64,000 nt of DNA from Selenomonas bovis DSM 23594. Lineage in GTDB: Bacteria > Bacillota > Negativicutes > Selenomonadales > Selenomonadaceae. The translations under genes were made by a program, and so were the position numbers. The stretch is taken from positions 1-64,000 of the forward strand of contig NZ_KB908381.1 of assembly GCF_000381005.1 (NCBI RefSeq). The letters run 5' to 3'. The notes beneath the pieces are model-generated. The model made no database searches. It saw only the letters and a program-made list of their open reading frames with translations, and had not been told where the DNA came from. Shown here piece after piece: positions 1 through 64,000 of this stretch; within the stretch, counting starts at the first letter, position 1; every line of letters begins with the position of its first letter.

Positions 1-27
1 GCTCAAGGGGATCGCGTGAGGCGGAAT

Positions 28-52
28 GGTACGACGTGGTACGACGTGGTAC
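28..52. repeat. 10-bp tandem repeat
   Basis: GGTACGACGT occurs twice in tandem followed by a third partial GGTAC. It lies just before a hairpin terminator and the SLATT gene, at the left edge of the window. It could be the end of a coding region that lies outside the window or a protein-binding array; nothing decides between these. Confidence 0.55.
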
Positions 53-74
53 AAAAAAGCCGCCCGCAGGCGGC
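53..74 (-). terminator. Rho-independent terminator, minus strand (copy 1 of hairpin repeat)
   Basis: GCCGCCCGCAGGCGGC is a strong hairpin. Read on the minus strand it is followed by TTTTTTG, so it would stop leftward transcription, for example from the small phage gene that starts at 711. The same 16 bases recur at 1263-1278. Confidence 0.7.
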
Positions 75-91
75 CAGGAAAGGAAGCCTAA

Positions 92-538
92 ATGTCACCT
101 GACGAATATATCAGAAATCGCTTGGACGAACAGCAAAAATGGTTCAGCTGCAAAAGTACGGAAAACCAGCGCGAATATAAGCGTTTGCGGCGCTTAGAAA
201 CCGCATGCGTCCTCCTGCTTCCGGTTCTCGGAATGCTGCCGATTGCAGATCCTTGGCGCGACATTATACTCGTGTTACTCAGTGCCATAGCATCCTATCT
301 CCGTTTCTTTGCTGGCCTGGACTCATGTCACGACTTATGGTTGCAGTATCGGGCAGCCAGCGAGGCCTTGAAGCGTGAAAAACTCCTGTACGAAACGCGC
401 ACAGGAGTTTACAGAGGAGATGACAGGGACACTGTTTTAGTGATGCGCGTCGAGAGCATCATTGCTTCCGTCAATGGAGATTGGATCCAGATCAAGCAAG
501 ACGAACCTCCGACACCTCATTCATCGACAGGTTCGTAG
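92..538 (+). CDS. SLATT-domain (DUF4231) two-TM membrane protein, candidate defence effector
   Basis: A 148-residue protein that I recognise as DUF4231, a member of the SLATT superfamily. It has a charged N-terminal helix, two closely spaced membrane segments at about 36-50 and 57-74, and a cytoplasmic helical part with the family-typical stretch [15 protein letters not shown] (86-100). SLATT proteins are predicted pore-forming effectors of nucleotide-signalling immune systems and normally accompany SLOG, CD-NTase or related partners. The start ATG follows AAGGAAG at a good distance. No sensor domain is fused to it. The gene sits in a phage-like element, with a ThsB-like TIR gene 268 bp downstream on the same strand and a phage gene overlapping its last 22 bases on the other strand. 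Family assignment is good; a role in defence is inference. Confidence 0.8.
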
Positions 539-711
539 GTCTTGGCAAAAATATCCGGCTTGCAAGGATACTGCTCTCCTTTTACGCCGGTTATAATGTA
601 ATCCCCCACCGACGCATGATGGTCGCCTTCCAGTGTGTGGATAATCATCTCTCGGTCTGTCTGATAGGCCTCAACCACAACAGGCTTCTTCCGGTATTTC
701 CTTACTTTCAT
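517..711 (-). CDS. Small phage protein ([10 protein letters not shown]...[13 protein letters not shown] type)
   Basis: A 64-residue protein with the pattern common in small phage and prophage proteins: an N-terminal [12 protein letters not shown] and a C-terminal [19 protein letters not shown]. Its function is unknown to me. A strong ribosome-binding site (AGAGGTGGGG) precedes the ATG, which supports a real gene. It is antisense to its neighbours, and its 3' end overlaps the end of the SLATT gene by 22 bp. Its transcript would run antisense across the SLATT gene to the terminator at 53-74. It is the best evidence that this region is prophage-derived. Confidence 0.75.
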
Positions 712-806
712 CTCGCCCCACCTCTTTCACCGTGCTAAGTCGCGATAAAATGCCACTTCTTGCTATTTCATGTATATATTGTATCACAAGGGAAAGGATG
801 ATAGAT

Positions 807-1202
807 ATGCCTCGTACTTATAATCTTTTCATCAGCCATGCTTGGCAATACAACGATGACTACTCTACAGTTGTAAGGTGGCTATCACAAAGCTCTCTGG
901 ACTATCGGAATTACAGTGTACCTCAGCACGATCCACTTGATGTAAGGACAAATGCAGGACTAGAGAATGCGTTGACCAATCAGATAAGGCCCGCCAGTAT
1001 CGTTATCATCATCGCGGGGATGTACGATGCCTACAGTAAGTGGATTGACTATGAGATTGACGAAGCTAATCGCATGGGAAAGACCATCATCGGCATCCGT
1101 CCCTGGGGACAGCAGCGCATTCCCTTGAAAGTCCAACAAGCCGCCACGGAGATGGTGGGCTGGAACTCGTCCTCTCTCATAGATGCTATCATGAGATATT
1201 AA
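807..1202 (+). CDS. ThsB-like TIR domain protein (MTH538/DUF1863 family)
   Basis: A 131-residue single-domain protein. The N-terminus YNLFISHAW is the first TIR strand and box 1. IVIIIAGMYDAYSKWI (about 65-80) and the acidic helix DYEIDEA (81-87, with E83 and E86) match the region that holds the NAD-cleaving glutamate in ThsB proteins. The C-terminus has GIRPWG and VGWNSSSL, also typical of the family. ThsB proteins of Thoeris systems sense phage and make a cyclic ADP-ribose-type signal for an effector. No ThsA is visible; the nearest candidate effector is the SLATT protein at 92-538. ATG 807 was chosen because AAAGGA lies 8 bases upstream; ATG 798 overlaps that site. Family assignment is firm; activity and partnership are inferred. 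Confidence 0.85.
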   Translation: MPRTYNLFISHAWQYNDDYSTVVRWLSQSSLDYRNYSVPQHDPLDVRTNAGLENALTNQIRPASIVIIIAGMYDAYSKWIDYEIDEANRMGKTIIGIRPWGQQRIPLKVQQAATEMVGWNSSSLIDAIMRY

Positions 1203-1226
1203 GTCAGCGACATGCTCAAAAGTAGC

Positions 1227-1250
1227 CATTTTGGCGGCGCCGCCAAAATG
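1227..1250. repeat. Perfect 24-bp palindrome
   Basis: CATTTTGGCGGC followed directly by its reverse complement, 24 bases after the TIR stop codon. It has no T-run on the 3' side in either direction, so it is not a standard terminator. It could be an operator for a dimeric protein or a recombination or replication site of the element. Confidence 0.8.
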
Positions 1251-1251
1251 C

Positions 1252-1278
1252 AAACAAAAATAGCCGCCCGCAGGCGGC
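1252..1278 (-). terminator. Rho-independent terminator, minus strand (copy 2 of hairpin repeat)
   Basis: The hairpin GCCGCCCGCAGGCGGC (1263-1278) is identical to that at 59-74. On the minus strand it is followed by TATTTTTGTTT. It would stop transcription entering from the integrase side. Together the two copies bracket the SLATT / phage protein / TIR segment. Confidence 0.6.
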
Positions 1279-1448
1279 ACGATTTGCAGCAGCCGTTGAC
1301 AAGACGGCCCTGAGTTGCCTCGTACGAGGCAGCTGGATAAGAAGGTGGTTGTCGGCCACCCCGCGCCGGACGCCCGTAGGCGTGCCGAGGCTTGTGGTTT
1401 CAGTATAACATATTCCCGTGGGACGCGCCACGGAGAAAGGAGCACATC
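1279..1448 (+). promoter_or_regulatory. Structured leader of the integrase gene
   Basis: This 170-base stretch before the integrase holds three short dyads: TGCCTCGTACGAGGCA (1316-1331, perfect), GGTGG/CCACC around a 7-base loop (1344-1360) and ACGCCCGTAGGCGT (1370-1383). A -10-like TATAAC lies at 1404-1409 without a clear -35. The ribosome-binding site GGAGAAAGGAG is at 1432-1442. The hairpins suggest either a structured 5' leader or binding sites for the integrase or an excisionase; I do not recognise a known RNA class. Confidence 0.4.
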
Positions 1449-2480
1449 ATGAGACTGCCAAACGGATACGGTTCGATTACGAAACTCTCTGGCAAGCGCC
1501 GCAAGCCCTATGCCGTCAAAGTAACGAAAGAATGGACGGATGACGGGAAGCAAGTGCAGAAGTATCTTGGTTACTACGAAAGCCGGGCAAAAGCTATCAA
1601 AGCCCTTGCCGACTACAACGAGCACCCCTACGACATTGACGCTACCGCGGCCACCTTTGCCACCCTCTATGAGAAATGGAGCAAGCTCACATACACGGAT
1701 CACGGCGAACCCGTTCCGAATACCTACATTGCCGCCTACAAGCGCCTCCCGCGCCTGCACGATATGCCGTTCGTCGACATCCGCGCCCGCCACATACAAG
1801 GCGAGCTTGACGCCTGCGAGCTTGGATACAGCACGCAGAAGATGATGAAGACCCTCTGCAACAAGCTCTTCGCGCTTGCCATCGACTGCGAGATCGTAAC
1901 GGTCAACTATGCGAAGAACGTGAAGCTGCCGCCGAATGAGGTAAGCCGCAAGCACCAGCCATTCGATGACGACGAACTCGCGATCCTCTGGCGGCATACC
2001 GACGACTTTTCCGCCTGCCTTGCGCTCGTCCTCTGCTACACCGGGTTCCGTCCGACAGAGCTCCTGCGCATCAGAAAAGAAAACGTCCACCTCGACGACC
2101 GCGTCATGTTCGGTGGTATGAAAACAGCGGCTGGCAAAAACCGTGCCGTCCCCATCGCCAAGAAGATATTTCCAATCATCGAGCGCTGGATGCAGACGGG
2201 CGGCGAGTATCTCGTCATGGACCCACGCGACGGAAAGCCTGTCCTGACCTACGACCGCCTGCGCGGTCGCATCTGGGAACCGTCGGATCCTCTCAAGCTC
2301 CTCCCGCGCCAGCACCTCCCGCACGATGGCCGCCACACCTGCGCCACCCGCCTAGACGATGCAGGCGTCAACATCAAGGTCACGCAGCTCATCCTCGGCC
2401 ATCGCGCCTCCGACATCACACGCAAGGTCTACACGCACAAAACCTACGCTCAACTAATCGAAGCCATTGACCAAATATAG
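1449..2480 (+). CDS. int: Tyrosine recombinase / phage integrase
   Basis: A 343-residue tyrosine recombinase that would insert and excise the element. The N-terminus (MRLPNGYGSITKL) is typical of integrases of Firmicute temperate phages, with an AP2-like arm-binding region, then a SAM-like core-binding domain at about 60-150. The catalytic domain has the first Arg in CYTGFRPTELLRI, HDGRHTCATRL (H-x-x-R box), LGHRAS and the nucleophile Tyr in RKVYTHKTY. ATG 1449 follows a strong ribosome-binding site. The gene points towards rpsI, whose 3' end begins 165 bp downstream, with arm-type repeats between. This makes rpsI the likely attachment neighbourhood. Confidence 0.93.
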   Translation: MRLPNGYGSITKLSGKRRKPYAVKVTKEWTDDGKQVQKYLGYYESRAKAIKALADYNEHPYDIDATAATFATLYEKWSKLTYTDHGEPVPNTYIAAYKRLPRLHDMPFVDIRARHIQGELDACELGYSTQKMMKTLCNKLFALAIDCEIVTVNYAKNVKLPPNEVSRKHQPFDDDELAILWRHTDDFSACLALVLCYTGFRPTELLRIRKENVHLDDRVMFGGMKTAAGKNRAVPIAKKIFPIIERWMQTGGEYLVMDPRDGKPVLTYDRLRGRIWEPSDPLKLLPRQHLPHDGRHTCATRLDDAGVNIKVTQLILGHRASDITRKVYTHKTYAQLIEAIDQI

Positions 2481-2491
2481 CGGCTCTCTTT

Positions 2492-2551
2492 TGTAACTTG
2501 TGTGTAACTTTTATGTAACTTGTGCGCCGGTTTTGATACGCTATTTGATAC
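2492..2551. repeat. Putative integrase arm-type site array
   Basis: TGTAACTT occurs at 2492-2499, 2503-2510 and 2514-2521, exactly 11 bp apart, with a fourth copy at 2619-2626. TTTGATAC occurs at 2532-2539 and 2544-2551, and TTGATAC again at 2630-2636. Direct repeats phased by one helical turn directly behind an integrase gene look like arm-binding sites of an attachment region. The crossover core itself cannot be placed, because the other end of the element is outside the window. Confidence 0.55.
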
Positions 2552-2584
2552 ACTGAGACGTCTTTCCAAAAATAAAGAGAACTG

Positions 2585-2619
2585 AAAAAGCCCGCCAGCA
2601 TTGAGCTGACGGGCTTTTT
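2585..2619. terminator. Bidirectional terminator between integrase and rpsI
   Basis: AAAAAGCCCG...CGGGCTTTTT forms a stable hairpin with A-run and T-run on both sides, so it can serve the integrase transcript and the rplM-rpsI transcript. Confidence 0.85.
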
Positions 2620-2644
2620 GTAACTTGCATTGATACTCTTGGCT

Positions 2645-3037
2645 TTAACGCTTCGAGAACTGAGATGCTTTGCGAGCTTTCTTGAGGCCGTACTTACGAC
2701 GCTCTTTCTCGCGCGGATCGCGCGTAACGAAGCCGGCTTTCTTGAGAGCCGGACGAAGCTCTGCGTCCATTTCCATGAGCGCACGCGTGATGCCGTGGCG
2801 GATGGCGCCTGCCTGCCCCGTCACGCCGCCGCCTGCAACATTGGCAATGACATCGTACTTATCAACCGTCTCCGTGAGGTTGAGCGGTTGACGAACGATG
2901 AGCTCGAGTGTCTTGAGACCGAAATACTCTTCCATATCACGACCGTTGATCGTGACCTTCCCCTCGCCTGGAACCAGACGAACACGGGCAACGGACGATT
3001 TTCTGCGGCCGGTGCCGTAGTAGCTGACTTGTGCCAT
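2645..3037 (-). CDS. rpsI: Ribosomal protein S9
   Basis: A 130-residue protein of the small ribosomal subunit, with the full length of the family. It begins with [16 protein letters not shown] and ends in the conserved, Lys/Arg-rich FSKR tail that reaches into the ribosomal P site. It lies 24 bp behind rplM in the usual rplM-rpsI operon. The last codons are intact although a phage-like element is inserted just beyond the gene, as expected if integration restores or spares the 3' end. Confidence 0.98.
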
Positions 3038-3061
3038 GTAGTATGTTCCTCCCTTTCCAGA

Positions 3062-3502
3062 TTAGCGGATGTTGAGCTCGAGTTTCTCGGGCTTCTGTGC
3101 TGCATGCGGATGCTCCGGGCCAGCATAGACGCTGAGCTTGCGGTACATCTGCGCGCCGAGGCGGTTATGCGGAAGCATGCCTTTGATGGCATGCTCGAGG
3201 ACACGCGTCGGGAACCGATCGAGCATCTGGCCCGCCGGCGTGAACGTCGTGCCGCCCTGATAACCAGAATGACGGAAATACGTCTTATCGATGAGCTTCT
3301 TGCCCGTGAACTTTACTTTCTCTGCATTGATGACAATGACATAATCACCCGTATCCACATGCGGAGTATACGTCGGTTTATTTTTACCGCGAAGAACTTT
3401 TGCGACTTCGGCTGCGAGGCGGCCGACCGTCTGGCCTTCAGCGTCTACAACATACCATTTGCGTTCGATATTGGATGCATTTGCCATAAACGTTGTCTTC
3501 AT
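3062..3502 (-). CDS. rplM: Ribosomal protein L13
   Basis: A 146-residue large-subunit ribosomal protein, first gene of the rplM-rpsI operon. Family motifs include [16 protein letters not shown] near the N-terminus, [12 protein letters not shown] and the GMLPHNRLG segment. The start follows GGGGGGAAATCGC. A strong promoter lies 103 bp upstream, leaving a leader of about 95 bases. Confidence 0.98.
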
Positions 3503-3604
3503 GCGATTTCCCCCCTAGATGTAAAATCAATGTTCAGCATTATGATGACCGAAACAGGCTTCCGGGGCTAATGGAAACGCTCGTTCATGACATCACATAG
3601 AAAT

Positions 3605-3633
3605 ATTTTACAGAGAAGGCGATGCGAAGTCAA
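3605..3633 (-). promoter_or_regulatory. rplM-rpsI promoter with A/T-rich upstream element
   Basis: On the minus strand TTGACT and TAAAAT are separated by 17 bases. Directly upstream of the -35 lie A- and T-tracts (3634-3660) that form an imperfect dyad, resembling the UP element of strongly expressed ribosomal promoters. The untranslated leader (about 3503-3598) has several short complementary segments and may hold an L13-type autoregulatory structure; this is not established. Confidence 0.7.
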
Positions 3634-3717
3634 GCTTTTTTCACAAAAAGGTGAAAAAATTTTCAGGGGGGGCGTGTATGTGACGGAAACATGTTCTAAT
3701 CATCGCCGTACGCGTTC

Positions 3718-4437
3718 TCATCCATCAATCGTTCCTTTTCCACCTGCACTGAGCTGCCGCGTGTTGTGCGCGACAGCTGCCAGTCCTTGCAGGTCGAGGA
3801 TGGTCAGATGTCCCCGCCCCGGCTTTACGAGTTTTTCCTGCGCGAAATATTTTACAAGGCGGCTCACGACCTCGCGGGCGCTACCCATATAGCGCGCAAT
3901 CTGCTCATGCGTGAGATGGATTTCCAAGCTACCAGCCTTTTTCGTCTCTTCGAGAAGAAAAATTGCGAGACGTCGATCTGCGGAGAGAAATAAAATCTGC
4001 TGCATGCGCCAAAGCATCTCCGAAAGACGGCGTGCGGCCATTTCATAGGCATAGGCCTTGACATAGATATTTTCTTGTAGTAATCGGTTAAACACTGAGG
4101 CTTCTGTTCTCAGGACATCCGTATCCGCGACCGCCTCTATGGAAACCGGGAACGTGACCGCGTCCAATGTACAAGCGGCAGAGAGAATACCGACATCGCC
4201 GGGGAACAGGCGGTAGAGCGTCACATCACGGCCGTCTTCAGAGAGCGTGTAGACACGGAGCTGTCCTTCCTTGACGAGCAGGATGCCCAGGCAATCGCCG
4301 GGGTCGCGGTGAAGCTGCGCGCCGCGTACGAAACGAACTGGGTGCGTGCCGGCGTTGACGAGCGACTTCTCCTTGTTCGTCAGTTGTTTCCAAAAGCTGA
4401 ATGTGCGGATGTAGAGGTCTGTGGCTTCCCCTTGCAT
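3718..4437 (-). CDS. Crp/Fnr-family transcriptional regulator
   Basis: A 239-residue regulator. The N-terminal two thirds is a cyclic-nucleotide-binding-like beta-roll (GILLVKEGQLRVYTLSEDGRDVTLYRLFPGDV spans two strands and the turn), followed by a long dimer helix and a C-terminal winged helix with LTHEQIARYMGSAREVVSRLVKYF, the Crp/Fnr recognition motif. There is no N-terminal four-cysteine Fe-S cluster as in Fnr, only scattered cysteines (about 48 and 88). Ligand and targets are unknown. It lies alone between prs and rplM, with the prs terminator upstream. The start has AGGAGGATTGCC in front. Confidence 0.88.
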   Translation of the reverse strand: MQGEATDLYIRTFSFWKQLTNKEKSLVNAGTHPVRFVRGAQLHRDPGDCLGILLVKEGQLRVYTLSEDGRDVTLYRLFPGDVGILSAACTLDAVTFPVSIEAVADTDVLRTEASVFNRLLQENIYVKAYAYEMAARRLSEMLWRMQQILFLSADRRLAIFLLEETKKAGSLEIHLTHEQIARYMGSAREVVSRLVKYFAQEKLVKPGRGHLTILDLQGLAAVAHNTRQLSAGGKGTIDG

Positions 4438-4539
4438 GGCAATCCTCCTCTGCTCTGTCTCATATACTAGGATACTGCAATATATGCGGCGCGCAGCGCC
4501 TCACGAAGGGCGCTTACGCATATTTTTGTGAACAGGTGC

Positions 4540-4565
4540 AAAAAAGCCTCCCCGCGCGGGAAGGC
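4540..4565 (-). terminator. Terminator behind prs
   Basis: On the minus strand GCCTTCCCGCGCGGGGAGGC is followed by TTTTTTG, closing the ispE-gntR-glmU-prs unit. Confidence 0.85.
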
Positions 4566-4584
4566 GAAAAACAATCAATATATC

Positions 4585-5532
4585 TCAGCGGAAGAGCTGG
4601 CTGACGCTCCGATGGCTCTGGATGCGGATGATGACGTCTGCAATCGGTTCAGCGAGGGAGAGAACGACGATCTTGTCACTGGCCTTCTCTGGTGGCAGCG
4701 GAATCGTATCCGTGATGATGAGTTTCTCGATGGGCGAATCATTGATGCGCTGCACCGCAGGGTCAGAGAGGATCGCATGGGAGCAGGAGGCGAAGATTCT
4801 CTTTGCGCCACGTTTCTGGAGCGCGCGCGCACCTTCGCAGAGCGAGCCCGCCGTATCGACGATATCGTCGATGATGACAGCGGTCTTGCCCTCGACATCA
4901 CCAATGAGGTTCATGACTTCAGCACAGCCCGGCTTCGGACGGCGTTTCTCGATGATGGCGATCGGCGCCTGCAGATGATCCGCGAGGATGCGCGCGCGCG
5001 TGACACCACCGAGATCCGGCGAGACGACAACGACATCCTCGAGCTTCTGGGCACGGAAATAGTTGGCAATGGTCGGCGCAGCAGCCAGATGATCCACAGG
5101 GATATCAAAGAAGCCCTGAATCTGGCCTGCGTGCAGGTCGACGGTCACGACACGCGTCACGCCAGCCGTCGTCATGAGGTTGGCAACCAGCTTGGCGGAA
5201 ATCGGCTCACGGCCGCGCGTTTTGCGATCCTGGCGCGCGTATGCATAGTATGGCACAACCGCCGTGATGCTATGCGCCGAGGCGCGCTTGCAGGCATCCG
5301 CCATGATGAGAAGCTCCATGAGATTGTCGTTGACTGGATACGACGTCGGCTGGATGATAAAAATATCCTTGCCGCGAATGCTCTCGCTGATCATGACCTG
5401 GGTTTCGCCATTGTTGAAATGACCGACATAAGCATCGCAAAGATTGACGCCGATGCGATCCGCAATCTTGTTGGCGAGCTCAGGGTTCGCATTGCCGGCC
5501 AGGATGACCAAATTTCCAGTGTCTAAAGCCAT
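4585..5532 (-). CDS. prs: Ribose-phosphate pyrophosphokinase
   Basis: A 315-residue enzyme making PRPP from ribose 5-phosphate and ATP for nucleotide, His, Trp and NAD synthesis. It has the class I features: an ATP-binding region with YARQDRKTRGREPIS, the catalytic-loop neighbourhood VDLHAGQIQGFF and the PRPP-binding loop IIDDIVDTAGS. ATG 5532 was chosen because GGAGGAG lies 9 bases upstream; a TTG further upstream overlaps that site. It follows glmU by 90 bp, the same order as in Bacillus. Confidence 0.97.
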   Translation of the reverse strand: MALDTGNLVILAGNANPELANKIADRIGVNLCDAYVGHFNNGETQVMISESIRGKDIFIIQPTSYPVNDNLMELLIMADACKRASAHSITAVVPYYAYARQDRKTRGREPISAKLVANLMTTAGVTRVVTVDLHAGQIQGFFDIPVDHLAAAPTIANYFRAQKLEDVVVVSPDLGGVTRARILADHLQAPIAIIEKRRPKPGCAEVMNLIGDVEGKTAVIIDDIVDTAGSLCEGARALQKRGAKRIFASCSHAILSDPAVQRINDSPIEKLIITDTIPLPPEKASDKIVVLSLAEPIADVIIRIQSHRSVSQLFR

Positions 5533-5622
5533 TTTGTTAAACTCCTCCAATTCTAGGGAACATGCGAATGCCGTTGTTTCCCCATTCAGAAAACGAATGA
5601 TTACCTCGTAATGAGTTTATCA

Positions 5623-6990
5623 TTATCTTTTGCGTTTGTCCACCCAGCCGGTGATATTCTTCTGGCGCGCACGCGCGACGGCCAGCGTGTCCTTCGGCAC
5701 GGTCTGCGTGATGGTCGAGCCAGCTGCAATGTAGGCACCATCCTCTACGGTGACGGGGGCGACGAGGTTCGAGTTGCAGCCGACGAAAGCATTGTTACCA
5801 ATTTTGGTACGGAATTTCTTTTTGCCGTCATAGTTGACTGTGATTGTACCGCAGCCCATATTGACGTTCTCTCCCATGTCGCAGTCGCCGATATAAGAAA
5901 GATGCGGCAATTTCGATCCCTTGCCGATGGTGGAGTTCTTGACCTCGATGAAGTTGTCAATCTTCACGCCCTCGCAGATATGTGTACCAGGACGCAGGTG
6001 AACGAACTGTCCAAGCTTCACATGGTCGTCGACGACGGCATCATGGGCATAGAGGAACTGTCCCGTGACATCGTTGCCGATCTTCGTATTCTGGATACGG
6101 ACGGAAGGCCCGATCTCGCAGTTCTCGCCGATGACCGTGCCGCTCTCGAGGTACGTCATGGGATAGAGTACGGTATCGCGTCCTACCTCGACGTCTGCGT
6201 CGACAAACGTCGTCGCGGGGTCGATGATGGAGACGCCTGCGGCCATGAGTTCCTCATTCTTGCGCTGGCGCAGAATGTGCTCTGCCTTGGCAAGCTGGGC
6301 ACGGCTGTTGACGCCCAGCGTCTCCTCAAAATCATCCGCGGCGACAGCCCAGATGCGCTCGCCCTGCTTCTTCAGGATGCCGAGGACGTCTGGCAGATAG
6401 TACTCGCCCTGCGCGTTATCGTTCGTGACCTTCTCGAGTGCGGCAAAGAGTGCCTGTGCGTCGAAACAATAAATGCCAGAGTTGACTTCCTTGACGGCGC
6501 GCTCTGCCTCTGTCGCATCTTTGTGCTCAACGATTTTCTCGACGGAGCCGTCTGTCTGACGGATGATGCGACCGTAGCCTGTGGCGTCTGGCATGACAGC
6601 TGTCAGGACGGTTGCCTTTGCTTGGGCCGCGATATGCTCGTCATAGAGTTTTCTCAGGAGCGCGCCCGTAAGCAAGGGTGTATCACCGCAGAGCACCATG
6701 ATGGTCCCCTGCGTATCTTTCAGGAGCGGAGCCGTCATCTTGACCGCGTGGCCTGTGCCGAGCTGTTCCGTCTGCGTCACAAACTCAGCCTGGTCGGCCA
6801 GCGCCTCGCGCACCTGGTCGCCACCAAAGCCCGTCACGACGATCTGGCGCGTTGCACCGGCCGCCTTGGCTGCTGCCAGCACATGCGCCACCATCGCTTT
6901 GCCGCCAGCCTTGTGCAGAACTTTCGGCAGGGTGGATTTCATGCGCGTCCCCTTCCCCGCCGCAAGAATCACTGTTACTAAATCCGACAT
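5623..6990 (-). CDS. glmU: Bifunctional GlmU (GlcN-1-P acetyltransferase / GlcNAc-1-P uridyltransferase)
   Basis: A 455-residue cytoplasmic enzyme that makes UDP-GlcNAc for peptidoglycan and LPS. The N-terminal nucleotidyltransferase begins VILAAGKGTRMKS and contains GTGHAV and LCGDTPLL. The C-terminal left-handed beta-helix (about 250-455) has hexapeptide repeats and the acetyltransferase segment IGCGTITVNYDG-like (NMGCGTITVNYDGKKK). Family length is normal. It lies between a GntR regulator and prs. Confidence 0.98.
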   Translation of the reverse strand: MSDLVTVILAAGKGTRMKSTLPKVLHKAGGKAMVAHVLAAAKAAGATRQIVVTGFGGDQVREALADQAEFVTQTEQLGTGHAVKMTAPLLKDTQGTIMVLCGDTPLLTGALLRKLYDEHIAAQAKATVLTAVMPDATGYGRIIRQTDGSVEKIVEHKDATEAERAVKEVNSGIYCFDAQALFAALEKVTNDNAQGEYYLPDVLGILKKQGERIWAVAADDFEETLGVNSRAQLAKAEHILRQRKNEELMAAGVSIIDPATTFVDADVEVGRDTVLYPMTYLESGTVIGENCEIGPSVRIQNTKIGNDVTGQFLYAHDAVVDDHVKLGQFVHLRPGTHICEGVKIDNFIEVKNSTIGKGSKLPHLSYIGDCDMGENVNMGCGTITVNYDGKKKFRTKIGNNAFVGCNSNLVAPVTVEDGAYIAAGSTITQTVPKDTLAVARARQKNITGWVDKRKR

Positions 6991-7016
6991 ATAGGATCCT
7001 CCTTCTATTATGGAAG

Positions 7017-7733
7017 TTACTTGGCTGCTTTCCTGGCCCGCTTCGTCTTTTCATTTTTCTTGTTGGCATCCACGGCTTTGAGCAGCGTCTTTTCTGACAT
7101 CTCCATATGATGTTCCGCCGCTTTCTTCGCACGCTTCACGTCGCCTTCCGCAATGGCCTCCACGATTTCTCGATGTTCCTCCAGCGTCGTCTCCAGGCGT
7201 CCCGGATAGGACATAGACAGCGTGCGAAAACGCGTGAGCTGCTCACGCAGGTTGGAAATGATGCCGACGAGACGGCTGTTGCGCGCCGCGCGATAGAGCA
7301 GATCGTGGAACTCGATATCCGTCTCGACAATCTTATCCATGTTGCCCTCTTCGACATAGCCGCCGATCATCACGAGCAGACGCTGCAGGCTCTCAAGCTC
7401 CTCATCGGTAATGCGTTCCGCCGCCAGGCCGTTGGAGAGCGACTCCAGTGCCGTGCGAATCTCGAAAATCTCATTGATGTCACGGATGGACATGCTCGCG
7501 ACATACGTGCCGCGCCGCGGCATCATGATAACATAGCCCTCGAGCTCTAGCTTGCGGATGGCCTCGCGGACAGGCGTACGGCTCACGCCGAGTTCCTCAG
7601 CGAGCTGGATCTCCATGAGGCGCTCACCTGGTTTCAACACGCCGCGTCGAATGGCATCTCGCAAGGATTCACAGACGACTTCTCTTAGCGGCTGGTAGCT
7701 GTCCAGCTTGATCGGTGATAGCTTCTTTTCCAT
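7017..7733 (-). CDS. GntR-family regulator, FadR subfamily (FCD domain)
   Basis: A 238-residue DNA-binding regulator. The N-terminal winged helix has the GntR signature LAEELGVSRTPVREAIRKLELEG, cut here around residues 45-68. The C-terminal helical FCD ligand domain shows FHDLLYRAARN and a terminal HMEMSEK with candidate metal-binding histidines. A basic tail ends the protein. It sits between ispE and glmU, where Bacillus carries purR, so it may be co-transcribed with essential precursor genes. Ligand and targets are unknown. Confidence 0.9.
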   Translation of the reverse strand: MEKKLSPIKLDSYQPLREVVCESLRDAIRRGVLKPGERLMEIQLAEELGVSRTPVREAIRKLELEGYVIMMPRRGTYVASMSIRDINEIFEIRTALESLSNGLAAERITDEELESLQRLLVMIGGYVEEGNMDKIVETDIEFHDLLYRAARNSRLVGIISNLREQLTRFRTLSMSYPGRLETTLEEHREIVEAIAEGDVKRAKKAAEHHMEMSEKTLLKAVDANKKNEKTKRARKAAK

Positions 7734-7746
7734 AGCAGAGAATCCC

Positions 7747-8622
7747 TCATTTCCTCATAGATTTTGCCGTCTTCGTAACGAATACGTCCACAGCCGGAAG
7801 CTGTCGAAGTGCCTCGGCAATGTGCTGCGCATGCGCGCCATCCTCTGCAATGCCAAAGACGGTCGGGCCGCTGCCAGACATGAGGCTCGCGCGTGCGCCG
7901 TACTGCAGCATTTTCTCTTTTAATTCTGAGATAATGCCATACTTTTTCATAGTAACACTTTCAAGGACGTTAGACAATAAGGAAGCAATCCTTTTGTCAT
8001 CTTTGTCTATGATGGCGCGTTTCATCTGATCGGTTTGCGGGTGACTCTTTGCAGGTGCAGCGTCATAACTCTTGTACGCCCAAGCGGTAGAGACAGAAAC
8101 GTGTGGCTTGGCGAGGACGATGTCTGCTGTCGGCATATCTGGCAGGCGCTCGAGCTTCTCCCCACGGCCAGTGGCGAGCATTGTTCCGCCCAGCAGCGTG
8201 AAGGGAATATCAGAGCCGAGTTTCGCGCCGAGCGCGCAGAGTTCCTCATCGGAGGCCCCCAGGGCGAACAGCTGGTTCATGCCGCGCAGGACAGCAGCCG
8301 CATCAGCACTGCCGCCGGCAAGACCAGCGGCGACAGGAATCCGCTTGGTCAGCTGAATCTCTACGCCATCCTTGATGCCATACGTCTGGCGCATGAGCTC
8401 AGCTGCACGCCACGCGAGATTGGATGCGTCCGCGGCGAGCCAGGGAACATCAATGGCAAGATGAATGTAGCTGTCCTTAGCCACCTGGAGTATCAGGGTA
8501 TCCGAAAGTGCTACGGACTGCATCACCATCGCGACCTCGTGGAAGCCATCCTCCCTTTTTCCGAGTATGTCAAGTGTCAGGTTGATTTTTGCCAAGCCTT
8601 GTATTGTCTGCAAAGTCACCAC
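7747..8622 (-). CDS. ispE: 4-diphosphocytidyl-2-C-methyl-D-erythritol kinase
   Basis: A GHMP-family kinase of about 290 residues in the MEP isoprenoid pathway; it phosphorylates the CDP-methylerythritol intermediate. Seen are LAKINLTLDILGKREDGFHEV at the N-terminus (substrate-binding region), the ATP-binding glycine-rich loop PVAAGLAGGSADAAA and the late motif LMSGSGPTVFG. The start is uncertain: GTG 8622 sits only 2-3 bases behind GAGGGAG, while TTG 8616 has an 8-base spacing and may be the true start. A good promoter is at 8650-8678. Confidence 0.95.
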   Translation of the reverse strand: MVTLQTIQGLAKINLTLDILGKREDGFHEVAMVMQSVALSDTLILQVAKDSYIHLAIDVPWLAADASNLAWRAAELMRQTYGIKDGVEIQLTKRIPVAAGLAGGSADAAAVLRGMNQLFALGASDEELCALGAKLGSDIPFTLLGGTMLATGRGEKLERLPDMPTADIVLAKPHVSVSTAWAYKSYDAAPAKSHPQTDQMKRAIIDKDDKRIASLLSNVLESVTMKKYGIISELKEKMLQYGARASLMSGSGPTVFGIAEDGAHAQHIAEALRQLPAVDVFVTKTAKSMRK

Positions 8623-8649
8623 TCCCTCATCATCATGATTCCCTTCCCA

Positions 8650-8678
8650 ATTTTAGCAATTTTTCTTTTGTACGACAA
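8650..8678 (-). promoter_or_regulatory. ispE operon promoter
   Basis: On the minus strand TTGTCG and TAAAAT are 17 bases apart. It is divergent from the promoter at 8686-8714, with only 7 bases between the two -35 boxes. Confidence 0.65.
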
Positions 8679-8685
8679 GTTTCCC

Positions 8686-8714
8686 TTGCTGACAACCAGA
8701 TTCTGTACGATAAT
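8686..8714 (+). promoter_or_regulatory. Promoter of the P-type ATPase-like gene
   Basis: TTGCTG and GATAAT with a 17-base spacer. Transcription would begin near 8721, which argues against translation starting at ATG 8724 and favours TTG 8757. Confidence 0.65.
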
Positions 8715-8756
8715 TGTGATGATATGGGTTGCCAGGAAAAAATGGGAGGGATTCTC

Positions 8757-9962
8757 TTGGGAAATTCTATTTCCAGTCGGCAACAACTGATTGCCGCTAT
8801 TGTACTCGCGCTCCTGTTCGGCTTTTATCATGGCATGACGGGAACGATTGTGCGCGGAGGACTCGTATTTTGTTCCACGCTTCTTGTCTGTCTCCCCCTA
8901 CCTGGAATGCTTGCGACGTGGCTGGCGCAAAAACGCGTCCTACAGCAGGCGGAGTCGCTGGGTGCCGCATTACTACGGCCGCAGCGGTTGGTAGTGCTCG
9001 CGGAGACGGACACGCTGCTATTCCCCTATCGGGGTGTTCTGACGCAGGGAGAGCCGCACATTGCCGCGCTCATGCCTGAGGGGATGTCGCAGGCTGGTCT
9101 GCTCGCGCTCGCTGCCGCCGCCGAGCGCGATGCGACACATCCTATCGGCTGCGCCATCTATGCGACGGCAATGGAACGATGCCTGCGTCTGCCGCGCGTC
9201 TCCGCGCAGGCAGAGCAGGCACATCACGGCGCGGAGGCACTCTGCACCGGAGATACAGTCCGGGTGGGAGCAATCGACTGGCTTAGAGCGGAAGGCGTGC
9301 ATTTCAGTGCTGAACTCCTGACGACAGCGGATCAGATGTATTGCCGCGGCGAAAGTGTTGTCGCGTTGAGCATGGGCAAACGCGCCCGAGGTTTGATTGC
9401 ACTCAGCTATGACATGTCGGATAGCGTGCGTGCGGTGCTTGCTGAGCTAGCGCGCGCGGATATGACACCCATATTGTTCACCTCATCGGCACAGAAATTC
9501 GCGCACGCCCTAGCAAAGCAGCTCGGTATCAGCACCGCCTATGGCAATCTATCAGCGAAAAAATGTGCGCGGGAGACACAATTCCTCCAGTCGCGCGGTC
9601 ACATTGTCGCGCTGCTGGACATGGCGGCCAACCCTAGCCAGATCCCCCCAGGAACGGCAGACGTCCATTTGGTCATATCATCCTCGCAGTCCGCAGAGAC
9701 GGGCAAAGATACGGCGTCAGACGTAGCTGACATTGCAATTCCCTCCATCGCGGCATTGCCCCCGCTGCTCGCACTCAGCAGGCGGATGTCAGTTGCCTGC
9801 AACCATAGCCACAGTATCGCGTTTTTCGGCGCACTGATTTTCCTCCTCTCAGCTACAATCTTTTTTCCGTGGTTCGATGGAAGTTTTATGTCGCCGCATA
9901 TTGCTGTCACCTGCCTGCTTTTCCTCGTACTGCTCGCCCTTCTTCCCATAAGAAGAATATAA
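8757..9962 (+). CDS. Catalytically degenerate heavy-metal P-type ATPase homologue
   Basis: A 401-residue protein that follows the order of a P1B-type ATPase from the membrane helices before the phosphorylation site to the C-terminus. Two TM segments (about 10-26 and 31-53, with CLPLP where metal pumps have CPC) precede the P-domain. The segment equivalent to FDKTGTLTEG reads FPYRGVLTQG (89-98), so the phosphorylated Asp is Pro90. The nucleotide-domain HP pair is kept (H128-P129), but TGDN is TSSA (242-245) and GDGxND is LDMAANP (287-293). Two more TM segments end the protein. It therefore cannot form the phosphoenzyme, yet the frame is open and it has a promoter and a GGGAGGG site 6 bases before TTG 8757. 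Possible roles are metal sensing, a scaffold or a regulator of another pump; unproven. Confidence 0.75.
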   Translation: MGNSISSRQQLIAAIVLALLFGFYHGMTGTIVRGGLVFCSTLLVCLPLPGMLATWLAQKRVLQQAESLGAALLRPQRLVVLAETDTLLFPYRGVLTQGEPHIAALMPEGMSQAGLLALAAAAERDATHPIGCAIYATAMERCLRLPRVSAQAEQAHHGAEALCTGDTVRVGAIDWLRAEGVHFSAELLTTADQMYCRGESVVALSMGKRARGLIALSYDMSDSVRAVLAELARADMTPILFTSSAQKFAHALAKQLGISTAYGNLSAKKCARETQFLQSRGHIVALLDMAANPSQIPPGTADVHLVISSSQSAETGKDTASDVADIAIPSIAALPPLLALSRRMSVACNHSHSIAFFGALIFLLSATIFFPWFDGSFMSPHIAVTCLLFLVLLALLPIRRI

Positions 9963-9993
9963 AAATAGGTCTGTATCCGCAAAGATTCTCCAA

Positions 9994-11703
9994 TTATTTC
10001 ATCGCGTGATCGTAATCCATACCTTGGATGATACGCGTACGATGTACCTTGAATTCTGCATTTACCAGACTTTTCGACGCATCGTATTCCGGAGTGCGGA
10101 TATTGAGAAGATCGAGCAGGGTATGAATCATATCATCTGTCATATATGGTCGTTGCACGGCGGCACAGATCTGCTGCCATTTTTCCGGATGGGTAGTGCG
10201 CCAGGCCGGTGAGCCATAGATGATCAGGGGAACCTCCAGCATGTAGCGGTTCGGATGTTCCTCAACATGGCCTGACATGTTGGAATCATTGTCATAGACG
10301 GCTTCGCCATGATCCGGCAGATAGACGACGAGCGCATTCTTATCCGCGAATTTCTCGATGAGAGAGCTCACGATGTAGTCATTGTAATAAATCGCATTGG
10401 CGTACTGCGCGATTTCCGTGCGTTTGGCCTCGCTATAGCTATTTTCCGGAGCTGCGAGATCGTCTTTCAGGAATTTCGTGAAAAGATACGGGTAACGGAA
10501 ATAATAGAGGCCGTGTCCGCCCATGAGATGAATGACGTAGAAATCTTTCCCGGAGCCATGTGCGATTGCATCGTCCACCAGCGGGAACAGCGCTTCATCC
10601 AAGGTGGTATTCTCCTCATGCGATTCCCGCATGCGCGTGAAGACTTTCGTTGTCGAGCGGTTGGCGAAGATTTGCGCTACATTCCCCCAGATGCCGGAAC
10701 TTTCCTGATTTGATATCCAATGTGTTGCATAACCGGCTCTGTTCATGACATCGATGAGGTTGTTGGTCTCGTACCACGGCTGCCCCGCGGCCACGCTTTC
10801 CTCATCTGCAAAGGTGAAGAGTTTCCGCAGCACGGCGACGGTCGCTCCCTCAGGGCTGATGACATCGCGAAAAACTGCAATTTTCCCCTCCGCAGCCATT
10901 GCATCGAGATTGGGCGTATTTTTCAGCGGATAGCCGTAGAGGTGCATACGTCCTCTGGCTGTCGCTTCTCCGAGGATGAAGACGACTTGAGGCGTGTCAC
11001 TGTCATTTTCTGTGATTTCCACTCGGTTTTCCATGGAGTCTGCAAGTTTTTGATAGGCCTTGATATTCTCTACAGAGACAGCCGTCGCTTGCCCCACGCT
11101 GACAAGCGGGATGTCAAGAGTGCCGCTCAAGATGAAGTTCATGTAGTGTTTGAGCAGTAATGTTCCTGCCAGTACGCCGAAAATAGATACAGCGAGGAAG
11201 ATGCGGTTCCGCCCGCGACGGCTTGGCCAGGCCAGGCGCTTTTGGAACAACCACCCCCATCCCAGTGCAAGCAGGAGGAAGAAAGTACTGACAGCCAGCA
11301 GGCTGCGCCAACCGAAATACATGGAGAGGAACTCTCCTGCTTCCTGCGGATTCGTCTGCAGGATGGCGGTAATGATGCCTGCGCCAACCAATGTCTGATA
11401 TGTCGTGATAGCGAAAATTTCCAGGCCGGCCAATGCCGCTGATACTATGACGGACAGTCCGAGCAGCAACTGGCGCAGACGGTGGCAAGGCACACAAGCG
11501 AGCAGTACGACATAGACGCAGGCACCGAAAAACAGGAAGGCACCGTCCAGTAACAGGACGGGAATCTGTGTATCTTGATACTGCGTGAGATTCTGCCAGA
11601 CAATCGTGAAATAATTCATGAGAAACAGCAAGATGATCCAGCCGATATGCGTTTCCGTCAGATATTCCGCCGCAGCCAGCAGTGATAAGACTCTTTTCTT
11701 CAA
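9994..11703 (-). CDS. Phosphoethanolamine transferase of the sulfatase family (EptA/CptA-like)
   Basis: A 569-residue inner-membrane enzyme that would transfer phosphoethanolamine from phosphatidylethanolamine to lipid A or core sugars on the outer side of the membrane. About five TM segments occupy residues 18-185. The catalytic alkaline-phosphatase-like domain starts at FILGEATARG (243-251), where Thr248 is the likely nucleophile, continues with HLYGYPLKNTPNLD and holds the metal-binding LPDHGE near 480. The start is TTG, with AGAGG 8 bases upstream. Its presence implies an outer membrane, and modification of LPS usually lowers binding of cationic peptides. Exact acceptor unknown. Confidence 0.85.
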   Translation of the reverse strand: MKKRVLSLLAAAEYLTETHIGWIILLFLMNYFTIVWQNLTQYQDTQIPVLLLDGAFLFFGACVYVVLLACVPCHRLRQLLLGLSVIVSAALAGLEIFAITTYQTLVGAGIITAILQTNPQEAGEFLSMYFGWRSLLAVSTFFLLLALGWGWLFQKRLAWPSRRGRNRIFLAVSIFGVLAGTLLLKHYMNFILSGTLDIPLVSVGQATAVSVENIKAYQKLADSMENRVEITENDSDTPQVVFILGEATARGRMHLYGYPLKNTPNLDAMAAEGKIAVFRDVISPEGATVAVLRKLFTFADEESVAAGQPWYETNNLIDVMNRAGYATHWISNQESSGIWGNVAQIFANRSTTKVFTRMRESHEENTTLDEALFPLVDDAIAHGSGKDFYVIHLMGGHGLYYFRYPYLFTKFLKDDLAAPENSYSEAKRTEIAQYANAIYYNDYIVSSLIEKFADKNALVVYLPDHGEAVYDNDSNMSGHVEEHPNRYMLEVPLIIYGSPAWRTTHPEKWQQICAAVQRPYMTDDMIHTLLDLLNIRTPEYDASKSLVNAEFKVHRTRIIQGMDYDHAMK

Positions 11704-11769
11704 TGGAAGTGCCTCTTTCTCTTTTCATTCTATGTGTTCTGAAACGTTGGATATCACTGAGGCAGTCAT

Positions 11770-11805
11770 AAAAATGCAGCTTCCCCCATGGGAAAGCTGC
11801 ATTTT
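11770..11805. terminator. Terminator behind the rubredoxin gene
   Basis: AAAATGCAGCTT and AAGCTGCATTTT form a long stem with A/T-runs on both sides. On the minus strand it ends the flavodiiron-rubredoxin transcript and separates it from the phosphoethanolamine transferase gene. Confidence 0.8.
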
Positions 11806-11869
11806 CACGCGCATCCATATCCGTTGGCAGAGTCGCCTTGCATCGGGTGCGCTGACGTCTAGTTCAGAC

Positions 11870-12028
11870 TCACTCTTTTTCAAACATTTCCTTGCCGACG
11901 CCACAAACCGGGCAGACCCAGTCGTCCGGCAAATCTTCGAATGCCGTGCCCGGTGCGATGCCGTTATCCGGATCGCCGACAGCGGGATCATACACATAGC
12001 CGCAAGGGCCGCATACATACTTGTCCAT
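11870..12028 (-). CDS. Rubredoxin
   Basis: A 52-residue electron carrier. It begins [19 protein letters not shown] and ends [14 protein letters not shown]; the two CxxC pairs (CGPC at 6-9 and CPVC at 38-41) bind a single iron. The core WVCPVCG and the [18 protein letters not shown] segment are typical. A GGAGG site precedes the ATG. It lies 19 bp behind the flavodiiron protein gene and is the obvious electron donor to it, for reduction of O2 or NO. Confidence 0.95.
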
Positions 12029-12047
12029 AATGGTACCTCCTACAATA

Positions 12048-13259
12048 TTACGCTTTATCTGCCGCTGGAGTCTCCTCCAGCAGCGCCTTCACCAACTCTG
12101 GAATCTTGGCAAAATCATCTTTACAGGGATTCCAGAGAGATTTTACATGTTCATCAATAACTGCGAAACCGGCATCTTGCAAGCTCTCCTGAAGGACTTT
12201 GACACCCTCGCCGCTCCAACCATAACAGCCGAAGGCTGCAGCACGTTTTTTCTTGAACTTCAGAGATTTCAAGAAGGCCAGCCAGCCTGTCACACTCGCA
12301 AGCACGCCATTGATATAGGTCGGTGAGCCCACAGCGATAGCGCGGGACTTGAAGACCTCCGTCATCACTTCGTTCTTGTCACTCTTGGCAATGTTGTATA
12401 CCTTGACGACGGTCGCAGGGCTCTGACGTTTTATCTCTTCGGCGATGGCATGCGCAATCGCTTCTGTGCCGTTCCACATCGTATCGTAGGCAATCGTGAC
12501 CTGATCCTCCTGATAGGCCTTTGCCCATTCATCGTACTTCTCTACGATGGTGAATGGTCTTTCGCGCCAGATCGCGCCGTGCGATGGCGCAATCATTTCG
12601 ATGGGAAGTTGCAGTGCCGCAATCTCCTCGAGCTTGCGGGGGATGAGCGCCGCAAACGGATTGAGAATATTGACAAAATACTTGAGCGCCTCATGCCAGA
12701 GGATCCCCTGTTCCGCTTTGTCTGCAAAGAGCTCGCTCGTCGCGTAGTGCTGCCCGAACGCATCCATAGAGAACAGGATGTTGTCTCCCGTGAGGAATGT
12801 CGCCATGGAATCCGGCCAGTGGAGCATCCGCATCTCGACGAATTGGAGCTTCTTGCCATTGCCGATGGGGAGTTCATCTCCCGTTTTGACAACATGGAAA
12901 TTCCAGCCGCGTTTCCCGTACTGTCCCTCGAGGCTCTTGACAGCCATCGCCGTGCAATAAAGCGGCGTTCCGGGGATTTCTTCAAGCAAATCTGCAAGTG
13001 CGCCGGAATGATCTGTCTCGCCGTGGTTCACGACGATGGCGTCGATTTTTTTGAGATCGATTTCCCGCTTGAGATTCTCAATGAAATCGAAGCGGTGCGG
13101 CGCCCAGACCGTATCGACGAGGATGGTCTTTTCCTCTTCAATCAGATAAGCGTTCTGGCTGGAACCGTGAAAGATCGAATAGTCGTCCCCGTGAAAGTTC
13201 TCAAGTTCCCAGTCGAGATAGCCTACCCAGCTCACGTTGCCTTTCACATGTCTCTTCAT
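12048..13259 (-). CDS. Flavodiiron protein (FprA/NorV core)
   Basis: A 403-residue cytoplasmic enzyme that reduces O2 to water and/or NO to N2O. The N-terminal metallo-beta-lactamase-like domain (1 to about 250) carries the di-iron ligands: HGETDH (79-84), the His of MLHWPDS, the Asp of LFSMDAFG and the His of APSHG. The C-terminal flavodoxin domain (about 255-395) starts [16 protein letters not shown], the FMN-binding loop, and includes [11 protein letters not shown] rubredoxin follows in the same operon. Upstream is a 13-bp dyad (13330-13342) that might be a control site. Confidence 0.95.
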
Positions 13260-13329
13260 CTATTTTCCCCCTCATCCCGTACCGGTTCTGCCAAGGGAGC
13301 AAAAAACGGCAACGAGATATCCCGATATA

Positions 13330-13342
13330 ATTCCTTCGGAAT
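13330..13342. promoter_or_regulatory. Dyad between divergent genes
   Basis: ATTCC-TTC-GGAAT lies between the flavodiiron gene and the gene at 13455. It is a perfect 5-3-5 inverted repeat in an otherwise AT-rich stretch and could bind a dimeric regulator. No factor can be named. Confidence 0.3.
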
Positions 13343-13382
13343 ATTTTATTCGACATCTCAGGTGCAGATTCCTGCCCCATTA

Positions 13383-13391
13383 TGCTATAAT
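13383..13391 (+). promoter_or_regulatory. Extended -10 promoter
   Basis: TGCTATAAT (TGn + TATAAT) lies 28 to 64 bases before the two possible starts of the next gene. A convincing -35 is not seen, which is usual for extended -10 promoters. Confidence 0.55.
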
Positions 13392-13454
13392 GAAATGAAA
13401 ATATTATGGGAGTACCGAATGAATCGATATTTCCTCAAACATGGAGGTCAGAGT

Positions 13455-14162
13455 ATGACACAGGAAGCATTTCACAAGCTCGTGCATCTTGTCATGGCTT
13501 CACCGGCAAAACCGCCGGAGAAGCTTTTCCTCGGCGGTATGGATGATTGGCATGCGCGGGCAAGGCTAGCGCATTTTCTCGCTATGCCCGCGGTCGGCAA
13601 GACAGAGGAGGCACTCGAACTCTTCCACTCCGTTGTCGAGGCGGATGTGGATGAAGAAAACGCTGAGGATGTCGAGGAGAAGGTCTTTGCGCTCCAGAAG
13701 CTTTCTGATCTTGAGCGCAAGCAGGACAATGCGGCAGAGGATGCCCTGCGTCATATCGATGCGGCCATCGAGCTTGCAGAGAGCACGGACTTTCTCTATA
13801 AATATATTCTGCGCGGCGAGCTTTGGGGCGATCGCTGGAATATCATGCATCAGCTCAAAATGAGCAAAGAAGCCGAGGAGGAAGTCGATGAGCGCATCGA
13901 AGCCTATAAGGATATCCCCGTCTCACATGTCAGCTATCTTTACTACGGGTACCGCTTCAAGGCCATGTTGGCCGCAGAGCGCGGAGTGACACTCGTGGCC
14001 AAGGATTACATGCACATGGCGCTTCATTCGATGGAGATCCCACCGCAGTATGAGGCGGGACTCGAAAAGGCTTTTTCCGCCACGCATGACAATGCATCTT
14101 GGATCCTCAACGAAGTCGATCGCGCGACACCGAATCCTGATACCGTACATTGGGATATCTGA
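13455..14162 (+). CDS. Conserved hypothetical protein, TPR-like helical repeats
   Basis: A 235-residue, acidic, almost entirely helical soluble protein. Repeated helix pairs such as KTEEALELFHSVVEAD, EDALRHIDAAIELAEST and EEVDERIEAYKDI look like tetratricopeptide-type units, suggesting protein binding. No catalytic motif or signal peptide is seen and I do not know the family's function. ATG 13455 was chosen because GGAGG lies 7 bases upstream; an in-frame ATG at 13419 also has a possible site (GGGAG). Own promoter; transcribed divergently from the flavodiiron operon. Confidence 0.7.
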   Translation: MTQEAFHKLVHLVMASPAKPPEKLFLGGMDDWHARARLAHFLAMPAVGKTEEALELFHSVVEADVDEENAEDVEEKVFALQKLSDLERKQDNAAEDALRHIDAAIELAESTDFLYKYILRGELWGDRWNIMHQLKMSKEAEEEVDERIEAYKDIPVSHVSYLYYGYRFKAMLAAERGVTLVAKDYMHMALHSMEIPPQYEAGLEKAFSATHDNASWILNEVDRATPNPDTVHWDI

Positions 14163-14211
14163 TCAATCACTGTTTCATATAGTGGTTCCCGGTGCAAACG
14201 AGAAAAAACAC

Positions 14212-14240
14212 TTGCAAGAGCGCTATGCCTATGGTATAGT
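14212..14240 (+). promoter_or_regulatory. Promoter of the T-box transcript
   Basis: TTGCAA and TATAGT are separated by 17 bases, with an extra TGG just before the -10. Transcription would begin near 14247, right before the riboswitch. Confidence 0.75.
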
Positions 14241-14261
14241 GTATTCAATATCGCATCAGCG

Positions 14262-14487
14262 ATGATGAGAAGAGTAAAGCGAATGTGTAGCTGGCAGAGA
14301 GAATGCGGTTGGTGAAAGCATTCAGAACCGTCGCTTGAAAGCTGACTCAGAGCTGCAGGGAGGTATATCCCCTGCCGTTGGCCGCGTTAAGGCATTGAGT
14401 GGCCGGACGTATCTTCGTGTTCGGCTGACAAAGGTGGTACCACGGGAAACAGAGCCTCGTCCTTTTTCGGACGAGGCTTTTCTTTTT
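14262..14487 (+). ncRNA. T-box riboswitch, specifier codon GCU (alanine)
   Basis: Stem I shows the AGTA / GAA loop-E pair (AGTA about 14274, TTGAA 14335-14339) with AAGCG pairing to CGCTT and TGAG to CTCA. AGAGAG and GGTTGGTGAAA mark the distal part. In the position used by known T-boxes (GAA-n-codon-purine) lies GCT at 14341-14343, so uncharged tRNA-Ala is the expected ligand. The T-box AAGGTGGTACCACGG (14431-14445) can form the antiterminator and bind the tRNA NCCA end. The competing terminator is GCCTCGTCC/GGACGAGGC followed by T's (14454-14485). Class is certain; the specifier is my reading of the structure. Confidence 0.92.
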
Positions 14488-14522
14488 CTTGTCAGGTGGT
14501 CAAGCAGAATGGAGGAAATGGC

Positions 14523-15002
14523 ATGCGTGAACTTTTAGAGCTTTTAGAGCACGATGCGCGTCGCCCGGTCAGTGAGATCGCGCCCATGCTCGGCAAGAGC
14601 GAATATGAGGTTGAGCAGGATATCAAGCGTCTGGAGAAGGACAAGGTGATTCTCTCCTACAACACGCTCATCAACTGGGAAAAGTTCGGCGACAACATGG
14701 TGACAGCCATCATCGAGGTGAATCTCATGCCGCAGCGCGAGGTCGGTTTCGATGCGATTGCGGAACGTATCTATCGATTCGATGAGGTCCGCACTGTCTA
14801 CCTCATGAGCGGCAGTTTCGACCTCATGGTCATCATTGAAGGAAAATCTCTGAAAGATGTCGCGAATTTTGTCTCGACGCGCCTCTCCACCATCGAGGGC
14901 GTCACGCAAACGCGCAGCCATTTCATCCTCAAGCCGTACAAGAAAGACGGCGTCATCATCAACGATGAGGAACGTGACCGCAGATTGGTGGTGTCGCCCT
15001 GA
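14523..15002 (+). CDS. Lrp/AsnC-family regulator
   Basis: A 159-residue regulator. The N-terminal helix-turn-helix (about 1-60) includes ARRPVSEIAPMLGKSEYEVEQDIKRLEKD and the C-terminal RAM/AsnC effector domain shows RTVYLMSGSFDLMVIIEGKSL. GGAGG is 7 bases before ATG 14523. It lies directly behind the alanine T-box and overlaps the aminotransferase start by one base (TGATG). B. subtilis has the same pair, alaR-alaT (yugG-yugH), for alanine synthesis, so this is probably the alanine-responsive regulator of that enzyme. Confidence 0.88.
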   Translation: MRELLELLEHDARRPVSEIAPMLGKSEYEVEQDIKRLEKDKVILSYNTLINWEKFGDNMVTAIIEVNLMPQREVGFDAIAERIYRFDEVRTVYLMSGSFDLMVIIEGKSLKDVANFVSTRLSTIEGVTQTRSHFILKPYKKDGVIINDEERDRRLVVSP

Positions 15003-16189
15003 TGAAGACGGAAAAAGTTTTCCAGGATCGCCTCTCTCCTGCGGTTCGATCCATCAAGCCGTCCGGTATCCGCAAGTTTTTCGATATTGCCGCCAAGATG
15101 GAAGATGTCATCTCACTCGGTGTCGGCGAACCAGATTTCGTCACGCCGTGGCCGATTCGCGAGAGCTGCGTCTATGGTTTGGAGCAAGGATATACTTCCT
15201 ATACCGCCAACCGCGGGCTACCGGAGCTGCGCGAGGAGATTGCTCGCCGCTATGCCGATGTTTATGAAACGCATTACGATGCGGCGACGGACATCCTCGT
15301 GACAGTCGGTGTCAGTGAGGCGCTCGACCTCGCGATGCGCGCGCTTCTCGCGCCTGGGGATGAGGTACTCATTCCGGAGCCATGTTATGTCTCCTATCAG
15401 GCCTGCACGATTCTCGCTGGCGGCGTTCCCGTCGCCGTGCCCGCCAAGCAAGAGAATGAATTCCGCATCACACCCGCCGAGCTCGAGGAGCACGTGACAC
15501 CACGGACGAAGGTCTTGCTCATTGGTTATCCGAACAATCCGACGGGTGCGATCATGACGCGCGAAGACTTGCTGGCGATTGCAGATTTTGCGCAGAAGCA
15601 TGACCTTATCGTAATCTCAGATGAAATCTACGGCGACCTTACTTATGGCGGCGAAGCGCATATCTGCTTCTCCTCCCTGCCCCGCATGCAGGAGCGCACG
15701 TTGCTGCTCAACGGTTTTTCCAAAGCGTATGCCATGACAGGCTGGCGCATCGGCTATGCACTCGGCGCACCGGAAATCATCGCCGCCATGACGAAAATCC
15801 ATCAGTATACGATGCTCTGCGCTCCCATCACGGCACAGCTCGCAGCCATCGAGGCGTTGCGTCACGGTGAAAAGTATATGAAAAAAATGGTCGCGGAATA
15901 CGATCGCCGTCGTCGGCTCATTTACGAGGGCTTTATGAAGATGGGACTGAACTGCTTCGAACCGAAAGGCGCTTTCTATATTTTCCCCGATATCACGAGT
16001 ACAGGCTACACGAGTGAGGAGTTCGCGGAGAAACTTCTTGAGGCTGAGCATGTGGCGCTCGTTCCAGGTAGTGCGTTCGGCAACTGCGGCGAGGGGCATG
16101 TCCGTTGTTCCTACGCGACGTCGGTTGATAAGATTTCCGAAGCGCTCGCGCGCATCGAGAATTTCGTCCGCCACCACAAGAAAGCGTAA
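15002..16189 (+). CDS. Class I/II PLP aminotransferase, probably alanine transaminase
   Basis: A 395-residue fold-type I aminotransferase. Seen are the substrate-side motif ISLGVGEPDF, YPNNPTG, the Asp of VISDEIYGDL that pairs with the pyridine nitrogen, the PLP lysine in GFSKAYAMTGWRIG and the C-terminal substrate Arg in GHVRCSYA. Sequence alone allows aspartate, aromatic or alanine specificity. The GCU T-box and the Lrp partner point to an AlaT-type role, making alanine from pyruvate and glutamate. That substrate is inference; the family is certain. Confidence 0.93.
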   Translation: MKTEKVFQDRLSPAVRSIKPSGIRKFFDIAAKMEDVISLGVGEPDFVTPWPIRESCVYGLEQGYTSYTANRGLPELREEIARRYADVYETHYDAATDILVTVGVSEALDLAMRALLAPGDEVLIPEPCYVSYQACTILAGGVPVAVPAKQENEFRITPAELEEHVTPRTKVLLIGYPNNPTGAIMTREDLLAIADFAQKHDLIVISDEIYGDLTYGGEAHICFSSLPRMQERTLLLNGFSKAYAMTGWRIGYALGAPEIIAAMTKIHQYTMLCAPITAQLAAIEALRHGEKYMKKMVAEYDRRRRLIYEGFMKMGLNCFEPKGAFYIFPDITSTGYTSEEFAEKLLEAEHVALVPGSAFGNCGEGHVRCSYATSVDKISEALARIENFVRHHKKA

Positions 16190-16239
16190 CATCATCATTG
16201 CTTCTCCCCCCACATTATTCTGTGGGAAAACAGTGTCTA

Positions 16240-16283
16240 AGAGGCCAGGCTGCATCATGAGAAATGCAGTCTGGCCTCTTTTT
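16240..16283 (+). terminator. Terminator behind the aminotransferase
   Basis: AAGAGGCCAG-C-TGCAT and ATGCAG-T-CTGGCCTCTT form a long stem followed by TTTTT. Element A (16284-16475) starts directly at its end. Confidence 0.9.
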
Positions 16284-16475
16284 AGGGAAGCGCCGATGAA
16301 ATGAGGTGTTGACTGCGTTGATCCGCTGCATCTCGCTAGGAAACAAACCAAGGGCGTAGCAGCCAAAACATTTCATCGCGTTTTGTGCTGAGGATTGTCG
16401 AGGGCGATGAGTGGACCGTACAGATACGCAAAGGCGGGATGCCAGATGAATCAGTACGGTCTCGATGATTTCCTT
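16284..16475 (+). repeat. Dispersed element, copy A (about 190 bp, inverted ends)
   Basis: It starts AGGGAAGCGCCGATGA and ends in a sequence whose complement reads AAGGAAATCATCGA, giving imperfect inverted termini. Inside, it matches copy B (50519-50702, other strand) along the whole length, including GGAAGCGC, AAACC, GGCGTAGC, AAAAC...ATCGCGTTTTGT and GAGGATT. There is no coding capacity. The right end runs into uvrB and supplies its last codons and stop. Non-autonomous MITE-like element or a structured RNA repeat are both possible. Confidence 0.7.
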
Positions 16476-18499
16476 TGTGCAGGCAATGTGCCGTCTAACT
16501 CCAGAATCATATCGCGTAATTCAGCTGCGCGCTCGAATTCCAGTGCGCGCGATGCCTGCTGCATTTCGCGTGTCAGCGTCTTGACGAGCGTCTCTTTGTC
16601 TTTCTTCGTGAGCTTCTTTTTCCCTTTTCCCGTGCCATAGTTTGCGCTCTTTTCCGCGACGAGTGTCGTTTCGATGAGCGGCTTGATGGGCTTGACGATA
16701 GTCTTCGGCGTGATATGATGCGCGCGGTTGTATTCCTCCTGTATGGTACGGCGACGCTGCGTTTCCTCGATGGCGCGTTGCATGGAGTCTGTGATGCGGT
16801 CCGCGTACATGATGACATGTCCATTGGCATTGCGCGCCGCGCGGCCGATGATCTGAATCAGCGAAGTATCCGAGCGCAGGAAACCCTCTTTATCGGCATC
16901 GAGGATTGCGATGAGCGATACTTCCGGCATATCCAGTCCCTCTCTGAGCAGATTGATGCCGACGAGTACATCGAATTCCCCCGCGCGCAGATCATGAATG
17001 ATTTCCGCGCGTTCGATGGTCGCGATATCCGAGTGGAGGTAGCGCACCTTGATGCCGACCTCTTTCAGATAGTCGGTGAGGTTTTCCGCCATGCGTTTCG
17101 TGAGAGTTGTCACGAGTACGCGCTCCTGCCGCTCGATGCGTTTTTTGATTTCTCCGAGCAGGTCGTCAATCTGTCCCTCGAGCGGACGTACCTCGATTTC
17201 CGGGTCGAGCAATCCCGTCGGGCGGATGATTTGCTGCGCAACCTGTTGAGCATGCGCGAGTTCATACTTTCCAGGCGTTGCAGAGACGAAGATGATCTGG
17301 TTGATGCGCGCTGCGAATTCCTCAAAGGTAAGTGGGCGGTTATCAAAGGCCGAAGGCAGACGAAAACCGTTTTCGACAAGTGATACTTTGCGACTGCGGT
17401 CGCCTGCATACATCGCATGGAGCTGTGGTAGCGTCACATGACTCTCATCCATGACAATGAGGAAATCTTCCGGAAAATAATCGAGCAGCGTATAAGGCGC
17501 CTCTCCCGCTTTGCGATGCGCGAGATGGCGGGAATAGTTTTCGATGCCGGAGCAGTACCCCATTTCCTGCATCATCTCCAGATCGTAATTCGTTCGCTGT
17601 TCAAGGCGCTGCGCTTCGAGTAATTTGCCCTCTTTTCGGAATTTTGCGAGTTGCTCCGCGAGCTCGGCGCGGATGGTATCCATCGCGAGCTTCCTGTCCT
17701 CTTCCGGTGTTACATAATGCGATGCCGGGAAGACCATCGAATGTGTGCGCTCGCCATAAATCTCTCCTGTCGTGACGTCGAACTCGACGATACGGTCGAT
17801 CTCATCGCCGAACATTTCAATGCGCACGGCACGGTTATTGTAGCCTGCAGGGAACACCTCGATGACATCGCCCCGCACGCGGAACTTACCGCGCTCGAAC
17901 GCGATATCGTTGCGTTCGTATTGAATGGAGACGAGCTTCTTGAGGATGGCGTCGCGCGGCACCTCCTGCCCTTTGTGCAGGGAGAGCACCATCTCATGAT
18001 AGCTCTCCGGCGAGCCCAGGCCATAGATACAGGAGACGGAAGCAACGATGATGCAGTCACGCCGCTCGAAGAGAGAGCAGGTAGCACTATGGCGGAGTTC
18101 ATCAATCTCATCGTTGATGGACGCATCCTTGGCGATGTAGGTATCGGTCGAAGGAATATATGCTTCCGGTTGATAGAAATCGTAATAGCTTACAAAGTAG
18201 CCGACATAATTATGCGGAAAGAACGTTTTGAACTCGCTGGCAAGCTGGGCAGCCAGCGTCTTGTTATGTGCAATCACGAGCGTTGGCTTCTGCACTTTTT
18301 CAATGACCTTTGCAATCGTATACGTCTTGCCAGTGCCGGTCGCGCCGAGCAACACCTGCGTGTCCATGCCGTTTTCCACGCCGGCAGCAAGTTCCTCGAT
18401 GGCCTCTGGCTGATCCCCCATCGGTGCAAATGGAGACACGACTTCGAAGGGTCGTTGCTCATTGAATTGTGTGGTATTGAGTTTTGGCACCATTGCCAT
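16451..18499 (-). CDS. uvrB: Excinuclease ABC subunit B
   Basis: A 682-residue helicase-like damage-verification subunit of nucleotide excision repair. Walker A is [10 protein letters not shown], the beta-hairpin region follows ([18 protein letters not shown] spans it), DEAD-like DESHVTLPQ, and helicase motifs V-VI include [16 protein letters not shown] and QIIGRAARN. The C-terminal UVR domain that contacts UvrC is present ([12 protein letters not shown]). ATG 18499 lies 7 bases behind AGGGGGA. The extreme C-terminus (about QRKSSRPY) is encoded by repeat element A, so the native end was probably replaced. Confidence 0.97.
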
Positions 18500-18546
18500 C
18501 CGGATTCCCCCTTTTTCTCGTGAATTCATCATATCATATACGAAAG

Positions 18547-18574
18547 AAAAAGGCCACTCGCTAAGCGAGCGACC
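18547..18574 (-). terminator. Terminator behind the AAA+ ATPase gene
   Basis: On the minus strand GGTCGCTCGC-TTA-GCGAGTGGCC with G-U pairs is followed by TTTTT. A perfect 9-2-9 dyad (ACAGTGCGC/GCGCACTGT, 18623-18642) lies between it and the stop codon; it has no T-run and its role is unclear. Confidence 0.75.
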
Positions 18575-18655
18575 TGTTCCATATTTCCTGACGTTTCCAT
18601 TATCCCTGAAGCACGATACAATACAGTGCGCAGGCGCACTGTTTGACTTGAGCAA

Positions 18656-19969
18656 TCATGCTTCCTTTTCGCTCAGCAAATAGTTGATGTATTGCTGCGC
18701 CGTCCGGCCAGAAACACCGGCATGCCCCATTTCCCACTGCACTGCGCCGGTCTGAAGCTCGTCATTGGTGAGTTTGATTTCCGGATGGCGGCGTGCCAAT
18801 TTCTTGACCATATCGTAATACTCTTGGCGGCTGGGACGGAAATAGCCGATGGAAAGACCGAAACGAGCGGAAAGCGAGAGCTTCTCCTGCACGGTATCGT
18901 TCTGATGCATATCGTCGCTGACATGATCCGGTCGGTCATTCCAGCTTTCGCGGATGAGATGACGCCGGTTGCTTGTCGCATAGATGAGGACGTTGTCGGG
19001 CTTCACTTCGAGACCGCCTTCGATGACTGCCTTGAGGTATTTATATTCAATCTCGAAATCCTCGAAGGAAAGATCATCCATATAGATGATGAATTTATAG
19101 TTGCGGTTTTTCACTTGGGCGATGATGCGCTGGAGATACGCGAACTCGTGCTTGTAGACTTCAATCATGCGTAGGCCACGGTCATAATATTGGTTCAGGA
19201 TCGCCTTGATGCTCGTCGACTTGCCTGTGCCGGCGTCACCATAGAGCAGCACATTGTTGGCCTTACGACCCTCGACGAAGGCTTCTGTATTGTCAATAAG
19301 GCGCTTCTTCTGACTCTCGTAGCCGATGAGGTCGCTGAGTCTCATATCTCCCGTCGTCGTGATGGCTTCGAGCAATTCCCCTGTCGTCTCGTGGTTGGGA
19401 GAGATGCGGAATGCCTTGTTGAGTCCGAACATGCCGACACCGTAGCGGCCGTAGAAGTCCGTAACGATGGAGAACATCTCTTCTCCGTCGGTTGCCTGTT
19501 CGATAGCGCGACTGAGCTCCTGCACTTTTTCGCTCACGCTTTTGTTGTAAATTTGCTCCTTTTTTTCCACGGCATGATAGTTTTCGATGATGTGGAAACA
19601 GTTAAGCCCCAGTGCTTTTTCCAACGGCATGAAATCATAGTCGAGCAGTTTGCGGAATACGTCCATGTCGTTCTTTGCGAACGCTTGCACACTGCCCTCG
19701 CTCGCGCCGTGTTTTTCGCAGACGAGCGTAAAGGGTGTCTCCGTCATTGCGAGCAGGAACGCGAGATAGTTATGCCAGAGGTTGCCGTTGAATCCGTAGC
19801 GCGTCGCAAGATCGAGCAGGCGGTTGATCTGTGTCAGGACACGACCAGCGAGTACATCTGGGCTTTTCTTCCCTTTCTTGAGCGCGCGGCAGATATCGGC
19901 AAGCTGGAACAGGATGCTTTCCTGACCGACTTTGCGGTAGATGATGAGTTTTGAAACAAGACGATACAT
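18656..19969 (-). CDS. AAA+ ATPase, DUF815 family
   Basis: A 437-residue protein. The N-terminal half (1 to about 190) is helical with no recognised motif. The C-terminal half is a AAA+ ATPase domain of the DUF815 type: Walker [13 protein letters not shown], Walker [12 protein letters not shown], sensor 1 IYATSNRRH. The family is widespread and its cellular task is unknown to me. ATG 19969 has GAGGGAG 7 bases upstream. It lies 20 bp behind a 94-residue protein with its own strong promoter, so the two probably work together. Confidence 0.85.
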
Positions 19970-19989
19970 AGTATATCTCCCTCGAGGCA

Positions 19990-20274
19990 TCAGTGGCAAA
20001 GGAGCGCTTCGACCTGGCCGTAGCGCAGATATTGGCTGGCATCGCAGGGGTTATCCCCAAAGACAGCTTCCTGCACTTTCGGAAGGTTGTCCTTATCAAT
20101 CTGGATGCGACCCGCTTCCAGCTCTTTGCTGATTTTTTCCCACAGCTTTTTTTTCGAGGCAATCGTGTCCTTGAATACTTCATTGTTATAAAAAATATTC
20201 ATCGAGGCGCGCGATTTTGTCTCATCGCAATTAAAAAATACATAAACTTTTTTTGGTGTTTTCTTCGTTGCCAT
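19990..20274 (-). CDS. Small conserved hypothetical protein
   Basis: A 94-residue soluble protein with a Lys-rich N-terminus ([18 protein letters not shown]), a charged middle and two C-terminal cysteines. No domain is recognised. ATG 20274 has AGGGG 8 bases upstream; the ATG two codons earlier is too close to it. First gene of a two-gene unit with the DUF815 ATPase, behind a near-consensus promoter. Confidence 0.7.
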
Positions 20275-20337
20275 AGTCATATCCCCTCTTCATGACAAAT
20301 TGTGTGTGAAAGATAAATGTCTTTCTCTACATCACAT

Positions 20338-20367
20338 ATTATAGGCTTCTTGATAATAAATTGTCAA
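20338..20367 (-). promoter_or_regulatory. Promoter of the DUF815 operon
   Basis: Consensus TTGACA and TATAAT with an 18-base spacer on the minus strand. The -35 box overlaps the addA stop codon. The untranslated leader is about 60 bases. Confidence 0.85.
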
Positions 20368-23300
20368 AGGGTAAGCAGAGAACCGTCATGCAGCATATAG
20401 AGACAACGCTCTGCGACCGGTTGTCCAAGGATGGCAGCAACGGCCTCGCTGTACAGATCTAGCTGGAGCGCGTAGCGTGAGCGTATGATTTCCGGACGCG
20501 TATCGCTGTCCGTCTTGTAATCGACGAGAATGAGACGCCCTTCCTCGGTTTCAAATAATAAATCGATGATGCCCTGCACGAGCAGTTCGGCAGACGCTTC
20601 TGCTGCGGGGTAAAAGCGGCATGCCGGCAGCAGGCGGCTGAACGGTAGCTCCCGATAGATACGGCGCGCATGGCGGAGCTCGTTGCCGAGCGGAGAAGCG
20701 AAGAATTTTGCGATATCTGCCACACGGACCGCAGGCACATCCTCAGGAGAAATCAGTTCGCGTTCTGCCATGAAGGCAAGCTGGGAGCGAATGCCTTGTT
20801 CGCTGCAATCACCGTGTACATCGAGATACTGCATGACGCTGTGCATGAGACTGCCAAACTCCGTGCCCGTCAGACCAGCCGATTCGCGAAGGAAGCGCGG
20901 ACGCTTCCACGGTGTGCGTTTCTCCTGAGTCAGGAAGATGCGGCCTTCCTCGCGCGCCTCTTGCTCGGCGAACCGCTGTTTGAGTTCGCTGACAGAGAGT
21001 TTCGCCGGTATCTTTTCCAGTCCGTGATCAGCGTAGGTCCAGGAAAGCAGTGTCTCTACGGCTGCACGTTGCCGACTTTCCGGAAGCGGCTTGCCGCCGC
21101 GAACTGTCGCGAGAACGTCGTCCTCTGGCGCCTGCGTCTGCTGACTCGTTGGCAGCGCCGTCGACGGTACACAGGATACCCGCCATGCCGCGCTTTCTTG
21201 CAGATCGCTGAATGCTGGTAAGACAGCTGGCAGGCCTGCCAGCTGCCGCAGCTCTGTACATGCCGGATGGTGCATGAGCGCCGTACCCACCCAATCGAGG
21301 AAGGAATTCGCGTCGAGCGGGATATAGCCGGGGAGGGCCACCTCTTTGCGCATTGCCGCGCGTCCCCATACGGATGCGCGGTGTGCGAGTGCCGTCTCGT
21401 CTTTTACGCTGCCGACGAGGATAAGGCGCTCGCGCGCGCGTGTGAGCGCGACATAGAGCAGGCGCAGCTCCTCCGCTTTGCTCTCCTGTACGATTCTGGC
21501 AGCAACGGCATGGCGCGCGAATGTCGCATAGCGCACGGCGAGCTCCGCGTTCACGGCATAAGGCCCCAGGCCGAGTTCCCTGTGCATCAGAACCTTTTCC
21601 CGACTGTCGCGGAGGTTGAACTGGCCGCCGAGATTCGCTACGAATACGAGGGGAAATTCCAGTCCCTTGCTCCCATGAATGGTCATGATGCGCACGACAT
21701 CCTCGCTCTCCCCCAGCGTGCGCGCCGCCGCGAGATCCGTATCCATCGCGCGCATCCGTTCGACGAAGCGCAGGAACCGGAACAGGCCGCGGAAATTCGT
21801 CTGTTCGTATTCCGCTGCACGATCGACGAGCATGCGCAGGTTCGCCTGCTTGAGCAAGCCGCCGGGCAGTCCGCCTACATAGTCATAGTAACCCGTCTCG
21901 TGGTAGAGCTGCCAGATGAGTTCCGGCACGCTGAGCGCCTGCGCCAGTGCGCGCCAGTGCGACAGACGCCCAAGGAATGCCTCTGCCTTTTTCTGCAGCG
22001 AAGGCGAGAGCTTCTTTTCTGGATTCGCAGCCGTCAGCAGGGCTGTGAAGATATCGCCTTCCGGCTCTGCGAGGCGTAAGGAAGCCATCTCGGAAAGGGA
22101 GAAAGCGCCAATCGGTGAAAGCAGTACGGCCGCGAGCGGGATATCCTGCCGGGCGTTGTCGAGGATGGAGAGCAGCGACAGCATGCAGCGGACTTCCTGT
22201 GCCTCGAAGTAGCCCGCATCGCTCGCGGCATACGCGGGAATACCGTGTGCGCGCAGGACCTCGAGTACTTGCTCTGCCTTGCCTGTCACGCTGCGCATGA
22301 GGATCACGATATCGCGGTAGGAAATCGGATGGTAGGCCTCATCCTCCTTGTGGTAGACGAGTGTCCCCGCAGCGATAAATGCCTGGATGCGCTGCGCAAT
22401 ATAGGATGCCTCACGCTCCAAAGAAGAGGATGCTTCTGCTTCTCCGCCATCCTGCGTGTCCGCATCATCTTCCGCAGCCGCGCGGTTAGCCTGATACAGC
22501 AGAGCGAGCTCCTGTGGTCCCTCGAGCGTCGGCCCCTCCGCCTCAGGATATATTAGCCCGGGATGGAGCGCGGCAGCATCGTCGTAGGCGAGCTCCATCG
22601 TGTCCGGCACCATGACCTGCGCGAAGATGTAATTGATGGCCGCAAGGACCGCCGGCCGACTGCGAAAATTCTGTGAAAGATCGATGCGTGCGCAGGTTTC
22701 CTTTTGCTCGGGATACGTCTGATATTTCCGTAGGAAGAGCGTCGGATCGGCAAGTCGGAACCGATAGATGCTCTGCTTGACATCGCCGACGACGAAGAGA
22801 TTCGGTGGCTCCTGCCGCGTGACGAGAGAGACGATCGCCTCCTGTACGCCGTTGGTGTCCTGGTACTCATCGACGAGCACTTCATGGTACTTTTCCTGCA
22901 GCGCGCGCGCGATGGCAGACGGCGGCAGTGCATCGTCCGTCCGCGAGGCTTCGTGGTCGATGAGGACAGCCAATGCGAAATGCTCGAGATCGCTGAAGTC
23001 TGCCAGCGCCCTTTCCTTCTTGGCTTGCTGATACGCCGCATGGAATGTCAGTGTGAGCCGCACAAGCTCCCGCATATCGGGGGCCGCGCGGCGCAGGTCG
23101 TCCATGAGCTCCGCCTCGGTCTCCTGGAAATACTTGGCGCTCAGGTTGGTGATGACCGTCTTGAGGTCCTTGCGCAACTCTTGCAGGTGTTTTTTCACCG
23201 TGTCATCTAGTTGACGATCCGTCGGCAAGCGGGAAAACGAACATGTAGAGAAAGCATCGCTGAGTATTTGCCAGCTTTTTGCCGCGAGAGCCTGCATCAG

Positions 23301-24077
23301 GGAGTGTACCAGCACGCGATCCTCACGGAATGTCTCAAGGTAAGCGTCAGCACCGGCTGCTTCTGCCTCCTGCATCATATTATCGACCACAGCCGATGCC
23401 TTTTCGAGTGTGCGGGCGATTTCGCTCCGTATTACCGGATACCAGACCGTAGACGTGAGCTGCGTGCCGTCCGGCAAATCGAATGCCTCGGCTTGCTTTT
23501 GCAGCCAGGCATCGGGAAATGGCTGAGAGAGTGAGAAGAGGAAGAGCTGCTCGACCAGAGCGTGAAGCGCGGCATCACCGTGGTCATCGCCGTAGTCAGA
23601 GACGAACTGAAGGAATTCCGGAGTCCCCTGCTCATAGGATGCGTCAAAAAGATCAGCCATGACATCCTGGCGCAGTAATGCAAGCTCCTGCTGCCCACCG
23701 AGGCGGAACTGTGGGTCGAGGTCGATGGCCTCGAAATGACGCCTGAGTACTTGCAGACAGAATTTATGCATGGTGGAGATGGAAGCCCCCGTCAGGAGAA
23801 CAAGCTGCCGCTCGATGCGTGCGGCCTCCTCGGGCGTTCGCGCCTTTTCGAGCGCCTTTTCGAGCGCCTTTTCCACGCGTTGGCGCATCTCGCGGGCGGC
23901 CGCATCCGTAAACGTCATGACAAGAAGCTCGTCGACATCGCACGCTCCGCTGAGAATAAGCGAGAGGATGCGCTCGACGAGTACGGCCGTCTTGCCGGAT
24001 CCCGCCGCAGCTGCGACGAGGATATTTTTATCGCGCGTCTCGATGGCCGCGCGCTGTGCCTTGGTCCACTCAGGCAT
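20364..24077 (-). CDS. addA: ATP-dependent helicase/nuclease subunit A
   Basis: A 1237-residue UvrD-type helicase plus nuclease, the partner of AddB in double-strand break resection (the Firmicute counterpart of RecBCD). It has Walker A VAAAAGSGKTAVL near the N-terminus, helicase motifs LVDEYQDTN, VGDVKQSIYRFR, FRS and MTIHGSKGLEFP, and a C-terminal RecB-like nuclease with LVDYKTDSD. It overlaps the addB end; ATG 24077 has GGGAG 9 bases upstream, ATG 24083 is the alternative. Confidence 0.97.
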   Translation of the reverse strand: MPEWTKAQRAAIETRDKNILVAAAAGSGKTAVLVERILSLILSGACDVDELLVMTFTDAAAREMRQRVEKALEKALEKARTPEEAARIERQLVLLTGASISTMHKFCLQVLRRHFEAIDLDPQFRLGGQQELALLRQDVMADLFDASYEQGTPEFLQFVSDYGDDHGDAALHALVEQLFLFSLSQPFPDAWLQKQAEAFDLPDGTQLTSTVWYPVIRSEIARTLEKASAVVDNMMQEAEAAGADAYLETFREDRVLVHSLMQALAAKSWQILSDAFSTCSFSRLPTDRQLDDTVKKHLQELRKDLKTVITNLSAKYFQETEAELMDDLRRAAPDMRELVRLTLTFHAAYQQAKKERALADFSDLEHFALAVLIDHEASRTDDALPPSAIARALQEKYHEVLVDEYQDTNGVQEAIVSLVTRQEPPNLFVVGDVKQSIYRFRLADPTLFLRKYQTYPEQKETCARIDLSQNFRSRPAVLAAINYIFAQVMVPDTMELAYDDAAALHPGLIYPEAEGPTLEGPQELALLYQANRAAAEDDADTQDGGEAEASSSLEREASYIAQRIQAFIAAGTLVYHKEDEAYHPISYRDIVILMRSVTGKAEQVLEVLRAHGIPAYAASDAGYFEAQEVRCMLSLLSILDNARQDIPLAAVLLSPIGAFSLSEMASLRLAEPEGDIFTALLTAANPEKKLSPSLQKKAEAFLGRLSHWRALAQALSVPELIWQLYHETGYYDYVGGLPGGLLKQANLRMLVDRAAEYEQTNFRGLFRFLRFVERMRAMDTDLAAARTLGESEDVVRIMTIHGSKGLEFPLVFVANLGGQFNLRDSREKVLMHRELGLGPYAVNAELAVRYATFARHAVAARIVQESKAEELRLLYVALTRARERLILVGSVKDETALAHRASVWGRAAMRKEVALPGYIPLDANSFLDWVGTALMHHPACTELRQLAGLPAVLPAFSDLQESAAWRVSCVPSTALPTSQQTQAPEDDVLATVRGGKPLPESRQRAAVETLLSWTYADHGLEKIPAKLSVSELKQRFAEQEAREEGRIFLTQEKRTPWKRPRFLRESAGLTGTEFGSLMHSVMQYLDVHGDCSEQGIRSQLAFMAERELISPEDVPAVRVADIAKFFASPLGNELRHARRIYRELPFSRLLPACRFYPAAEASAELLVQGIIDLLFETEEGRLILVDYKTDSDTRPEIIRSRYALQLDLYSEAVAAILGQPVAERCLYMLHDGSLLTL

Positions 24078-27000
24078 CTTCATGCACTCCCTTCTGTCCT
24101 TGTTCCTCCATCCATTCCATCGTATCGATGATGTCCTCATCGCCAAGCGCATTGAGGCGCCGGTAACTGCAGCCAGAAAGCTGCGGATCGAACCCGCACA
24201 GACTGCCATAGGGGCAATAGGTGCACGGCGTCTTGTCGCCGAGCAGATAGGGATGCGGTGCAACCGCCCCGGCAAGGATTTGTTCTCCTATTTTTTCCAG
24301 CATGATGCCGACATAGGAGAGCAGGACGGAAAACTCCTCCTGTGTCTTGACCTTGGGACGATCGCTCTTGTAAATATCCCCATTCTTGCCGAGCCGGACA
24401 CGCAGGAAGCGCCCTGTGCCGTCAATGGCGCGAATGACCTCCGGATCCGCGAGCACCCAGCCTGGCATCTTGAGCTCCTTGTCGAAATGCTGCCGGATCT
24501 GTTCCGGCGTCGCCTTCTGATCTGTCTCCCACCACTTATATTTCAAGAAGCAATACAGCATCCCCGCCGGCAGGCGCTCACCGTCCCCGCTGCGCTGCAG
24601 GAGATTCCTTGCGACAAGGAGATAGGTGAGCAGCTGCAGCTTCAAACCATAGTATACTTCAAGCAGATTGATGCCCATCTCTCCCGTCTTGTAATCGACG
24701 ATGAGGAAATATCTGCCGTCTTCATCGAAGTCGATGCGGTCGATCTGCCCGCTGATTTCCAGCTGGACACCCCGGGGTAATTCATAGGTAAGTGGCGGCA
24801 TAGCACCTGTTCCATGGCCGAACGCACGTTCAAACGCCACGGGATGGAATTTGCTCGCTTGATCCATGGAGATGAGGCGCAGGAGAGAACGTTGTGCGGT
24901 CAGGCCGATACGGGATAGCAGATGCTCGTAGCCTTTCGTGCTCAACAAAAGTTCATTCTGCAGGCGTGGTGCCAGTGCGCTGAGCGTTGACTGCACCATG
25001 GACTTCCCCTCTTCTGCGCTGAGATCTCGCCAGCTGCGTCCGGCCGCCTTCAGCTGTTCCCCGCAGCTGCGCAGGCAGCTGTGCAGGAGCGTACCGAAAT
25101 CAAAGGCATGCAAGCCCTGTTCCCGCCGCTCTTCGAGTCGCAGACCATAATGCGCGAAATGACGGAATGGGCAAGCGGCAAATTCCTCGAAGCGCGTGAC
25201 GCTGCCGCGCAGGCGGTGCTTGCGTGCGAAAAGAGCCAGGGCCATGGTTGCGGGGACATTTTCCTCAGGCGGAGCGGCAAAGAGGCCGGCGAGTGCCAGA
25301 GAGAGCGGCGCTGCAAGTTCAGGCTGCTCACGCGCCCAGTTGTATACATCGCGCCAATAGGGAGACAGGATGCCGCGCTCTCTCGCGCCCCGCAGTGCGG
25401 CTGCGAGTCCCGTGACAGATTTGCGACCATCAGCCAGCCTCAGCTCCGCATAGCGGCTGAGCCCGCTGTCGTCTGTCTCATCAAGTTCAAGGCTCTCGAG
25501 TGGCAATGAGAGGAAGTCTGCATCTGGCAGAAGCCTCCGCAGGCGGTCGACATAAGTGGACGGCGCCAGGCCGCTGCCGGCGGCATCCGCGAGCGCATAC
25601 GAAATCCAGAGGTGCTCGCGCGCTTCTGTGAAGCCACGGTAGAGAAGGAATTTCTCTGATAACGTCCCATCGAGGCCTCCCGAAGCAATTTCCAGGCCCG
25701 CCTCTGTGAGGTGCTGCCTGTCCGCGTCGGTAAAAAGGCCTTTCTCACGGCTGCGGCGCGGCATAACGCCCTCATTGGCACCGACAATGTAGATTGCCTG
25801 CACGTTCATGAGGCTGTTCTGATCGAACGAGGCAACGGTCACATAATCGAGTCCCGGCGGGATGATCGACATCTCCAGAGCGTCCAGCCCTTCACCGAGA
25901 ATCGCCTCATAATCGCGCCGATTGCTCTTTCCGCCTGTATCGGCTTCCACGAGCTGGTCGAGGAGCTCGAGCAAGTCAGCCCATATCTGACGATGTTCCG
26001 CGGCCGCTGCGAGGCGCTCCTCCTGTTCGTTCTGCTCTGTGAGTTGTTCGAGGCGCTCCGGTACAGCGAGCTCCTCGAGCAGCGCATAGATTGCTACCGT
26101 ATAGTCACGTACGGTCGAGCCCGCCTGCAGGGCAGCGGCAAAATGCAGGAGCGGCAGAGCTGCCTGACGGCGGAATGCATCAATCTCAGCGAGTGCCTGC
26201 TGTTCCCTTGGCAAGAGGTCTTCCTCTGCGTTGTCGAGAGATCTGCGTCGGTACCAGTGCCACGGCTCGGCCATCGACCAACGCTTCGCACCGCGGATGC
26301 CGAATTCCAGCACATAATTTTCCAGCCGGTCTACCTGCTCGTTGGTGAGTGGGAAAAAACCGGTGCGGAGGCAGCGGAACACCGGCTCGTACCGCCAGCC
26401 GCGCACAGCCTCGAAGGCCGAGCGCACGAGCTCCGCCAGTGGGTGATGGACGGTCTCGCGCGTCCCGTCGATGAAGAAGGGAATGTGCCTGTCCTCGAGT
26501 ACCAGTTTGAGCAGCCTATCGTAGGCATCTTCTTCCCGCACGAGAATGCCGATATCGCGGAAGCGATAGCCGTGATCGCGCGCGAGGCGCAGGATATCTG
26601 CGGCAACGGCCTCGACTTCGATGCGGCGGTTCGCCGCTTCCACGAGTATGACACCTTCAGGCGCAACGGCGGCAGGGAGGACAGGAGACTCGAAGAGTCT
26701 CCTCTCGATAGCCGCCAGTGCGGGCCGCTCGAAGCGTCCACCGTCCGCCGGTGCCTGCCGGAACGATACCGTAACCTCCGCGCCACAGGCTTTTGCCTCA
26801 TCGCGCAGCTGCAACATGGTGCGCCAGGAGCGATGAAAGAGCCCCGTCTCGCTGAGGTTTTCTCTGCTTTTCAAGTCAGGCGCCAGTGGCAGCGTCACAT
26901 GGACGGTACAGCCGATCTGGAGGAGTCCCGTGAGCACTTGGCGTTCCTGCGGATTGAAGAAGATAAAGCCATCCACCCAGATTTCTGCACCACACAAAAA

Positions 27001-27591
27001 CGTAGAACGAGGAAGCTTCTCGATGAGCAGCCGCATCATGTCTTCCGCATCATCATAACGCCCCTGCATGGCCTGTTGAAATGATCGTTCGAGAAAAGCA
27101 AGGTCGCGCAGCTTTCCAGCCAACCCTTCCTGCTTTGTGCCGAAGGTACCGGCAGTCTCCTCTAATGCTTCTGGAGTGAGGCCATAACTCTTGAGCTCCT
27201 TAATGGCATCAGACAGCGACGCGCTGAAGCCTCGTTGTGCCGCAGCACGTCGAAAAAAGGAAAGCGTATCACCATGGTCTTTGAGAATGCGCCGCAGGAT
27301 GAGACGTCGGCCCACCTCCGTGATCCGGGGGCGCAGCAAACCGCCGGCATCGAGCAATACTTGGCGCGCGAAACGGCGGAAGCCGAACACATAGGCGCGC
27401 AGGAATCCCCTGCCCTCTCCTGCACGCTGTGCGAGTTGCCGCTCCATCTGATACGTCATATGTTCCGGCAGCAGCAGAATGCATGCCGGTCCAAGTGGCG
27501 CTTCCTGCAGGCGGTCGGCAATGGCGGAGAGGCAGTATTCCGTCTTGCCACTGCCTGCGCGGCCGGCGATGAATTTGAGTTTTCCCGTCAT
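24070..27591 (-). CDS. addB: ATP-dependent helicase/nuclease subunit B
   Basis: A 1173-residue partner of AddA. The N-terminus has an intact Walker A (GRAGSGKTEYCL); the helicase half is otherwise divergent, as usual for AddB. The C-terminal nuclease has IVDYKTGE and a Fe-S staple whose last cysteines are in TPCTYCPYGSLCGF; the first ligand is in the segment EEFAACPFRHF. The order addB-addA with a short overlap is standard. GGGAGG precedes the ATG. Confidence 0.96.
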   Translation of the reverse strand: MTGKLKFIAGRAGSGKTEYCLSAIADRLQEAPLGPACILLLPEHMTYQMERQLAQRAGEGRGFLRAYVFGFRRFARQVLLDAGGLLRPRITEVGRRLILRRILKDHGDTLSFFRRAAAQRGFSASLSDAIKELKSYGLTPEALEETAGTFGTKQEGLAGKLRDLAFLERSFQQAMQGRYDDAEDMMRLLIEKLPRSTFLCGAEIWVDGFIFFNPQERQVLTGLLQIGCTVHVTLPLAPDLKSRENLSETGLFHRSWRTMLQLRDEAKACGAEVTVSFRQAPADGGRFERPALAAIERRLFESPVLPAAVAPEGVILVEAANRRIEVEAVAADILRLARDHGYRFRDIGILVREEDAYDRLLKLVLEDRHIPFFIDGTRETVHHPLAELVRSAFEAVRGWRYEPVFRCLRTGFFPLTNEQVDRLENYVLEFGIRGAKRWSMAEPWHWYRRRSLDNAEEDLLPREQQALAEIDAFRRQAALPLLHFAAALQAGSTVRDYTVAIYALLEELAVPERLEQLTEQNEQEERLAAAAEHRQIWADLLELLDQLVEADTGGKSNRRDYEAILGEGLDALEMSIIPPGLDYVTVASFDQNSLMNVQAIYIVGANEGVMPRRSREKGLFTDADRQHLTEAGLEIASGGLDGTLSEKFLLYRGFTEAREHLWISYALADAAGSGLAPSTYVDRLRRLLPDADFLSLPLESLELDETDDSGLSRYAELRLADGRKSVTGLAAALRGARERGILSPYWRDVYNWAREQPELAAPLSLALAGLFAAPPEENVPATMALALFARKHRLRGSVTRFEEFAACPFRHFAHYGLRLEERREQGLHAFDFGTLLHSCLRSCGEQLKAAGRSWRDLSAEEGKSMVQSTLSALAPRLQNELLLSTKGYEHLLSRIGLTAQRSLLRLISMDQASKFHPVAFERAFGHGTGAMPPLTYELPRGVQLEISGQIDRIDFDEDGRYFLIVDYKTGEMGINLLEVYYGLKLQLLTYLLVARNLLQRSGDGERLPAGMLYCFLKYKWWETDQKATPEQIRQHFDKELKMPGWVLADPEVIRAIDGTGRFLRVRLGKNGDIYKSDRPKVKTQEEFSVLLSYVGIMLEKIGEQILAGAVAPHPYLLGDKTPCTYCPYGSLCGFDPQLSGCSYRRLNALGDEDIIDTMEWMEEQGQKGVHEDA

Positions 27592-27720
27592 AATATCCTC
27601 CCTTGTTTGTCCGTTCTCAAAAGCAGTCTTGAATTTACATCAAATGCTCCCCTCTTATCCCGCTAGCATGCGGAACATCTGCATAAATCAAGGATACATC
27701 ATTTCATCAGTGCGTTCTAA

Positions 27721-27757
27721 AAGAAACCCCCTGAACCTCTAGAAAGAAATTCAGGGG
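27721..27757 (-). terminator. Terminator behind polC
   Basis: CCCCTGAA and TTCAGGGG with a 14-base loop, followed on the minus strand by GTTTCTTTT. Confidence 0.75.
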
Positions 27758-27768
27758 ACGCATGCGGT

Positions 27769-30700
27769 TCACATGCTGAAGAGTTCGAGCTGATCGCTCT
27801 CGCTCATGCCGTCGAGACAGCCGTGATCACGCAGGATTTCGATACAGGTCTTGGAAATGCCTGTGCGCGTACGGAGGTTTTCCACCGACGTGAAGATACC
27901 ATCGCGGCGCGCCTCTACAATGCTCTGCGCAGCCTTGGTTCCCATGCCCGCAAGGCTGGCGATGGGCGGCAGCAGAGATGTTTCGTGGATGATGAATTTC
28001 TCAGCCGAGGAAGTATAGAGATCTACATGCTCGCAGCTGTAACCGCGCAGGTACATCTCCCAGGCGAGCTGCAGGACGATGAGCGTCGCATTCTGCTTTG
28101 CATCGAGCTTGCCCTTTTCCTTGGCCACCTGATCGAGATCACTGATGCAGCGTGCCACGTAATCCTTGCCGCGCGCGACAACATTGGCATCAAACTCAGC
28201 CGCGCGTATGGAAAAATACGCAGCGTAGTACGCAAGCGGATAATGCACTTTGCAGAATGCGATGCGATACGCCATCATGACGTATGCCGTAGCATGCGCG
28301 CGCGGGAAAAGATACTTGATTTTCTGGCAAGAAGCAATGAACCACTCCGGTATGCCGCCCTTGCGCAACGTCTCGACAACATCTGGTGCGATGCCTTTTC
28401 CCTTGCGAACCTTCTCCATCGTCTTGAAGGAAAGAAGCGGGTCGATGCCTTGATGGATGAGATACATCATGATATCGTCACGCGCGGAAATCGCATTTTT
28501 GATAGTGCATTGACCGCCGCGGATGAGATCCTGCGCATTCCCCAGCCATACATCCGTGCCATGAGAAAAACCGGAAATACGCACGAGATCTGAGAACACA
28601 TCTGGATGCGTATCGTCAATCATCTGTCGTGTAAAAGGTGTACGGAATTCTGGAATACCGAAAGTGCCGCTTGTAGCGCCCAGCTCCTCCGGCGTAAGGC
28701 CGAGCGCCGCCGTCGAATTGAACAGCGACATCGTCGCCGGGTCATCAAAGGGGATGGTCTTCGGGTCGCGATGTGTGAGATCCTCGAGCATCTTGATGAC
28801 TGTCGGATCATCGTGACCGAGAATATCGAGCTTGACAAGGCGGCTGCTGATGGAATGGTAATCGAAATGCGTCGTAATCGTACCGCAGTTCATATCATTT
28901 GCCGGATGCTGGATCGGTGTGAAGAAATGCACATCCATGTTGCGCGGCACGACCATGATGCCCGCAGGATGCTGGCCTGTCGTCGCCTTGACGCCCATGC
29001 AGCCGTGAGCAAGATGATCGATATAGGAGATATGTTTTTTCTCTCCCTTTTCCTCGAAGAATTTCTTCACGTAGCCGAAGGCCGTCTTATCCGCAACCGT
29101 CTGGATGGAGCCTGCGCGATAAACATTATCCTTGCCGAAAAGGATTTCCGTATACTTATGGGCGACTGGCTGATAGGTGCCAGAGAAGTTCAAGTCAATA
29201 TCTGGTACTTTGTCGCCGTCGAAACCGAGGAAGACCGCAAAGGGGATATCATGCCCATCCTTCAGAAGCGGCGTACCGCAGACAGGGCAGACCTTGTCCG
29301 GCAGGTCATAGCCGCAGCCGTAGGAACCGTCTGTAATGAACTTGCTATACTGGCAATGTGGGCAACGCCAATGCGGCGGCAGCGGATTGACCTCTGTGAT
29401 GCCGGTCATCGTCGCGATGAAGGATGAGCCGACGGAGCCGCGCGAGCCGACGAGATAGCCGTCGTCGTTGGACTTCTTGACGAGGCGCTGTGCAATCAGA
29501 TACAGGACGGAGAAGCCATGGCCGATGATGGGCTTGAGTTCCTGCTCCAGGCGGTCCTCGACAATCTTGGGCAGATTTTCACCGTAGAGATATTTTGCTT
29601 TGCGGTAGGACATGCTGCGGATTTCTTCATCCGCGCCGGGAATCTGCGGCGAATAGAGATCGTCTGGAATCGGCTTGAAGCGCTCGATGCTGTCACTGAT
29701 CTTACGCGGATTGGTCACGACAGCCTCATACGCCAGTTCCTCGCCGAGATAAGAGAACTCTTCCAGCATCTCTTCCGTCGTCCGCAGATAGAGCGGCGGC
29801 TGCAGCTCCGCATCATCAAACCCCTTGCCCTTCATGAGGATGGCGCGGTAGATGCTGTCCTCCGGATTGAGGAAATGCACATCGCATGTCGCGACGAGCG
29901 GCTTGCCGAGTTTCTTCGCAATCTCAGCGACCTTGAGATTGATGGCGCGCAGGTCATCATCTGTCTTGATTTCAGGGAAATTATCGCTGCGCTTCAGGAA
30001 ATCATTGTTGTGGATGGGCTGGATCTCAAGGTAATCGTAGAACGAGGCAATCTTCATGAGCTGCTCATCCGACTGATGTTCCTCGATTGCACGGATGAGT
30101 TCGCCAGCTTCACAAGCCGAGCCGATGATCAAGCCTTCGCGGAACTCTTCAATCATCGTGCGCGGCAGACGTGGTTGCCGGTGGAAGAATTTCAGATGTG
30201 CGAGAGAAACAAGCTGGTAAAGGTTGCGCAGGCCGATGGGCGTCTTCGCCAAGAAAATAATATGATTGGCGCGTTTCTGCTCATAGTCTTCGCCGACGAG
30301 ATACCCCTCCATGCCGTAAATAACCTTGAGATCCGTCTTGCAGTCCTTGAGCGCCTTGGCTGCGTCTGGGAATGCCTGGACTACGCCATGATCCGTCACA
30401 GCAACGGCAGGCCAACCCCAGCGGTCTGCTGTCTTTATGAGGTCTTTGACCGACACGACAGCATCCATCGCACTCATCGTCGTATGAGCATGCAGCTCAA
30501 CGCGCTTGACCTCGGCGTGATCTTCGCGCAACTTGACTTCCTTTTTCGCCAGGCTGTCCAGTGCGAGCACATATTCGTTCAGATACGTGTCGAAACGAAT
30601 CGAGCCGCGCACGCGGACGCACATGCCATCTTTCAGCTGCGCTGTTACCTTCTCGAACTCCTCTGGATCAGCGTTTTTTCCACGGCCTGGCTTGAAGAAT

Positions 30701-31617
30701 TTCTTGCAGGCGATGCCGTTCGTTGCATCTGTAAGACAGAACGAGAGCATCTTCGTCCCCGTCTTGAATTCCGTGGTGCGGATGCCGGATCCGGCACCCT
30801 CGCCAATCCAGCCTTCGAGGATGACGTTTTTCTCCTCGCCCTCGATTTCATCAATGGTCTTGACTGCTCCTGCGACGCCGCGGCCGAAGACAAGATTCCC
30901 TGCTGCAGGCATGACGACCGGTGTTCCATACGCAGCTGCCTTTCCGGTAGTGGAACGAGCTGCCGCTGTGGTTCTCTTTGCCTTCGTAGGTGCAGACTGC
31001 TTTTTTTGTTGCGCGGCACGCGCTACGTTCTCCGCATGGCGCTCCTGCCGCAGCGCCGAAAGATATGCCGGAGTATTCTTTGTTCTGCCCACGGGAACAG
31101 GGGGAGCCTCTTCCGCCGCCAGGCAGGTAACTTCACAGGAAAATCCCAAAAGTCCCTTGATGTTTTTCTGTAGTTGCGCGGCAACATCATGGGCACGGAA
31201 AATCTCACCACTGAGCTCTCCGCCTACCTCGAGCACGAGCCTGCTACCATCGATGTTCAGTTGAGCTTGGCGCAGAAGCGAAAGCACCGCAGGGTTGCCC
31301 TCTGCCGTGCGCGACGCAAGTTCCTCCCATGCCTTTTTAATACCTTTTTCCATATCGATGACGTCCTGATAGAACGTTACGCCGGAAATCTGGCAGTTGC
31401 CAGAAATATGCTGCGAGATACGAAAGAGAAGCTCTTCTCTCAGCAATTCCTGTGTCTGAAGGAGAATCTCCCAGCTATTGTCTCGCGGATCGATTTCCAC
31501 ATGCATGATACGGCATGTCTTGAGCAGCAGTTTCTCTTCCCTGCTCAACTGCATGCCTCGGACAAGCTCCCAGAACATATTATTCTTTTTGGGTACGATG
31601 CAATATTTCTTCTGCAT
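27769..31617 (-). CDS. polC: DNA polymerase III alpha subunit, PolC type, without exonuclease domain
   Basis: The replicative polymerase of Firmicutes, here 1282 residues against about 1430 in Bacillus. Order seen: N-terminal domain (1 to about 230), OB fold (about 245-365), PHP domain starting VELHAHTTMSAMDAV (373-387) and ending near CDVHF (578-582), polymerase with a zinc finger (CPHC 752-755 and CPVC 777-780) and the catalytic PDIDLNFSG (805-813), helix-hairpin-helix C-terminus. In classic PolC a DnaQ-like exonuclease is inserted in the PHP domain after the KVIYGMEAYLV segment. Here KVIYGMEGYLVGED (431-444) runs straight into the second PHP half NHIIFLAKT and no DxET motif exists. The size difference equals one exonuclease domain. 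Confidence 0.96.
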   Translation of the reverse strand: MQKKYCIVPKKNNMFWELVRGMQLSREEKLLLKTCRIMHVEIDPRDNSWEILLQTQELLREELLFRISQHISGNCQISGVTFYQDVIDMEKGIKKAWEELASRTAEGNPAVLSLLRQAQLNIDGSRLVLEVGGELSGEIFRAHDVAAQLQKNIKGLLGFSCEVTCLAAEEAPPVPVGRTKNTPAYLSALRQERHAENVARAAQQKKQSAPTKAKRTTAAARSTTGKAAAYGTPVVMPAAGNLVFGRGVAGAVKTIDEIEGEEKNVILEGWIGEGAGSGIRTTEFKTGTKMLSFCLTDATNGIACKKFFKPGRGKNADPEEFEKVTAQLKDGMCVRVRGSIRFDTYLNEYVLALDSLAKKEVKLREDHAEVKRVELHAHTTMSAMDAVVSVKDLIKTADRWGWPAVAVTDHGVVQAFPDAAKALKDCKTDLKVIYGMEGYLVGEDYEQKRANHIIFLAKTPIGLRNLYQLVSLAHLKFFHRQPRLPRTMIEEFREGLIIGSACEAGELIRAIEEHQSDEQLMKIASFYDYLEIQPIHNNDFLKRSDNFPEIKTDDDLRAINLKVAEIAKKLGKPLVATCDVHFLNPEDSIYRAILMKGKGFDDAELQPPLYLRTTEEMLEEFSYLGEELAYEAVVTNPRKISDSIERFKPIPDDLYSPQIPGADEEIRSMSYRKAKYLYGENLPKIVEDRLEQELKPIIGHGFSVLYLIAQRLVKKSNDDGYLVGSRGSVGSSFIATMTGITEVNPLPPHWRCPHCQYSKFITDGSYGCGYDLPDKVCPVCGTPLLKDGHDIPFAVFLGFDGDKVPDIDLNFSGTYQPVAHKYTEILFGKDNVYRAGSIQTVADKTAFGYVKKFFEEKGEKKHISYIDHLAHGCMGVKATTGQHPAGIMVVPRNMDVHFFTPIQHPANDMNCGTITTHFDYHSISSRLVKLDILGHDDPTVIKMLEDLTHRDPKTIPFDDPATMSLFNSTAALGLTPEELGATSGTFGIPEFRTPFTRQMIDDTHPDVFSDLVRISGFSHGTDVWLGNAQDLIRGGQCTIKNAISARDDIMMYLIHQGIDPLLSFKTMEKVRKGKGIAPDVVETLRKGGIPEWFIASCQKIKYLFPRAHATAYVMMAYRIAFCKVHYPLAYYAAYFSIRAAEFDANVVARGKDYVARCISDLDQVAKEKGKLDAKQNATLIVLQLAWEMYLRGYSCEHVDLYTSSAEKFIIHETSLLPPIASLAGMGTKAAQSIVEARRDGIFTSVENLRTRTGISKTCIEILRDHGCLDGMSESDQLELFSM

Positions 31618-31709
31618 GGGCGATGGCTCCTCCTGCCGTGCGGTTTGGAAAAGAAATCATGTAGCCACGGTTAAAATTGCAATACAGGGGGCATGTATGC
31701 TGCATTCTG

Positions 31710-32360
31710 TCAGCGGTTCTCTATAGACGCTGTCAGAACTCCCGTGGACGATCTTTCGTAGAGGTCTTCATATTTTTTCTGATATTTCAGTACGCGCAGG
31801 ACGTATTCCCGCGTTTCTGCGTAGGGAATTTTCTCGACATCAGAAAAATCCTGCCGCCAGCCGTACAATCTCATCCAAGACTGTACATTACCACGGCCGG
31901 CGTTATACGCCGCAAGCGCGAGAATATCATTACCGTCAAACTCTTTCTGCAGCACAGCAAGATACCAAATGCCGTAACGGATATTCACCTCGGGATCTGA
32001 GAGGTTCACGACAGAATATCGTTGATCTCCCATCTGGCCGGCAATCCACTCCGCAGTATCCGGCATGAGCTGCATGAGGCCGACGGCGCCGCGATGTGAT
32101 TGCACATCTGCACGGAAACGGCTCTCTGCCTGGATAACACCGGCGGCAAGGCTGCTGTCAACACCGTAGATATCCGCATAGTGCTCCACTGTCTCCCGAT
32201 ACGGATAGGGATAAAGGTAGTCCTTCTGCACCCATTCCGTTTGTGAAAGGAAATAAACGCCAAAACAACACAGGAATAAAAAGATGCCGCAAGCAAGGGA
32301 AATCCCCTTGCGCTTTTCCTGGTTCCTCTTTTGCTGCATGTGCTGTGCAAATCCTGACAT
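31710..32360 (-). CDS. Lytic transglycosylase (SLT family), membrane-anchored
   Basis: A 216-residue cell-wall enzyme cleaving peptidoglycan glycan strands. A basic N-terminus and one TM segment (about 20-38) anchor it. The goose-lysozyme-like SLT domain has the catalytic Glu in VIQAESRF, then GAVGLMQLMPDTAEW and ALAAYNAG. It is the last gene of the polA-mutM-coaE-slt series, 75 bp behind coaE. Confidence 0.93.
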   Translation of the reverse strand: MSGFAQHMQQKRNQEKRKGISLACGIFLFLCCFGVYFLSQTEWVQKDYLYPYPYRETVEHYADIYGVDSSLAAGVIQAESRFRADVQSHRGAVGLMQLMPDTAEWIAGQMGDQRYSVVNLSDPEVNIRYGIWYLAVLQKEFDGNDILALAAYNAGRGNVQSWMRLYGWRQDFSDVEKIPYAETREYVLRVLKYQKKYEDLYERSSTGVLTASIENR

Positions 32361-32435
32361 GGAGCAGTGTTCCTCCTTTCCTGCGTGGTGCTGATTCTAT
32401 GAGATACCATGGCGTTCTCCGCTTGCTAACAGCAA

Positions 32436-33026
32436 TCAGACAGGACGACGAAAAGCCTCCTGTACCTTCTTTTCCAGCTGAGCCTCAGAACCGCGATTAT
32501 CGATGACTACATCCGCGCGGCGCATCTTTTCTTCTTGTGACAGTTGCGATTCCATACGGCTGAGCGCTTCCTCTTCTGTGTAATGATTGCGTGCCATCAG
32601 ACGCCGGAGCTGGATGTCACGCGGCAGCACTACGACCCAGGTCTCGTCCGCCAATCGCTCCCAGCCAGCCTCGAAGAGCAGCGGCGCATCGAGTACGACG
32701 GTCTGAACATCTGATGTACGCAGCGCTGCCAAGCGCCGCTGCACCTCCCGGTATAATAAGGGATGTGATACATCATCCAGCCATCGCCGCTCGTCTTCAT
32801 CGGCGAATACGATGTCTCCTATCTTGCGGCGATCCAGAGTGCCTTCTGGTGTGAGGATTCCCGCGCCCCAATGTGTGATGTATGCTTCATAGAGCGGGGC
32901 TCCTGGTTCTGCCAGTTCGTGGGCAATCGCATCCGCATCGATGGCGACGGCCCCCATAGACTGCAGGATGCGAGATACTGTGCTCTTGCCGCTAGCGATG
33001 CCTCCCGTAAGACCGATGATGCGCAT
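32436..33026 (-). CDS. coaE: Dephospho-CoA kinase
   Basis: A 196-residue enzyme of the last step of CoA synthesis. The P-loop is GLTGGIASGKST at residues 5-16; the CoA-binding VLDAPLLFEAGW and the lid region RLMARNHYTEEEALSRM are present. Lies 15 bp behind mutM in the conserved Firmicute order polA-mutM-coaE. Confidence 0.97.
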   Translation of the reverse strand: MRIIGLTGGIASGKSTVSRILQSMGAVAIDADAIAHELAEPGAPLYEAYITHWGAGILTPEGTLDRRKIGDIVFADEDERRWLDDVSHPLLYREVQRRLAALRTSDVQTVVLDAPLLFEAGWERLADETWVVVLPRDIQLRRLMARNHYTEEEALSRMESQLSQEEKMRRADVVIDNRGSEAQLEKKVQEAFRRPV

Positions 33027-33041
33027 GGTAATTTCCTCCCG

Positions 33042-33866
33042 TCATTTCTGGCATATAGGACAGAAACGCGTTCCCCTTCCGCTAAGCTTGATTTTCTCAA
33101 TCTCTGTGCCGCACACGTCACAGGCAGTTCCCTCGCGTTCATAAACGTGCAGATGCTCCTGATGGTGCCCTTGCCCGCCATCTGCGTTCTGGTAATCGCG
33201 GAACGTCGTGCCGCCGTCTGTAATTCCTTCCCGAAGCACCTGTCGCACGGCCTGGTGCAAACGCGACCATTCTTCAACTGTGAGCGTATCCACACGACGT
33301 GCAGGATGAATACCGGCGACGAACAGCGCCTCATCTGCGTAGATATTGCCAATGCCCGCGATGTTTTCCTGCTGGAGCAGGAATGCTTTGACAAAGGTTC
33401 GCCTCCCCTGCGCTTTTTGCCTGAGGCCTTCTGCTGTGAACGCATCGGAAAGTGGCTCCGGTCCGAGGGAAGCCAGACCGGTAATCCTGTATAGGTCATG
33501 GCGCGGCAGCAAATAGAGCGCGCCAAAGGTCCGTATATCGCCGAAGACGAGCACCGCCCCTGAAGCGAGCAAGAAAACGACACGCGCATAGCAGTCACGC
33601 ACCTCTCCATCCGGCGCGTAAACGATACGTCCTGTCATGCGCAGATGAATCACCAGCATCATGCTGTGCGTAAGCGCAAGAAGGAGATACTTGCCCCTAC
33701 GCTGCACTTCTTTGATGGTACATCCTCGTATCTGTGCACGAAATTCTGGCGCTGACGGGAAATGAATCTGACGTGGCAGACGGATATCGACATCTTCGAT
33801 GGTTTCGCTAAGAATATGGCGCGAAAGACCGCGCCGGATGATCTCCACCTCTGGCAGTTCTGGCAT
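33042..33866 (-). CDS. mutM: Formamidopyrimidine-DNA glycosylase
   Basis: A 274-residue base-excision repair enzyme removing 8-oxoguanine. The N-terminus PELPEVE contains the catalytic Pro and Glu; the H2TH domain includes GIGNIYADEALF and the C-terminal zinc finger has two Cys pairs (CDVC and CPIC). Begins 4 bp behind polA. Together with mutY at 55846 the window carries both halves of the oxidised-guanine system. Confidence 0.98.
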   Translation of the reverse strand: MPELPEVEIIRRGLSRHILSETIEDVDIRLPRQIHFPSAPEFRAQIRGCTIKEVQRRGKYLLLALTHSMMLVIHLRMTGRIVYAPDGEVRDCYARVVFLLASGAVLVFGDIRTFGALYLLPRHDLYRITGLASLGPEPLSDAFTAEGLRQKAQGRRTFVKAFLLQQENIAGIGNIYADEALFVAGIHPARRVDTLTVEEWSRLHQAVRQVLREGITDGGTTFRDYQNADGGQGHHQEHLHVYEREGTACDVCGTEIEKIKLSGRGTRFCPICQK

Positions 33867-33870
33867 CCTC

Positions 33871-36474
33871 TTATTTCGCCTCCGCCCAGTTTTTTCCTGT
33901 CTTCACTTCAATGAGCAACGGAACCGACAGCTGTACGACATGTTCCATCGCCTCACGTAAAATCTCCGTAACCTCTGCAACTTCTGCTGCCGGCACTTCG
34001 AGCACGAGCTCGTCATGCACCTGGAGGAGTATGCGGCTCTTGGCACCAGCGTCCTGCAGTGCTTTGTCCGCACGAATCATAGCGAGCTTAATGATATCTG
34101 CGGCCGTTCCCTGGATCGGGGTATTCATCGCCATGCGCTCCGCAAGTGTGCGTTGGTTGAAGTTGTGGCTCTTGATGGCTGGTAGTTCTCGTCTGCGCCC
34201 GAAGAGCGTCGTCACGGCGCCGGTTGCGTGCGCTTCTTCTACCATCTTGTCAAGGAATGTCTTCACTCCCGGATAACGGGTGAAATATTCCTCGATATAG
34301 CCTGCCGCCTCCTTCCGCGAAATATGCAGATCCCGTGAAAGCCCGTAATCGCTGATGCCATAAACGATGCCGAAATTAACAGCCTTCGCCCTGCGACGAA
34401 GTTCCGGTGTTACATCTTCTAGTGGGAGATGGAATACCTCCGCTGCCGTTCGCGCGTGAATGTCTTGGCCTCTGCGGAACGCATCGATAAAGCTCTCATC
34501 CCCTGACATGTGCGCCAGCAGGCGGAGCTCGATCTGAGAATAATCCGCGGATAAGAGGTAGTCGAACCCTTCTCCGGGCTCGAAAAGCGCGCGGATCTGT
34601 CTACCTTCCTCCGTGCGTACGGGAATATTCTGCAGGTTCGGATCTGAGCTTGAGAGCCGCCCTGTCGCTGTCACCGTCTGATTGAAACTCGTATGCACCC
34701 GTCCAGACTCGGGGCGGATGAGATCGCCGATTGCATCGAGATAGGTAGACTTCAGCTTCGTCCAAAGACGATAAGAAAGCACCTGTTCGATGATAGGATG
34801 CTGGAATTTGAGTGCTTCCAAAACCTCGGCATTTGTTGAATAACCCGTTTTCGTCTTTTTGACAGGTGGCAGGCCCAGACGCTCGAACAGAATCTCCCCA
34901 AGCTGTTTTGTGGACTTGATATTGAATGATGTCCCGGCCAGCGTGTAGATGTCCTGCTGGATTTCGTCAATGCGATTTCCTACCTCTTCTGCCTTTTCCG
35001 CGAGGTGCTGACGATTGACGAATACACCTGTCTGTTCCATGCGCACCAACACTGGTACCAATGGCCATTCTACGGTATCATAGAGCTGCCAGAGGGAAAG
35101 CAATCTTAGTTTTTCCATCAGGGGATCGTGCAAGCGCAGCAAGCCCTTCGCCTTGAATGCATCATCCATGTCCTCCGGCAACGCGGTCTCTGGAAAGAAC
35201 TCAGTAAGCAGCGATGCCACACTGTAGCTAGATATCTCAGGATGCAGGAGATATTCTGCGAGCTTTGCATCCAATATCTTTCCACGGAACTGTATCCCTG
35301 CATGTCCGTAAGATTTCAAGTCGAAAAGGATGACTTCTGGCGCAGCCTCTACCACATCAAGAACATGCGACAGCACTCCAGCTTGGGCGTCAACAAAAAA
35401 CACACCTTCCGCACAGGCAACGACCAGAGAGACAGGCGATAGAAATGGTGCGCGCCCTTGGAACTGTGCGGAAACAGCGAGATAGTCAGCCCGCTTCATC
35501 GTGTCTAGCGCCTCGGGGGTTATGGGCAGGATCTCGACCGTCTTTGCGGCCTCTGTTGTTTCGGAGACGCCATACTCCGGCAGTGACTTTTCTCTGGAAT
35601 CGAGATTGAATACCTTGCCCGCACGCGAGAGAATGGCCGTAAGGCCGTAACGCTGACAAAAGGATGTCAGCTTCTCGCTGTCCGGCGTAGCAACCGCATC
35701 GTCAAGGGACAATGTCAGATCCGGTACTTGACAATTAATGGTCGCGAGCACCTTGGACAGGCACGCTTGTTCCTCGTAGGTCGTCAACCGTTCCTGGAGT
35801 TTCTTGCCGGAAACCTCTTCTTTGTGTGCAAAGACGTTTTCCAGAGAGCCGTACGCCACCAAGAGCTTCGTCGCTGTTTTCGGTCCTACGCCAGGTACGC
35901 CCGGAATATTGTCCGACGTATCCCCCATCAGCCCCTTCAAATCAATCAAACGGATTGGCGGTAATTGATATTCCTCCGTAAATGTAGCTTCATCATAGAC
36001 AGCCAACTGAGAAATGCCCTTCTTTGTCAGCATCACGCGCAGATTGGGGCGAACCAGCTGGAGTGCATCGCGGTCGCCAGTGACGACCAGCGCATCCAAT
36101 CCAGCTCCGGCTGCCTGCGTCGCGAGCGTGCCGATGATATCATCAGCTTCGTAGCCTGCGCGCTCAATGAACGGTATGCCAAGCGCTGCGGCAAAATCGT
36201 GGAGCAATGGAATCTGCCCCAAAAGCTCAGCCGGAGTCTTGTCACGCGTGCCTTTATAGTCGGGATAAAGTTCCGTGCGGAATGTCTTTTTCCCTTTGTC
36301 AAAAGCGATGATTAGATAATCAGGATGCCAGTCTTCCCAAAGCTTCAGGAGCATATTGGCAAAGCCAAAAATCGCATTCGTATACTCTCCCGTCGGTGCG
36401 GTCAATGGCGGCAAGGCAAAAAAAGCACGGAAAAGAAGACTGCTTCCATCGAGAATGACAAATCGTTTTTGCAA
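33871..36474 (-). CDS. polA: DNA polymerase I
   Basis: An 867-residue repair polymerase. The 5'-3' nuclease domain (1 to about 290) has LLFRAFFALPPLT, ERAGYEADD and GVPGVGPKTA. The middle 3'-5' exonuclease-like domain (about 310-480) lacks the acidic residues (VSAQFQ where D-x-E is expected), so no proofreading, as in Bacillus Pol I. The polymerase domain has DPNLQNIPVR, SADYSQIELR and VHDELVLE. The start is TTG, with GGAGGG upstream. First gene of polA-mutM-coaE-slt. Confidence 0.97.
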   Translation of the reverse strand: MQKRFVILDGSSLLFRAFFALPPLTAPTGEYTNAIFGFANMLLKLWEDWHPDYLIIAFDKGKKTFRTELYPDYKGTRDKTPAELLGQIPLLHDFAAALGIPFIERAGYEADDIIGTLATQAAGAGLDALVVTGDRDALQLVRPNLRVMLTKKGISQLAVYDEATFTEEYQLPPIRLIDLKGLMGDTSDNIPGVPGVGPKTATKLLVAYGSLENVFAHKEEVSGKKLQERLTTYEEQACLSKVLATINCQVPDLTLSLDDAVATPDSEKLTSFCQRYGLTAILSRAGKVFNLDSREKSLPEYGVSETTEAAKTVEILPITPEALDTMKRADYLAVSAQFQGRAPFLSPVSLVVACAEGVFFVDAQAGVLSHVLDVVEAAPEVILFDLKSYGHAGIQFRGKILDAKLAEYLLHPEISSYSVASLLTEFFPETALPEDMDDAFKAKGLLRLHDPLMEKLRLLSLWQLYDTVEWPLVPVLVRMEQTGVFVNRQHLAEKAEEVGNRIDEIQQDIYTLAGTSFNIKSTKQLGEILFERLGLPPVKKTKTGYSTNAEVLEALKFQHPIIEQVLSYRLWTKLKSTYLDAIGDLIRPESGRVHTSFNQTVTATGRLSSSDPNLQNIPVRTEEGRQIRALFEPGEGFDYLLSADYSQIELRLLAHMSGDESFIDAFRRGQDIHARTAAEVFHLPLEDVTPELRRRAKAVNFGIVYGISDYGLSRDLHISRKEAAGYIEEYFTRYPGVKTFLDKMVEEAHATGAVTTLFGRRRELPAIKSHNFNQRTLAERMAMNTPIQGTAADIIKLAMIRADKALQDAGAKSRILLQVHDELVLEVPAAEVAEVTEILREAMEHVVQLSVPLLIEVKTGKNWAEAK

Positions 36475-36523
36475 AGCGTTCCCTCCTCATTTTGGGCAGA
36501 TCTACTCTACGGAAGCACGGACA

Positions 36524-36549
36524 GCATTGCGTCTAAGCATTGCGTCTAA
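36524..36549. repeat. 13-bp tandem duplication upstream of polA
   Basis: GCATTGCGTCTAA occurs twice in a row, 50 bases before the polA start, in the region where its promoter should lie. No clear -35/-10 is seen, so it may be a simple duplication or a binding site pair. Confidence 0.6.
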
Positions 36550-36588
36550 GCTTCGCGCAGCAGTGCTTGACACCCATTCGGCTCGTGA

Positions 36589-37845
36589 TCATGCATCAGC
36601 CTGCTCACTTCTCGCTCCATCAGTCGGCTGCGTAACCATGGACGGATGCTGCTCAGGCTGTGCGGAATCTGTCGCTCTTTCTGTGCTTCCCGTCGTCACT
36701 GACGTTGCAATGGTTGCCTCGGACGGTTCTGCTTTTCCTGCAGAAGTCTTCTGATAGGCGAAACCGTCTTTCCCGGATTGGCCGCCGTCCAAATGATAAA
36801 GCGTCGCCACATCATCGGCATTGCAATACAGAACGTCTTTCTTGTCATAGCCGATGGCCTTGCCATACGTACTTGTGAGAACCTGGGCTGCAGCATCCCA
36901 GCCGAGATTGACACCTGCGGCGTCAGCAAGATCGATGGCAGGGAGATAGGTGATGCCATCCTGGATGACAGCCTTGTTCTTCATTTTCTTGCCGTCAACG
37001 GTGATATTATAAACCTTGCCGATATAAGTAGGTTCTCCATCTGATGCGTCGATTTTCTTTTGAATGTCTTCATCACTGATGAAATTTTGCACACCAAAGC
37101 CTGCGAGCCAGCGCGTTACCTCCGCAACATCAAGCGGCTGCCTGTCGTAGCCGTCCGGATAAATATAGAAAGCGACCGTGTCGTCCGGCGTTTTCTCGAC
37201 GACGATGCGATTATAGGTGATTTCTACCGGTGTGCCGATTTTCACGAGCTCGAACAGTGCTTCGACATCCTTTTCATTCATACGGATGCAGCCATTGGAG
37301 ACATAATGACCGATAGACTCCGGCTTGTTCGTACCGTGAATGCCATAGTTTCCCTGAATCTCCATCCAGCGATATCCGAGCGGATTGCTCTCACCGGACG
37401 CAATGGAGTTTTCAGGATTCTCAGGATCTGTCCACGTCGGATTGACATCCTTCGAACGAATGGAGAAATAACCTACAGGTGTCGGAGTGCCCGGTTTTCC
37501 AGGCCCGATGGGATAAAGGCGGATTTTTTTCGTACCCTCGTAAAGTGCCAAGGAGCGACTAGCCAGGTTGATCATGATGCGGCGGCTGTTGAGAGCCGCT
37601 TCATCTGTCTTGCCAGCAACAGATGCCTTGTCCGTGTTTCCAGATTCTACGGCGGGTTGTTCTGTCGCCGCCTGCGGTTTGTTCGTCTCACTTGCCTTCG
37701 TTGTTTTCTCGGCAGGTACTGCAGTGACCACATCTCCTTGCGTTACAGTAACGACGGGAGATACTTCTTCTGCAGCCCAAACAGGTGTGCTAGCAGCCAT
37801 TAGGGCTACACTTAAAACTCCAGCTGAAAAATTTTTCCACATCAT
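36589..37845 (-). CDS. Secreted L,D-transpeptidase (YkuD domain)
   Basis: A 418-residue exported cell-wall enzyme that forms 3-3 cross-links or attaches proteins to peptidoglycan. A signal peptide (about 1-24, ending VWA-AEE) is followed by a Thr/Ala/Pro-rich linker to about 85. The YkuD catalytic domain (about 90-205) has IHGTNKPESIGHYVSNGCIRM, with the nucleophile Cys in SNGCIRM. Next comes a region ending in a copper-amine-oxidase-like domain (about 275-350) that may bind the wall. The C-terminus is Ser/Thr/Gln-rich. Confidence 0.92.
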   Translation of the reverse strand: MMWKNFSAGVLSVALMAASTPVWAAEEVSPVVTVTQGDVVTAVPAEKTTKASETNKPQAATEQPAVESGNTDKASVAGKTDEAALNSRRIMINLASRSLALYEGTKKIRLYPIGPGKPGTPTPVGYFSIRSKDVNPTWTDPENPENSIASGESNPLGYRWMEIQGNYGIHGTNKPESIGHYVSNGCIRMNEKDVEALFELVKIGTPVEITYNRIVVEKTPDDTVAFYIYPDGYDRQPLDVAEVTRWLAGFGVQNFISDEDIQKKIDASDGEPTYIGKVYNITVDGKKMKNKAVIQDGITYLPAIDLADAAGVNLGWDAAAQVLTSTYGKAIGYDKKDVLYCNADDVATLYHLDGGQSGKDGFAYQKTSAGKAEPSEATIATSVTTGSTERATDSAQPEQHPSMVTQPTDGARSEQADA

Positions 37846-37891
37846 AAAAAACTCTTTTCTATACCATAATTAGAACATTGCTTTCCTGATT

Positions 37892-37920
37892 ATCCTACCA
37901 TTTCAAGCGGGAATTTACAA
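37892..37920 (-). promoter_or_regulatory. Promoter of the L,D-transpeptidase gene
   Basis: TTGTAA and TAGGAT with a 17-base spacer on the minus strand, about 50 bases before the start codon. Confidence 0.45.
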
Positions 37921-37948
37921 GGAAGCAAAACACAGGTTACAAGTCGTA

Positions 37949-38821
37949 TCATGATTTAGAACGCAGATAATTTACAGCGGACAGACCTGCTTTTGCTCCT
38001 TCGTAGACAGCCTTTGCAACTTGAAGGAGGCCGCCGGTACAGTCACCTGCCGCGAAGATGCCCGGCACATTCGTCGCCATATTTTCATCCACTTTGACGC
38101 TGCGGCCCTCGAGCTGTATGCCCATCTTCTTCGCTAGTACAACGCTTCCAGCAGTACCGATGGCGATGAATACGCCATCCAGCGGCAGTTCCGCACCATC
38201 CTCGAAGACGACGCTTTCCACATGTTCTGTCCCTTTTATCGATGAGAGCTTACTTGTATGGACCGTCATCCCCTGAGGGAACTGTGCCGTTTCCTCAGCA
38301 CCATTTGTCAGGATATGAAGTTCGGAGACATGGGGAGCAAGAACTTCCGCTTCATGCAGAGCATACGCGCCAGCACCGATGACGCCGACACGCTTCTTGC
38401 GGTAGAAGAATGCATCGCAGATGGCACAGTAGCTTACCCCCTTGCCTTCCAGTTCCGCGATGCCGGGAATCTGCACGCTCTTCCGAGAAGCCCCTGCCGC
38501 AAGGATTACACTGGGCGCAGAAAGCTCGAAATCTTTGCCCGCCACAGTGTAGCCGTCAAATGTATCATTGAAGCCGAGCTGCATGACCTCGCCGCTTTGC
38601 AGCGTGATGCCGAGGCGACGCGCTCCCTCGATGCCACGGCGTTCCAATTCTGCGCCAGTTACCGGTTCAGGAAAGCCATAATAGTTTTCAATGCGTTCCG
38701 CCTTGGCAAGCGCGCCCTGCCCTTTCGTGACTACCGTCACAGAGGCACCGCCGCGGCGCGCGTAAAGCGCAGCCGATATGCCTGCAGGACCAGAGCCAAT
38801 CACGATGATTTTCTTTTCCAT
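37949..38821 (-). CDS. Thioredoxin reductase-like flavoprotein
   Basis: A 290-residue FAD protein of the TrxB fold. The FAD site begins VIGSGPAGISAALYA and ends GIFAAGDCTGG. The redox-active pair is CAIC in GVSYCAICDAFFY. The second dinucleotide site reads VIGAGAYALHEAEV, and the HRRxxxR motif that binds the NADPH phosphate in TrxB is absent (ILTNGAEE instead). It may therefore use another electron donor, as ferredoxin- or flavin-linked reductases of clostridia do. ATG 38821 has GGGAGG 9 bases upstream. Confidence 0.88.
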   Translation of the reverse strand: MEKKIIVIGSGPAGISAALYARRGGASVTVVTKGQGALAKAERIENYYGFPEPVTGAELERRGIEGARRLGITLQSGEVMQLGFNDTFDGYTVAGKDFELSAPSVILAAGASRKSVQIPGIAELEGKGVSYCAICDAFFYRKKRVGVIGAGAYALHEAEVLAPHVSELHILTNGAEETAQFPQGMTVHTSKLSSIKGTEHVESVVFEDGAELPLDGVFIAIGTAGSVVLAKKMGIQLEGRSVKVDENMATNVPGIFAAGDCTGGLLQVAKAVYEGAKAGLSAVNYLRSKS

Positions 38822-38929
38822 TTTGCTCATCCTCCCCTACTTGATAACATTATAGAAGGAAATCCACCTATCCCCTTTAGCTTAGATATTTCCATAGTTT
38901 CCTTCTGTGAGCATCTCACACGATGATGC

Positions 38930-41233
38930 CTATACTTTTTCAATCGGCGCGTATTTCTGCATGAGTCCTTTTACGCCTTGATTTGGGAAAGCAATTTTGA
39001 GTTCGACCTCCTCGCCCTCTCCCTTGACGGAAACGACGGTACCCACGCCCCATTTCCCATGCTTCGCCTTGTCGCCGACATGCCAGGAAATGTTGGTATC
39101 AGGACGGATCACGTCGCCGCTTTTCGGTACCGTATTCCGTGCGGAAAGCTCGCGCATAGCCTCGAGGGCAGATTTTGGCTTGCCAACAAAATGAGTGCCG
39201 CTGCCAAATTGCGCAGAGGAGGGGCGAAAGGTCATAACGCCTTGACGCTGCTGTGCCCCGTAGGAACTTGCCGACGCAAAACCATAGGCATTGCGGCGCG
39301 GCACAAGTTCTTCCAAACATTCTTTGGGAATCTCCGCGAGAAAACGGGAGGCCGGATTTGCATTGGCGCGGCCATAGAGCGTCCGTTTCGCCGCATGTGT
39401 CAGGTAGAGCTTGCGTTCTGCACGTGTAATGCCCACATAGCAGGCACGGCGCTCTTCTTCCATTTGGTCGTCATCCATCAGCGCGCGGCTATGCGGGAAG
39501 ATCCCCTCCTCCATGCCGGTGATGAAGACAATGGGAAACTCCAGGCCCTTGGCTGCATGCAACGTCATGAGAGTAACGCGGTCATCCGCAAAATCAGCAT
39601 GATCCACATCGGAGACGAGTGAGAGCTGCGCGAGGAAATTCTCGAGCGTAGGCTGTTCTTCCTTTTCCATGAATTCCTTGGCCATACCGATGAATTCCTT
39701 GAGATTTTCCAGGCGTTCCTTGCTCTCTGGCTTCTTGTCATTCTCCAGTTCTGCCTGATAGCCCGATTCCTGCATAACGTGCGAGATCAGATCATTCATC
39801 GAGAGATTTGACTGGATGGCCATGATATTGAAAATAAAGGAAGTAAAAAGCTCCAGAGGACGTTTGACGCGACTTGTGATACCGGGAATTGCCGCCAAGA
39901 CATCCTGATTGGAAATCACATCAAAGAGTGTCAGATCATTTGCCGCTGCGTATTCCATGAGCTTCGAGAGAGATGTCTGGCCGATGCCCCGTTTCGGCAC
40001 GTTGATGATGCGCAGCAAGCTGACATTGTCCAATGGATTGAATATAACACGCAGATAAGCGACGATATCCTTGATTTCCTTGCGGTCATAGAATTTCAGC
40101 CCGCCGACCATCGTATACGGTATATGTGCCGACATGAGCCCTTCCTCTAAGATGCGTGACTGGGCATTCGTCCGATAGAGGATTGCCATGTCACCATAGC
40201 TCGCCTGGAAGATGTCCTTCTGCTTCATGATGGTTGTCGCTACGAAATGTGCTTCATCCTTTTCGTCCATCGCCTGATAGGATGTGATTTTCTCTCCCTG
40301 CGGATTTTCTGTCCAAAGCGCTTTTTTCTTGCGCTGGACATTGTGCTCGATTACCGCATTCGCTGCTGCGAGGATGGTCTTTGTCGAACGGTAATTCTGT
40401 TCCAGTTTGATGGTCGTCGCATCCGGGTAATCCTGCTCGAAATCCATAATGTTACGGATATCGGCACCACGCCAACCATAGATGGATTGATCTGCATCGC
40501 CAACAACGCAGAGATTATGATGAGCGCCGGCCAAAATTTTCGTGAGCTGATACTGCGCGCCGTTCGTATCTTGGTACTCATCTACAAGAATATATTGGAA
40601 GCGACGCTGGTATTTCTGCCGGATATCCTCTTGTTCCTCCAGCAGCCGCACGGAAACCATGAGCAAGTCGTCAAAATCAAGCGCGTTGCTTTCCCGCAGT
40701 CGCTGTGCATAGAGCTCGTAGACTTCGGCGACCTTTTCCTGGAAAAATCCATCCGCCAGTTTCTTGAATGTATGCGGCCCCTGCAGCTGGTTTTTCGCGT
40801 TGGAAATCGCATGCAGGATATTATTGGGCGCATACTGTTTCTCGTCGAGATTGAGTTTTTTCAGGCAATCCTTGATGACAGCCTGACTGTCACTCGTATC
40901 ATAGATGACGAAGTTCCGACGGTAGAGTTCCGTCGCCTCGATTTCTCGGCGCAGGAACCTAGCACAGAAGGAATGAAATGTGCTGAGCCATACCTCTTTG
41001 GCGTTTTCGCCAATCATGCGGTCTACACGATCGCGCATCTCTGCTGCCGCCTTGTTCGTGAATGTGATTGCAAGGATGCGATAGGGCGGAACGCCCTGCG
41101 CCAACAAGTTCGCGATGCGGCAGGTGAGCACCTTCGTTTTACCTGAACCGGCACCTGCCATGATGAGCAGCGGCCCCTCTGTATGCGCGACGGCTTCTCT
41201 TTGCGCAGGGTTGAGTCCACTAAAAATATCCAA
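38930..41233 (-). CDS. pcrA: ATP-dependent DNA helicase PcrA
   Basis: A 767-residue UvrD/Rep-family 3'-5' helicase for repair and plasmid/rolling-circle replication and for removing RecA and stalled polymerase. Motif I is MAGAGSGKTKVL, followed by LVDEYQDTN, VGDADQSIYGWRGAD, TLHAAKGLEFP and VGITRAERKLYLT. The C-terminal Tudor-like RNA-polymerase-binding region is kept (VGDKAKHGKWGVGTV). The start is TTG, 5 bases behind GAGGAGG. Confidence 0.97.
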   Translation of the reverse strand: MDIFSGLNPAQREAVAHTEGPLLIMAGAGSGKTKVLTCRIANLLAQGVPPYRILAITFTNKAAAEMRDRVDRMIGENAKEVWLSTFHSFCARFLRREIEATELYRRNFVIYDTSDSQAVIKDCLKKLNLDEKQYAPNNILHAISNAKNQLQGPHTFKKLADGFFQEKVAEVYELYAQRLRESNALDFDDLLMVSVRLLEEQEDIRQKYQRRFQYILVDEYQDTNGAQYQLTKILAGAHHNLCVVGDADQSIYGWRGADIRNIMDFEQDYPDATTIKLEQNYRSTKTILAAANAVIEHNVQRKKKALWTENPQGEKITSYQAMDEKDEAHFVATTIMKQKDIFQASYGDMAILYRTNAQSRILEEGLMSAHIPYTMVGGLKFYDRKEIKDIVAYLRVIFNPLDNVSLLRIINVPKRGIGQTSLSKLMEYAAANDLTLFDVISNQDVLAAIPGITSRVKRPLELFTSFIFNIMAIQSNLSMNDLISHVMQESGYQAELENDKKPESKERLENLKEFIGMAKEFMEKEEQPTLENFLAQLSLVSDVDHADFADDRVTLMTLHAAKGLEFPIVFITGMEEGIFPHSRALMDDDQMEEERRACYVGITRAERKLYLTHAAKRTLYGRANANPASRFLAEIPKECLEELVPRRNAYGFASASSYGAQQRQGVMTFRPSSAQFGSGTHFVGKPKSALEAMRELSARNTVPKSGDVIRPDTNISWHVGDKAKHGKWGVGTVVSVKGEGEEVELKIAFPNQGVKGLMQKYAPIEKV

Positions 41234-41268
41234 GATTTCCTCCTCGTTTGCTCGTGATGAAATGCGGT

Positions 41269-41299
41269 AAAAAGCCGCCCCTAGCGCACCAGGGGCGGC
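41269..41299 (-). terminator. Terminator behind the pyrophosphatase gene
   Basis: GCCGCCCCT/AGGGGCGGC stem with TTTTTAC after it on the minus strand; it separates the pyrophosphatase from pcrA. Confidence 0.85.
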
Positions 41300-41322
41300 G
41301 GATGAAATACAATGATGGATGC

Positions 41323-42975
41323 TTACTCTTTTTCCTTGATGCGCTTCACCGCTTCGGAAAGCGGTGGCACGATCTGCTTCTTGCGGCTCATGACGCCGGG
41401 GAGGTAGACATGCGTACCGCTGGCATCCTTCTTGAAAGCCTCGCCGATCAACGTCTTGGGCGAACCTGCGTACAAGAGATACGTCGCCTCTTCCAGGATG
41501 TCCGTGACCATCACGAGACTCATATCGAAACCTTCTTTCTCGCAGATGGTCGTCATCGCCTCAATGAGCTGTGGCTCCAGTCCGAGGACTTCCTTCGTAT
41601 CCATGACGGAAATCTGGCTGATGAGCAAATGGTAATCGCCCATCTGGAATTCCTTGGAGTCATTCTTCGCAATCTCCATCGGGGTCATATCGCCGATGCC
41701 AGAGCCAGCCTTGAGCATTGCCATGCCGTACTCCTTGAGGTCGACACCCGCGATTTCCGCCAGGCGCTCCGCAGTCTTCTTATCGTACGGCGTGCACGTC
41801 GGGGATTTGAAGAGCACCGTATCTGAAAGAATGGCTGAGAGGAGCAGGCCCGCTACCGGTGCGGGGATGTCGACATCCTGCTGCCAGTGCATGTTGGCAA
41901 CGATGGTCGCCGTGCAGCCCACTGGCTCCGCATGCGTGAAGATTGGCTCGCTCGTCTGGATACCGCCGAGACGGTGATGGTCGATGACCTCGACAATCTT
42001 GGCTTCCTCGATGCCCTCGACGGCCTGGCCGCGTTCATTATGATCGACGAGGATTACGCGGTCACGCTCCGGCATCGTGAGCTCATCACGGCTCACAAGA
42101 CCGACGAGACGACCGTTCTCGATGACAGGATAATTGCGGTAATGCGTCTCTTCCATGGTGCCTTTGATGTCAGAGAGCAGGTCCATCGGCTTGAAGCAAA
42201 CAGGGTTCTCATGCATGATGCGGCGGACCGGCACACACTGGTTGATGAGACGTGCCGTCGTATACGTATCATATGGCGTGGACAACACGAACATGTGACG
42301 CGCTTCCGCGGCCTCGATGACATCAGCAGACACGCGGCCGTTCCCTGTGATGATGAGGACGGAGATGCCCTGCTCCACGCAGTCGATGATGGTCTCATCG
42401 TGGCGGTCGCCGATCAAGACGATATCATTCTCCTTGATGCCCGCTTTGATCGTCTTGAGCGAGCCTGCCGCAATCCGTACATCGCCTTGGATGAAGTCGC
42501 TTTCGATACCGTCGACGAGTACCTTGGCATCGATAGCGGCAATGATATCACGATACCGCACGCGCATGTCAGAAAGGTTCGCCATGCCAAGCTCCTGGAA
42601 ATAGCGTTTGGCCAGATCGGACACTGTCACGATGCCCACGAGAATGCCCTTGCTGTCCGTCACGGGAACAGAACGCAGATCATGATCGCGCATGATTTCG
42701 CCCAGCTGTCGCAATGTATCATGCTGCTTGACAACGATCTTGCAGTCGAGCAGCACATCTTTGACGCGAGGATAGAGATCCGACAGGAGCAGCGGCTGCT
42801 GCATATGGAAATACTCGAGCGCATATTTTGTCTCTGCATTCACCTTTCCCGCCCGCGCCGCGACGACGTTCTCGCCGAGCGCCTGCTTGAGATGCGCATA
42901 ACCGATGGCAGAACAGATCGAGTCTGTATCCGGATTTCGATGGCCAATGATATAAATGGGTTTCGTATTCTTCAT
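41323..42975 (-). CDS. CBS-domain manganese-dependent inorganic pyrophosphatase (family II)
   Basis: A 550-residue cytoplasmic enzyme hydrolysing PPi. The DHH domain starts IIGHRNPDTDSICSAIGYA (residues 6-24) and, after the insert, continues with ILVDHNERGQ, VEVIDHHRLGG and the C-terminal DHHA2 domain (about 425-550, SRKKQIVPPL). The insert (about 65-300) contains two CBS domains (LRSVPVTDSKGILVGIVT and NYPVIENGRLVGLVS) around a DRTGG domain, the arrangement in which AMP/ADP inhibit and ATP or diadenosine polyphosphates activate. ATG 42975 has GGAGG 10 bases upstream. Confidence 0.96.
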   Translation of the reverse strand: MKNTKPIYIIGHRNPDTDSICSAIGYAHLKQALGENVVAARAGKVNAETKYALEYFHMQQPLLLSDLYPRVKDVLLDCKIVVKQHDTLRQLGEIMRDHDLRSVPVTDSKGILVGIVTVSDLAKRYFQELGMANLSDMRVRYRDIIAAIDAKVLVDGIESDFIQGDVRIAAGSLKTIKAGIKENDIVLIGDRHDETIIDCVEQGISVLIITGNGRVSADVIEAAEARHMFVLSTPYDTYTTARLINQCVPVRRIMHENPVCFKPMDLLSDIKGTMEETHYRNYPVIENGRLVGLVSRDELTMPERDRVILVDHNERGQAVEGIEEAKIVEVIDHHRLGGIQTSEPIFTHAEPVGCTATIVANMHWQQDVDIPAPVAGLLLSAILSDTVLFKSPTCTPYDKKTAERLAEIAGVDLKEYGMAMLKAGSGIGDMTPMEIAKNDSKEFQMGDYHLLISQISVMDTKEVLGLEPQLIEAMTTICEKEGFDMSLVMVTDILEEATYLLYAGSPKTLIGEAFKKDASGTHVYLPGVMSRKKQIVPPLSEAVKRIKEKE

Positions 42976-43014
42976 CCTGAAAAATCCTCCCTCTGACAAA
43001 CAGCAGTTTCATTT

Positions 43015-43043
43015 ATTATAATAAAAATTCTCGTAAGCGTCTA
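43015..43043 (-). promoter_or_regulatory. Promoter of the pyrophosphatase gene
   Basis: TAGACG and TATAAT with a 17-base spacer on the minus strand. Confidence 0.5.
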
Positions 43044-43074
43044 CCCTTCTGAGGGAGAGAAATCGCCCGCTTCT

Positions 43075-43995
43075 TCATTTTCCGAGCAAAGCCCTCGCAA
43101 AATCTTCCGCGACGAATGGACGCAGATCCTCTACGCCCTCACCAACACCGATCCACTTTACCGGCATAGACAGCTGGCTCTTGATGCCTATGACCACACC
43201 GCCTTTTGCCGTGCCATCGAGCTTCGTGAGTACGACGCCAGTAATCGGCGCAACCTTGGTGAAGAGCTCTGCTTGATGGATGGCATTCTGCCCCGTCGTC
43301 GCATCGAGGACGAGCAATGTCTCATGCGGAGCCTCAGGGATTTCCCTCTTGATGACGCGGTTGATTTTCTCCAACTCCTGCATGAGGTTGGATTTCGTCT
43401 GCAGACGGCCTGCCGTATCGACAATGAGGACATCGACGCCGCGAGCCTTTGCTGCATTGACAGCGTCGAATGCGACAGCTGCCGGATCAGATCCCTCCTC
43501 ATGCTTGATAACCTGTGCCCCTGTGCGTTCGCCCCAGACTTCGAGCTGATCGATGGCGGCCGCGCGGAAAGTATCCGCTGCCGCAAGCATGACACTCTTT
43601 CCCTGCGCCTTGTAATAAGCAGACAACTTGCCGATGGTTGTCGTCTTGCCTGCGCCGTTGACGCCGATGACGAGAAGCACCGTCGGCCCAGCAGCTGCCA
43701 CGCGCGTCTTGTCCTGTTCTTCCCCTGCCGTGAGGATGTCGCTGATTTCCTGCGCCAGGAACGGTTTCAGATCCTCGGGGGCATTGATTTTTTTCTGCTT
43801 GATTCCCTGGCGCACAACTTTCATGAGCCGTTCCGTCGTAGGTACGCCGACATCGGCCATGAGCAGGGTTTCCTCCAGTTCGTCGAGAAAATCATCGTCG
43901 ATATCCGCGTAGCCGATGACCAGTTTCTCAATACGGTTGGTGAGATTCTCCCTCGTCTTGTTAAGTCCTTTTTTCAGTTTATCAAAAAATCCCAT
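43075..43995 (-). CDS. ftsY: Signal recognition particle receptor FtsY
   Basis: A 306-residue SRP GTPase that docks translating ribosomes at the membrane. It has a short, basic N-terminus, the NG domain with G1 GVNGAGKTTTIGKL, the insertion-box region AADTFRAAAIDQL, DTAGRLQ and TKLDGTAKGG. The long acidic A domain of E. coli is missing, as in other Firmicutes. It follows smc by 46 bp. Confidence 0.98.
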   Translation of the reverse strand: MGFFDKLKKGLNKTRENLTNRIEKLVIGYADIDDDFLDELEETLLMADVGVPTTERLMKVVRQGIKQKKINAPEDLKPFLAQEISDILTAGEEQDKTRVAAAGPTVLLVIGVNGAGKTTTIGKLSAYYKAQGKSVMLAAADTFRAAAIDQLEVWGERTGAQVIKHEEGSDPAAVAFDAVNAAKARGVDVLIVDTAGRLQTKSNLMQELEKINRVIKREIPEAPHETLLVLDATTGQNAIHQAELFTKVAPITGVVLTKLDGTAKGGVVIGIKSQLSMPVKWIGVGEGVEDLRPFVAEDFARALLGK

Positions 43996-44041
43996 GGCTT
44001 ATGACCTCCTGAATCGTTACATATTATATTGTCAACCATCT

Positions 44042-47000
44042 TCAGACTTCATCAAGTTTTACGGATAATACCTGCGAGACACCTGCACCGTCCGTTGTCA
44101 CGCCATACATCGTATCAGCAGATTCCATCGTTCCCTTGCGGTGTGTCACAACGATAAACTGCGTAGCGTGAGAAAGTTCTCTGAGATATTGGCCGAACCG
44201 CGCGACGTTCGCTTCATCAAGTGGTGCGTCGATTTCATCGAGCACAGAAAACGGCGACGGTTTATACGTCAGAAATGCAAAAAGCAAAGCGATAACTGTA
44301 AGTGCGCGCTCTCCACCTGATAACGCCGAAAGCCCCTGCCGTTTCTTATGCGGCAGCGTCACGAGAATGTCAATGCCTGCGTGCAGGATATCCTCCCCAT
44401 CATCGAGAAGCTTCAAATCTGCCTGTCCGCCGCCAAAAAGCTTGACAAAGCTCTGCTGGAAATAACCCTGTATCTTGGTAAATGCCGACTGGAACTGCTT
44501 TGTCATCACATCATCCATTTCCTGCATAAGTGCGGAAAGATCCGCCTTTGCAGCATCGAGATCCTGTGCTTGCCGCTGCATGAAATCAAGCCGCTTACAT
44601 TGTTCCTCATATTCCTTGATGGCCTCAGGATTCACTGGGCCGAGAGTTTCTATCTTCCCCTTGAGTTCCTGCAGACGTGTTTTCACCTCTGCTGCAGGCA
44701 GCTGCAGACGCTGCGCCGCTGCAAGCTCCGGTGTCAGCCCATACATAGATAGCAGCTTCTGCGTGCAATCCTCCAGAGCATAATCGATTTTTGACAGCTG
44801 CAAGTCCAGTTGATGCTCCATTTCCTGAAGTTCCCGCTGCCGGGAAGCCAGCTTCTTAAGCACCTGATCAGCAGACTGTGCTTCCTCAAGCAAGCGCATC
44901 TTTTCCGCGTAGCAGTCATCCTTCTTCTGTCGGAGTTGTTTCCTTTCCTCGCGCAAGCATTCCTGCTGCATTGTGAGTTTGTCTATACTGGCCTGATTCT
45001 CCTTATCTCCATCCTGCAGGCGAGCAAGTTCTCCCTGTATCTTCTCGAGTGCCTGTTGCTTCTGCTTTATGCGGCGTTTTACATCCTGCAAGCGAACTGT
45101 ATCCTGTTCGCAGGTTGCAGAAAGCACGGCCAGTTGTTTTTCATACGCGAAAATCTGCTGCTTCAGAGCGTCAACATCTTCTGAGATATCCGCCGCTTCT
45201 TCCCTCTTTTCCTCCGTCTCCTTTGCATGCGCTGCGAGTTTTTCCTCTGCTTGTCGTACACGAGATTTCTGCAGAGAAAGCGTCTCCTGTGCTTTGGCAA
45301 AGGATTGCTGCAGCAAGGCATATTGCTCTGCTGATTCCCGGTAGCTACGCTCCTCTTCCTGTAATGCAGCCTGTTCGGTTGTCAAAGCGGTTTTCAGTTC
45401 TGCCTGGTGGACAAGATGTGCTTGCTGCGCCTCCACAAGATGTGCCTGCGACTGTTCGGCCGTCAGACAGAGCGCTTCCTGCTCCTCCAGATGCGTCCCG
45501 ACTTTCTTCTCTCTGTCTTGCAGATCCTCTATCTGCTTGCAGCAAAATGCCAATTCGCTACGCCGTCCTAGGAAGCTCGCATCCCGATGAAAGCGGCCAC
45601 CGCCGGAGATGGATCCGCCCGGATGTAGCAACTCGCCTTCCAAAGTCACGATGCGTTGGCGCCGACCTGTATCGTTGGCAATGGCGAGCGCGTGGTCAAG
45701 CGTATCGACCACCAGCGTTCGTCCGAGCAAGAACTCTGCAACGCGACGATACTTCTCTTCTATGCGGATGAGGTTGCTGGCAAAACCAAGCACGCCCTTC
45801 TTCGCCAGAAGAGAAGACGCATCCACAGGCTGTCGCACGACGAGCGAAGTCAACGGCAGGAAAGTGACTCTGCCGAGGCGTCGGCGCTTCAGAAATGCTA
45901 TGGCCGCCTTGGCCGTTTCGATATCTTCTATGACCACATGCTGCTGGCTTCCAGCGAGCGCCACCTCTATCGCTGTCACATATTTCCCCGGTACTTCGAG
46001 CAGTTCAGCAACAGCACCGCAAATCCCTTCATGCCACGGTTCTTCGTTGCGCAGGACAGAGCGCACCGCCATACCGAATCCCTCATACGCTTGCTGCATT
46101 CGCTCAAGCAATTTACGACGACTCATCAGCTCTTTCAACTGTACGCACAAGTCTTGATGCTGCCTGCGCGCTTTGAAAAGCGCCTCTTTCCTTTCGCGGC
46201 TGACTGTAATCGCGAGCTGGAGCTTGTTCTCGAACTGCGTTGCTTCCTGCTCAGATTGCGTGAGCTGCTCCTGGAGGTGTTCTGTCTTTCTTTTGGCATC
46301 TGCGATACGTGTTTCCTGATCCTGCTGCTTTTTTCCCTGCTCACACTGCCCCTGTGCATGGAATTCCACGGCCGTCTTCATGACAGCAAGCTCTTTGCTA
46401 CACGTCAAGCTGTGAGCGCGCTGTTCTTCCTCCTGTGCCAGAGCTACAGCTAACGCGTCCTCTGCGTCTCTGAGCGCAGACTCTGTCAGGGTGAATTCTT
46501 CTTTCTTTTCTTTGAGGTTATCTTGCAACAGAGACATGTCATGTGCCTGCCCCGCAAGACTTTCAGAAATTCGTTGTGCTACTTGCTTCGTTGCCTGCAG
46601 TTCCTCTTTCGTCTCCGCTGCCTGCTCTGTCAAGCGTGTGCGTGCCGCATCCTCGCTGGACTGCCGCTCTCTGCGCACGGCAAGTTCTGCTTGGAGGTAT
46701 TCCACCTTTTCCTGCAAATCCTGTTCCTGACGGGCATATTTCTGCAAGGAAGCCTCTTTCTTCACTATTTGCAGCTTCGTTTTTTCGCGAGCAGTTTCCT
46801 TTTCCTTGATTGACGCGGCCAGTGCTGCCTGTTTATCTCTCACAGCACCTTTTTTTTCCTGTTTCTCTGTGCGTGCGGTGGTGAGGTCATCATAATTCTC
46901 ACTCAAGCTGGAAATCTCACACTGACGGTATTCGCCAGACAGTCTGTCAAACAGGCGTGTCTTCTCCGCTTGTTTTGCCAGTGGTACAAGCTGCGCATCG

Positions 47001-47593
47001 ATTTCCTGCATGATATCCTGTACGCGCACGAGATTTTTCTCCGTGGATTCCATTTTGCGAAGTGCCTCGCCCTTCCGCGTCTTGTACTTCGTGATACCTG
47101 CTGTTTCCTCGAAAAAAGCACGCCGCTCCTCCGGACGGCTGTTCAAGATGTGATCCATGCTATTCTGCCCGATGATGCTCATGCCCTCATGGCCGATTCC
47201 CGTATCCGCAAAGAGCTGATACACGTCTTTGATGCGGCAGCGCGCATGATTGATATAGGATTCACTTTCACCGCTGCGAAAAAGTCGCCGCGTCACGACA
47301 ACCTCCTGGTACGCAATGGGCAGTGTTCCATCAGAATTATCAAAAACGAGAGATACCTCGGCCACATTGAGCGCCTTACGCGCACTGCTTCCCGAAAAAA
47401 TGATATCCTCAGCTTTCGCCGCACGCAGATTTCGTGTATTTTGTTCACCAAGAACCCAGCGGATGGCATCTGTGATATTGCTTTTTCCACTGCCATTAGG
47501 GCCAACAATCGCCGTAATGCCGCGATGAAAAACAATTTCTGTCTTTTCAGCAAACGATTTGAATCCATAGGCTTCCAGGCGCTTCAGCTGCAT
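44042..47593 (-). CDS. smc: Chromosome segregation ATPase SMC
   Basis: An 1183-residue condensin subunit. The N-terminal head has GPNGSGKSNITDAIRWVLGEQ; two long coiled coils (about 170-500 and 670-1020) flank the hinge (about 510-640, with VAELLEVPGKYVTAIEVALAG); the C-terminal head has the signature LSGGERALTVIALLFA and Walker B FSVLDEIDAPLDE. Firmicutes usually place rnc upstream; here a LysR gene lies upstream instead and ftsY follows as usual. Confidence 0.98.
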   Translation of the reverse strand: MQLKRLEAYGFKSFAEKTEIVFHRGITAIVGPNGSGKSNITDAIRWVLGEQNTRNLRAAKAEDIIFSGSSARKALNVAEVSLVFDNSDGTLPIAYQEVVVTRRLFRSGESESYINHARCRIKDVYQLFADTGIGHEGMSIIGQNSMDHILNSRPEERRAFFEETAGITKYKTRKGEALRKMESTEKNLVRVQDIMQEIDAQLVPLAKQAEKTRLFDRLSGEYRQCEISSLSENYDDLTTARTEKQEKKGAVRDKQAALAASIKEKETAREKTKLQIVKKEASLQKYARQEQDLQEKVEYLQAELAVRRERQSSEDAARTRLTEQAAETKEELQATKQVAQRISESLAGQAHDMSLLQDNLKEKKEEFTLTESALRDAEDALAVALAQEEEQRAHSLTCSKELAVMKTAVEFHAQGQCEQGKKQQDQETRIADAKRKTEHLQEQLTQSEQEATQFENKLQLAITVSRERKEALFKARRQHQDLCVQLKELMSRRKLLERMQQAYEGFGMAVRSVLRNEEPWHEGICGAVAELLEVPGKYVTAIEVALAGSQQHVVIEDIETAKAAIAFLKRRRLGRVTFLPLTSLVVRQPVDASSLLAKKGVLGFASNLIRIEEKYRRVAEFLLGRTLVVDTLDHALAIANDTGRRQRIVTLEGELLHPGGSISGGGRFHRDASFLGRRSELAFCCKQIEDLQDREKKVGTHLEEQEALCLTAEQSQAHLVEAQQAHLVHQAELKTALTTEQAALQEEERSYRESAEQYALLQQSFAKAQETLSLQKSRVRQAEEKLAAHAKETEEKREEAADISEDVDALKQQIFAYEKQLAVLSATCEQDTVRLQDVKRRIKQKQQALEKIQGELARLQDGDKENQASIDKLTMQQECLREERKQLRQKKDDCYAEKMRLLEEAQSADQVLKKLASRQRELQEMEHQLDLQLSKIDYALEDCTQKLLSMYGLTPELAAAQRLQLPAAEVKTRLQELKGKIETLGPVNPEAIKEYEEQCKRLDFMQRQAQDLDAAKADLSALMQEMDDVMTKQFQSAFTKIQGYFQQSFVKLFGGGQADLKLLDDGEDILHAGIDILVTLPHKKRQGLSALSGGERALTVIALLFAFLTYKPSPFSVLDEIDAPLDEANVARFGQYLRELSHATQFIVVTHRKGTMESADTMYGVTTDGAGVSQVLSVKLDEV

Positions 47594-47618
47594 ATTCTCT
47601 TGTCAGTCCCCTTTTTAT

Positions 47619-48527
47619 TTATTTTTGTCGAAAATGTTTCTTGAAATCCGGCATGGCCGTATATGTCCGCATGAAATCCATAAAGCGATTATCGATGGAT
47701 GAAAACGTCTTATGGGTTCCCCAGTACAGAGAAATATTGAGCGGGATCTTCGGTTCAATCTCCCTGCGATAGAAAATCTTCTCATTCTTCGTGACGAAAT
47801 TCGGCAGGACAGAAATTCCCGTCCCATTTGCCACAAGTTGCTTGATCGTCTTCAGCTGCGATGTGCAAAGTACGATGTCTGGCGTAAAGCCATGCTGCGT
47901 GCAATTATCGAAAACAGTACGATATTGAAAAGTATGCGGCTGCTGCATGATGAACTTTTCCTTGCGCAGCCTCGTGAACGGAACAACCATAAGCTCTTTC
48001 AGCGGATGTTTGGGAGGCAGGCACAGACACATCTCGTCCTTCATGATGAGGAATTCATTCGTGCCACATTCCTCCGGGCTGCAGAGAACAACACCAAAAT
48101 CAAGTTCTCCTAAATCTGCCTGTTCTCGTACCTCCAGAGAGTCATTGAATTCTTGCACATCCAACGTGATATCAGGATACGCCGCCCGGAATTTCGTAAA
48201 AAAATCCGGGAACAAATAGCCTTCCACCATAGGTGGAATTCCAAACCGGATGGTGCCGCGCGCCTCGCTGTGAAATCTCTGCATGTCCTGATATGCTGAC
48301 TGCACATCACGCATGATGCGCTGTGCATGAATCAGGAAAGTACGGCCCTCTTCTGTGAGAGTAACATGTTTCTGGCTGCGATCGATCAGCGTGAGCTTCA
48401 GTTCTCCCTCTAAGGATTTGATGGCCTTCGTTACCGATGGCTGCGAAACATGCAGGACCTCTGCTGTCCGCGTGAAGTTCTCGAGCTCGCTGATGGTGAC
48501 AAAATATTCTAATTGCCGAAATTCCAT
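47619..48527 (-). CDS. LysR-family transcriptional regulator
   Basis: A 302-residue regulator with an N-terminal winged helix (MEFRQLEYFVTISELENFTRTAEVLHVSQPSVTKAIKSLE covers it) and a periplasmic-binding-protein-like effector domain from about residue 90. It lies behind ilvB and before smc on the same strand, with its own promoter. Control of the ilv/leu genes is plausible from position only. GAGGAG precedes the start. Confidence 0.93.
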   Translation of the reverse strand: MEFRQLEYFVTISELENFTRTAEVLHVSQPSVTKAIKSLEGELKLTLIDRSQKHVTLTEEGRTFLIHAQRIMRDVQSAYQDMQRFHSEARGTIRFGIPPMVEGYLFPDFFTKFRAAYPDITLDVQEFNDSLEVREQADLGELDFGVVLCSPEECGTNEFLIMKDEMCLCLPPKHPLKELMVVPFTRLRKEKFIMQQPHTFQYRTVFDNCTQHGFTPDIVLCTSQLKTIKQLVANGTGISVLPNFVTKNEKIFYRREIEPKIPLNISLYWGTHKTFSSIDNRFMDFMRTYTAMPDFKKHFRQK

Positions 48528-48571
48528 ACAGGCATCTCCTCATATCATTTCATTCAGCTCATTCAGTTCTA

Positions 48572-48588
48572 AAGGAATCACTGATTCC
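48572..48588. repeat. Isolated dyad AAGGAATCACTGATTCC (element end D)
   Basis: GGAATCA-C-TGATTCC is a perfect 7-1-7 inverted repeat in the LysR leader. It matches the ends of the dispersed elements B and C. It may be a leftover end of such an element or a regulator site. Confidence 0.6.
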
Positions 48589-48672
48589 ATATCGTTTAGC
48601 AATAGCATGACTTTTATTTCTCTGATAACGAATGTGTAATCAGGAGCATGCATATATCTCTGAGAACATTCT

Positions 48673-48701
48673 ATCATAGGCAATAGTTATATTCCAGTCA
48701 A
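48673..48701 (-). promoter_or_regulatory. Promoter of the LysR gene
   Basis: TTGACT and TATGAT with a 17-base spacer on the minus strand, giving a leader of about 140 bases that contains the dyad at 48572-48588. Confidence 0.7.
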
Positions 48702-48710
48702 GTGCGGGAA

Positions 48711-48797
48711 TTTAAGGAATCACTGATTCATTCGGCACTTCCTTGAAAGGAGTGAACGACGTAAAAAGAACGGTATCCTGAACGAATCAGTTACTCA
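48711..48797 (-). repeat. Dispersed element, copy C (short, about 87 bp)
   Basis: Its left end TTTAAGGAATCACTGATTCATTCGGCAC (first and last parts) matches that of copy B at 50519, and its right end GAACGAATCAGT mirrors it. The middle of the long form is missing, so this looks like an internally deleted copy, just behind ilvB. Confidence 0.55.
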
Positions 48798-48827
48798 AAA
48801 AAGAAGCCCTCGTTTTCACGAAGGCTT
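48796..48827 (-). terminator. Terminator behind ilvB
   Basis: GCCTTCG-TGAAAA-CGAGGGC followed by TTCTTTTTT on the minus strand. Confidence 0.8.
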
Positions 48828-48839
48828 TCATGGCTATTT

Positions 48840-50501
48840 TTATTTGAAATCTACGAACTGATCAAGGGTCGCACCGCCTTTTGTCATTGGTTCCACAAAA
48901 CTGCGGTGGACGTTCATGACGATGACGCGCGGCCCATCGGCCGCCATGGCATCTGCAAAAGCTTCAGCAAATTCTTCCTGTGTCGAAACCGTCTCCGCCG
49001 AGATGCCGAAGCAACCAGCGTACGCCGCATAATCCATGGGATAGTCAAACTCGCAGGCGATGTACCTTTCATCGTAATTTACCTTCTGCAGTTGGCGGAT
49101 CATGCCAAGGCTCGTGTTGTTGACAATGATGGAGATGATGGGCAGATGCAGGCGGGCAATCGTATAATATTCGTTGCCTGTCATCTTGATGCCGCCGTCA
49201 CCAGCGACATGGATGACCCTTCTAGTTTTACCGTAGAAAAGTTGCGCGCCCATCGCCGCAGGGAGTCCGAACCCCATCGTACCTAGGCCCCCGGAGGTCA
49301 ACCATGTGCGTGGTTCCTCGATAGAGAGATGCAGCGCGGCCCACATCTGATGCTGCCCCACATCGGTGGCAAAGGCAAAGGGCTTCCCCTTTGTCGCTTT
49401 GGCAATCGTATGCATGGCCCAGGGAACGGTCAGCCGCGTCACCTGATAGTCGTAATCATATGTATCCTGCCAGGTTCTGATCTGCTGCCACCATTGCGTG
49501 CGCTCTTCTCCCGGATCCTTCTGCATGAGCAGAGAAAGGATTGTCTTCATATCGCCGGCCAGCCCCAGGGAATGCGCTACATTCTTATCGATTTCCGCTG
49601 GATCGATATCGATATGGATAAATTTCGTACCCTCGGTATACTTATCGAGGTTGCCCGTCTGGCGATCGCCGAAGCGGCTGCCGATGGCGATTACAAGATC
49701 TGCAGCGGCGATGGCATGATTGGCAGCCTTCTTGCCATGCATGCCGGCGAAACCAAGGGACTGTGGATGAGAGCGCGGAATGGCCCCCAGCCCCATCAGC
49801 GTATGCGCCACTGGCAGGTGATAACGCTCAACGAACGCCTGCACCTCTCGAGAAGCGCCAGCGGAAATGACGCCGCCGCCTACAATGACGACAGGACGCT
49901 TTGCCGCAGCAACCTCTCGCGCCGCCTCCGCTACGCAGATCAGAAAATCGGCATCCGGTTTGCCCGGCGCTTTTTCTGCAGGTTCTTCTCTCCGGTAATC
50001 AACCTCCGCGAAGAAAAGGTCCTTGGGAATATCTATGAGCACAGGCCCGGGGCGGCCGTGGCGCGCAATGCGGAATGCCTCGCGCACGGACGCCACCAGG
50101 TCTTCCGGGCGCTTCACTTTGAAGTTGTGCTTCGTGACTGGCATGGTCACGTCAAGAATATCTGTCTCCTGGAATGCGTCACGCCCCAAAGATTTCGTAT
50201 CCACCTGTCCCGTGATGGCGACAACAGGAATGGAATCCATGAACGCTGTCGCGAGTCCAGTGACCAAGTTGGTGGCACCGGGCCCTGAAGTTGCGATACA
50301 GACGCCTACTTTCCCTGAGGCCCGGGCATAGCCATCAGCGGCATGTGCCGCGTTCTGCTCGTGCGTGACCAGGATCTGCCGGATATCCTTGGCGTCATAA
50401 AGCGCATTATAAAGCGGCAAAATCATGCCGCCCGGATAGCCGAAAATGAGATCCGTCTTCTGCTCACGCAGGCATTCGAGGACGGCTTGCGCTCCTTTCA
50501 T
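48840..50501 (-). CDS. ilvB: Acetolactate synthase, large (catalytic) subunit
   Basis: A 553-residue ThDP enzyme for the first common step of Val/Leu/Ile synthesis. The N-terminal ThDP Pyr domain has IFGYPGGMILPLY and the catalytic Glu in LVTHEQNAAHAADGYARASG; the FAD-region GSRFGDRQTG follows; the PP domain binds ThDP-Mg through VAGDGGIKMTGNE...IVNN. The regulatory subunit gene ilvN is not adjacent but 4.4 kb away, beyond leuBDC and ilvC. An AGGGG site precedes the ATG. The 326-bp upstream gap holds repeat element B. Confidence 0.96.
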   Translation of the reverse strand: MKGAQAVLECLREQKTDLIFGYPGGMILPLYNALYDAKDIRQILVTHEQNAAHAADGYARASGKVGVCIATSGPGATNLVTGLATAFMDSIPVVAITGQVDTKSLGRDAFQETDILDVTMPVTKHNFKVKRPEDLVASVREAFRIARHGRPGPVLIDIPKDLFFAEVDYRREEPAEKAPGKPDADFLICVAEAAREVAAAKRPVVIVGGGVISAGASREVQAFVERYHLPVAHTLMGLGAIPRSHPQSLGFAGMHGKKAANHAIAAADLVIAIGSRFGDRQTGNLDKYTEGTKFIHIDIDPAEIDKNVAHSLGLAGDMKTILSLLMQKDPGEERTQWWQQIRTWQDTYDYDYQVTRLTVPWAMHTIAKATKGKPFAFATDVGQHQMWAALHLSIEEPRTWLTSGGLGTMGFGLPAAMGAQLFYGKTRRVIHVAGDGGIKMTGNEYYTIARLHLPIISIIVNNTSLGMIRQLQKVNYDERYIACEFDYPMDYAAYAGCFGISAETVSTQEEFAEAFADAMAADGPRVIVMNVHRSFVEPMTKGGATLDQFVDFK

Positions 50502-50518
50502 TGAATCACCCCTGACTC

Positions 50519-50702
50519 TTTAGGAAATCACTGATTAATTCGACACTCCGCCTTCACACGTCTTCACTGTCCTCCCGTCACCCTGAATCCTCCGTACAAA
50601 ACGCGATGGAGCGTTTTGCCGCTACGCCTCCGGTTTATCTCCTAAGAAGATACAGCGCATCCGCATAAATCCGGAGCACCTCACGAATCAGCGCTTCCTT
50701 AG
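50519..50702 (-). repeat. Dispersed element, copy B (about 185 bp, inverted ends)
   Basis: On the minus strand it starts AAGGAAGCGCTGATTCGTGAGG and ends GATTTCCTAAA, with inverted termini. It aligns with copy A (16284-16475) over its full length and contains the hairpin AAAACGC-TCCATC-GCGTTTT. It lies 18 bp upstream of the ilvB start, so it is transcribed as part of the ilvB leader if leuB transcription continues. Confidence 0.7.
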
Positions 50703-50827
50703 AAATTCTGCTAGAAACCGTGGGATTCCTTACCCCGTCGAAGAGGATGGTTCCTCTCGGGACACTGAGCAAGACCAGAGAAGAGCTCCTGCACGCAGAG
50801 ACGCGGCCGCTCCCACATCACAGTTCA
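50703..50827 (-). other. Structured intergenic block between leuB and element B
   Basis: No gene. On the minus strand it holds a hairpin GAGAGG-AACCAT-CCTCTTC and a second, GGGG-TAAGGAA-TCCC, followed by CACGG and a small TTCT-AGC-AGAA stem. The arrangement looks like structured RNA, but a T-box sequence and a terminator are absent, so I cannot assign a class. Confidence 0.35.
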
Positions 50828-51895
50828 TCAGATGCGCTCGCAGATGACATCTGCCATTTCATCCGTGCTCACGCGCTGGAAGCCATCCTTATAGAGATCG
50901 GCTGTGCGATAGCCGTCCGCAAGGGCCTGATCGACAGCGGCCTCGATTGCCTTTGCCGCCGCCTCTTCATGCAGAGAGTAACGCAGCAGCATGGCAGCGG
51001 AGAGAACGGTTCCCATGGGATTGGCAATCCCCTTGCCCGCGATATCCGGCGCGCTGCCGTGAATCGGCTCGTAGAGACTCGTATCCGTACCGATGGATGC
51101 CGAAGGCAGCATACCGATGGAACCACCGACCACAGCGGCCTCATCGGAGAGAATGTCGCCGAAAAGGTTTCCTGTCACAATCACGTCGAACTGCGCGGGG
51201 CGGATGGCGAGCTGCATCGCGCAGTTATCCACATAGAGATTGTTGAGCGCGACTTCCGGATATCCTTTGGCCACCTCCGCCGTCGTACGGCGCCACAGGC
51301 GAGAGGTTGCAAGCACGTTCGCCTTATCGACGGACGTGACCTTGCCGCGGCGCAGCTTCGCCGTTTCAAAGGCGAGCTTCGTGATGCGTTCGACCTCCGG
51401 CACGGAATAGTTCTCGAGATCCCAGGCGCGCTCGCTGCCCTTGTACTGCTCGGACTCGCATTTGTCACCGAAATAGATTCCGCCGATGAGCTCACGCACG
51501 ATGACGAGATCGACCCCCTTGGCGAGTTCTGGCTTGAGCGGTGAATACTCGACCAACGCATCCGCTACTTTCACAGGGCGCAGATTCGCGTAGAGTCCGA
51601 GCTGCTTGCGCAGGCCGAGGATGGCTTTTTCCGGGCGCAGCGATGGCTCAACGCCATCCCATTTGTCGCCGCCGACAGCGCCGAAGAGCACACCATCCGA
51701 CGCCTTGCACGCCGCGACGGTATCGGCGGGCAGCGGCGTACCGAATTTGTCGTAGGCCGTACCGCCGGCATCCTTATAGGTATAGGAAAGCCCCAGCTGG
51801 AACTTCTCGTCTGTTTTTTTCAAGACCTTGACGGCAGCATCCGTGATTTCCTTGCCGATGCCGTCGCCGGGAATGACTGTGATTTTATATGCCAT
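50828..51895 (-). CDS. leuB: 3-isopropylmalate dehydrogenase
   Basis: A 355-residue NAD-dependent beta-decarboxylating dehydrogenase of leucine synthesis. Seen are VIPGDGIGKEITDAA, the substrate-binding RPEKAILGLRKQLGLYANLRPV, the YKGSERAWD and VTSVDKANVLATSRLWR segments and GSAPDIAGKGIANPMG. Last gene of leuC-leuD-leuB. Confidence 0.97.
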   Translation of the reverse strand: MAYKITVIPGDGIGKEITDAAVKVLKKTDEKFQLGLSYTYKDAGGTAYDKFGTPLPADTVAACKASDGVLFGAVGGDKWDGVEPSLRPEKAILGLRKQLGLYANLRPVKVADALVEYSPLKPELAKGVDLVIVRELIGGIYFGDKCESEQYKGSERAWDLENYSVPEVERITKLAFETAKLRRGKVTSVDKANVLATSRLWRRTTAEVAKGYPEVALNNLYVDNCAMQLAIRPAQFDVIVTGNLFGDILSDEAAVVGGSIGMLPSASIGTDTSLYEPIHGSAPDIAGKGIANPMGTVLSAAMLLRYSLHEEAAAKAIEAAVDQALADGYRTADLYKDGFQRVSTDEMADVICERI

Positions 51896-51910
51896 TGCTC
51901 TGCCTCCTTC

Positions 51911-52399
51911 TCATGCGTTCTGCTTCACATACGCCACGAGACCGCCAGCCTTCGCGATATCCTGGATGAATCCAGGCAGCGGATGCGCATGGAAGGTATC
52001 CCCTGTCGTCAGATCCTGGATGACGCCCGTTGCGACATCGACGCTGAGCTCGTCGCCTGCCTTGATTTTCTCCACATCATCGCCGATCTCGAGCAGCGGC
52101 AGGCCGATGTTGATACCATTGCGATAGAAGATGCGCGCGAAGCTCGCCGCAATGACCACAGGAACACCGGATGCCTTGATGGCGACCGGCGCGTGCTCGC
52201 GAGAGGAACCGCAGCCAAAATTGCGGCCGCCGACCATGATATCACCCTGCTTCACATTCCCGGCGAAGCTTTCGTCAATGTCAACCATGCAGTGCTTCGC
52301 GAGCTCCTGCGGGTCGAATGTATTCAGATAACGCGCAGGGATGATGACATCCGTATCGATATTGTCCCCGTAGCGCCAGACTTTTCCCTGTAATGCCAT
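51911..52399 (-). CDS. leuD: 3-isopropylmalate dehydratase, small subunit
   Basis: A 162-residue swivel-domain subunit, of the short archaeal/clostridial type. It starts GKVWRYGDNIDTDVIIPARYL and has NFGCGSSREHAPVAIK, which closes over the active site on LeuC. Its ATG follows the leuC stop by one base. Confidence 0.97.
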   Translation of the reverse strand: MALQGKVWRYGDNIDTDVIIPARYLNTFDPQELAKHCMVDIDESFAGNVKQGDIMVGGRNFGCGSSREHAPVAIKASGVPVVIAASFARIFYRNGINIGLPLLEIGDDVEKIKAGDELSVDVATGVIQDLTTGDTFHAHPLPGFIQDIAKAGGLVAYVKQNA

Positions 52400-52400
52400 A

Positions 52401-53663
52401 TCACTCTACCTCCTCCGGCACGGCGATGCGTCCCAAAATCGCGCTGGCCGCCGCTGTCTGCGGGCCTGCCAGATAGACCTCGCTGTCCACATGTCCCATG
52501 CGGCCGCGGAAATTGCGGTTCGTCGTCGAGACGCACTTCTCTCCGGCTGTCATGATGCCCATATAGCCGCCGAGGCATGGGCCGCAGGTCGGCGTCGAGA
52601 CAGCGCAGCCCGCATCGATGAACGTATCGATATAGCCCTTGTGCATCGCTTCCTTGTAGACCGCCTGACTGCCCGGAATCACGATGCAGCGCACGCGCGG
52701 ATGCACGACATGCCCCTCGAAAATCTTCGCGGCGATGGCGAGATCCTCAAGACGCCCATTCGTGCAGGAGCCGATGACAACCTGATCGATGGCGATGGGC
52801 TCCTCAATGTCCTTGACCGGCTTCGTGTTGCCCGGCAAATGCGGGAACGCTACCACCGGCGTCAAAGCGCTGAGATCGATTTCCACCGTCCGCGCATAGA
52901 CGGCATCTGCATCCGCCTCCACCGGCTCATACGGCTTTTTCACGCGTCCCTTGACATACGCCTCCGTGATGGCGTCATAGGGGAAGATACCATTTTTCGC
53001 GCCCGCCTCGATGGCCATATTCGCAATCGTCAGCCTGTCTGTCATCGAGAGCTCCGCTACGCCCTCGCCCGTGAACTCCAACGACTGATAGAGCGCGCCA
53101 TCCACGCCGATCTTGCCGATGAGCGTGAGGATGACATCCTTGCCCGTGATGTTCGCTGGCTTTTTCCCTGTCAGGTGGACATTGATGGCCTCCGGCACTT
53201 TGAACCAAGCCTTGCCCGTCGCCATCGCCATGCCGAGATCCGTCGAGCCGACACCTGTCGAGAAGCCGTTCACCGCACCATAGGTGCAGGTGTGCGAGTC
53301 CGCGCCGATCGTCAGCATGCCCGGACCGACAAGCCCCTTCTCCGGCAGGATGACATGCTCGATGCCCACGCGTCCCTGCTCGAAATAGTTGACAATCTTA
53401 TGCTTGTGCGCAAAATCGCGAACAATTTTCGCAAGACCTGCGCTCTTGATATCTTTTGCCGGCTGGAAATGATCCGGCACGAGCGCGATCTTCTCGGGAT
53501 CGAAGACCGGACGACCGATTTCTTCGAATTTCGCAATCGACGGCGGCGCCGTGATATCATTCGCCAGCACCATATCGAGATGGCACGTAATCAGCTGCCC
53601 CGGATGGACCTCAGGCAGTCCTGCATGCTTTGCGAGAATCTTCTCGCTCATATTCATGCCCAT
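52401..53663 (-). CDS. leuC: 3-isopropylmalate dehydratase, large subunit
   Basis: A 420-residue aconitase-family subunit carrying the [4Fe-4S] cluster. The cluster cysteines are in VIGSCTNGR and in [25 protein letters not shown] is the substrate region. ATG 53663 has TAGGAG 5 bases upstream; 53657 is the alternative. An overlapping small ORF with a stronger ribosome-binding site starts at 53727. Confidence 0.97.
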
Positions 53664-53727
53664 ACGTTCTCCTACCTTTCTCTTGGGGATCATATGCGGC
53701 GTCACTTTGCGTGACCCATACACGCAT
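53611..53727 (-). CDS. Possible leader ORF overlapping the leuC start
   Basis: A 38-codon frame (starts [10 protein letters not shown]) behind a very strong site AAGGAGGGG at a 6-base spacing. It is in a different frame from leuC and ends 52 bases inside it. It has no run of Leu, Val or Ile codons, so it is not a classical attenuator peptide. Ribosomes initiating here could affect leuC translation; expression is unproven. Confidence 0.35.
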
Positions 53728-53760
53728 GCCGTTCCCCTCCTTATCGAAAACACGCTATTT

Positions 53761-53769
53761 ATTATACCA
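53761..53769 (-). promoter_or_regulatory. leuCDB promoter (extended -10)
   Basis: TGGTATAAT on the minus strand, 34 bases before the leader ORF start. No good -35 is seen. Confidence 0.5.
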
Positions 53770-53796
53770 TATCAGGTACGATTTTCCGAGAGTTCA

Positions 53797-53836
53797 AAAG
53801 GTCCGCGGGATATACTGCCTCCCACGGACCTTTTTT
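53797..53836. terminator. Terminator between ilvC and leuC
   Basis: GGTCCGTGGGA and TCCCGCGGACC form an 11-bp stem with T-runs on both sides. It ends the ilvN-ilvC transcript, so leuCDB is a separate unit. Confidence 0.8.
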
Positions 53837-53913
53837 ATCACCCGGCGGGTGCCGCCTCTCCTGCTAGGCAGGCCAAGGCGATATGAAACTTCAAATGAGA
53901 AACGAGATAGGAC

Positions 53914-54930
53914 TCAGTCCTTCGAGAGATCAGCGCCGTCACGCAGCCACGGCATCATCGCACGAAGCTCCTTGCCGACCTTCTCGATCGGATGCTCTGC
54001 ATGGAGCTGACGCTGCATGAGGAAGTTCACACGGCCAGCAGCACGGTTCTCGAGGAGCCAGTTGCGAGCGAACGTGCCATCCTGGATCTCCTTGAGGACT
54101 TTCTTCATCTCTTTCTTCGTTTCTTCCGTGATGATGCGCGGGCCGACCATGTAGTCGCCGTACTCCGCCGTATCAGAAATGGACTTGCGCATCTTCGTGA
54201 AGCCACCCTCATAGCAGAGGTCAACGATCAGCTTCATCTCATGGAAGCACTCGAAGTACGCCATCTCCGGCGGGTAACCAGCCTCGACAAGGACCTCGAA
54301 GCCCGTCTGCATCAGCTGGCAGACGCCGCCGCAGAGGACAGCCTGCTCGCCGAAGAGATCCTCTTCCGTCTCATCGCGGAACGTCGTCTGCAGAACACCG
54401 GAACGCGTAGCGCCGAGGCCTTTAGCATAAGCGAGCGCAATGTCGAAGCACTTGCCGGACGCATCCTGATAAACAGCGAAGACAGCCGGCACGCCAGAAC
54501 CCTCTGTGAAGGTACGGCGAACGAGATGGCCTGGGCCTTTCGGGGCAACCATGAATACATCGACGTTGGCCGGCGGCACAATCTGCTTGAAATGAATATT
54601 GAAGCCATGAGCGAAAGCGAGAGCACTGCCCGGCTTGAGGTTCGGAGCAATCTCCGTCTTATAGACGTCGGCCTGCTTCTCATCCGGAATCAGGATCATC
54701 GTGATATCAGCCTGCTTGACTGCTTCAGCCGTCGGCAAAACCTTGAGGCCGTGTTCCTCAGCGACCTTCTTGGACTTGGAACCCTCATAAAGACCGACGA
54801 CGACATTCACGCCGCTGTCCTTGAGGCACAGCGCATGGGCATGGCCCTGGCTGCCATAACCGATGACGGCGACCGTCTTGTCCTTCAAGATTTCCCAATT
54901 TACATCCTGATCATAGTAAGTTTTTGCCAT
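53914..54930 (-). CDS. ilvC: Ketol-acid reductoisomerase
   Basis: A 338-residue class I enzyme converting acetolactate to dihydroxyisovalerate with NADPH. The N-terminal Rossmann motif is [18 protein letters not shown], the PKGPGHLVR segment and the C-terminal knotted domain with metal ligands in [12 protein letters not shown] and [12 protein letters not shown] are present. ATG 54930 lies behind GAGGAGAGAG; it overlaps the ilvN end by 20 bases, indicating coupled translation. Confidence 0.98.
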
Positions 54931-55447
54931 AGTACTCTCTCTCCTCACAATGTTCATAAATCGTATGTTCTCCGCGTTCAAGCGCGATGAGGCCTGTGCG
55001 AATGACCTCGCTGATTCCATAGGGCTTGAGGAGCCTCAGAAAGGCCGTGACCTTGTCATCGTCTCCTGTGATCTCGAAAATCAGCGTCGTCGGCTGCACA
55101 TCGACGACATGTGCCCGGAAGAGCTCTGCCATCTTCAGTACATCGAGGCGATTCGTATCATCCGCACGCACCTTGATGAGCGTCATCCCGCGGCATACAG
55201 CAACCTCAGAATCGAGCCGTTCCACGCCTCTGACCACCGGCATCTTCTCGAGCTGCTTGATCATCTGCTCGATGAGATTCTCATCCCCATGCACCACGAT
55301 CGTGATGCGGGAGAACTCCGGCGACTCTGTGACGCCGACAGAAAGACTGTCGATGTTGAACTCTCGTCTGGAAAACATGCTTACAACCCGGACAAGCACG
55401 CCTGTCTGATTCTCAACAAACACGGATAACACATGCTTCATGTCCAT
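54911..55447 (-). CDS. ilvN: Acetolactate synthase, small (regulatory) subunit
   Basis: A 178-residue protein with an N-terminal ACT domain ([23 protein letters not shown] is its start) binding valine and a C-terminal ALS_ss domain. It controls IlvB, whose gene is 4.4 kb away on the same strand. ATG 55447 has GGGAGG 6 bases upstream. Sole gene before ilvC in its unit. Confidence 0.96.
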
Positions 55448-55481
55448 ATTGCGCCTCCCTTTGCGATTTTTATCTGTAAGG

Positions 55482-55496
55482 TTGTAAACGTTGTAT
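55482..55496. promoter_or_regulatory. cre-like site in the ilvNC leader
   Basis: TTGTAAACGTTGTAT fits the CcpA-binding consensus WTGNAANCGNWNNCW except at one position, and lies between the -10 box and the start codon. CcpA acts on the ilv-leu operon in B. subtilis. This is a weak, single-site match. Confidence 0.2.
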
Positions 55497-55499
55497 ACA

Positions 55500-55528
55500 T
55501 TATTACGCTTTTCCGCCTCGTTTGTCAA
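55500..55528 (-). promoter_or_regulatory. ilvN-ilvC promoter
   Basis: Consensus TTGACA and TAATAA with a 17-base spacer on the minus strand, about 50 bases before the ilvN start. The leader is too short for a T-box. Confidence 0.8.
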
Positions 55529-55606
55529 CAGGAAATCGAAAAAAAATCATGCCGTATAACGTTTTCTTTTTCCACTCATCTTTGTTCCCTATTATGGGTT
55601 GTTCAA

Positions 55607-55804
55607 CGCACAAACCTTCAACAATGTGTGCCACCCTGAAAGTATTTCCAGCCAATCATGTCGCGCAAAGGCCTGTGCACTTGGGCATCTACATACTAAG
55701 CTCCACGCACAAACGTCCACTTTGTGGACATTGTGCGCCCGTCCTTGCAGTAAATTCAGCCAATCGCGCTGCGCCTGCGGCTTGCGCTCTTGGGGATTTA
55801 CATA
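55607..55804. repeat. Two imperfect direct repeats (89 and 99 bp) upstream of mutY
   Basis: Units at 55607-55695 and 55706-55804. Both begin CGCACAAAC, continue with a dyad, then TTCAGCCAATC-like (TTCCAGCCAATC / TTCAGCCAATC), GC-rich sequence and CTTGGG.AT.TACATA. In unit 2 the dyad is a strong hairpin (CGCACAA...GTCCAC-TTT-GTGGAC...TTGTGCG, 55706-55737). No gene lies here (gap 55529-55845). Confidence 0.65.
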
Positions 55805-55845
55805 GTAGAATGTATGTTACTTCAGAAAATACGAGGCGATACACC

Positions 55846-56943
55846 ATGTCCGACCATAAGCCAGAGGAGAATCATCTGCCAAATACAGCCATTCTCTCCT
55901 CCGTTTCCGAGCCCCTGCTTCGCTGGTACAAAAACCGCGCGCGTGTCCTCCCCTGGCGTGAGGAGCCATCCGCATACCGTGTCTGGATCTCCGAAATCAT
56001 GCTGCAGCAAACGCGAGTCGCTGCCGTGATTGCTTACTTCGAGCGATTCCTCTCAGCACTCCCGGATGTTGCTTCCCTTGCCGCTGTTTCTGATGACCAG
56101 CTCATGAAACTCTGGCAAGGACTCGGTTATTACAACCGCGCACGCAATCTGAAGAAAGCCGCACAAATCGTTGTGAATGAATACCACGGGCAGATTCCCC
56201 TGGAGTTTCACGAACTCTTGAAACTGCCCGGCATCGGTCGTTACACTGCAGCCGCCATCAGTTCCATTGCCGGAGGCGCACCCTTCCCCGCTGTGGACGG
56301 CAATGTGCTGCGCGTCGTCACGCGCCTCACGCTTTGCCGCGAAGATATCCTCAAGGATCGTACAAAACGTCATATAGAGGAAACTCTGCGTCCGCTCTAT
56401 ACAAAAGGCCCTCTTTCCTCTATGCTCAACCAGGCCTGGATGGAGCTTGGCGCTACGGTCTGCATCCCGAACGGCGCACCGCACTGTGCACACTGCCCGC
56501 TCGCACGCTTCTGCCTCGCCCATGACAATGACTGCACGGCTGAATTCCCCATCAAGCAAGCGAAAAAGAAACGACGCCGGGAGCAGCTGACCGTACTACT
56601 CCTCCGCCGAGGCGACAAGATCGCGCTGCGGCAGCGCAGCAGTAAAGGGCTGCTCGCCGGACTTTATGAGCTTCCGCATCTTCCTGGTCATTTACGAGTG
56701 AAAGAAATCTTCTCTGCGCTTGCCGCGCGCGGCTTCTCCGTGGCAGAAGTCCGCGCTCTGCCTCCCGCACATCATGTGTTCACACATATCGAATGGGATA
56801 TGACTGGCTTTCAAGTAACACTGAGAGCTAAGATGTCAAACGACCAGCAGATTTCCAATCACCTCATCTGGGCCTCGATGGAAGACATCCTTCATCGCTA
56901 CAGCATCCCTGCGGCATTTCAATATTTCCTGCACGATTTATGA
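55846..56943 (+). CDS. mutY: A/G-specific adenine glycosylase
   Basis: A 365-residue repair enzyme removing A opposite 8-oxoguanine. Seen are RVLPWREEPSAYRVWISEIMLQQT (split over the first helices), the helix-hairpin-helix LPGIGRYTAAAI, the catalytic Asp in VDGNVLR and the [4Fe-4S] loop with Cys spacing 6-2-5 (C-x6-C-x2-C-x5-C) at PHCAHCPLARFC. The C-terminal NUDIX-like domain that reads 8-oxoG is present. ATG 55846 has GAGG 9 bases upstream. Confidence 0.96.
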   Translation: MSDHKPEENHLPNTAILSSVSEPLLRWYKNRARVLPWREEPSAYRVWISEIMLQQTRVAAVIAYFERFLSALPDVASLAAVSDDQLMKLWQGLGYYNRARNLKKAAQIVVNEYHGQIPLEFHELLKLPGIGRYTAAAISSIAGGAPFPAVDGNVLRVVTRLTLCREDILKDRTKRHIEETLRPLYTKGPLSSMLNQAWMELGATVCIPNGAPHCAHCPLARFCLAHDNDCTAEFPIKQAKKKRRREQLTVLLLRRGDKIALRQRSSKGLLAGLYELPHLPGHLRVKEIFSALAARGFSVAEVRALPPAHHVFTHIEWDMTGFQVTLRAKMSNDQQISNHLIWASMEDILHRYSIPAAFQYFLHDL

Positions 56944-57044
56944 CACACCCCCTCCTAACAGAAGCACAGAAAACGACACCCCAGCCATAACATCTTGTCC
57001 ATGTATACCAGGAAGAACTGATTACAAAGAAGGAATTTTATTTC

Positions 57045-57089
57045 ATGCGTAGAATATGGTTACCTTGGAAGAAACTAGGGAATATTTGA
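57045..57089 (+). CDS. Possible 14-residue leader peptide ([14 protein letters not shown])
   Basis: A short frame with AAGGAA 9 bases upstream of its ATG, ending 20 bases before the chemoreceptor start. Two Trp and three basic residues. It may be a translated leader or a chance frame. Confidence 0.3.
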
Positions 57090-57109
57090 AAGAAAGGGAT
57101 GTGTTGTCT

Positions 57110-59167
57110 ATGCTATCTTTATTTCATGACCATAAGGCACCAACCATCGTCACACATGCGGAAGCTGCAGCCGCTGCGCCCGCAGCGAAACAAGAGGAGT
57201 CACTCGATATCCGCACGTCTTACCTGCAACGCCATGAGCTTGATGCCGCGCACTTGCAGCCGCTCTTCGCGCTGCCGGATGGAGTCGCGCTCGTGCTCGG
57301 CTTTGTCTCACCGGATCTTTCCCTCGACGACGTAGCCACCAGCATCAAGCACGAGCTCCCCTCTGATGCCAAGCTGATTCTGATGACGACAGCGGGAGAG
57401 CTCTGCCACACAGAGAAAGCGCCGCTCTATCAGCCCGCCACGGAAAACCGCGCGGCTGTTTTGCTCGAATCATTTTCGAAGCGCATGATCGAGCAAGTCT
57501 ACACCATGAACATTCCCTTGCCCAATGAAGATCTCCGCTCTGGCGAGGTCACGACGACAATTGCCGATCGCGTAGAAGCCATCAAAAAGGAACTCGCGCG
57601 TTTCGAGCCACCGTTCCGCATCAGCGTCAACCACACGTTCGCGCTTGTCTATATCGACGGTGTATCGAATTGCGAAACTTTCGTCCTGCAGGCACTTTAC
57701 GACTCGGGACGCTTTCCCTGTCCGTTCATCGGCGGCAGTGCTGGTGGCAAGATGGATTTTGCCCATACCTACATTTATGACGGTGAGCAGACGGTCGAGA
57801 ACACGGCCGTCATCACGCTCGTCCGCCTGGCACACGATTATCGCTACGGCATCCTCAAGACGCAGGCCGCGAAGCGGACAGGTGTCTCGTTCACTGTCAG
57901 CAGCGCCAACACGGCCTTGCGGTATATCAAGAACGTTGAAAATGCGCAGGGCCAGTCGGTTTCCTTCCTCAACGAGCTCAAACGCCATTTCAACGTCCGG
58001 ACGAAAGACGAGCTGATGGAGCGTCTCAAGGAATACACCTTCGCCACGGATATCAACGGCGAAGACTTCATCCGCACCATCTCTGATATAGATGAAGCAA
58101 ATGATCGCGTATCTTTCTTCTGCGATATCGTAACGGGCGAACGCCTGCACCTGCTCAAGCGCGAGCCTCTGGCCAGCACGCTTGCCCCAGCCATCCAGAA
58201 ATTCCGCGAGGGAAAGCCAGCGCCAATCGGCGGTATTCTCAACGACTGCATCCTCCGGCGCCTCGGCTACCCGGAGGAGATTCCCTCGCTTCGAGCCTTT
58301 AACGATCTGCCTGTCGCCGGCTTTTCCAGTTTCGGAGAAATCGCCGGCCTGCATGTCAATGAAACGCTCACGGCCATCATGTTCTACCACGTTCCGGCGG
58401 GAACAGCCTTCCGCGACACCTATATCGACCAGTTTGCGAGGACATACGCCGACTGCCATGCCTTCTTCTACGAACGCATCATCAACAAGCAGTCGCATGT
58501 CGATGCGCTCAAGACCAGTCTCGTCGCTCTCTTCCAAGATTATCAGTCAAAGATGCCCTCCATCACGAAGACCATCCGTCAAATGAGCGACGATGTCGAG
58601 GTCATCAAGGACTCCATCCAACAGATTTCCAGTCGCGTAGATGAACAGAGCGACCTTTTCGCGCAGCTGATTGAGCGCAATCACGAAATTACCCCCAAGC
58701 TCGATATGCTGTCGCAAAGCACAAAGAAAATCGATGGCGTCATGAAGATGATCAATGAAATCGCTGCTCAGACGAACCTTCTCGCCTTGAACGCCGCCAT
58801 CGAAGCCGCTCGTGCCGGCGAGGCGGGCCGCGGTTTTTCCGTTGTCGCCCAGGAAGTCCGCAAACTTTCGGAGAACACCCAGACCAGTCTCCATACCTCA
58901 GACGATGCGATTCAAGCGCTGCTGCTCGACGTCGAGCAAATCGATGCCATCCTCGCGGCAAATGCGACCTTCGAAGATAAAGTGCATCAATTCGGAGAGG
59001 CTTTCACCGATCAGATGAAAGATATGCACGAAAAGCTTGACAACGGCATCCGCAACATCCAGTCGTCGACAGCCGCCATCCGCGCGTTGGAAGATATCAA
59101 CCAGACCACAGACGCGCAGCAAAAGAAACTCACAAATATCATCCAGAATATCGAGTTAGGAATCTAA
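57110..59167 (+). CDS. Soluble chemoreceptor with FIST sensor domain
   Basis: A 685-residue cytoplasmic methyl-accepting protein. A short N-terminal linker leads to a FIST_N domain (about 60-260, with [12 protein letters not shown]) and a FIST_C domain (about 265-430, with [13 protein letters not shown]). A connector follows, and then the signalling hairpin whose tip is [31 protein letters not shown] (interacting with CheA/CheW). No TM segment or HAMP domain is seen. FIST domains are thought to sense small metabolites. AAAGGGA precedes ATG 57110; a longer in-frame start at 57056 lacks a ribosome-binding site. Confidence 0.9.
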
Positions 59168-59197
59168 GTTCGCCTCTCGTTCCCAGAAACTTCAGCA

Positions 59198-59246
59198 ATA
59201 TAAAACGGACATCGCAGAACGTGTAATCGCGATGTCCGTTTTATAT
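59198..59246. terminator. Bidirectional terminator
   Basis: An 18-bp perfect stem (ATATAAAACGGACATCGC and its complement) with a 13-base loop, between the convergent chemoreceptor and ABC transporter genes. Confidence 0.9.
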
Positions 59247-59291
59247 TGGTTGAATCCATCGATGAAACTAACTGCGTAGAGACATAGATCC

Positions 59292-60071
59292 TCATACCAG
59301 CTCCACAGGCGACAACACGAAGGCTCCCTGCCGGTTCCGGAAGATGTCCGCCTTGACGCCGAAGACTTCGGCGAGCGTTTTCACTGTCATGAGCTCCTGC
59401 GGTCTGCCCTGTCCATAGAGGCGATGATTCTTCAGGATGACCAGCTCGTCTGCGTATTGCAGTGCATGATTGATATCATGCAGCACCATGATGACGGTCA
59501 TCGACTGACGGGCATTGACCTCCGTGATGATTTTCATGACCTCGAGCTGATGCGCAATATCAAGATACGTCGTCGGCTCGTCAAGCAGGAGGATAGATGG
59601 CTGCTGGGCAAGCGCCATGGCGAGAAAAGCCCTCTGCCGTTCGCCGCCTGAGAGCGTCGCAACCTGCCGCTTCAGGTATCCGCCCAGATGCGTCGCCTCT
59701 ACCGCCCAGGCCACGGCTTCGCGGTCTGCTTTCGCATCCCCGGCGCCCCAGATGCTTCGATAGGGAAACCGCCCGTACGCTACGAGCTGCTGCACTGTCG
59801 TATCAGGCGGTGCCGTCATACCCTGCGGCAAAATAGCCAGCCTTCTCGCGAGCTTCTTGCGGGAAAACTTCCTGATCTCCTCCCCATCGAGAAGCACGCG
59901 TCCGGCGGCGGGCCGCTGTATTCCGGCCAGCGTCCGCAGAAGCGTCGATTTCCCCACACCGTTAGGACCGATGATGACCGTGCGCTTCCCCTCCGCAAAG
60001 GAGATGGTCAGATCCTGCAGGATGTTCTTCCCTGCGATAGAGACGCAGAGATGCGCTACCTCGATCCCCAT
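59292..60071 (-). CDS. ABC transporter ATP-binding protein, FecE/BtuD family
   Basis: A 259-residue ATPase. Walker A GPNGVGKSTLLRTL, signature LSGGERQRAFLAMALAQ, Walker B ILLLDEPTTYLD, and the His switch in VLHDINHA. Powers the permease encoded immediately upstream (2 bp gap). Family imports iron-siderophore, haem or vitamin B12. Confidence 0.95.
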   Translation of the reverse strand: MGIEVAHLCVSIAGKNILQDLTISFAEGKRTVIIGPNGVGKSTLLRTLAGIQRPAAGRVLLDGEEIRKFSRKKLARRLAILPQGMTAPPDTTVQQLVAYGRFPYRSIWGAGDAKADREAVAWAVEATHLGGYLKRQVATLSGGERQRAFLAMALAQQPSILLLDEPTTYLDIAHQLEVMKIITEVNARQSMTVIMVLHDINHALQYADELVILKNHRLYGQGRPQELMTVKTLAEVFGVKADIFRNRQGAFVLSPVELV

Positions 60072-60072
60072 A

Positions 60073-61056
60073 TCATAATTCCCTCCTGAGCAGAAAGAGA
60101 AAGAACGGCGCGCCGAGCACTGCCATGAGAATCCCCACGGGAAGCTCTACCGGCGCAAAGGCCAGGCGCGCAACGGTATCGCTTGCTGTCAGCACAGCAG
60201 CGCCAAGCAGTGCTGCCCCCGGCAGCAAGTAACGATAGTCATTGCCTAGGAGCAGGCGGGCCGCATGCGGTACGATGAGTCCCACGAAACCGAGCAGGCC
60301 GACGACAGAGACAGCGCTCGCAGCCAGCAGTGCGGCCACAGCCGTCATGAGGATACGAGTGCGCTCCACATGCAGGCCGAGGCCCTTCGCCACCTCATCT
60401 CCAAGCTGGAGGATGTTCAGCTGACGCGCGCCGAGGAACGCCAGAAAAGCGCCAGCGAGCGCGTACGGCCAAAGCATAAAGACGTGCGGCCAGCTCCGCG
60501 CGGAAAGGCCACCGACCATCCACATCAACGCGCTGTGCACGCGGTCACTGTAGAGAATCATCAGCGCTGAAATCCCCGCACCGAGGAAAGCGGATACGGC
60601 AACGCCCGCGAGAATGATCCGCACGGGACGAATCCCGTTCTTCCACGCCAGAAGGTAGATGAGCACTGCCGCTCCCATCGCGCCTACGAAGGCCGCCGGC
60701 GTAACCAGCGCACCGTACTCCGGCAGCAGGAGCAGCACGAGGATGCCTGTAAGCCCCGCCCCAGAGGAAATGCCGATGATATGCGGATCAGCCAAAGGGT
60801 TCTTCATGACAGCCTGCAGGACAGCGCCTGAAAGGGATAGATTCACCCCCACCAGCAGCGCCACGATCGTCCGCGGCAACCGGATGTTCATGAGGATCTG
60901 CGCGTGCGTCCCCCGCTCCCCCGACAAGGCCGCAAGGATTTCCGGCAAGGGAATCTCCACCGAGCCCTTCATGATACTGACAATGGCTGCCAGACACGCC
61001 AAAACGGCAAATATGCCTAATAAGCATATTTGCCGCCCATGTTGTCCCATGCTCAT
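60073..61056 (-). CDS. ABC transporter permease, FecCD/BtuC family
   Basis: A 327-residue inner-membrane protein with about ten TM segments. Family marks: LPRTIVALLVGVNLSLSGAVLQAV, NPLADPHIIGISSGA and GFVGLIVPHAARLLLG, which includes the coupling region. It overlaps the binding-protein gene by 4 bases (ATGA). Confidence 0.95.
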   Translation of the reverse strand: MSMGQHGRQICLLGIFAVLACLAAIVSIMKGSVEIPLPEILAALSGERGTHAQILMNIRLPRTIVALLVGVNLSLSGAVLQAVMKNPLADPHIIGISSGAGLTGILVLLLLPEYGALVTPAAFVGAMGAAVLIYLLAWKNGIRPVRIILAGVAVSAFLGAGISALMILYSDRVHSALMWMVGGLSARSWPHVFMLWPYALAGAFLAFLGARQLNILQLGDEVAKGLGLHVERTRILMTAVAALLAASAVSVVGLLGFVGLIVPHAARLLLGNDYRYLLPGAALLGAAVLTASDTVARLAFAPVELPVGILMAVLGAPFFLFLLRREL

Positions 61057-62003
61057 CGGAACACCTCAGGATAGACGAGCTTTGCCATATACGCGACAGC
61101 CTCAGGATAATGTATGCCAGGGCTCAGGAGGAAGAGATCCTGCGGCAGATAGTAAAGCTTTTTCTGCTGGACAGCAGGCAGCGCCTGCCAGGCAGGATTC
61201 CCCGCAATGGTTTCTTCCATGCTCGCCTTGATGTCTTCCATCTTCCCCATGCTCGTGACGAAGATGATTTCCGGATTTTTCTCGACGAGCGTCTCGAGGC
61301 TGTACGGTGCCGCATCGGGATTCTTCTCCAGCGGCGTCTCATCTGCGGCGACATTCTCCCAGCCGAGCATCTTCGCTGCCGATCCCGCGATACTGCCCTC
61401 CAGCTGCACTGTCAGCCCTTGGTTGGTGCTGTGCAGGATGGCGATGCGATGCTTCTCTTTCGGCAGTTTCTGCAACGTTCCCGCAATCTTGCTGTCCATC
61501 GTCTTGATGAGCGTGTCGCCCTTTTCCTGCTCCCCCGTGACTGCGGCAAACATCTGCACCATGTGCTTGACATTTTCATAACTCTTGCTGTCAACGACCA
61601 ACGTCTTGATGCCGCTTGCCTCAAGCGTATCGACGAGTTTCTCATTCATCCCTTTGTTGATGATGACGAGATCCGGCTCGCAGGCCAGCACCTTCTCTGT
61701 ATCGATCTGGTAGACCTTGCCGACAGAGGCTTTATCCTTCGCATAGTCCGGCATCTGCGTCTTGGAATCCGGACGCCCGACGACATCACCGCCGACTTTA
61801 TGCAGAGGCTCTAGGAACGAAGCCGATGTCACGACGATGCGCTCCGGCTTTTTTTCCAGCACGACCTCACGTCCCAGATCATCCTCGATGGTAGCGAATG
61901 CAGATGCAGATGATGCCGCCTGTTCCTTCGCCCCCTGCGTACCGCAGCCCGCAAACGCCATGAGTGCGAGCCCCAGCAGCATACCGATAAGAATCCGTTT
62001 CAT
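61053..62003 (-). CDS. Substrate-binding lipoprotein, BtuF/FepB family
   Basis: A 316-residue lipoprotein (lipobox FAGC, Cys about 20) with a helical-backbone type III binding fold (PERIVVTSASFLEPLHKVGG; NPEIIFVTSMG). Delivers the ligand to the FecCD-like permease. The adjacent cbiL suggests a corrinoid (cobalamin or cobinamide), but sequence does not settle between corrinoid, haem and siderophore. Confidence 0.9.
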   Translation of the reverse strand: MKRILIGMLLGLALMAFAGCGTQGAKEQAASSASAFATIEDDLGREVVLEKKPERIVVTSASFLEPLHKVGGDVVGRPDSKTQMPDYAKDKASVGKVYQIDTEKVLACEPDLVIINKGMNEKLVDTLEASGIKTLVVDSKSYENVKHMVQMFAAVTGEQEKGDTLIKTMDSKIAGTLQKLPKEKHRIAILHSTNQGLTVQLEGSIAGSAAKMLGWENVAADETPLEKNPDAAPYSLETLVEKNPEIIFVTSMGKMEDIKASMEETIAGNPAWQALPAVQQKKLYYLPQDLFLLSPGIHYPEAVAYMAKLVYPEVFR

Positions 62004-62019
62004 AGCGAAAGCCTCCCTC

Positions 62020-62718
62020 TCAATTGTGGCGCGTCAGAATCGTAGAAAGATAATTGAGGGGCTCGCCCTTGTGCGCCGAAATATCTCTGATGATGCGCTC
62101 CTCCGGCAAACCGGCGCGACTCACCAGTACGGCCTGCTGGGAAAGGTCATGCGCCTCGAGGAGGGAGATCACCTCGTCTGCATTTTTATAAACCTTCATG
62201 AGCACGACGTTATCCGCAGTGGAAAGCGCGCGCTCAATCTTCTCTTTTGGCGCCGTCGCGGGGATGACAGCGAGTACATCATCTCCCTCGACGATAGGAT
62301 AGCCGACGCGGCTGCCGATGGCGGCGAAGGCGGGAACGCCAGGAATCGTCCGCACCTCGACATCTTCCTGCGCGAGCAAGCGATAGACATAGATGTACGT
62401 GCTATAAAACATGGGGTCACCCAGCGTGAGAAACGCGACATTCTTCCCCGCGCGCAGGAGAGAAAGAATCTCCGCCTTATTCGCCTCCCAGGCGGAATCA
62501 TCCTTCTCAAAGCCCTTGACCATCGGGAATACCTGATAAACGATCTCGATACCCGGCTTCAGATAGGGCCGTGCGATATGGAGCGCAACGCTGCCGTCCT
62601 TCTTCTCCGTCTTCGGAGCGATGAGCACATCGGCCTCCTTGATGGCATGAATCGCCTTGACCGTCAAAAGCTCCGGATCGCCAGGGCCGACACCAATCCC
62701 ATAAAATATACCGTCCAT
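62020..62718 (-). CDS. cbiL: Precorrin-2/cobalt-factor II C20-methyltransferase
   Basis: A 232-residue SAM-dependent methylase of corrin-ring synthesis. The N-terminus FYGIGVGPGDPELLTVKAI, the middle FLTLGDPMFYSTYIYV and PGVPAFAAIGSRVGYPI are typical of CbiL/CobI. First gene of a four-gene unit with the importer. No other cob/cbi gene is in the window. Anaerobes use the cobalt-early route, so the cobalt-factor II substrate is more likely. Confidence 0.94.
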   Translation of the reverse strand: MDGIFYGIGVGPGDPELLTVKAIHAIKEADVLIAPKTEKKDGSVALHIARPYLKPGIEIVYQVFPMVKGFEKDDSAWEANKAEILSLLRAGKNVAFLTLGDPMFYSTYIYVYRLLAQEDVEVRTIPGVPAFAAIGSRVGYPIVEGDDVLAVIPATAPKEKIERALSTADNVVLMKVYKNADEVISLLEAHDLSQQAVLVSRAGLPEERIIRDISAHKGEPLNYLSTILTRHN

Positions 62719-62776
62719 GCAGAACCTCCTGTGCCTTGCAGTTCAGTGATAACTTTCATGCATTATTGACATTCTT

Positions 62777-62805
62777 ATCTTACAACGTAATATTTCCAGT
62801 GTCAA
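62777..62805 (-). promoter_or_regulatory. cbiL-importer promoter
   Basis: Consensus TTGACA and TAAGAT with a 17-base spacer on the minus strand. ATTGACA...TGTCAAT is repeated as an inverted pair around the -10 region (62764-62806). The gap before mutS2 is too short for a cobalamin riboswitch. Confidence 0.75.
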
Positions 62806-62828
62806 TCGAGCATCCCCTGCGCACCACT

Positions 62829-64000
62829 TTACTTCAAGAAAACGACCGTAGCGCCCGAACCGCCCTCATCCAGGTCGGCAAAAGCAAAGTGATCCACACT
62901 CCTATGACGCTTGAGATATTCGTGAATCCCCTTGCGCAGCGCGCCTGTCCCCTTGCCATGAATCACCAGGATCTGCGTCAGGCCCGCCATCTGTGCATCG
63001 TCAATGAATTTTCCGACCACGACTTCCGCCTCATTGACCATAAGACCGCGAATATCGATTTCCCTGCTGACATGCGCGGTCTTTCTCAGGAAACCGCCCG
63101 TCGCATTGCTCTTGGCCGACTTTTCTTTCTCCGCGTGGCTCAGGAAACGGCAGCTTGCTGCTTTTTGCGTCGTGCGCAGGCTGCCGAGCTGGACGGTCAC
63201 ATCCCTGCCGGAGATTTCGACGACCGTCCCCTTCTGGTCAAGTTTTGGCAGATAGACGATATCGCCGACCATGAGCTTTTTCGCGTCAACCTTTTGGCCG
63301 AGATGCTTCTGCCCCATGATGCCGGGGCGCGCTGCGCTGGACGCTTCCTCCAAGCGCTTGCGCGCTTCCTGGATAGCCTGCTGACGCGCATGGATGCCCT
63401 GGTCGTCATATTGCTTTTTCAGAGAGTCAATGATATCCTCCGCCTCGCGCCGCGTGCGCCGCACGAGAGCTGCACTCTGCTCCCGCGCCTTGCGAATGAG
63501 CTCTCCCTTTCGTTTCGAAAGGTCTTCTTTAGCCGCCTCGACCTTTTGCTCGAGACGCGTCACGCGTTGCTGCCGTTCCGCAAGCTCCGCGTTATGCTGC
63601 TCGTAGACGAGTTTCTCCCGCTCCAGTTCGTTGACGACATGCTCGAACTGCGCATGATCCTCTTTCACAAGCTGCTGCGCGCGCAGGATAATCGCCTCCG
63701 ACAGCCCCAGTCGCCGACTGATGGCAAAGGCGTTGCTTGCGCCGGGAATGCCGATGAGCAGACGATACGTAGGACGCAGGCTCTTGACGTCAAACTCCAC
63801 GCAGGCATTCTCGATCCCCTCGCGCGTATAGGCGAACGTCTTGAGCTCGGAATAATGCGTGGTGGCCACCGTCGCTGCCTTGACGGCAAGCAGCCGCTCC
63901 AAGATTGCCATCGCGAGGGCAGCGCCCTCCTCCGGATCCGTACCCGCGCCAAGCTCATCGACCAGCACGAGATCGTCCGCTTCCACCTTGCTGAGAATGT
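62829..64000 (-). CDS. mutS2: Endonuclease MutS2, C-terminal part (5' end outside the window)
   Basis: About 390 residues of the 3' part of mutS2; the frame is open to the window end (ILSKVEADD). It has the Walker B region LVLVDELGAGTDPEEG and ATTHYSELK of the MutS ATPase, a coiled-coil/KOW-like region, and the C-terminal Smr nuclease domain with EIDIRGLMVNEAE and LVIHGKGTGALRKGI. MutS2 suppresses recombination and rescues collided ribosomes. Confidence 0.96.
   Translation of the reverse strand, partial: ILSKVEADDLVLVDELGAGTDPEEGAALAMAILERLLAVKAATVATTHYSELKTFAYTREGIENACVEFDVKSLRPTYRLLIGIPGASNAFAISRRLGLSEAIILRAQQLVKEDHAQFEHVVNELEREKLVYEQHNAELAERQQRVTRLEQKVEAAKEDLSKRKGELIRKAREQSAALVRRTRREAEDIIDSLKKQYDDQGIHARQQAIQEARKRLEEASSAARPGIMGQKHLGQKVDAKKLMVGDIVYLPKLDQKGTVVEISGRDVTVQLGSLRTTQKAASCRFLSHAEKEKSAKSNATGGFLRKTAHVSREIDIRGLMVNEAEVVVGKFIDDAQMAGLTQILVIHGKGTGALRKGIHEYLKRHRSVDHFAFADLDEGGSGATVVFLK

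Follow-up and report, generated by a model that had tools for sequence, protein, structure and literature searches.

Few membrane enzymes have been studied as thoroughly as the P-type ATPases, and MJ0968 is a soluble, P-type-ATPase-like phosphatase that represents the isolated catalytic part of such a pump. The pineal splice variant of ATP7B, PINA, lacks the metal-binding domains (MBDs) and the first four helices and shows weak copper transport, according to the passages of that study used here (PMC3750203). In TMEM94/ERMA the catalytic loops of a P-type ATPase fold are degenerate (DKQGI, GSSANL), and the parts of the source on which we draw report that the Asp is kept and is necessary for Mg2+ uptake (PMC13322241).

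Here we describe a gene found within positions 1 to 64,000 of contig NZ_KB908381.1 of Selenomonas bovis DSM 23594; this whole stretch of 64,000 nucleotides is hereafter referred to as the window. Its product shares with MJ0968 the isolated catalytic part of a P-type ATPase; MJ0968, however, keeps the Asp and its activity and has no membrane helices. The product is homologous over its whole length to the P1B-1 ATPase CopA (3rfu, 7r0g, 3a1c), with the same P/N fold and helices M3-M6, but it is about half as long, lacks the phosphorylated Asp, the A domain, CPC, TGDN and GDGxND, and its constraint has moved to the N domain. PINA, in the passages cited, is likewise a copper pump naturally shortened from the N-terminus to its C-terminal part, but is a splice form of an active gene (PMC3750203), whereas the present gene is separate, evolving and seemingly dead in catalysis. 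TMEM94/ERMA, as far as the cited parts describe it, differs in being mammalian, in retaining the Asp and the A, P and N domains, and in not being a P1B copy (PMC13322241). Our searches of an open-access library found no description of a dead, kept and widespread lineage derived from P1B ATPases.

The window gene and its predicted structure

The pseudo-CopA gene diverges from ispE, which together with gntR and glmU marks the ancestral locus. The features of this part of the window are as follows.

5623..6990, minus strand: glmU, conserved neighbour (name from reading of the sequence)
7017..7733, minus strand: GntR-family regulator gene, conserved neighbour (name from reading of the sequence)
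7747..8622, minus strand: ispE, divergent neighbour (name from reading of the sequence and the initial annotation)
8744..8749, plus strand: likely ribosome-binding site GGGAGG, 7 nt 5' of the TTG (from the sequence)
8757..9962, plus strand: pseudo-CopA gene, 401 aa, TTG start, stop included, frame open
8775..8957, plus strand: helices M3 and M4, residues 7-67 (AlphaFold2 model and alignment; membrane position inferred)
9024..9026, plus strand: codon of Pro90, which replaces the phosphorylated Asp of DKTGT (sequence and alignment)
9048..9407, plus strand: N (nucleotide-binding) domain, residues 98-217, the conserved part, with E123, H128, G158, G171, W175, T189, D192 and Q193
9408..9746, plus strand: P domain, second part, residues 218-330, with TGDN and GDGxND lost (alignment)
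9747..9953, plus strand: helices M5 and M6, residues 331-399 (model; membrane position inferred)
9994..11703, minus strand: phosphoethanolamine-transferase-like gene, convergent (name from the initial annotation)

The layout of GGAGG followed by TTG is also found in four aligned copies from the same genus (g1). A good promoter, which the initial annotation had credited to the gene, found no backing: a scan of 8500-10100 with the sigma-70 consensus gave no plus-strand site, and one minus-strand site against 0.9 expected by chance. The phosphoethanolamine-transferase-like gene lies downstream in several g1 genomes too. From 9994 to 16189 the window holds phosphoethanolamine-transferase-like, flavodiiron-like, AsnC-type regulator and aminotransferase genes (names from reading of the sequence), and this order is kept in several genomes of the genus.

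The window protein matches the NCBIfam model TIGR01525 with an E-value of 1.3e-23, far below the model's cut-off for a full pump, and the copper ATPase 3rfu in the PDB with an E-value of 1.8e-18 over residues 17-389; given these values, its homology to P1B ATPases is not due to chance. It corresponds to the latter half of a copper-transporting P1B ATPase, comprising M3-M6 and the P and N domains, in agreement with the initial annotation, which had placed it from the late membrane helices onward and had noted that the N-terminal metal-binding and first membrane parts are absent. Alignment shows the first half of the pump to be missing, that is, the metal-binding domain, the first helices and the A domain (TGES), and a Pfam search of the window protein gave no match to an HMA domain. 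Aligned with intact pumps, the protein has PYRGV in place of DKTGT (Pro90), TSSA in place of TGDN and LPL in place of CPC, Pro47 in M4 being the surviving residue; GDGxND is lost (DMAANP), and the HP pair (residues 128-129) is kept, with E123 also present. The losses of DKTGT, TGDN and GDGxND and the retained HP had been correctly recognised in the initial annotation, as had the intact frame.

AlphaFold2 predicted a P-type ATPase fold for the window protein (pLDDT 93.1, pTM 0.85), and the copy from S. ruminantium was modelled with similar scores (pLDDT 93.2, pTM 0.86). The best match among solved structures is to the AMPPCP-bound P/N domains of CopA (3a1c; Z 28.5, rmsd 2.1 over 271 residues). 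Over the whole chain, the fit to CopA 7r0g (Z 24.1, rmsd 3.3 over 388 residues) is tied with that to a calcium pump, SPCA1 7yag (Z 24.7, rmsd 3.4 over 389 residues), so that whole-chain fold alone cannot separate P1B from other P-type pumps. The model contains helices for four putative membrane spans, fewer than the six or more core helices of an active P1B pump. The weak copper transport of PINA, which is without MBDs and the first four helices, would favour a half-pump that still carries copper by another mechanism; PINA, however, is described in the passages cited only as an N-terminal truncation (PMC3750203), whereas here the Asp, CPC, the A domain and the signature residues of M5/M6 are lost as well, and we regard continued transport as extremely improbable.

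Distribution in the Selenomonadaceae and descent from a pump operon

Among 189 Selenomonadaceae genomes searched, 170 gave a match at E<=1e-22. Six of these matches are pumps with DKTGT (G015, G021, G029, whose copy runs off its contig, G030, G098 and G164), which leaves 164 genomes by subtraction, only some of whose copies were read; two genomes below the threshold (G036 and G070) also carry copies that have lost their catalytic motifs, hereafter dead copies. We read 126 dead copies, 108 in a first set, 16 in a second and two more (L287 and L288). The Asp is missing from 106 of the 107 copies in the first set that are readable at this position (the 108th is truncated there), from 16 of 16 in the second and from both of the last, or 124 of 125 in total, the loss of the Asp in the window copy being shared by its orthologues; the sole copy that keeps the Asp (L053) is without the A domain. 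Its replacements in the first set are varied (Pro 29, Gly 22, Ser 19, Ala 16, Asn 10, others 10), which indicates that the position is free and has not been reused. Dead copies were seen in 23 of 30 genera (with L037 counted), and their frames are open in 22. An intact pump occupies the ispE locus in two genera (g16 and g25) and another site in two others (g10 and g24); in g8, g11 and g23 the genome search found no copy. Sequencing error as the source of the motif losses was rejected in view of this family-wide pattern. To judge from the sequences, then, the pseudo-CopA is a family-wide gene and no peculiarity of the window genome.

All 53 family members aligned match TIGR01525 at E<=0.001, and a family profile matches CopA 3j08 with an E-value of 2.6e-85. 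GDGxND and CPC are lost, the Pro of CPC (LPL in the window copy) alone being kept. The A domain is absent from the window copy and from the other short and middle-length forms; the dead copies of g6 keep it, with TGES replaced in five of five (TGKK, TGKK, TGIK, TGDS, TGSF). The alignments A1 and A4 hold 53 and 45 sequences, respectively, out of 112 loci read; five broken or interrupted loci (L034, L035, L037, L048 and L085) were left out of both and of the larger FastTree tree, and L100 was left out of A1 and A4. In L100 (G081) the dead copy forms part of a 587-aa open frame, longer than in its g9 relatives, perhaps through loss of a stop codon. In one form without the A domain (L052, g30), a long charged linker rich in Glu, Arg and Lys stands in its place.

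In a class-wide search of 300 genomes, the matches listed (to about E 4e-41) included, outside the family (f1), only frames of at least 743 aa. One short frame from outside the family (G058, 432 aa) was rejected as a candidate: DKTGT, CPC and GDGIND are present, and it is a piece of an interrupted ordinary pump. A scan of genome contigs with the window protein found no relative, and the same kind of scan with alignment A3 returned 17 named loci. All matches in a plasmid search were below 60% identity, and the five listed carry annotations as ordinary copper pumps. Almost every genome also has a pump of the CopA type, 177 of the 189 giving a match above the TIGR01511 cut-off; in the window genome itself, an 875-aa frame encodes a CopA that has DKTGT.

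The dead gene is divergent from ispE, and mostly adjoins it, in 48 of 108 loci from 18 genera. At the same place g25 (L261) carries csoR (88 aa), copA (738 aa, with DKTGT, TGES and CPC), cydA, cydB, cydD and cydC, and in g16 (L058) csoR-copA stands at the ispE locus with cydA about 10 kb further on. Since intact csoR-copA pumps occupy the ispE locus, the dead gene owes its position to a pump operon that included a regulator of the CsoR type; its ancestor was an intact pump next to ispE, which two genera still have. In L261 the csoR-copA-cydABDC genes lie on one strand (447-9194), linking a pump under a CsoR-type regulator to cytochrome bd. Cytochrome bd contains no copper. In g11 (L263, L269) cydA is one gene from ispE, in g23 (L264) it adjoins ispE, and in both genera the pump gene is missing; with cydABDC beside ispE or one gene away, the absence in these three loci amounts to a clean loss between conserved neighbours.

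A role as accessory or assembly factor of cytochrome bd might be suspected from this arrangement, as the dead copy is seemingly co-transcribed with cyd genes in several genera: in 31 of 108 loci, from eight genera, the dead gene is followed directly by cydA on its own strand (some of the other loci are too short downstream to tell), the gap to the cydA match being 34-662 bp. The linkage predates the dead protein, however, being present around the intact g25 pump. In addition, a dead copy occurs in 16 of the 20 cydA-negative genomes among those listed (there are 14 further negatives, and some genomes are incomplete); dN/dS is 0.096 in g7 (L051/L141), a genus without a row among the cydA-positive genomes; and g8, g11 and g23 have cydA without a dead copy. 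We therefore consider such a role improbable. The cydABDC genes of the window genome are at another locus (L267), and the dead gene has no constant partner next to it: besides ispE and cyd, its neighbours in S. ruminantium, g2, g28 and g13 are unrelated.

In a gene tree of 53 rows (LG+C20), drawn from the 118 rows of a larger FastTree tree, the dead copies (38 rows) form a single clade with support of 100/100, nested among CopA proteins of the ispE type and separate from the 860-aa CopA. Given this one clade, convergent loss in many lineages was set aside as first choice. In the larger tree the earliest branches are the dead g6 forms of full length; next come forms of about 540-720 aa that have no A domain, and last the short forms of about 400 aa, although the short form of g22 falls in the middle group. 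This order suggests a stepwise reduction in which phosphorylation was lost first, then the A domain and then the N-terminal helices, several of the forks being weak in the 53-row tree. A tree of IspE, GntR and GlmU, covering 35 of 44 taxa, places g24, whose csoR-copA pair is not at the ispE locus, next to genera that have dead copies (95/88). An AU test on the same three proteins gave a p-value of 0.044 against a single clade of all 32 rows other than g16, g24 and g25, and a FastTree analysis of the same genes joined the intact g25 with g6 at 0.83. Either a regained pump or more than one loss would fit these linked-gene trees.

Selection on the remaining domains

Over the shared part, dN/dS lies between 0.045 and 0.235 in 27 of the 28 close pairs for which it could be computed, indicating purifying selection; the remaining value, 0.40, comes from two frameshifted copies, and five pairs out of the 28 include a frameshifted copy. 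When 18 pairs were pooled and split by domain, dN/dS was 0.059 in the N domain, 0.10-0.11 in the P domain and 0.15-0.17 in the helices. Using one matched set of seven genomes, we compared identity among the dead copies with that among their active paralogues: the values are 42.6 vs 47.0% for the N domain, 22.0 vs 79.8% for M3-M4, 22.7 vs 79.6% for M5-M6, and 31.3 vs 81.3% and 27.8 vs 68.1% for the two parts of the P domain. Between the window copy and its nearest relative (G005), dS is saturated overall (pS 0.765, pN 0.313), and identity is 75% in the N domain and 35-50% in the other parts. These comparisons show a shift of constraint to the N domain at the level of sequence, as though the pump had been hollowed out around it. 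The membrane helices are the least conserved part of the dead copies (20-22% identity).

Of the 126 copies read, six are broken, and three of the six belong to the genus of the window. There, three of seven copies (G001, G002, G003) carry different frameshifting indels, namely a 17-bp tandem duplication, a 74-bp deletion and an 8-bp deletion, some of which may be assembly faults; with three of seven frameshifted, the gene looks dispensable in this genus. Three further copies contain in-frame stops (G034, G200, G061). Together with the absence of the gene between kept neighbours in g11 and g23, these lesions speak for a functionless remnant in slow decay. Such an explanation is at odds with dN/dS values below 1 in all 28 pairs and at or below 0.235 in 27, with one domain being the most constrained (as it is between the window copy and G005), with open frames in 22 genera and with confident models of two members, and we judge it very unlikely. 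The initial annotation had itself held that an intact DKTGT or broken frames in relatives would point to recent decay or sequence error. Both kinds of relative exist, in the frameshifted copies of the genus and in the DKTGT pumps at the ispE locus of two other genera; we read the former as local loss and the latter as the ancestral state, and we do not see the whole lineage as decaying. Its proposal of a maintained pseudoenzyme is thus upheld: because the Asp is lost in 124 of 125 copies, purifying selection acts across the family and the P-type ATPase fold is predicted with confidence, the gene is, on sequence and model, a maintained, family-wide and seemingly dead pseudoenzyme derived from CopA.

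The N domain and a possible sensor role

Weighted by genus across 22 genera, the dead copies keep E123 at 98%, H128 at 91%, P129 at 86% and both G158 and G171 at 100%; G156, the first Gly of GxG and a His in the window copy, is kept at 80%. At several positions they are more uniform than 15 pumps (R169 94 vs 27%, W175 86 vs 40%, T189 89 vs 27%, D192 94 vs 47%, Q193 91 vs 27%), and E273 behaves likewise. As the ispE-type pumps share the same residue at several of these positions, the fixed residues mostly reflect retention from the ancestor and not a new design.

A short piece of the S. ruminantium copy aligns without gaps, though weakly (E 0.37), to the N domain of human ATP7B, bringing W175, T189 and Q193 onto W1153, D1167 and D1171; the window piece aligns likewise to another ATP7B, also weakly (E 0.69). 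In the passages of a modelling and binding study used here, W1153, D1167 and D1171 are placed at the modelled ATP site of ATP7B (PMC3203118). The same passages report that the H1069Q variant binds ATP like the wild type, which makes a kept His weak evidence of nucleotide binding, and that ATP7B has Mg-binding Asps in a triad of a kind that CopA is without (PMC3203118). In the dead copies these Mg-binding Asps are Thr and Gln, the window copy has Ala172 where ATP7B has an Asn near the ATP, copies from g13 are often without the HP pair, and the phosphate-holding loops of the P domain are gone. The alignment to ATP7B is thus a hint at the face of the N domain that is under selection and no proof of nucleotide binding.

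The N domain might instead be kept purely as a protein-protein surface, the protein serving as a scaffold or as a regulator that partners, for instance, the active CopA of 860 aa, with nucleotide binding incidental or lost. The near-universal presence of a CopA-type pump, the helix 184-193, which is more uniform than in pumps, and the partial loss of HP in g13 are in keeping with this. The membrane helices, though, would be the likeliest contact with another pump and are the least conserved part; genera without a dead copy have CopA too (G013, G016, G028); and the pocket positions E123, G158 and G171 are nearly invariant. On balance we regard a purely protein-binding role as unlikely, if less so than the alternatives weighed above.

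We give roughly even odds to a vertically inherited, CopA-derived pseudoenzyme that works as a putative membrane-tethered, non-hydrolysing nucleotide-binding receptor. Its ancestor would have been a CopA pump with a single HMA domain, once part of a csoR-copA-cydABDC operon beside ispE and passed on by vertical descent. The A domain is gone, and so are the CPC copper site and the Asp that is phosphorylated in the pump; what remains, the P/N fold and four helices, is predicted with confidence. The N domain may bind an adenine nucleotide, or a partner via the same face, without hydrolysis; the P domain would act as scaffold and M3-M6 as anchor, and the binding state may be read out by some partner protein. 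Nucleotide binding without hydrolysis is a clear and easily tested prediction. Only tentatively can this be extended to the proposal that a whole family turned a copper pump into a membrane-tethered sensor of adenine nucleotides, with chiefly the N domain kept under selection and the intermediates still alive in different genera.

For the dead copies, annotation by homology as 'heavy-metal ATPase' would mislead. A single family contains the intact ancestor at the same locus, dead forms of full length, others that have no A domain and others again with four helices, which gives a direct view of the shift of constraint and of the order in which parts were probably lost. In the Selenomonadaceae a dead copper pump thus seems to have been converted to another use, perhaps as a membrane-anchored sensor; if this is true, the family would offer a class of receptors with the P-type ATPase fold, together with a stepwise record of the passage from pump to pseudoenzyme.
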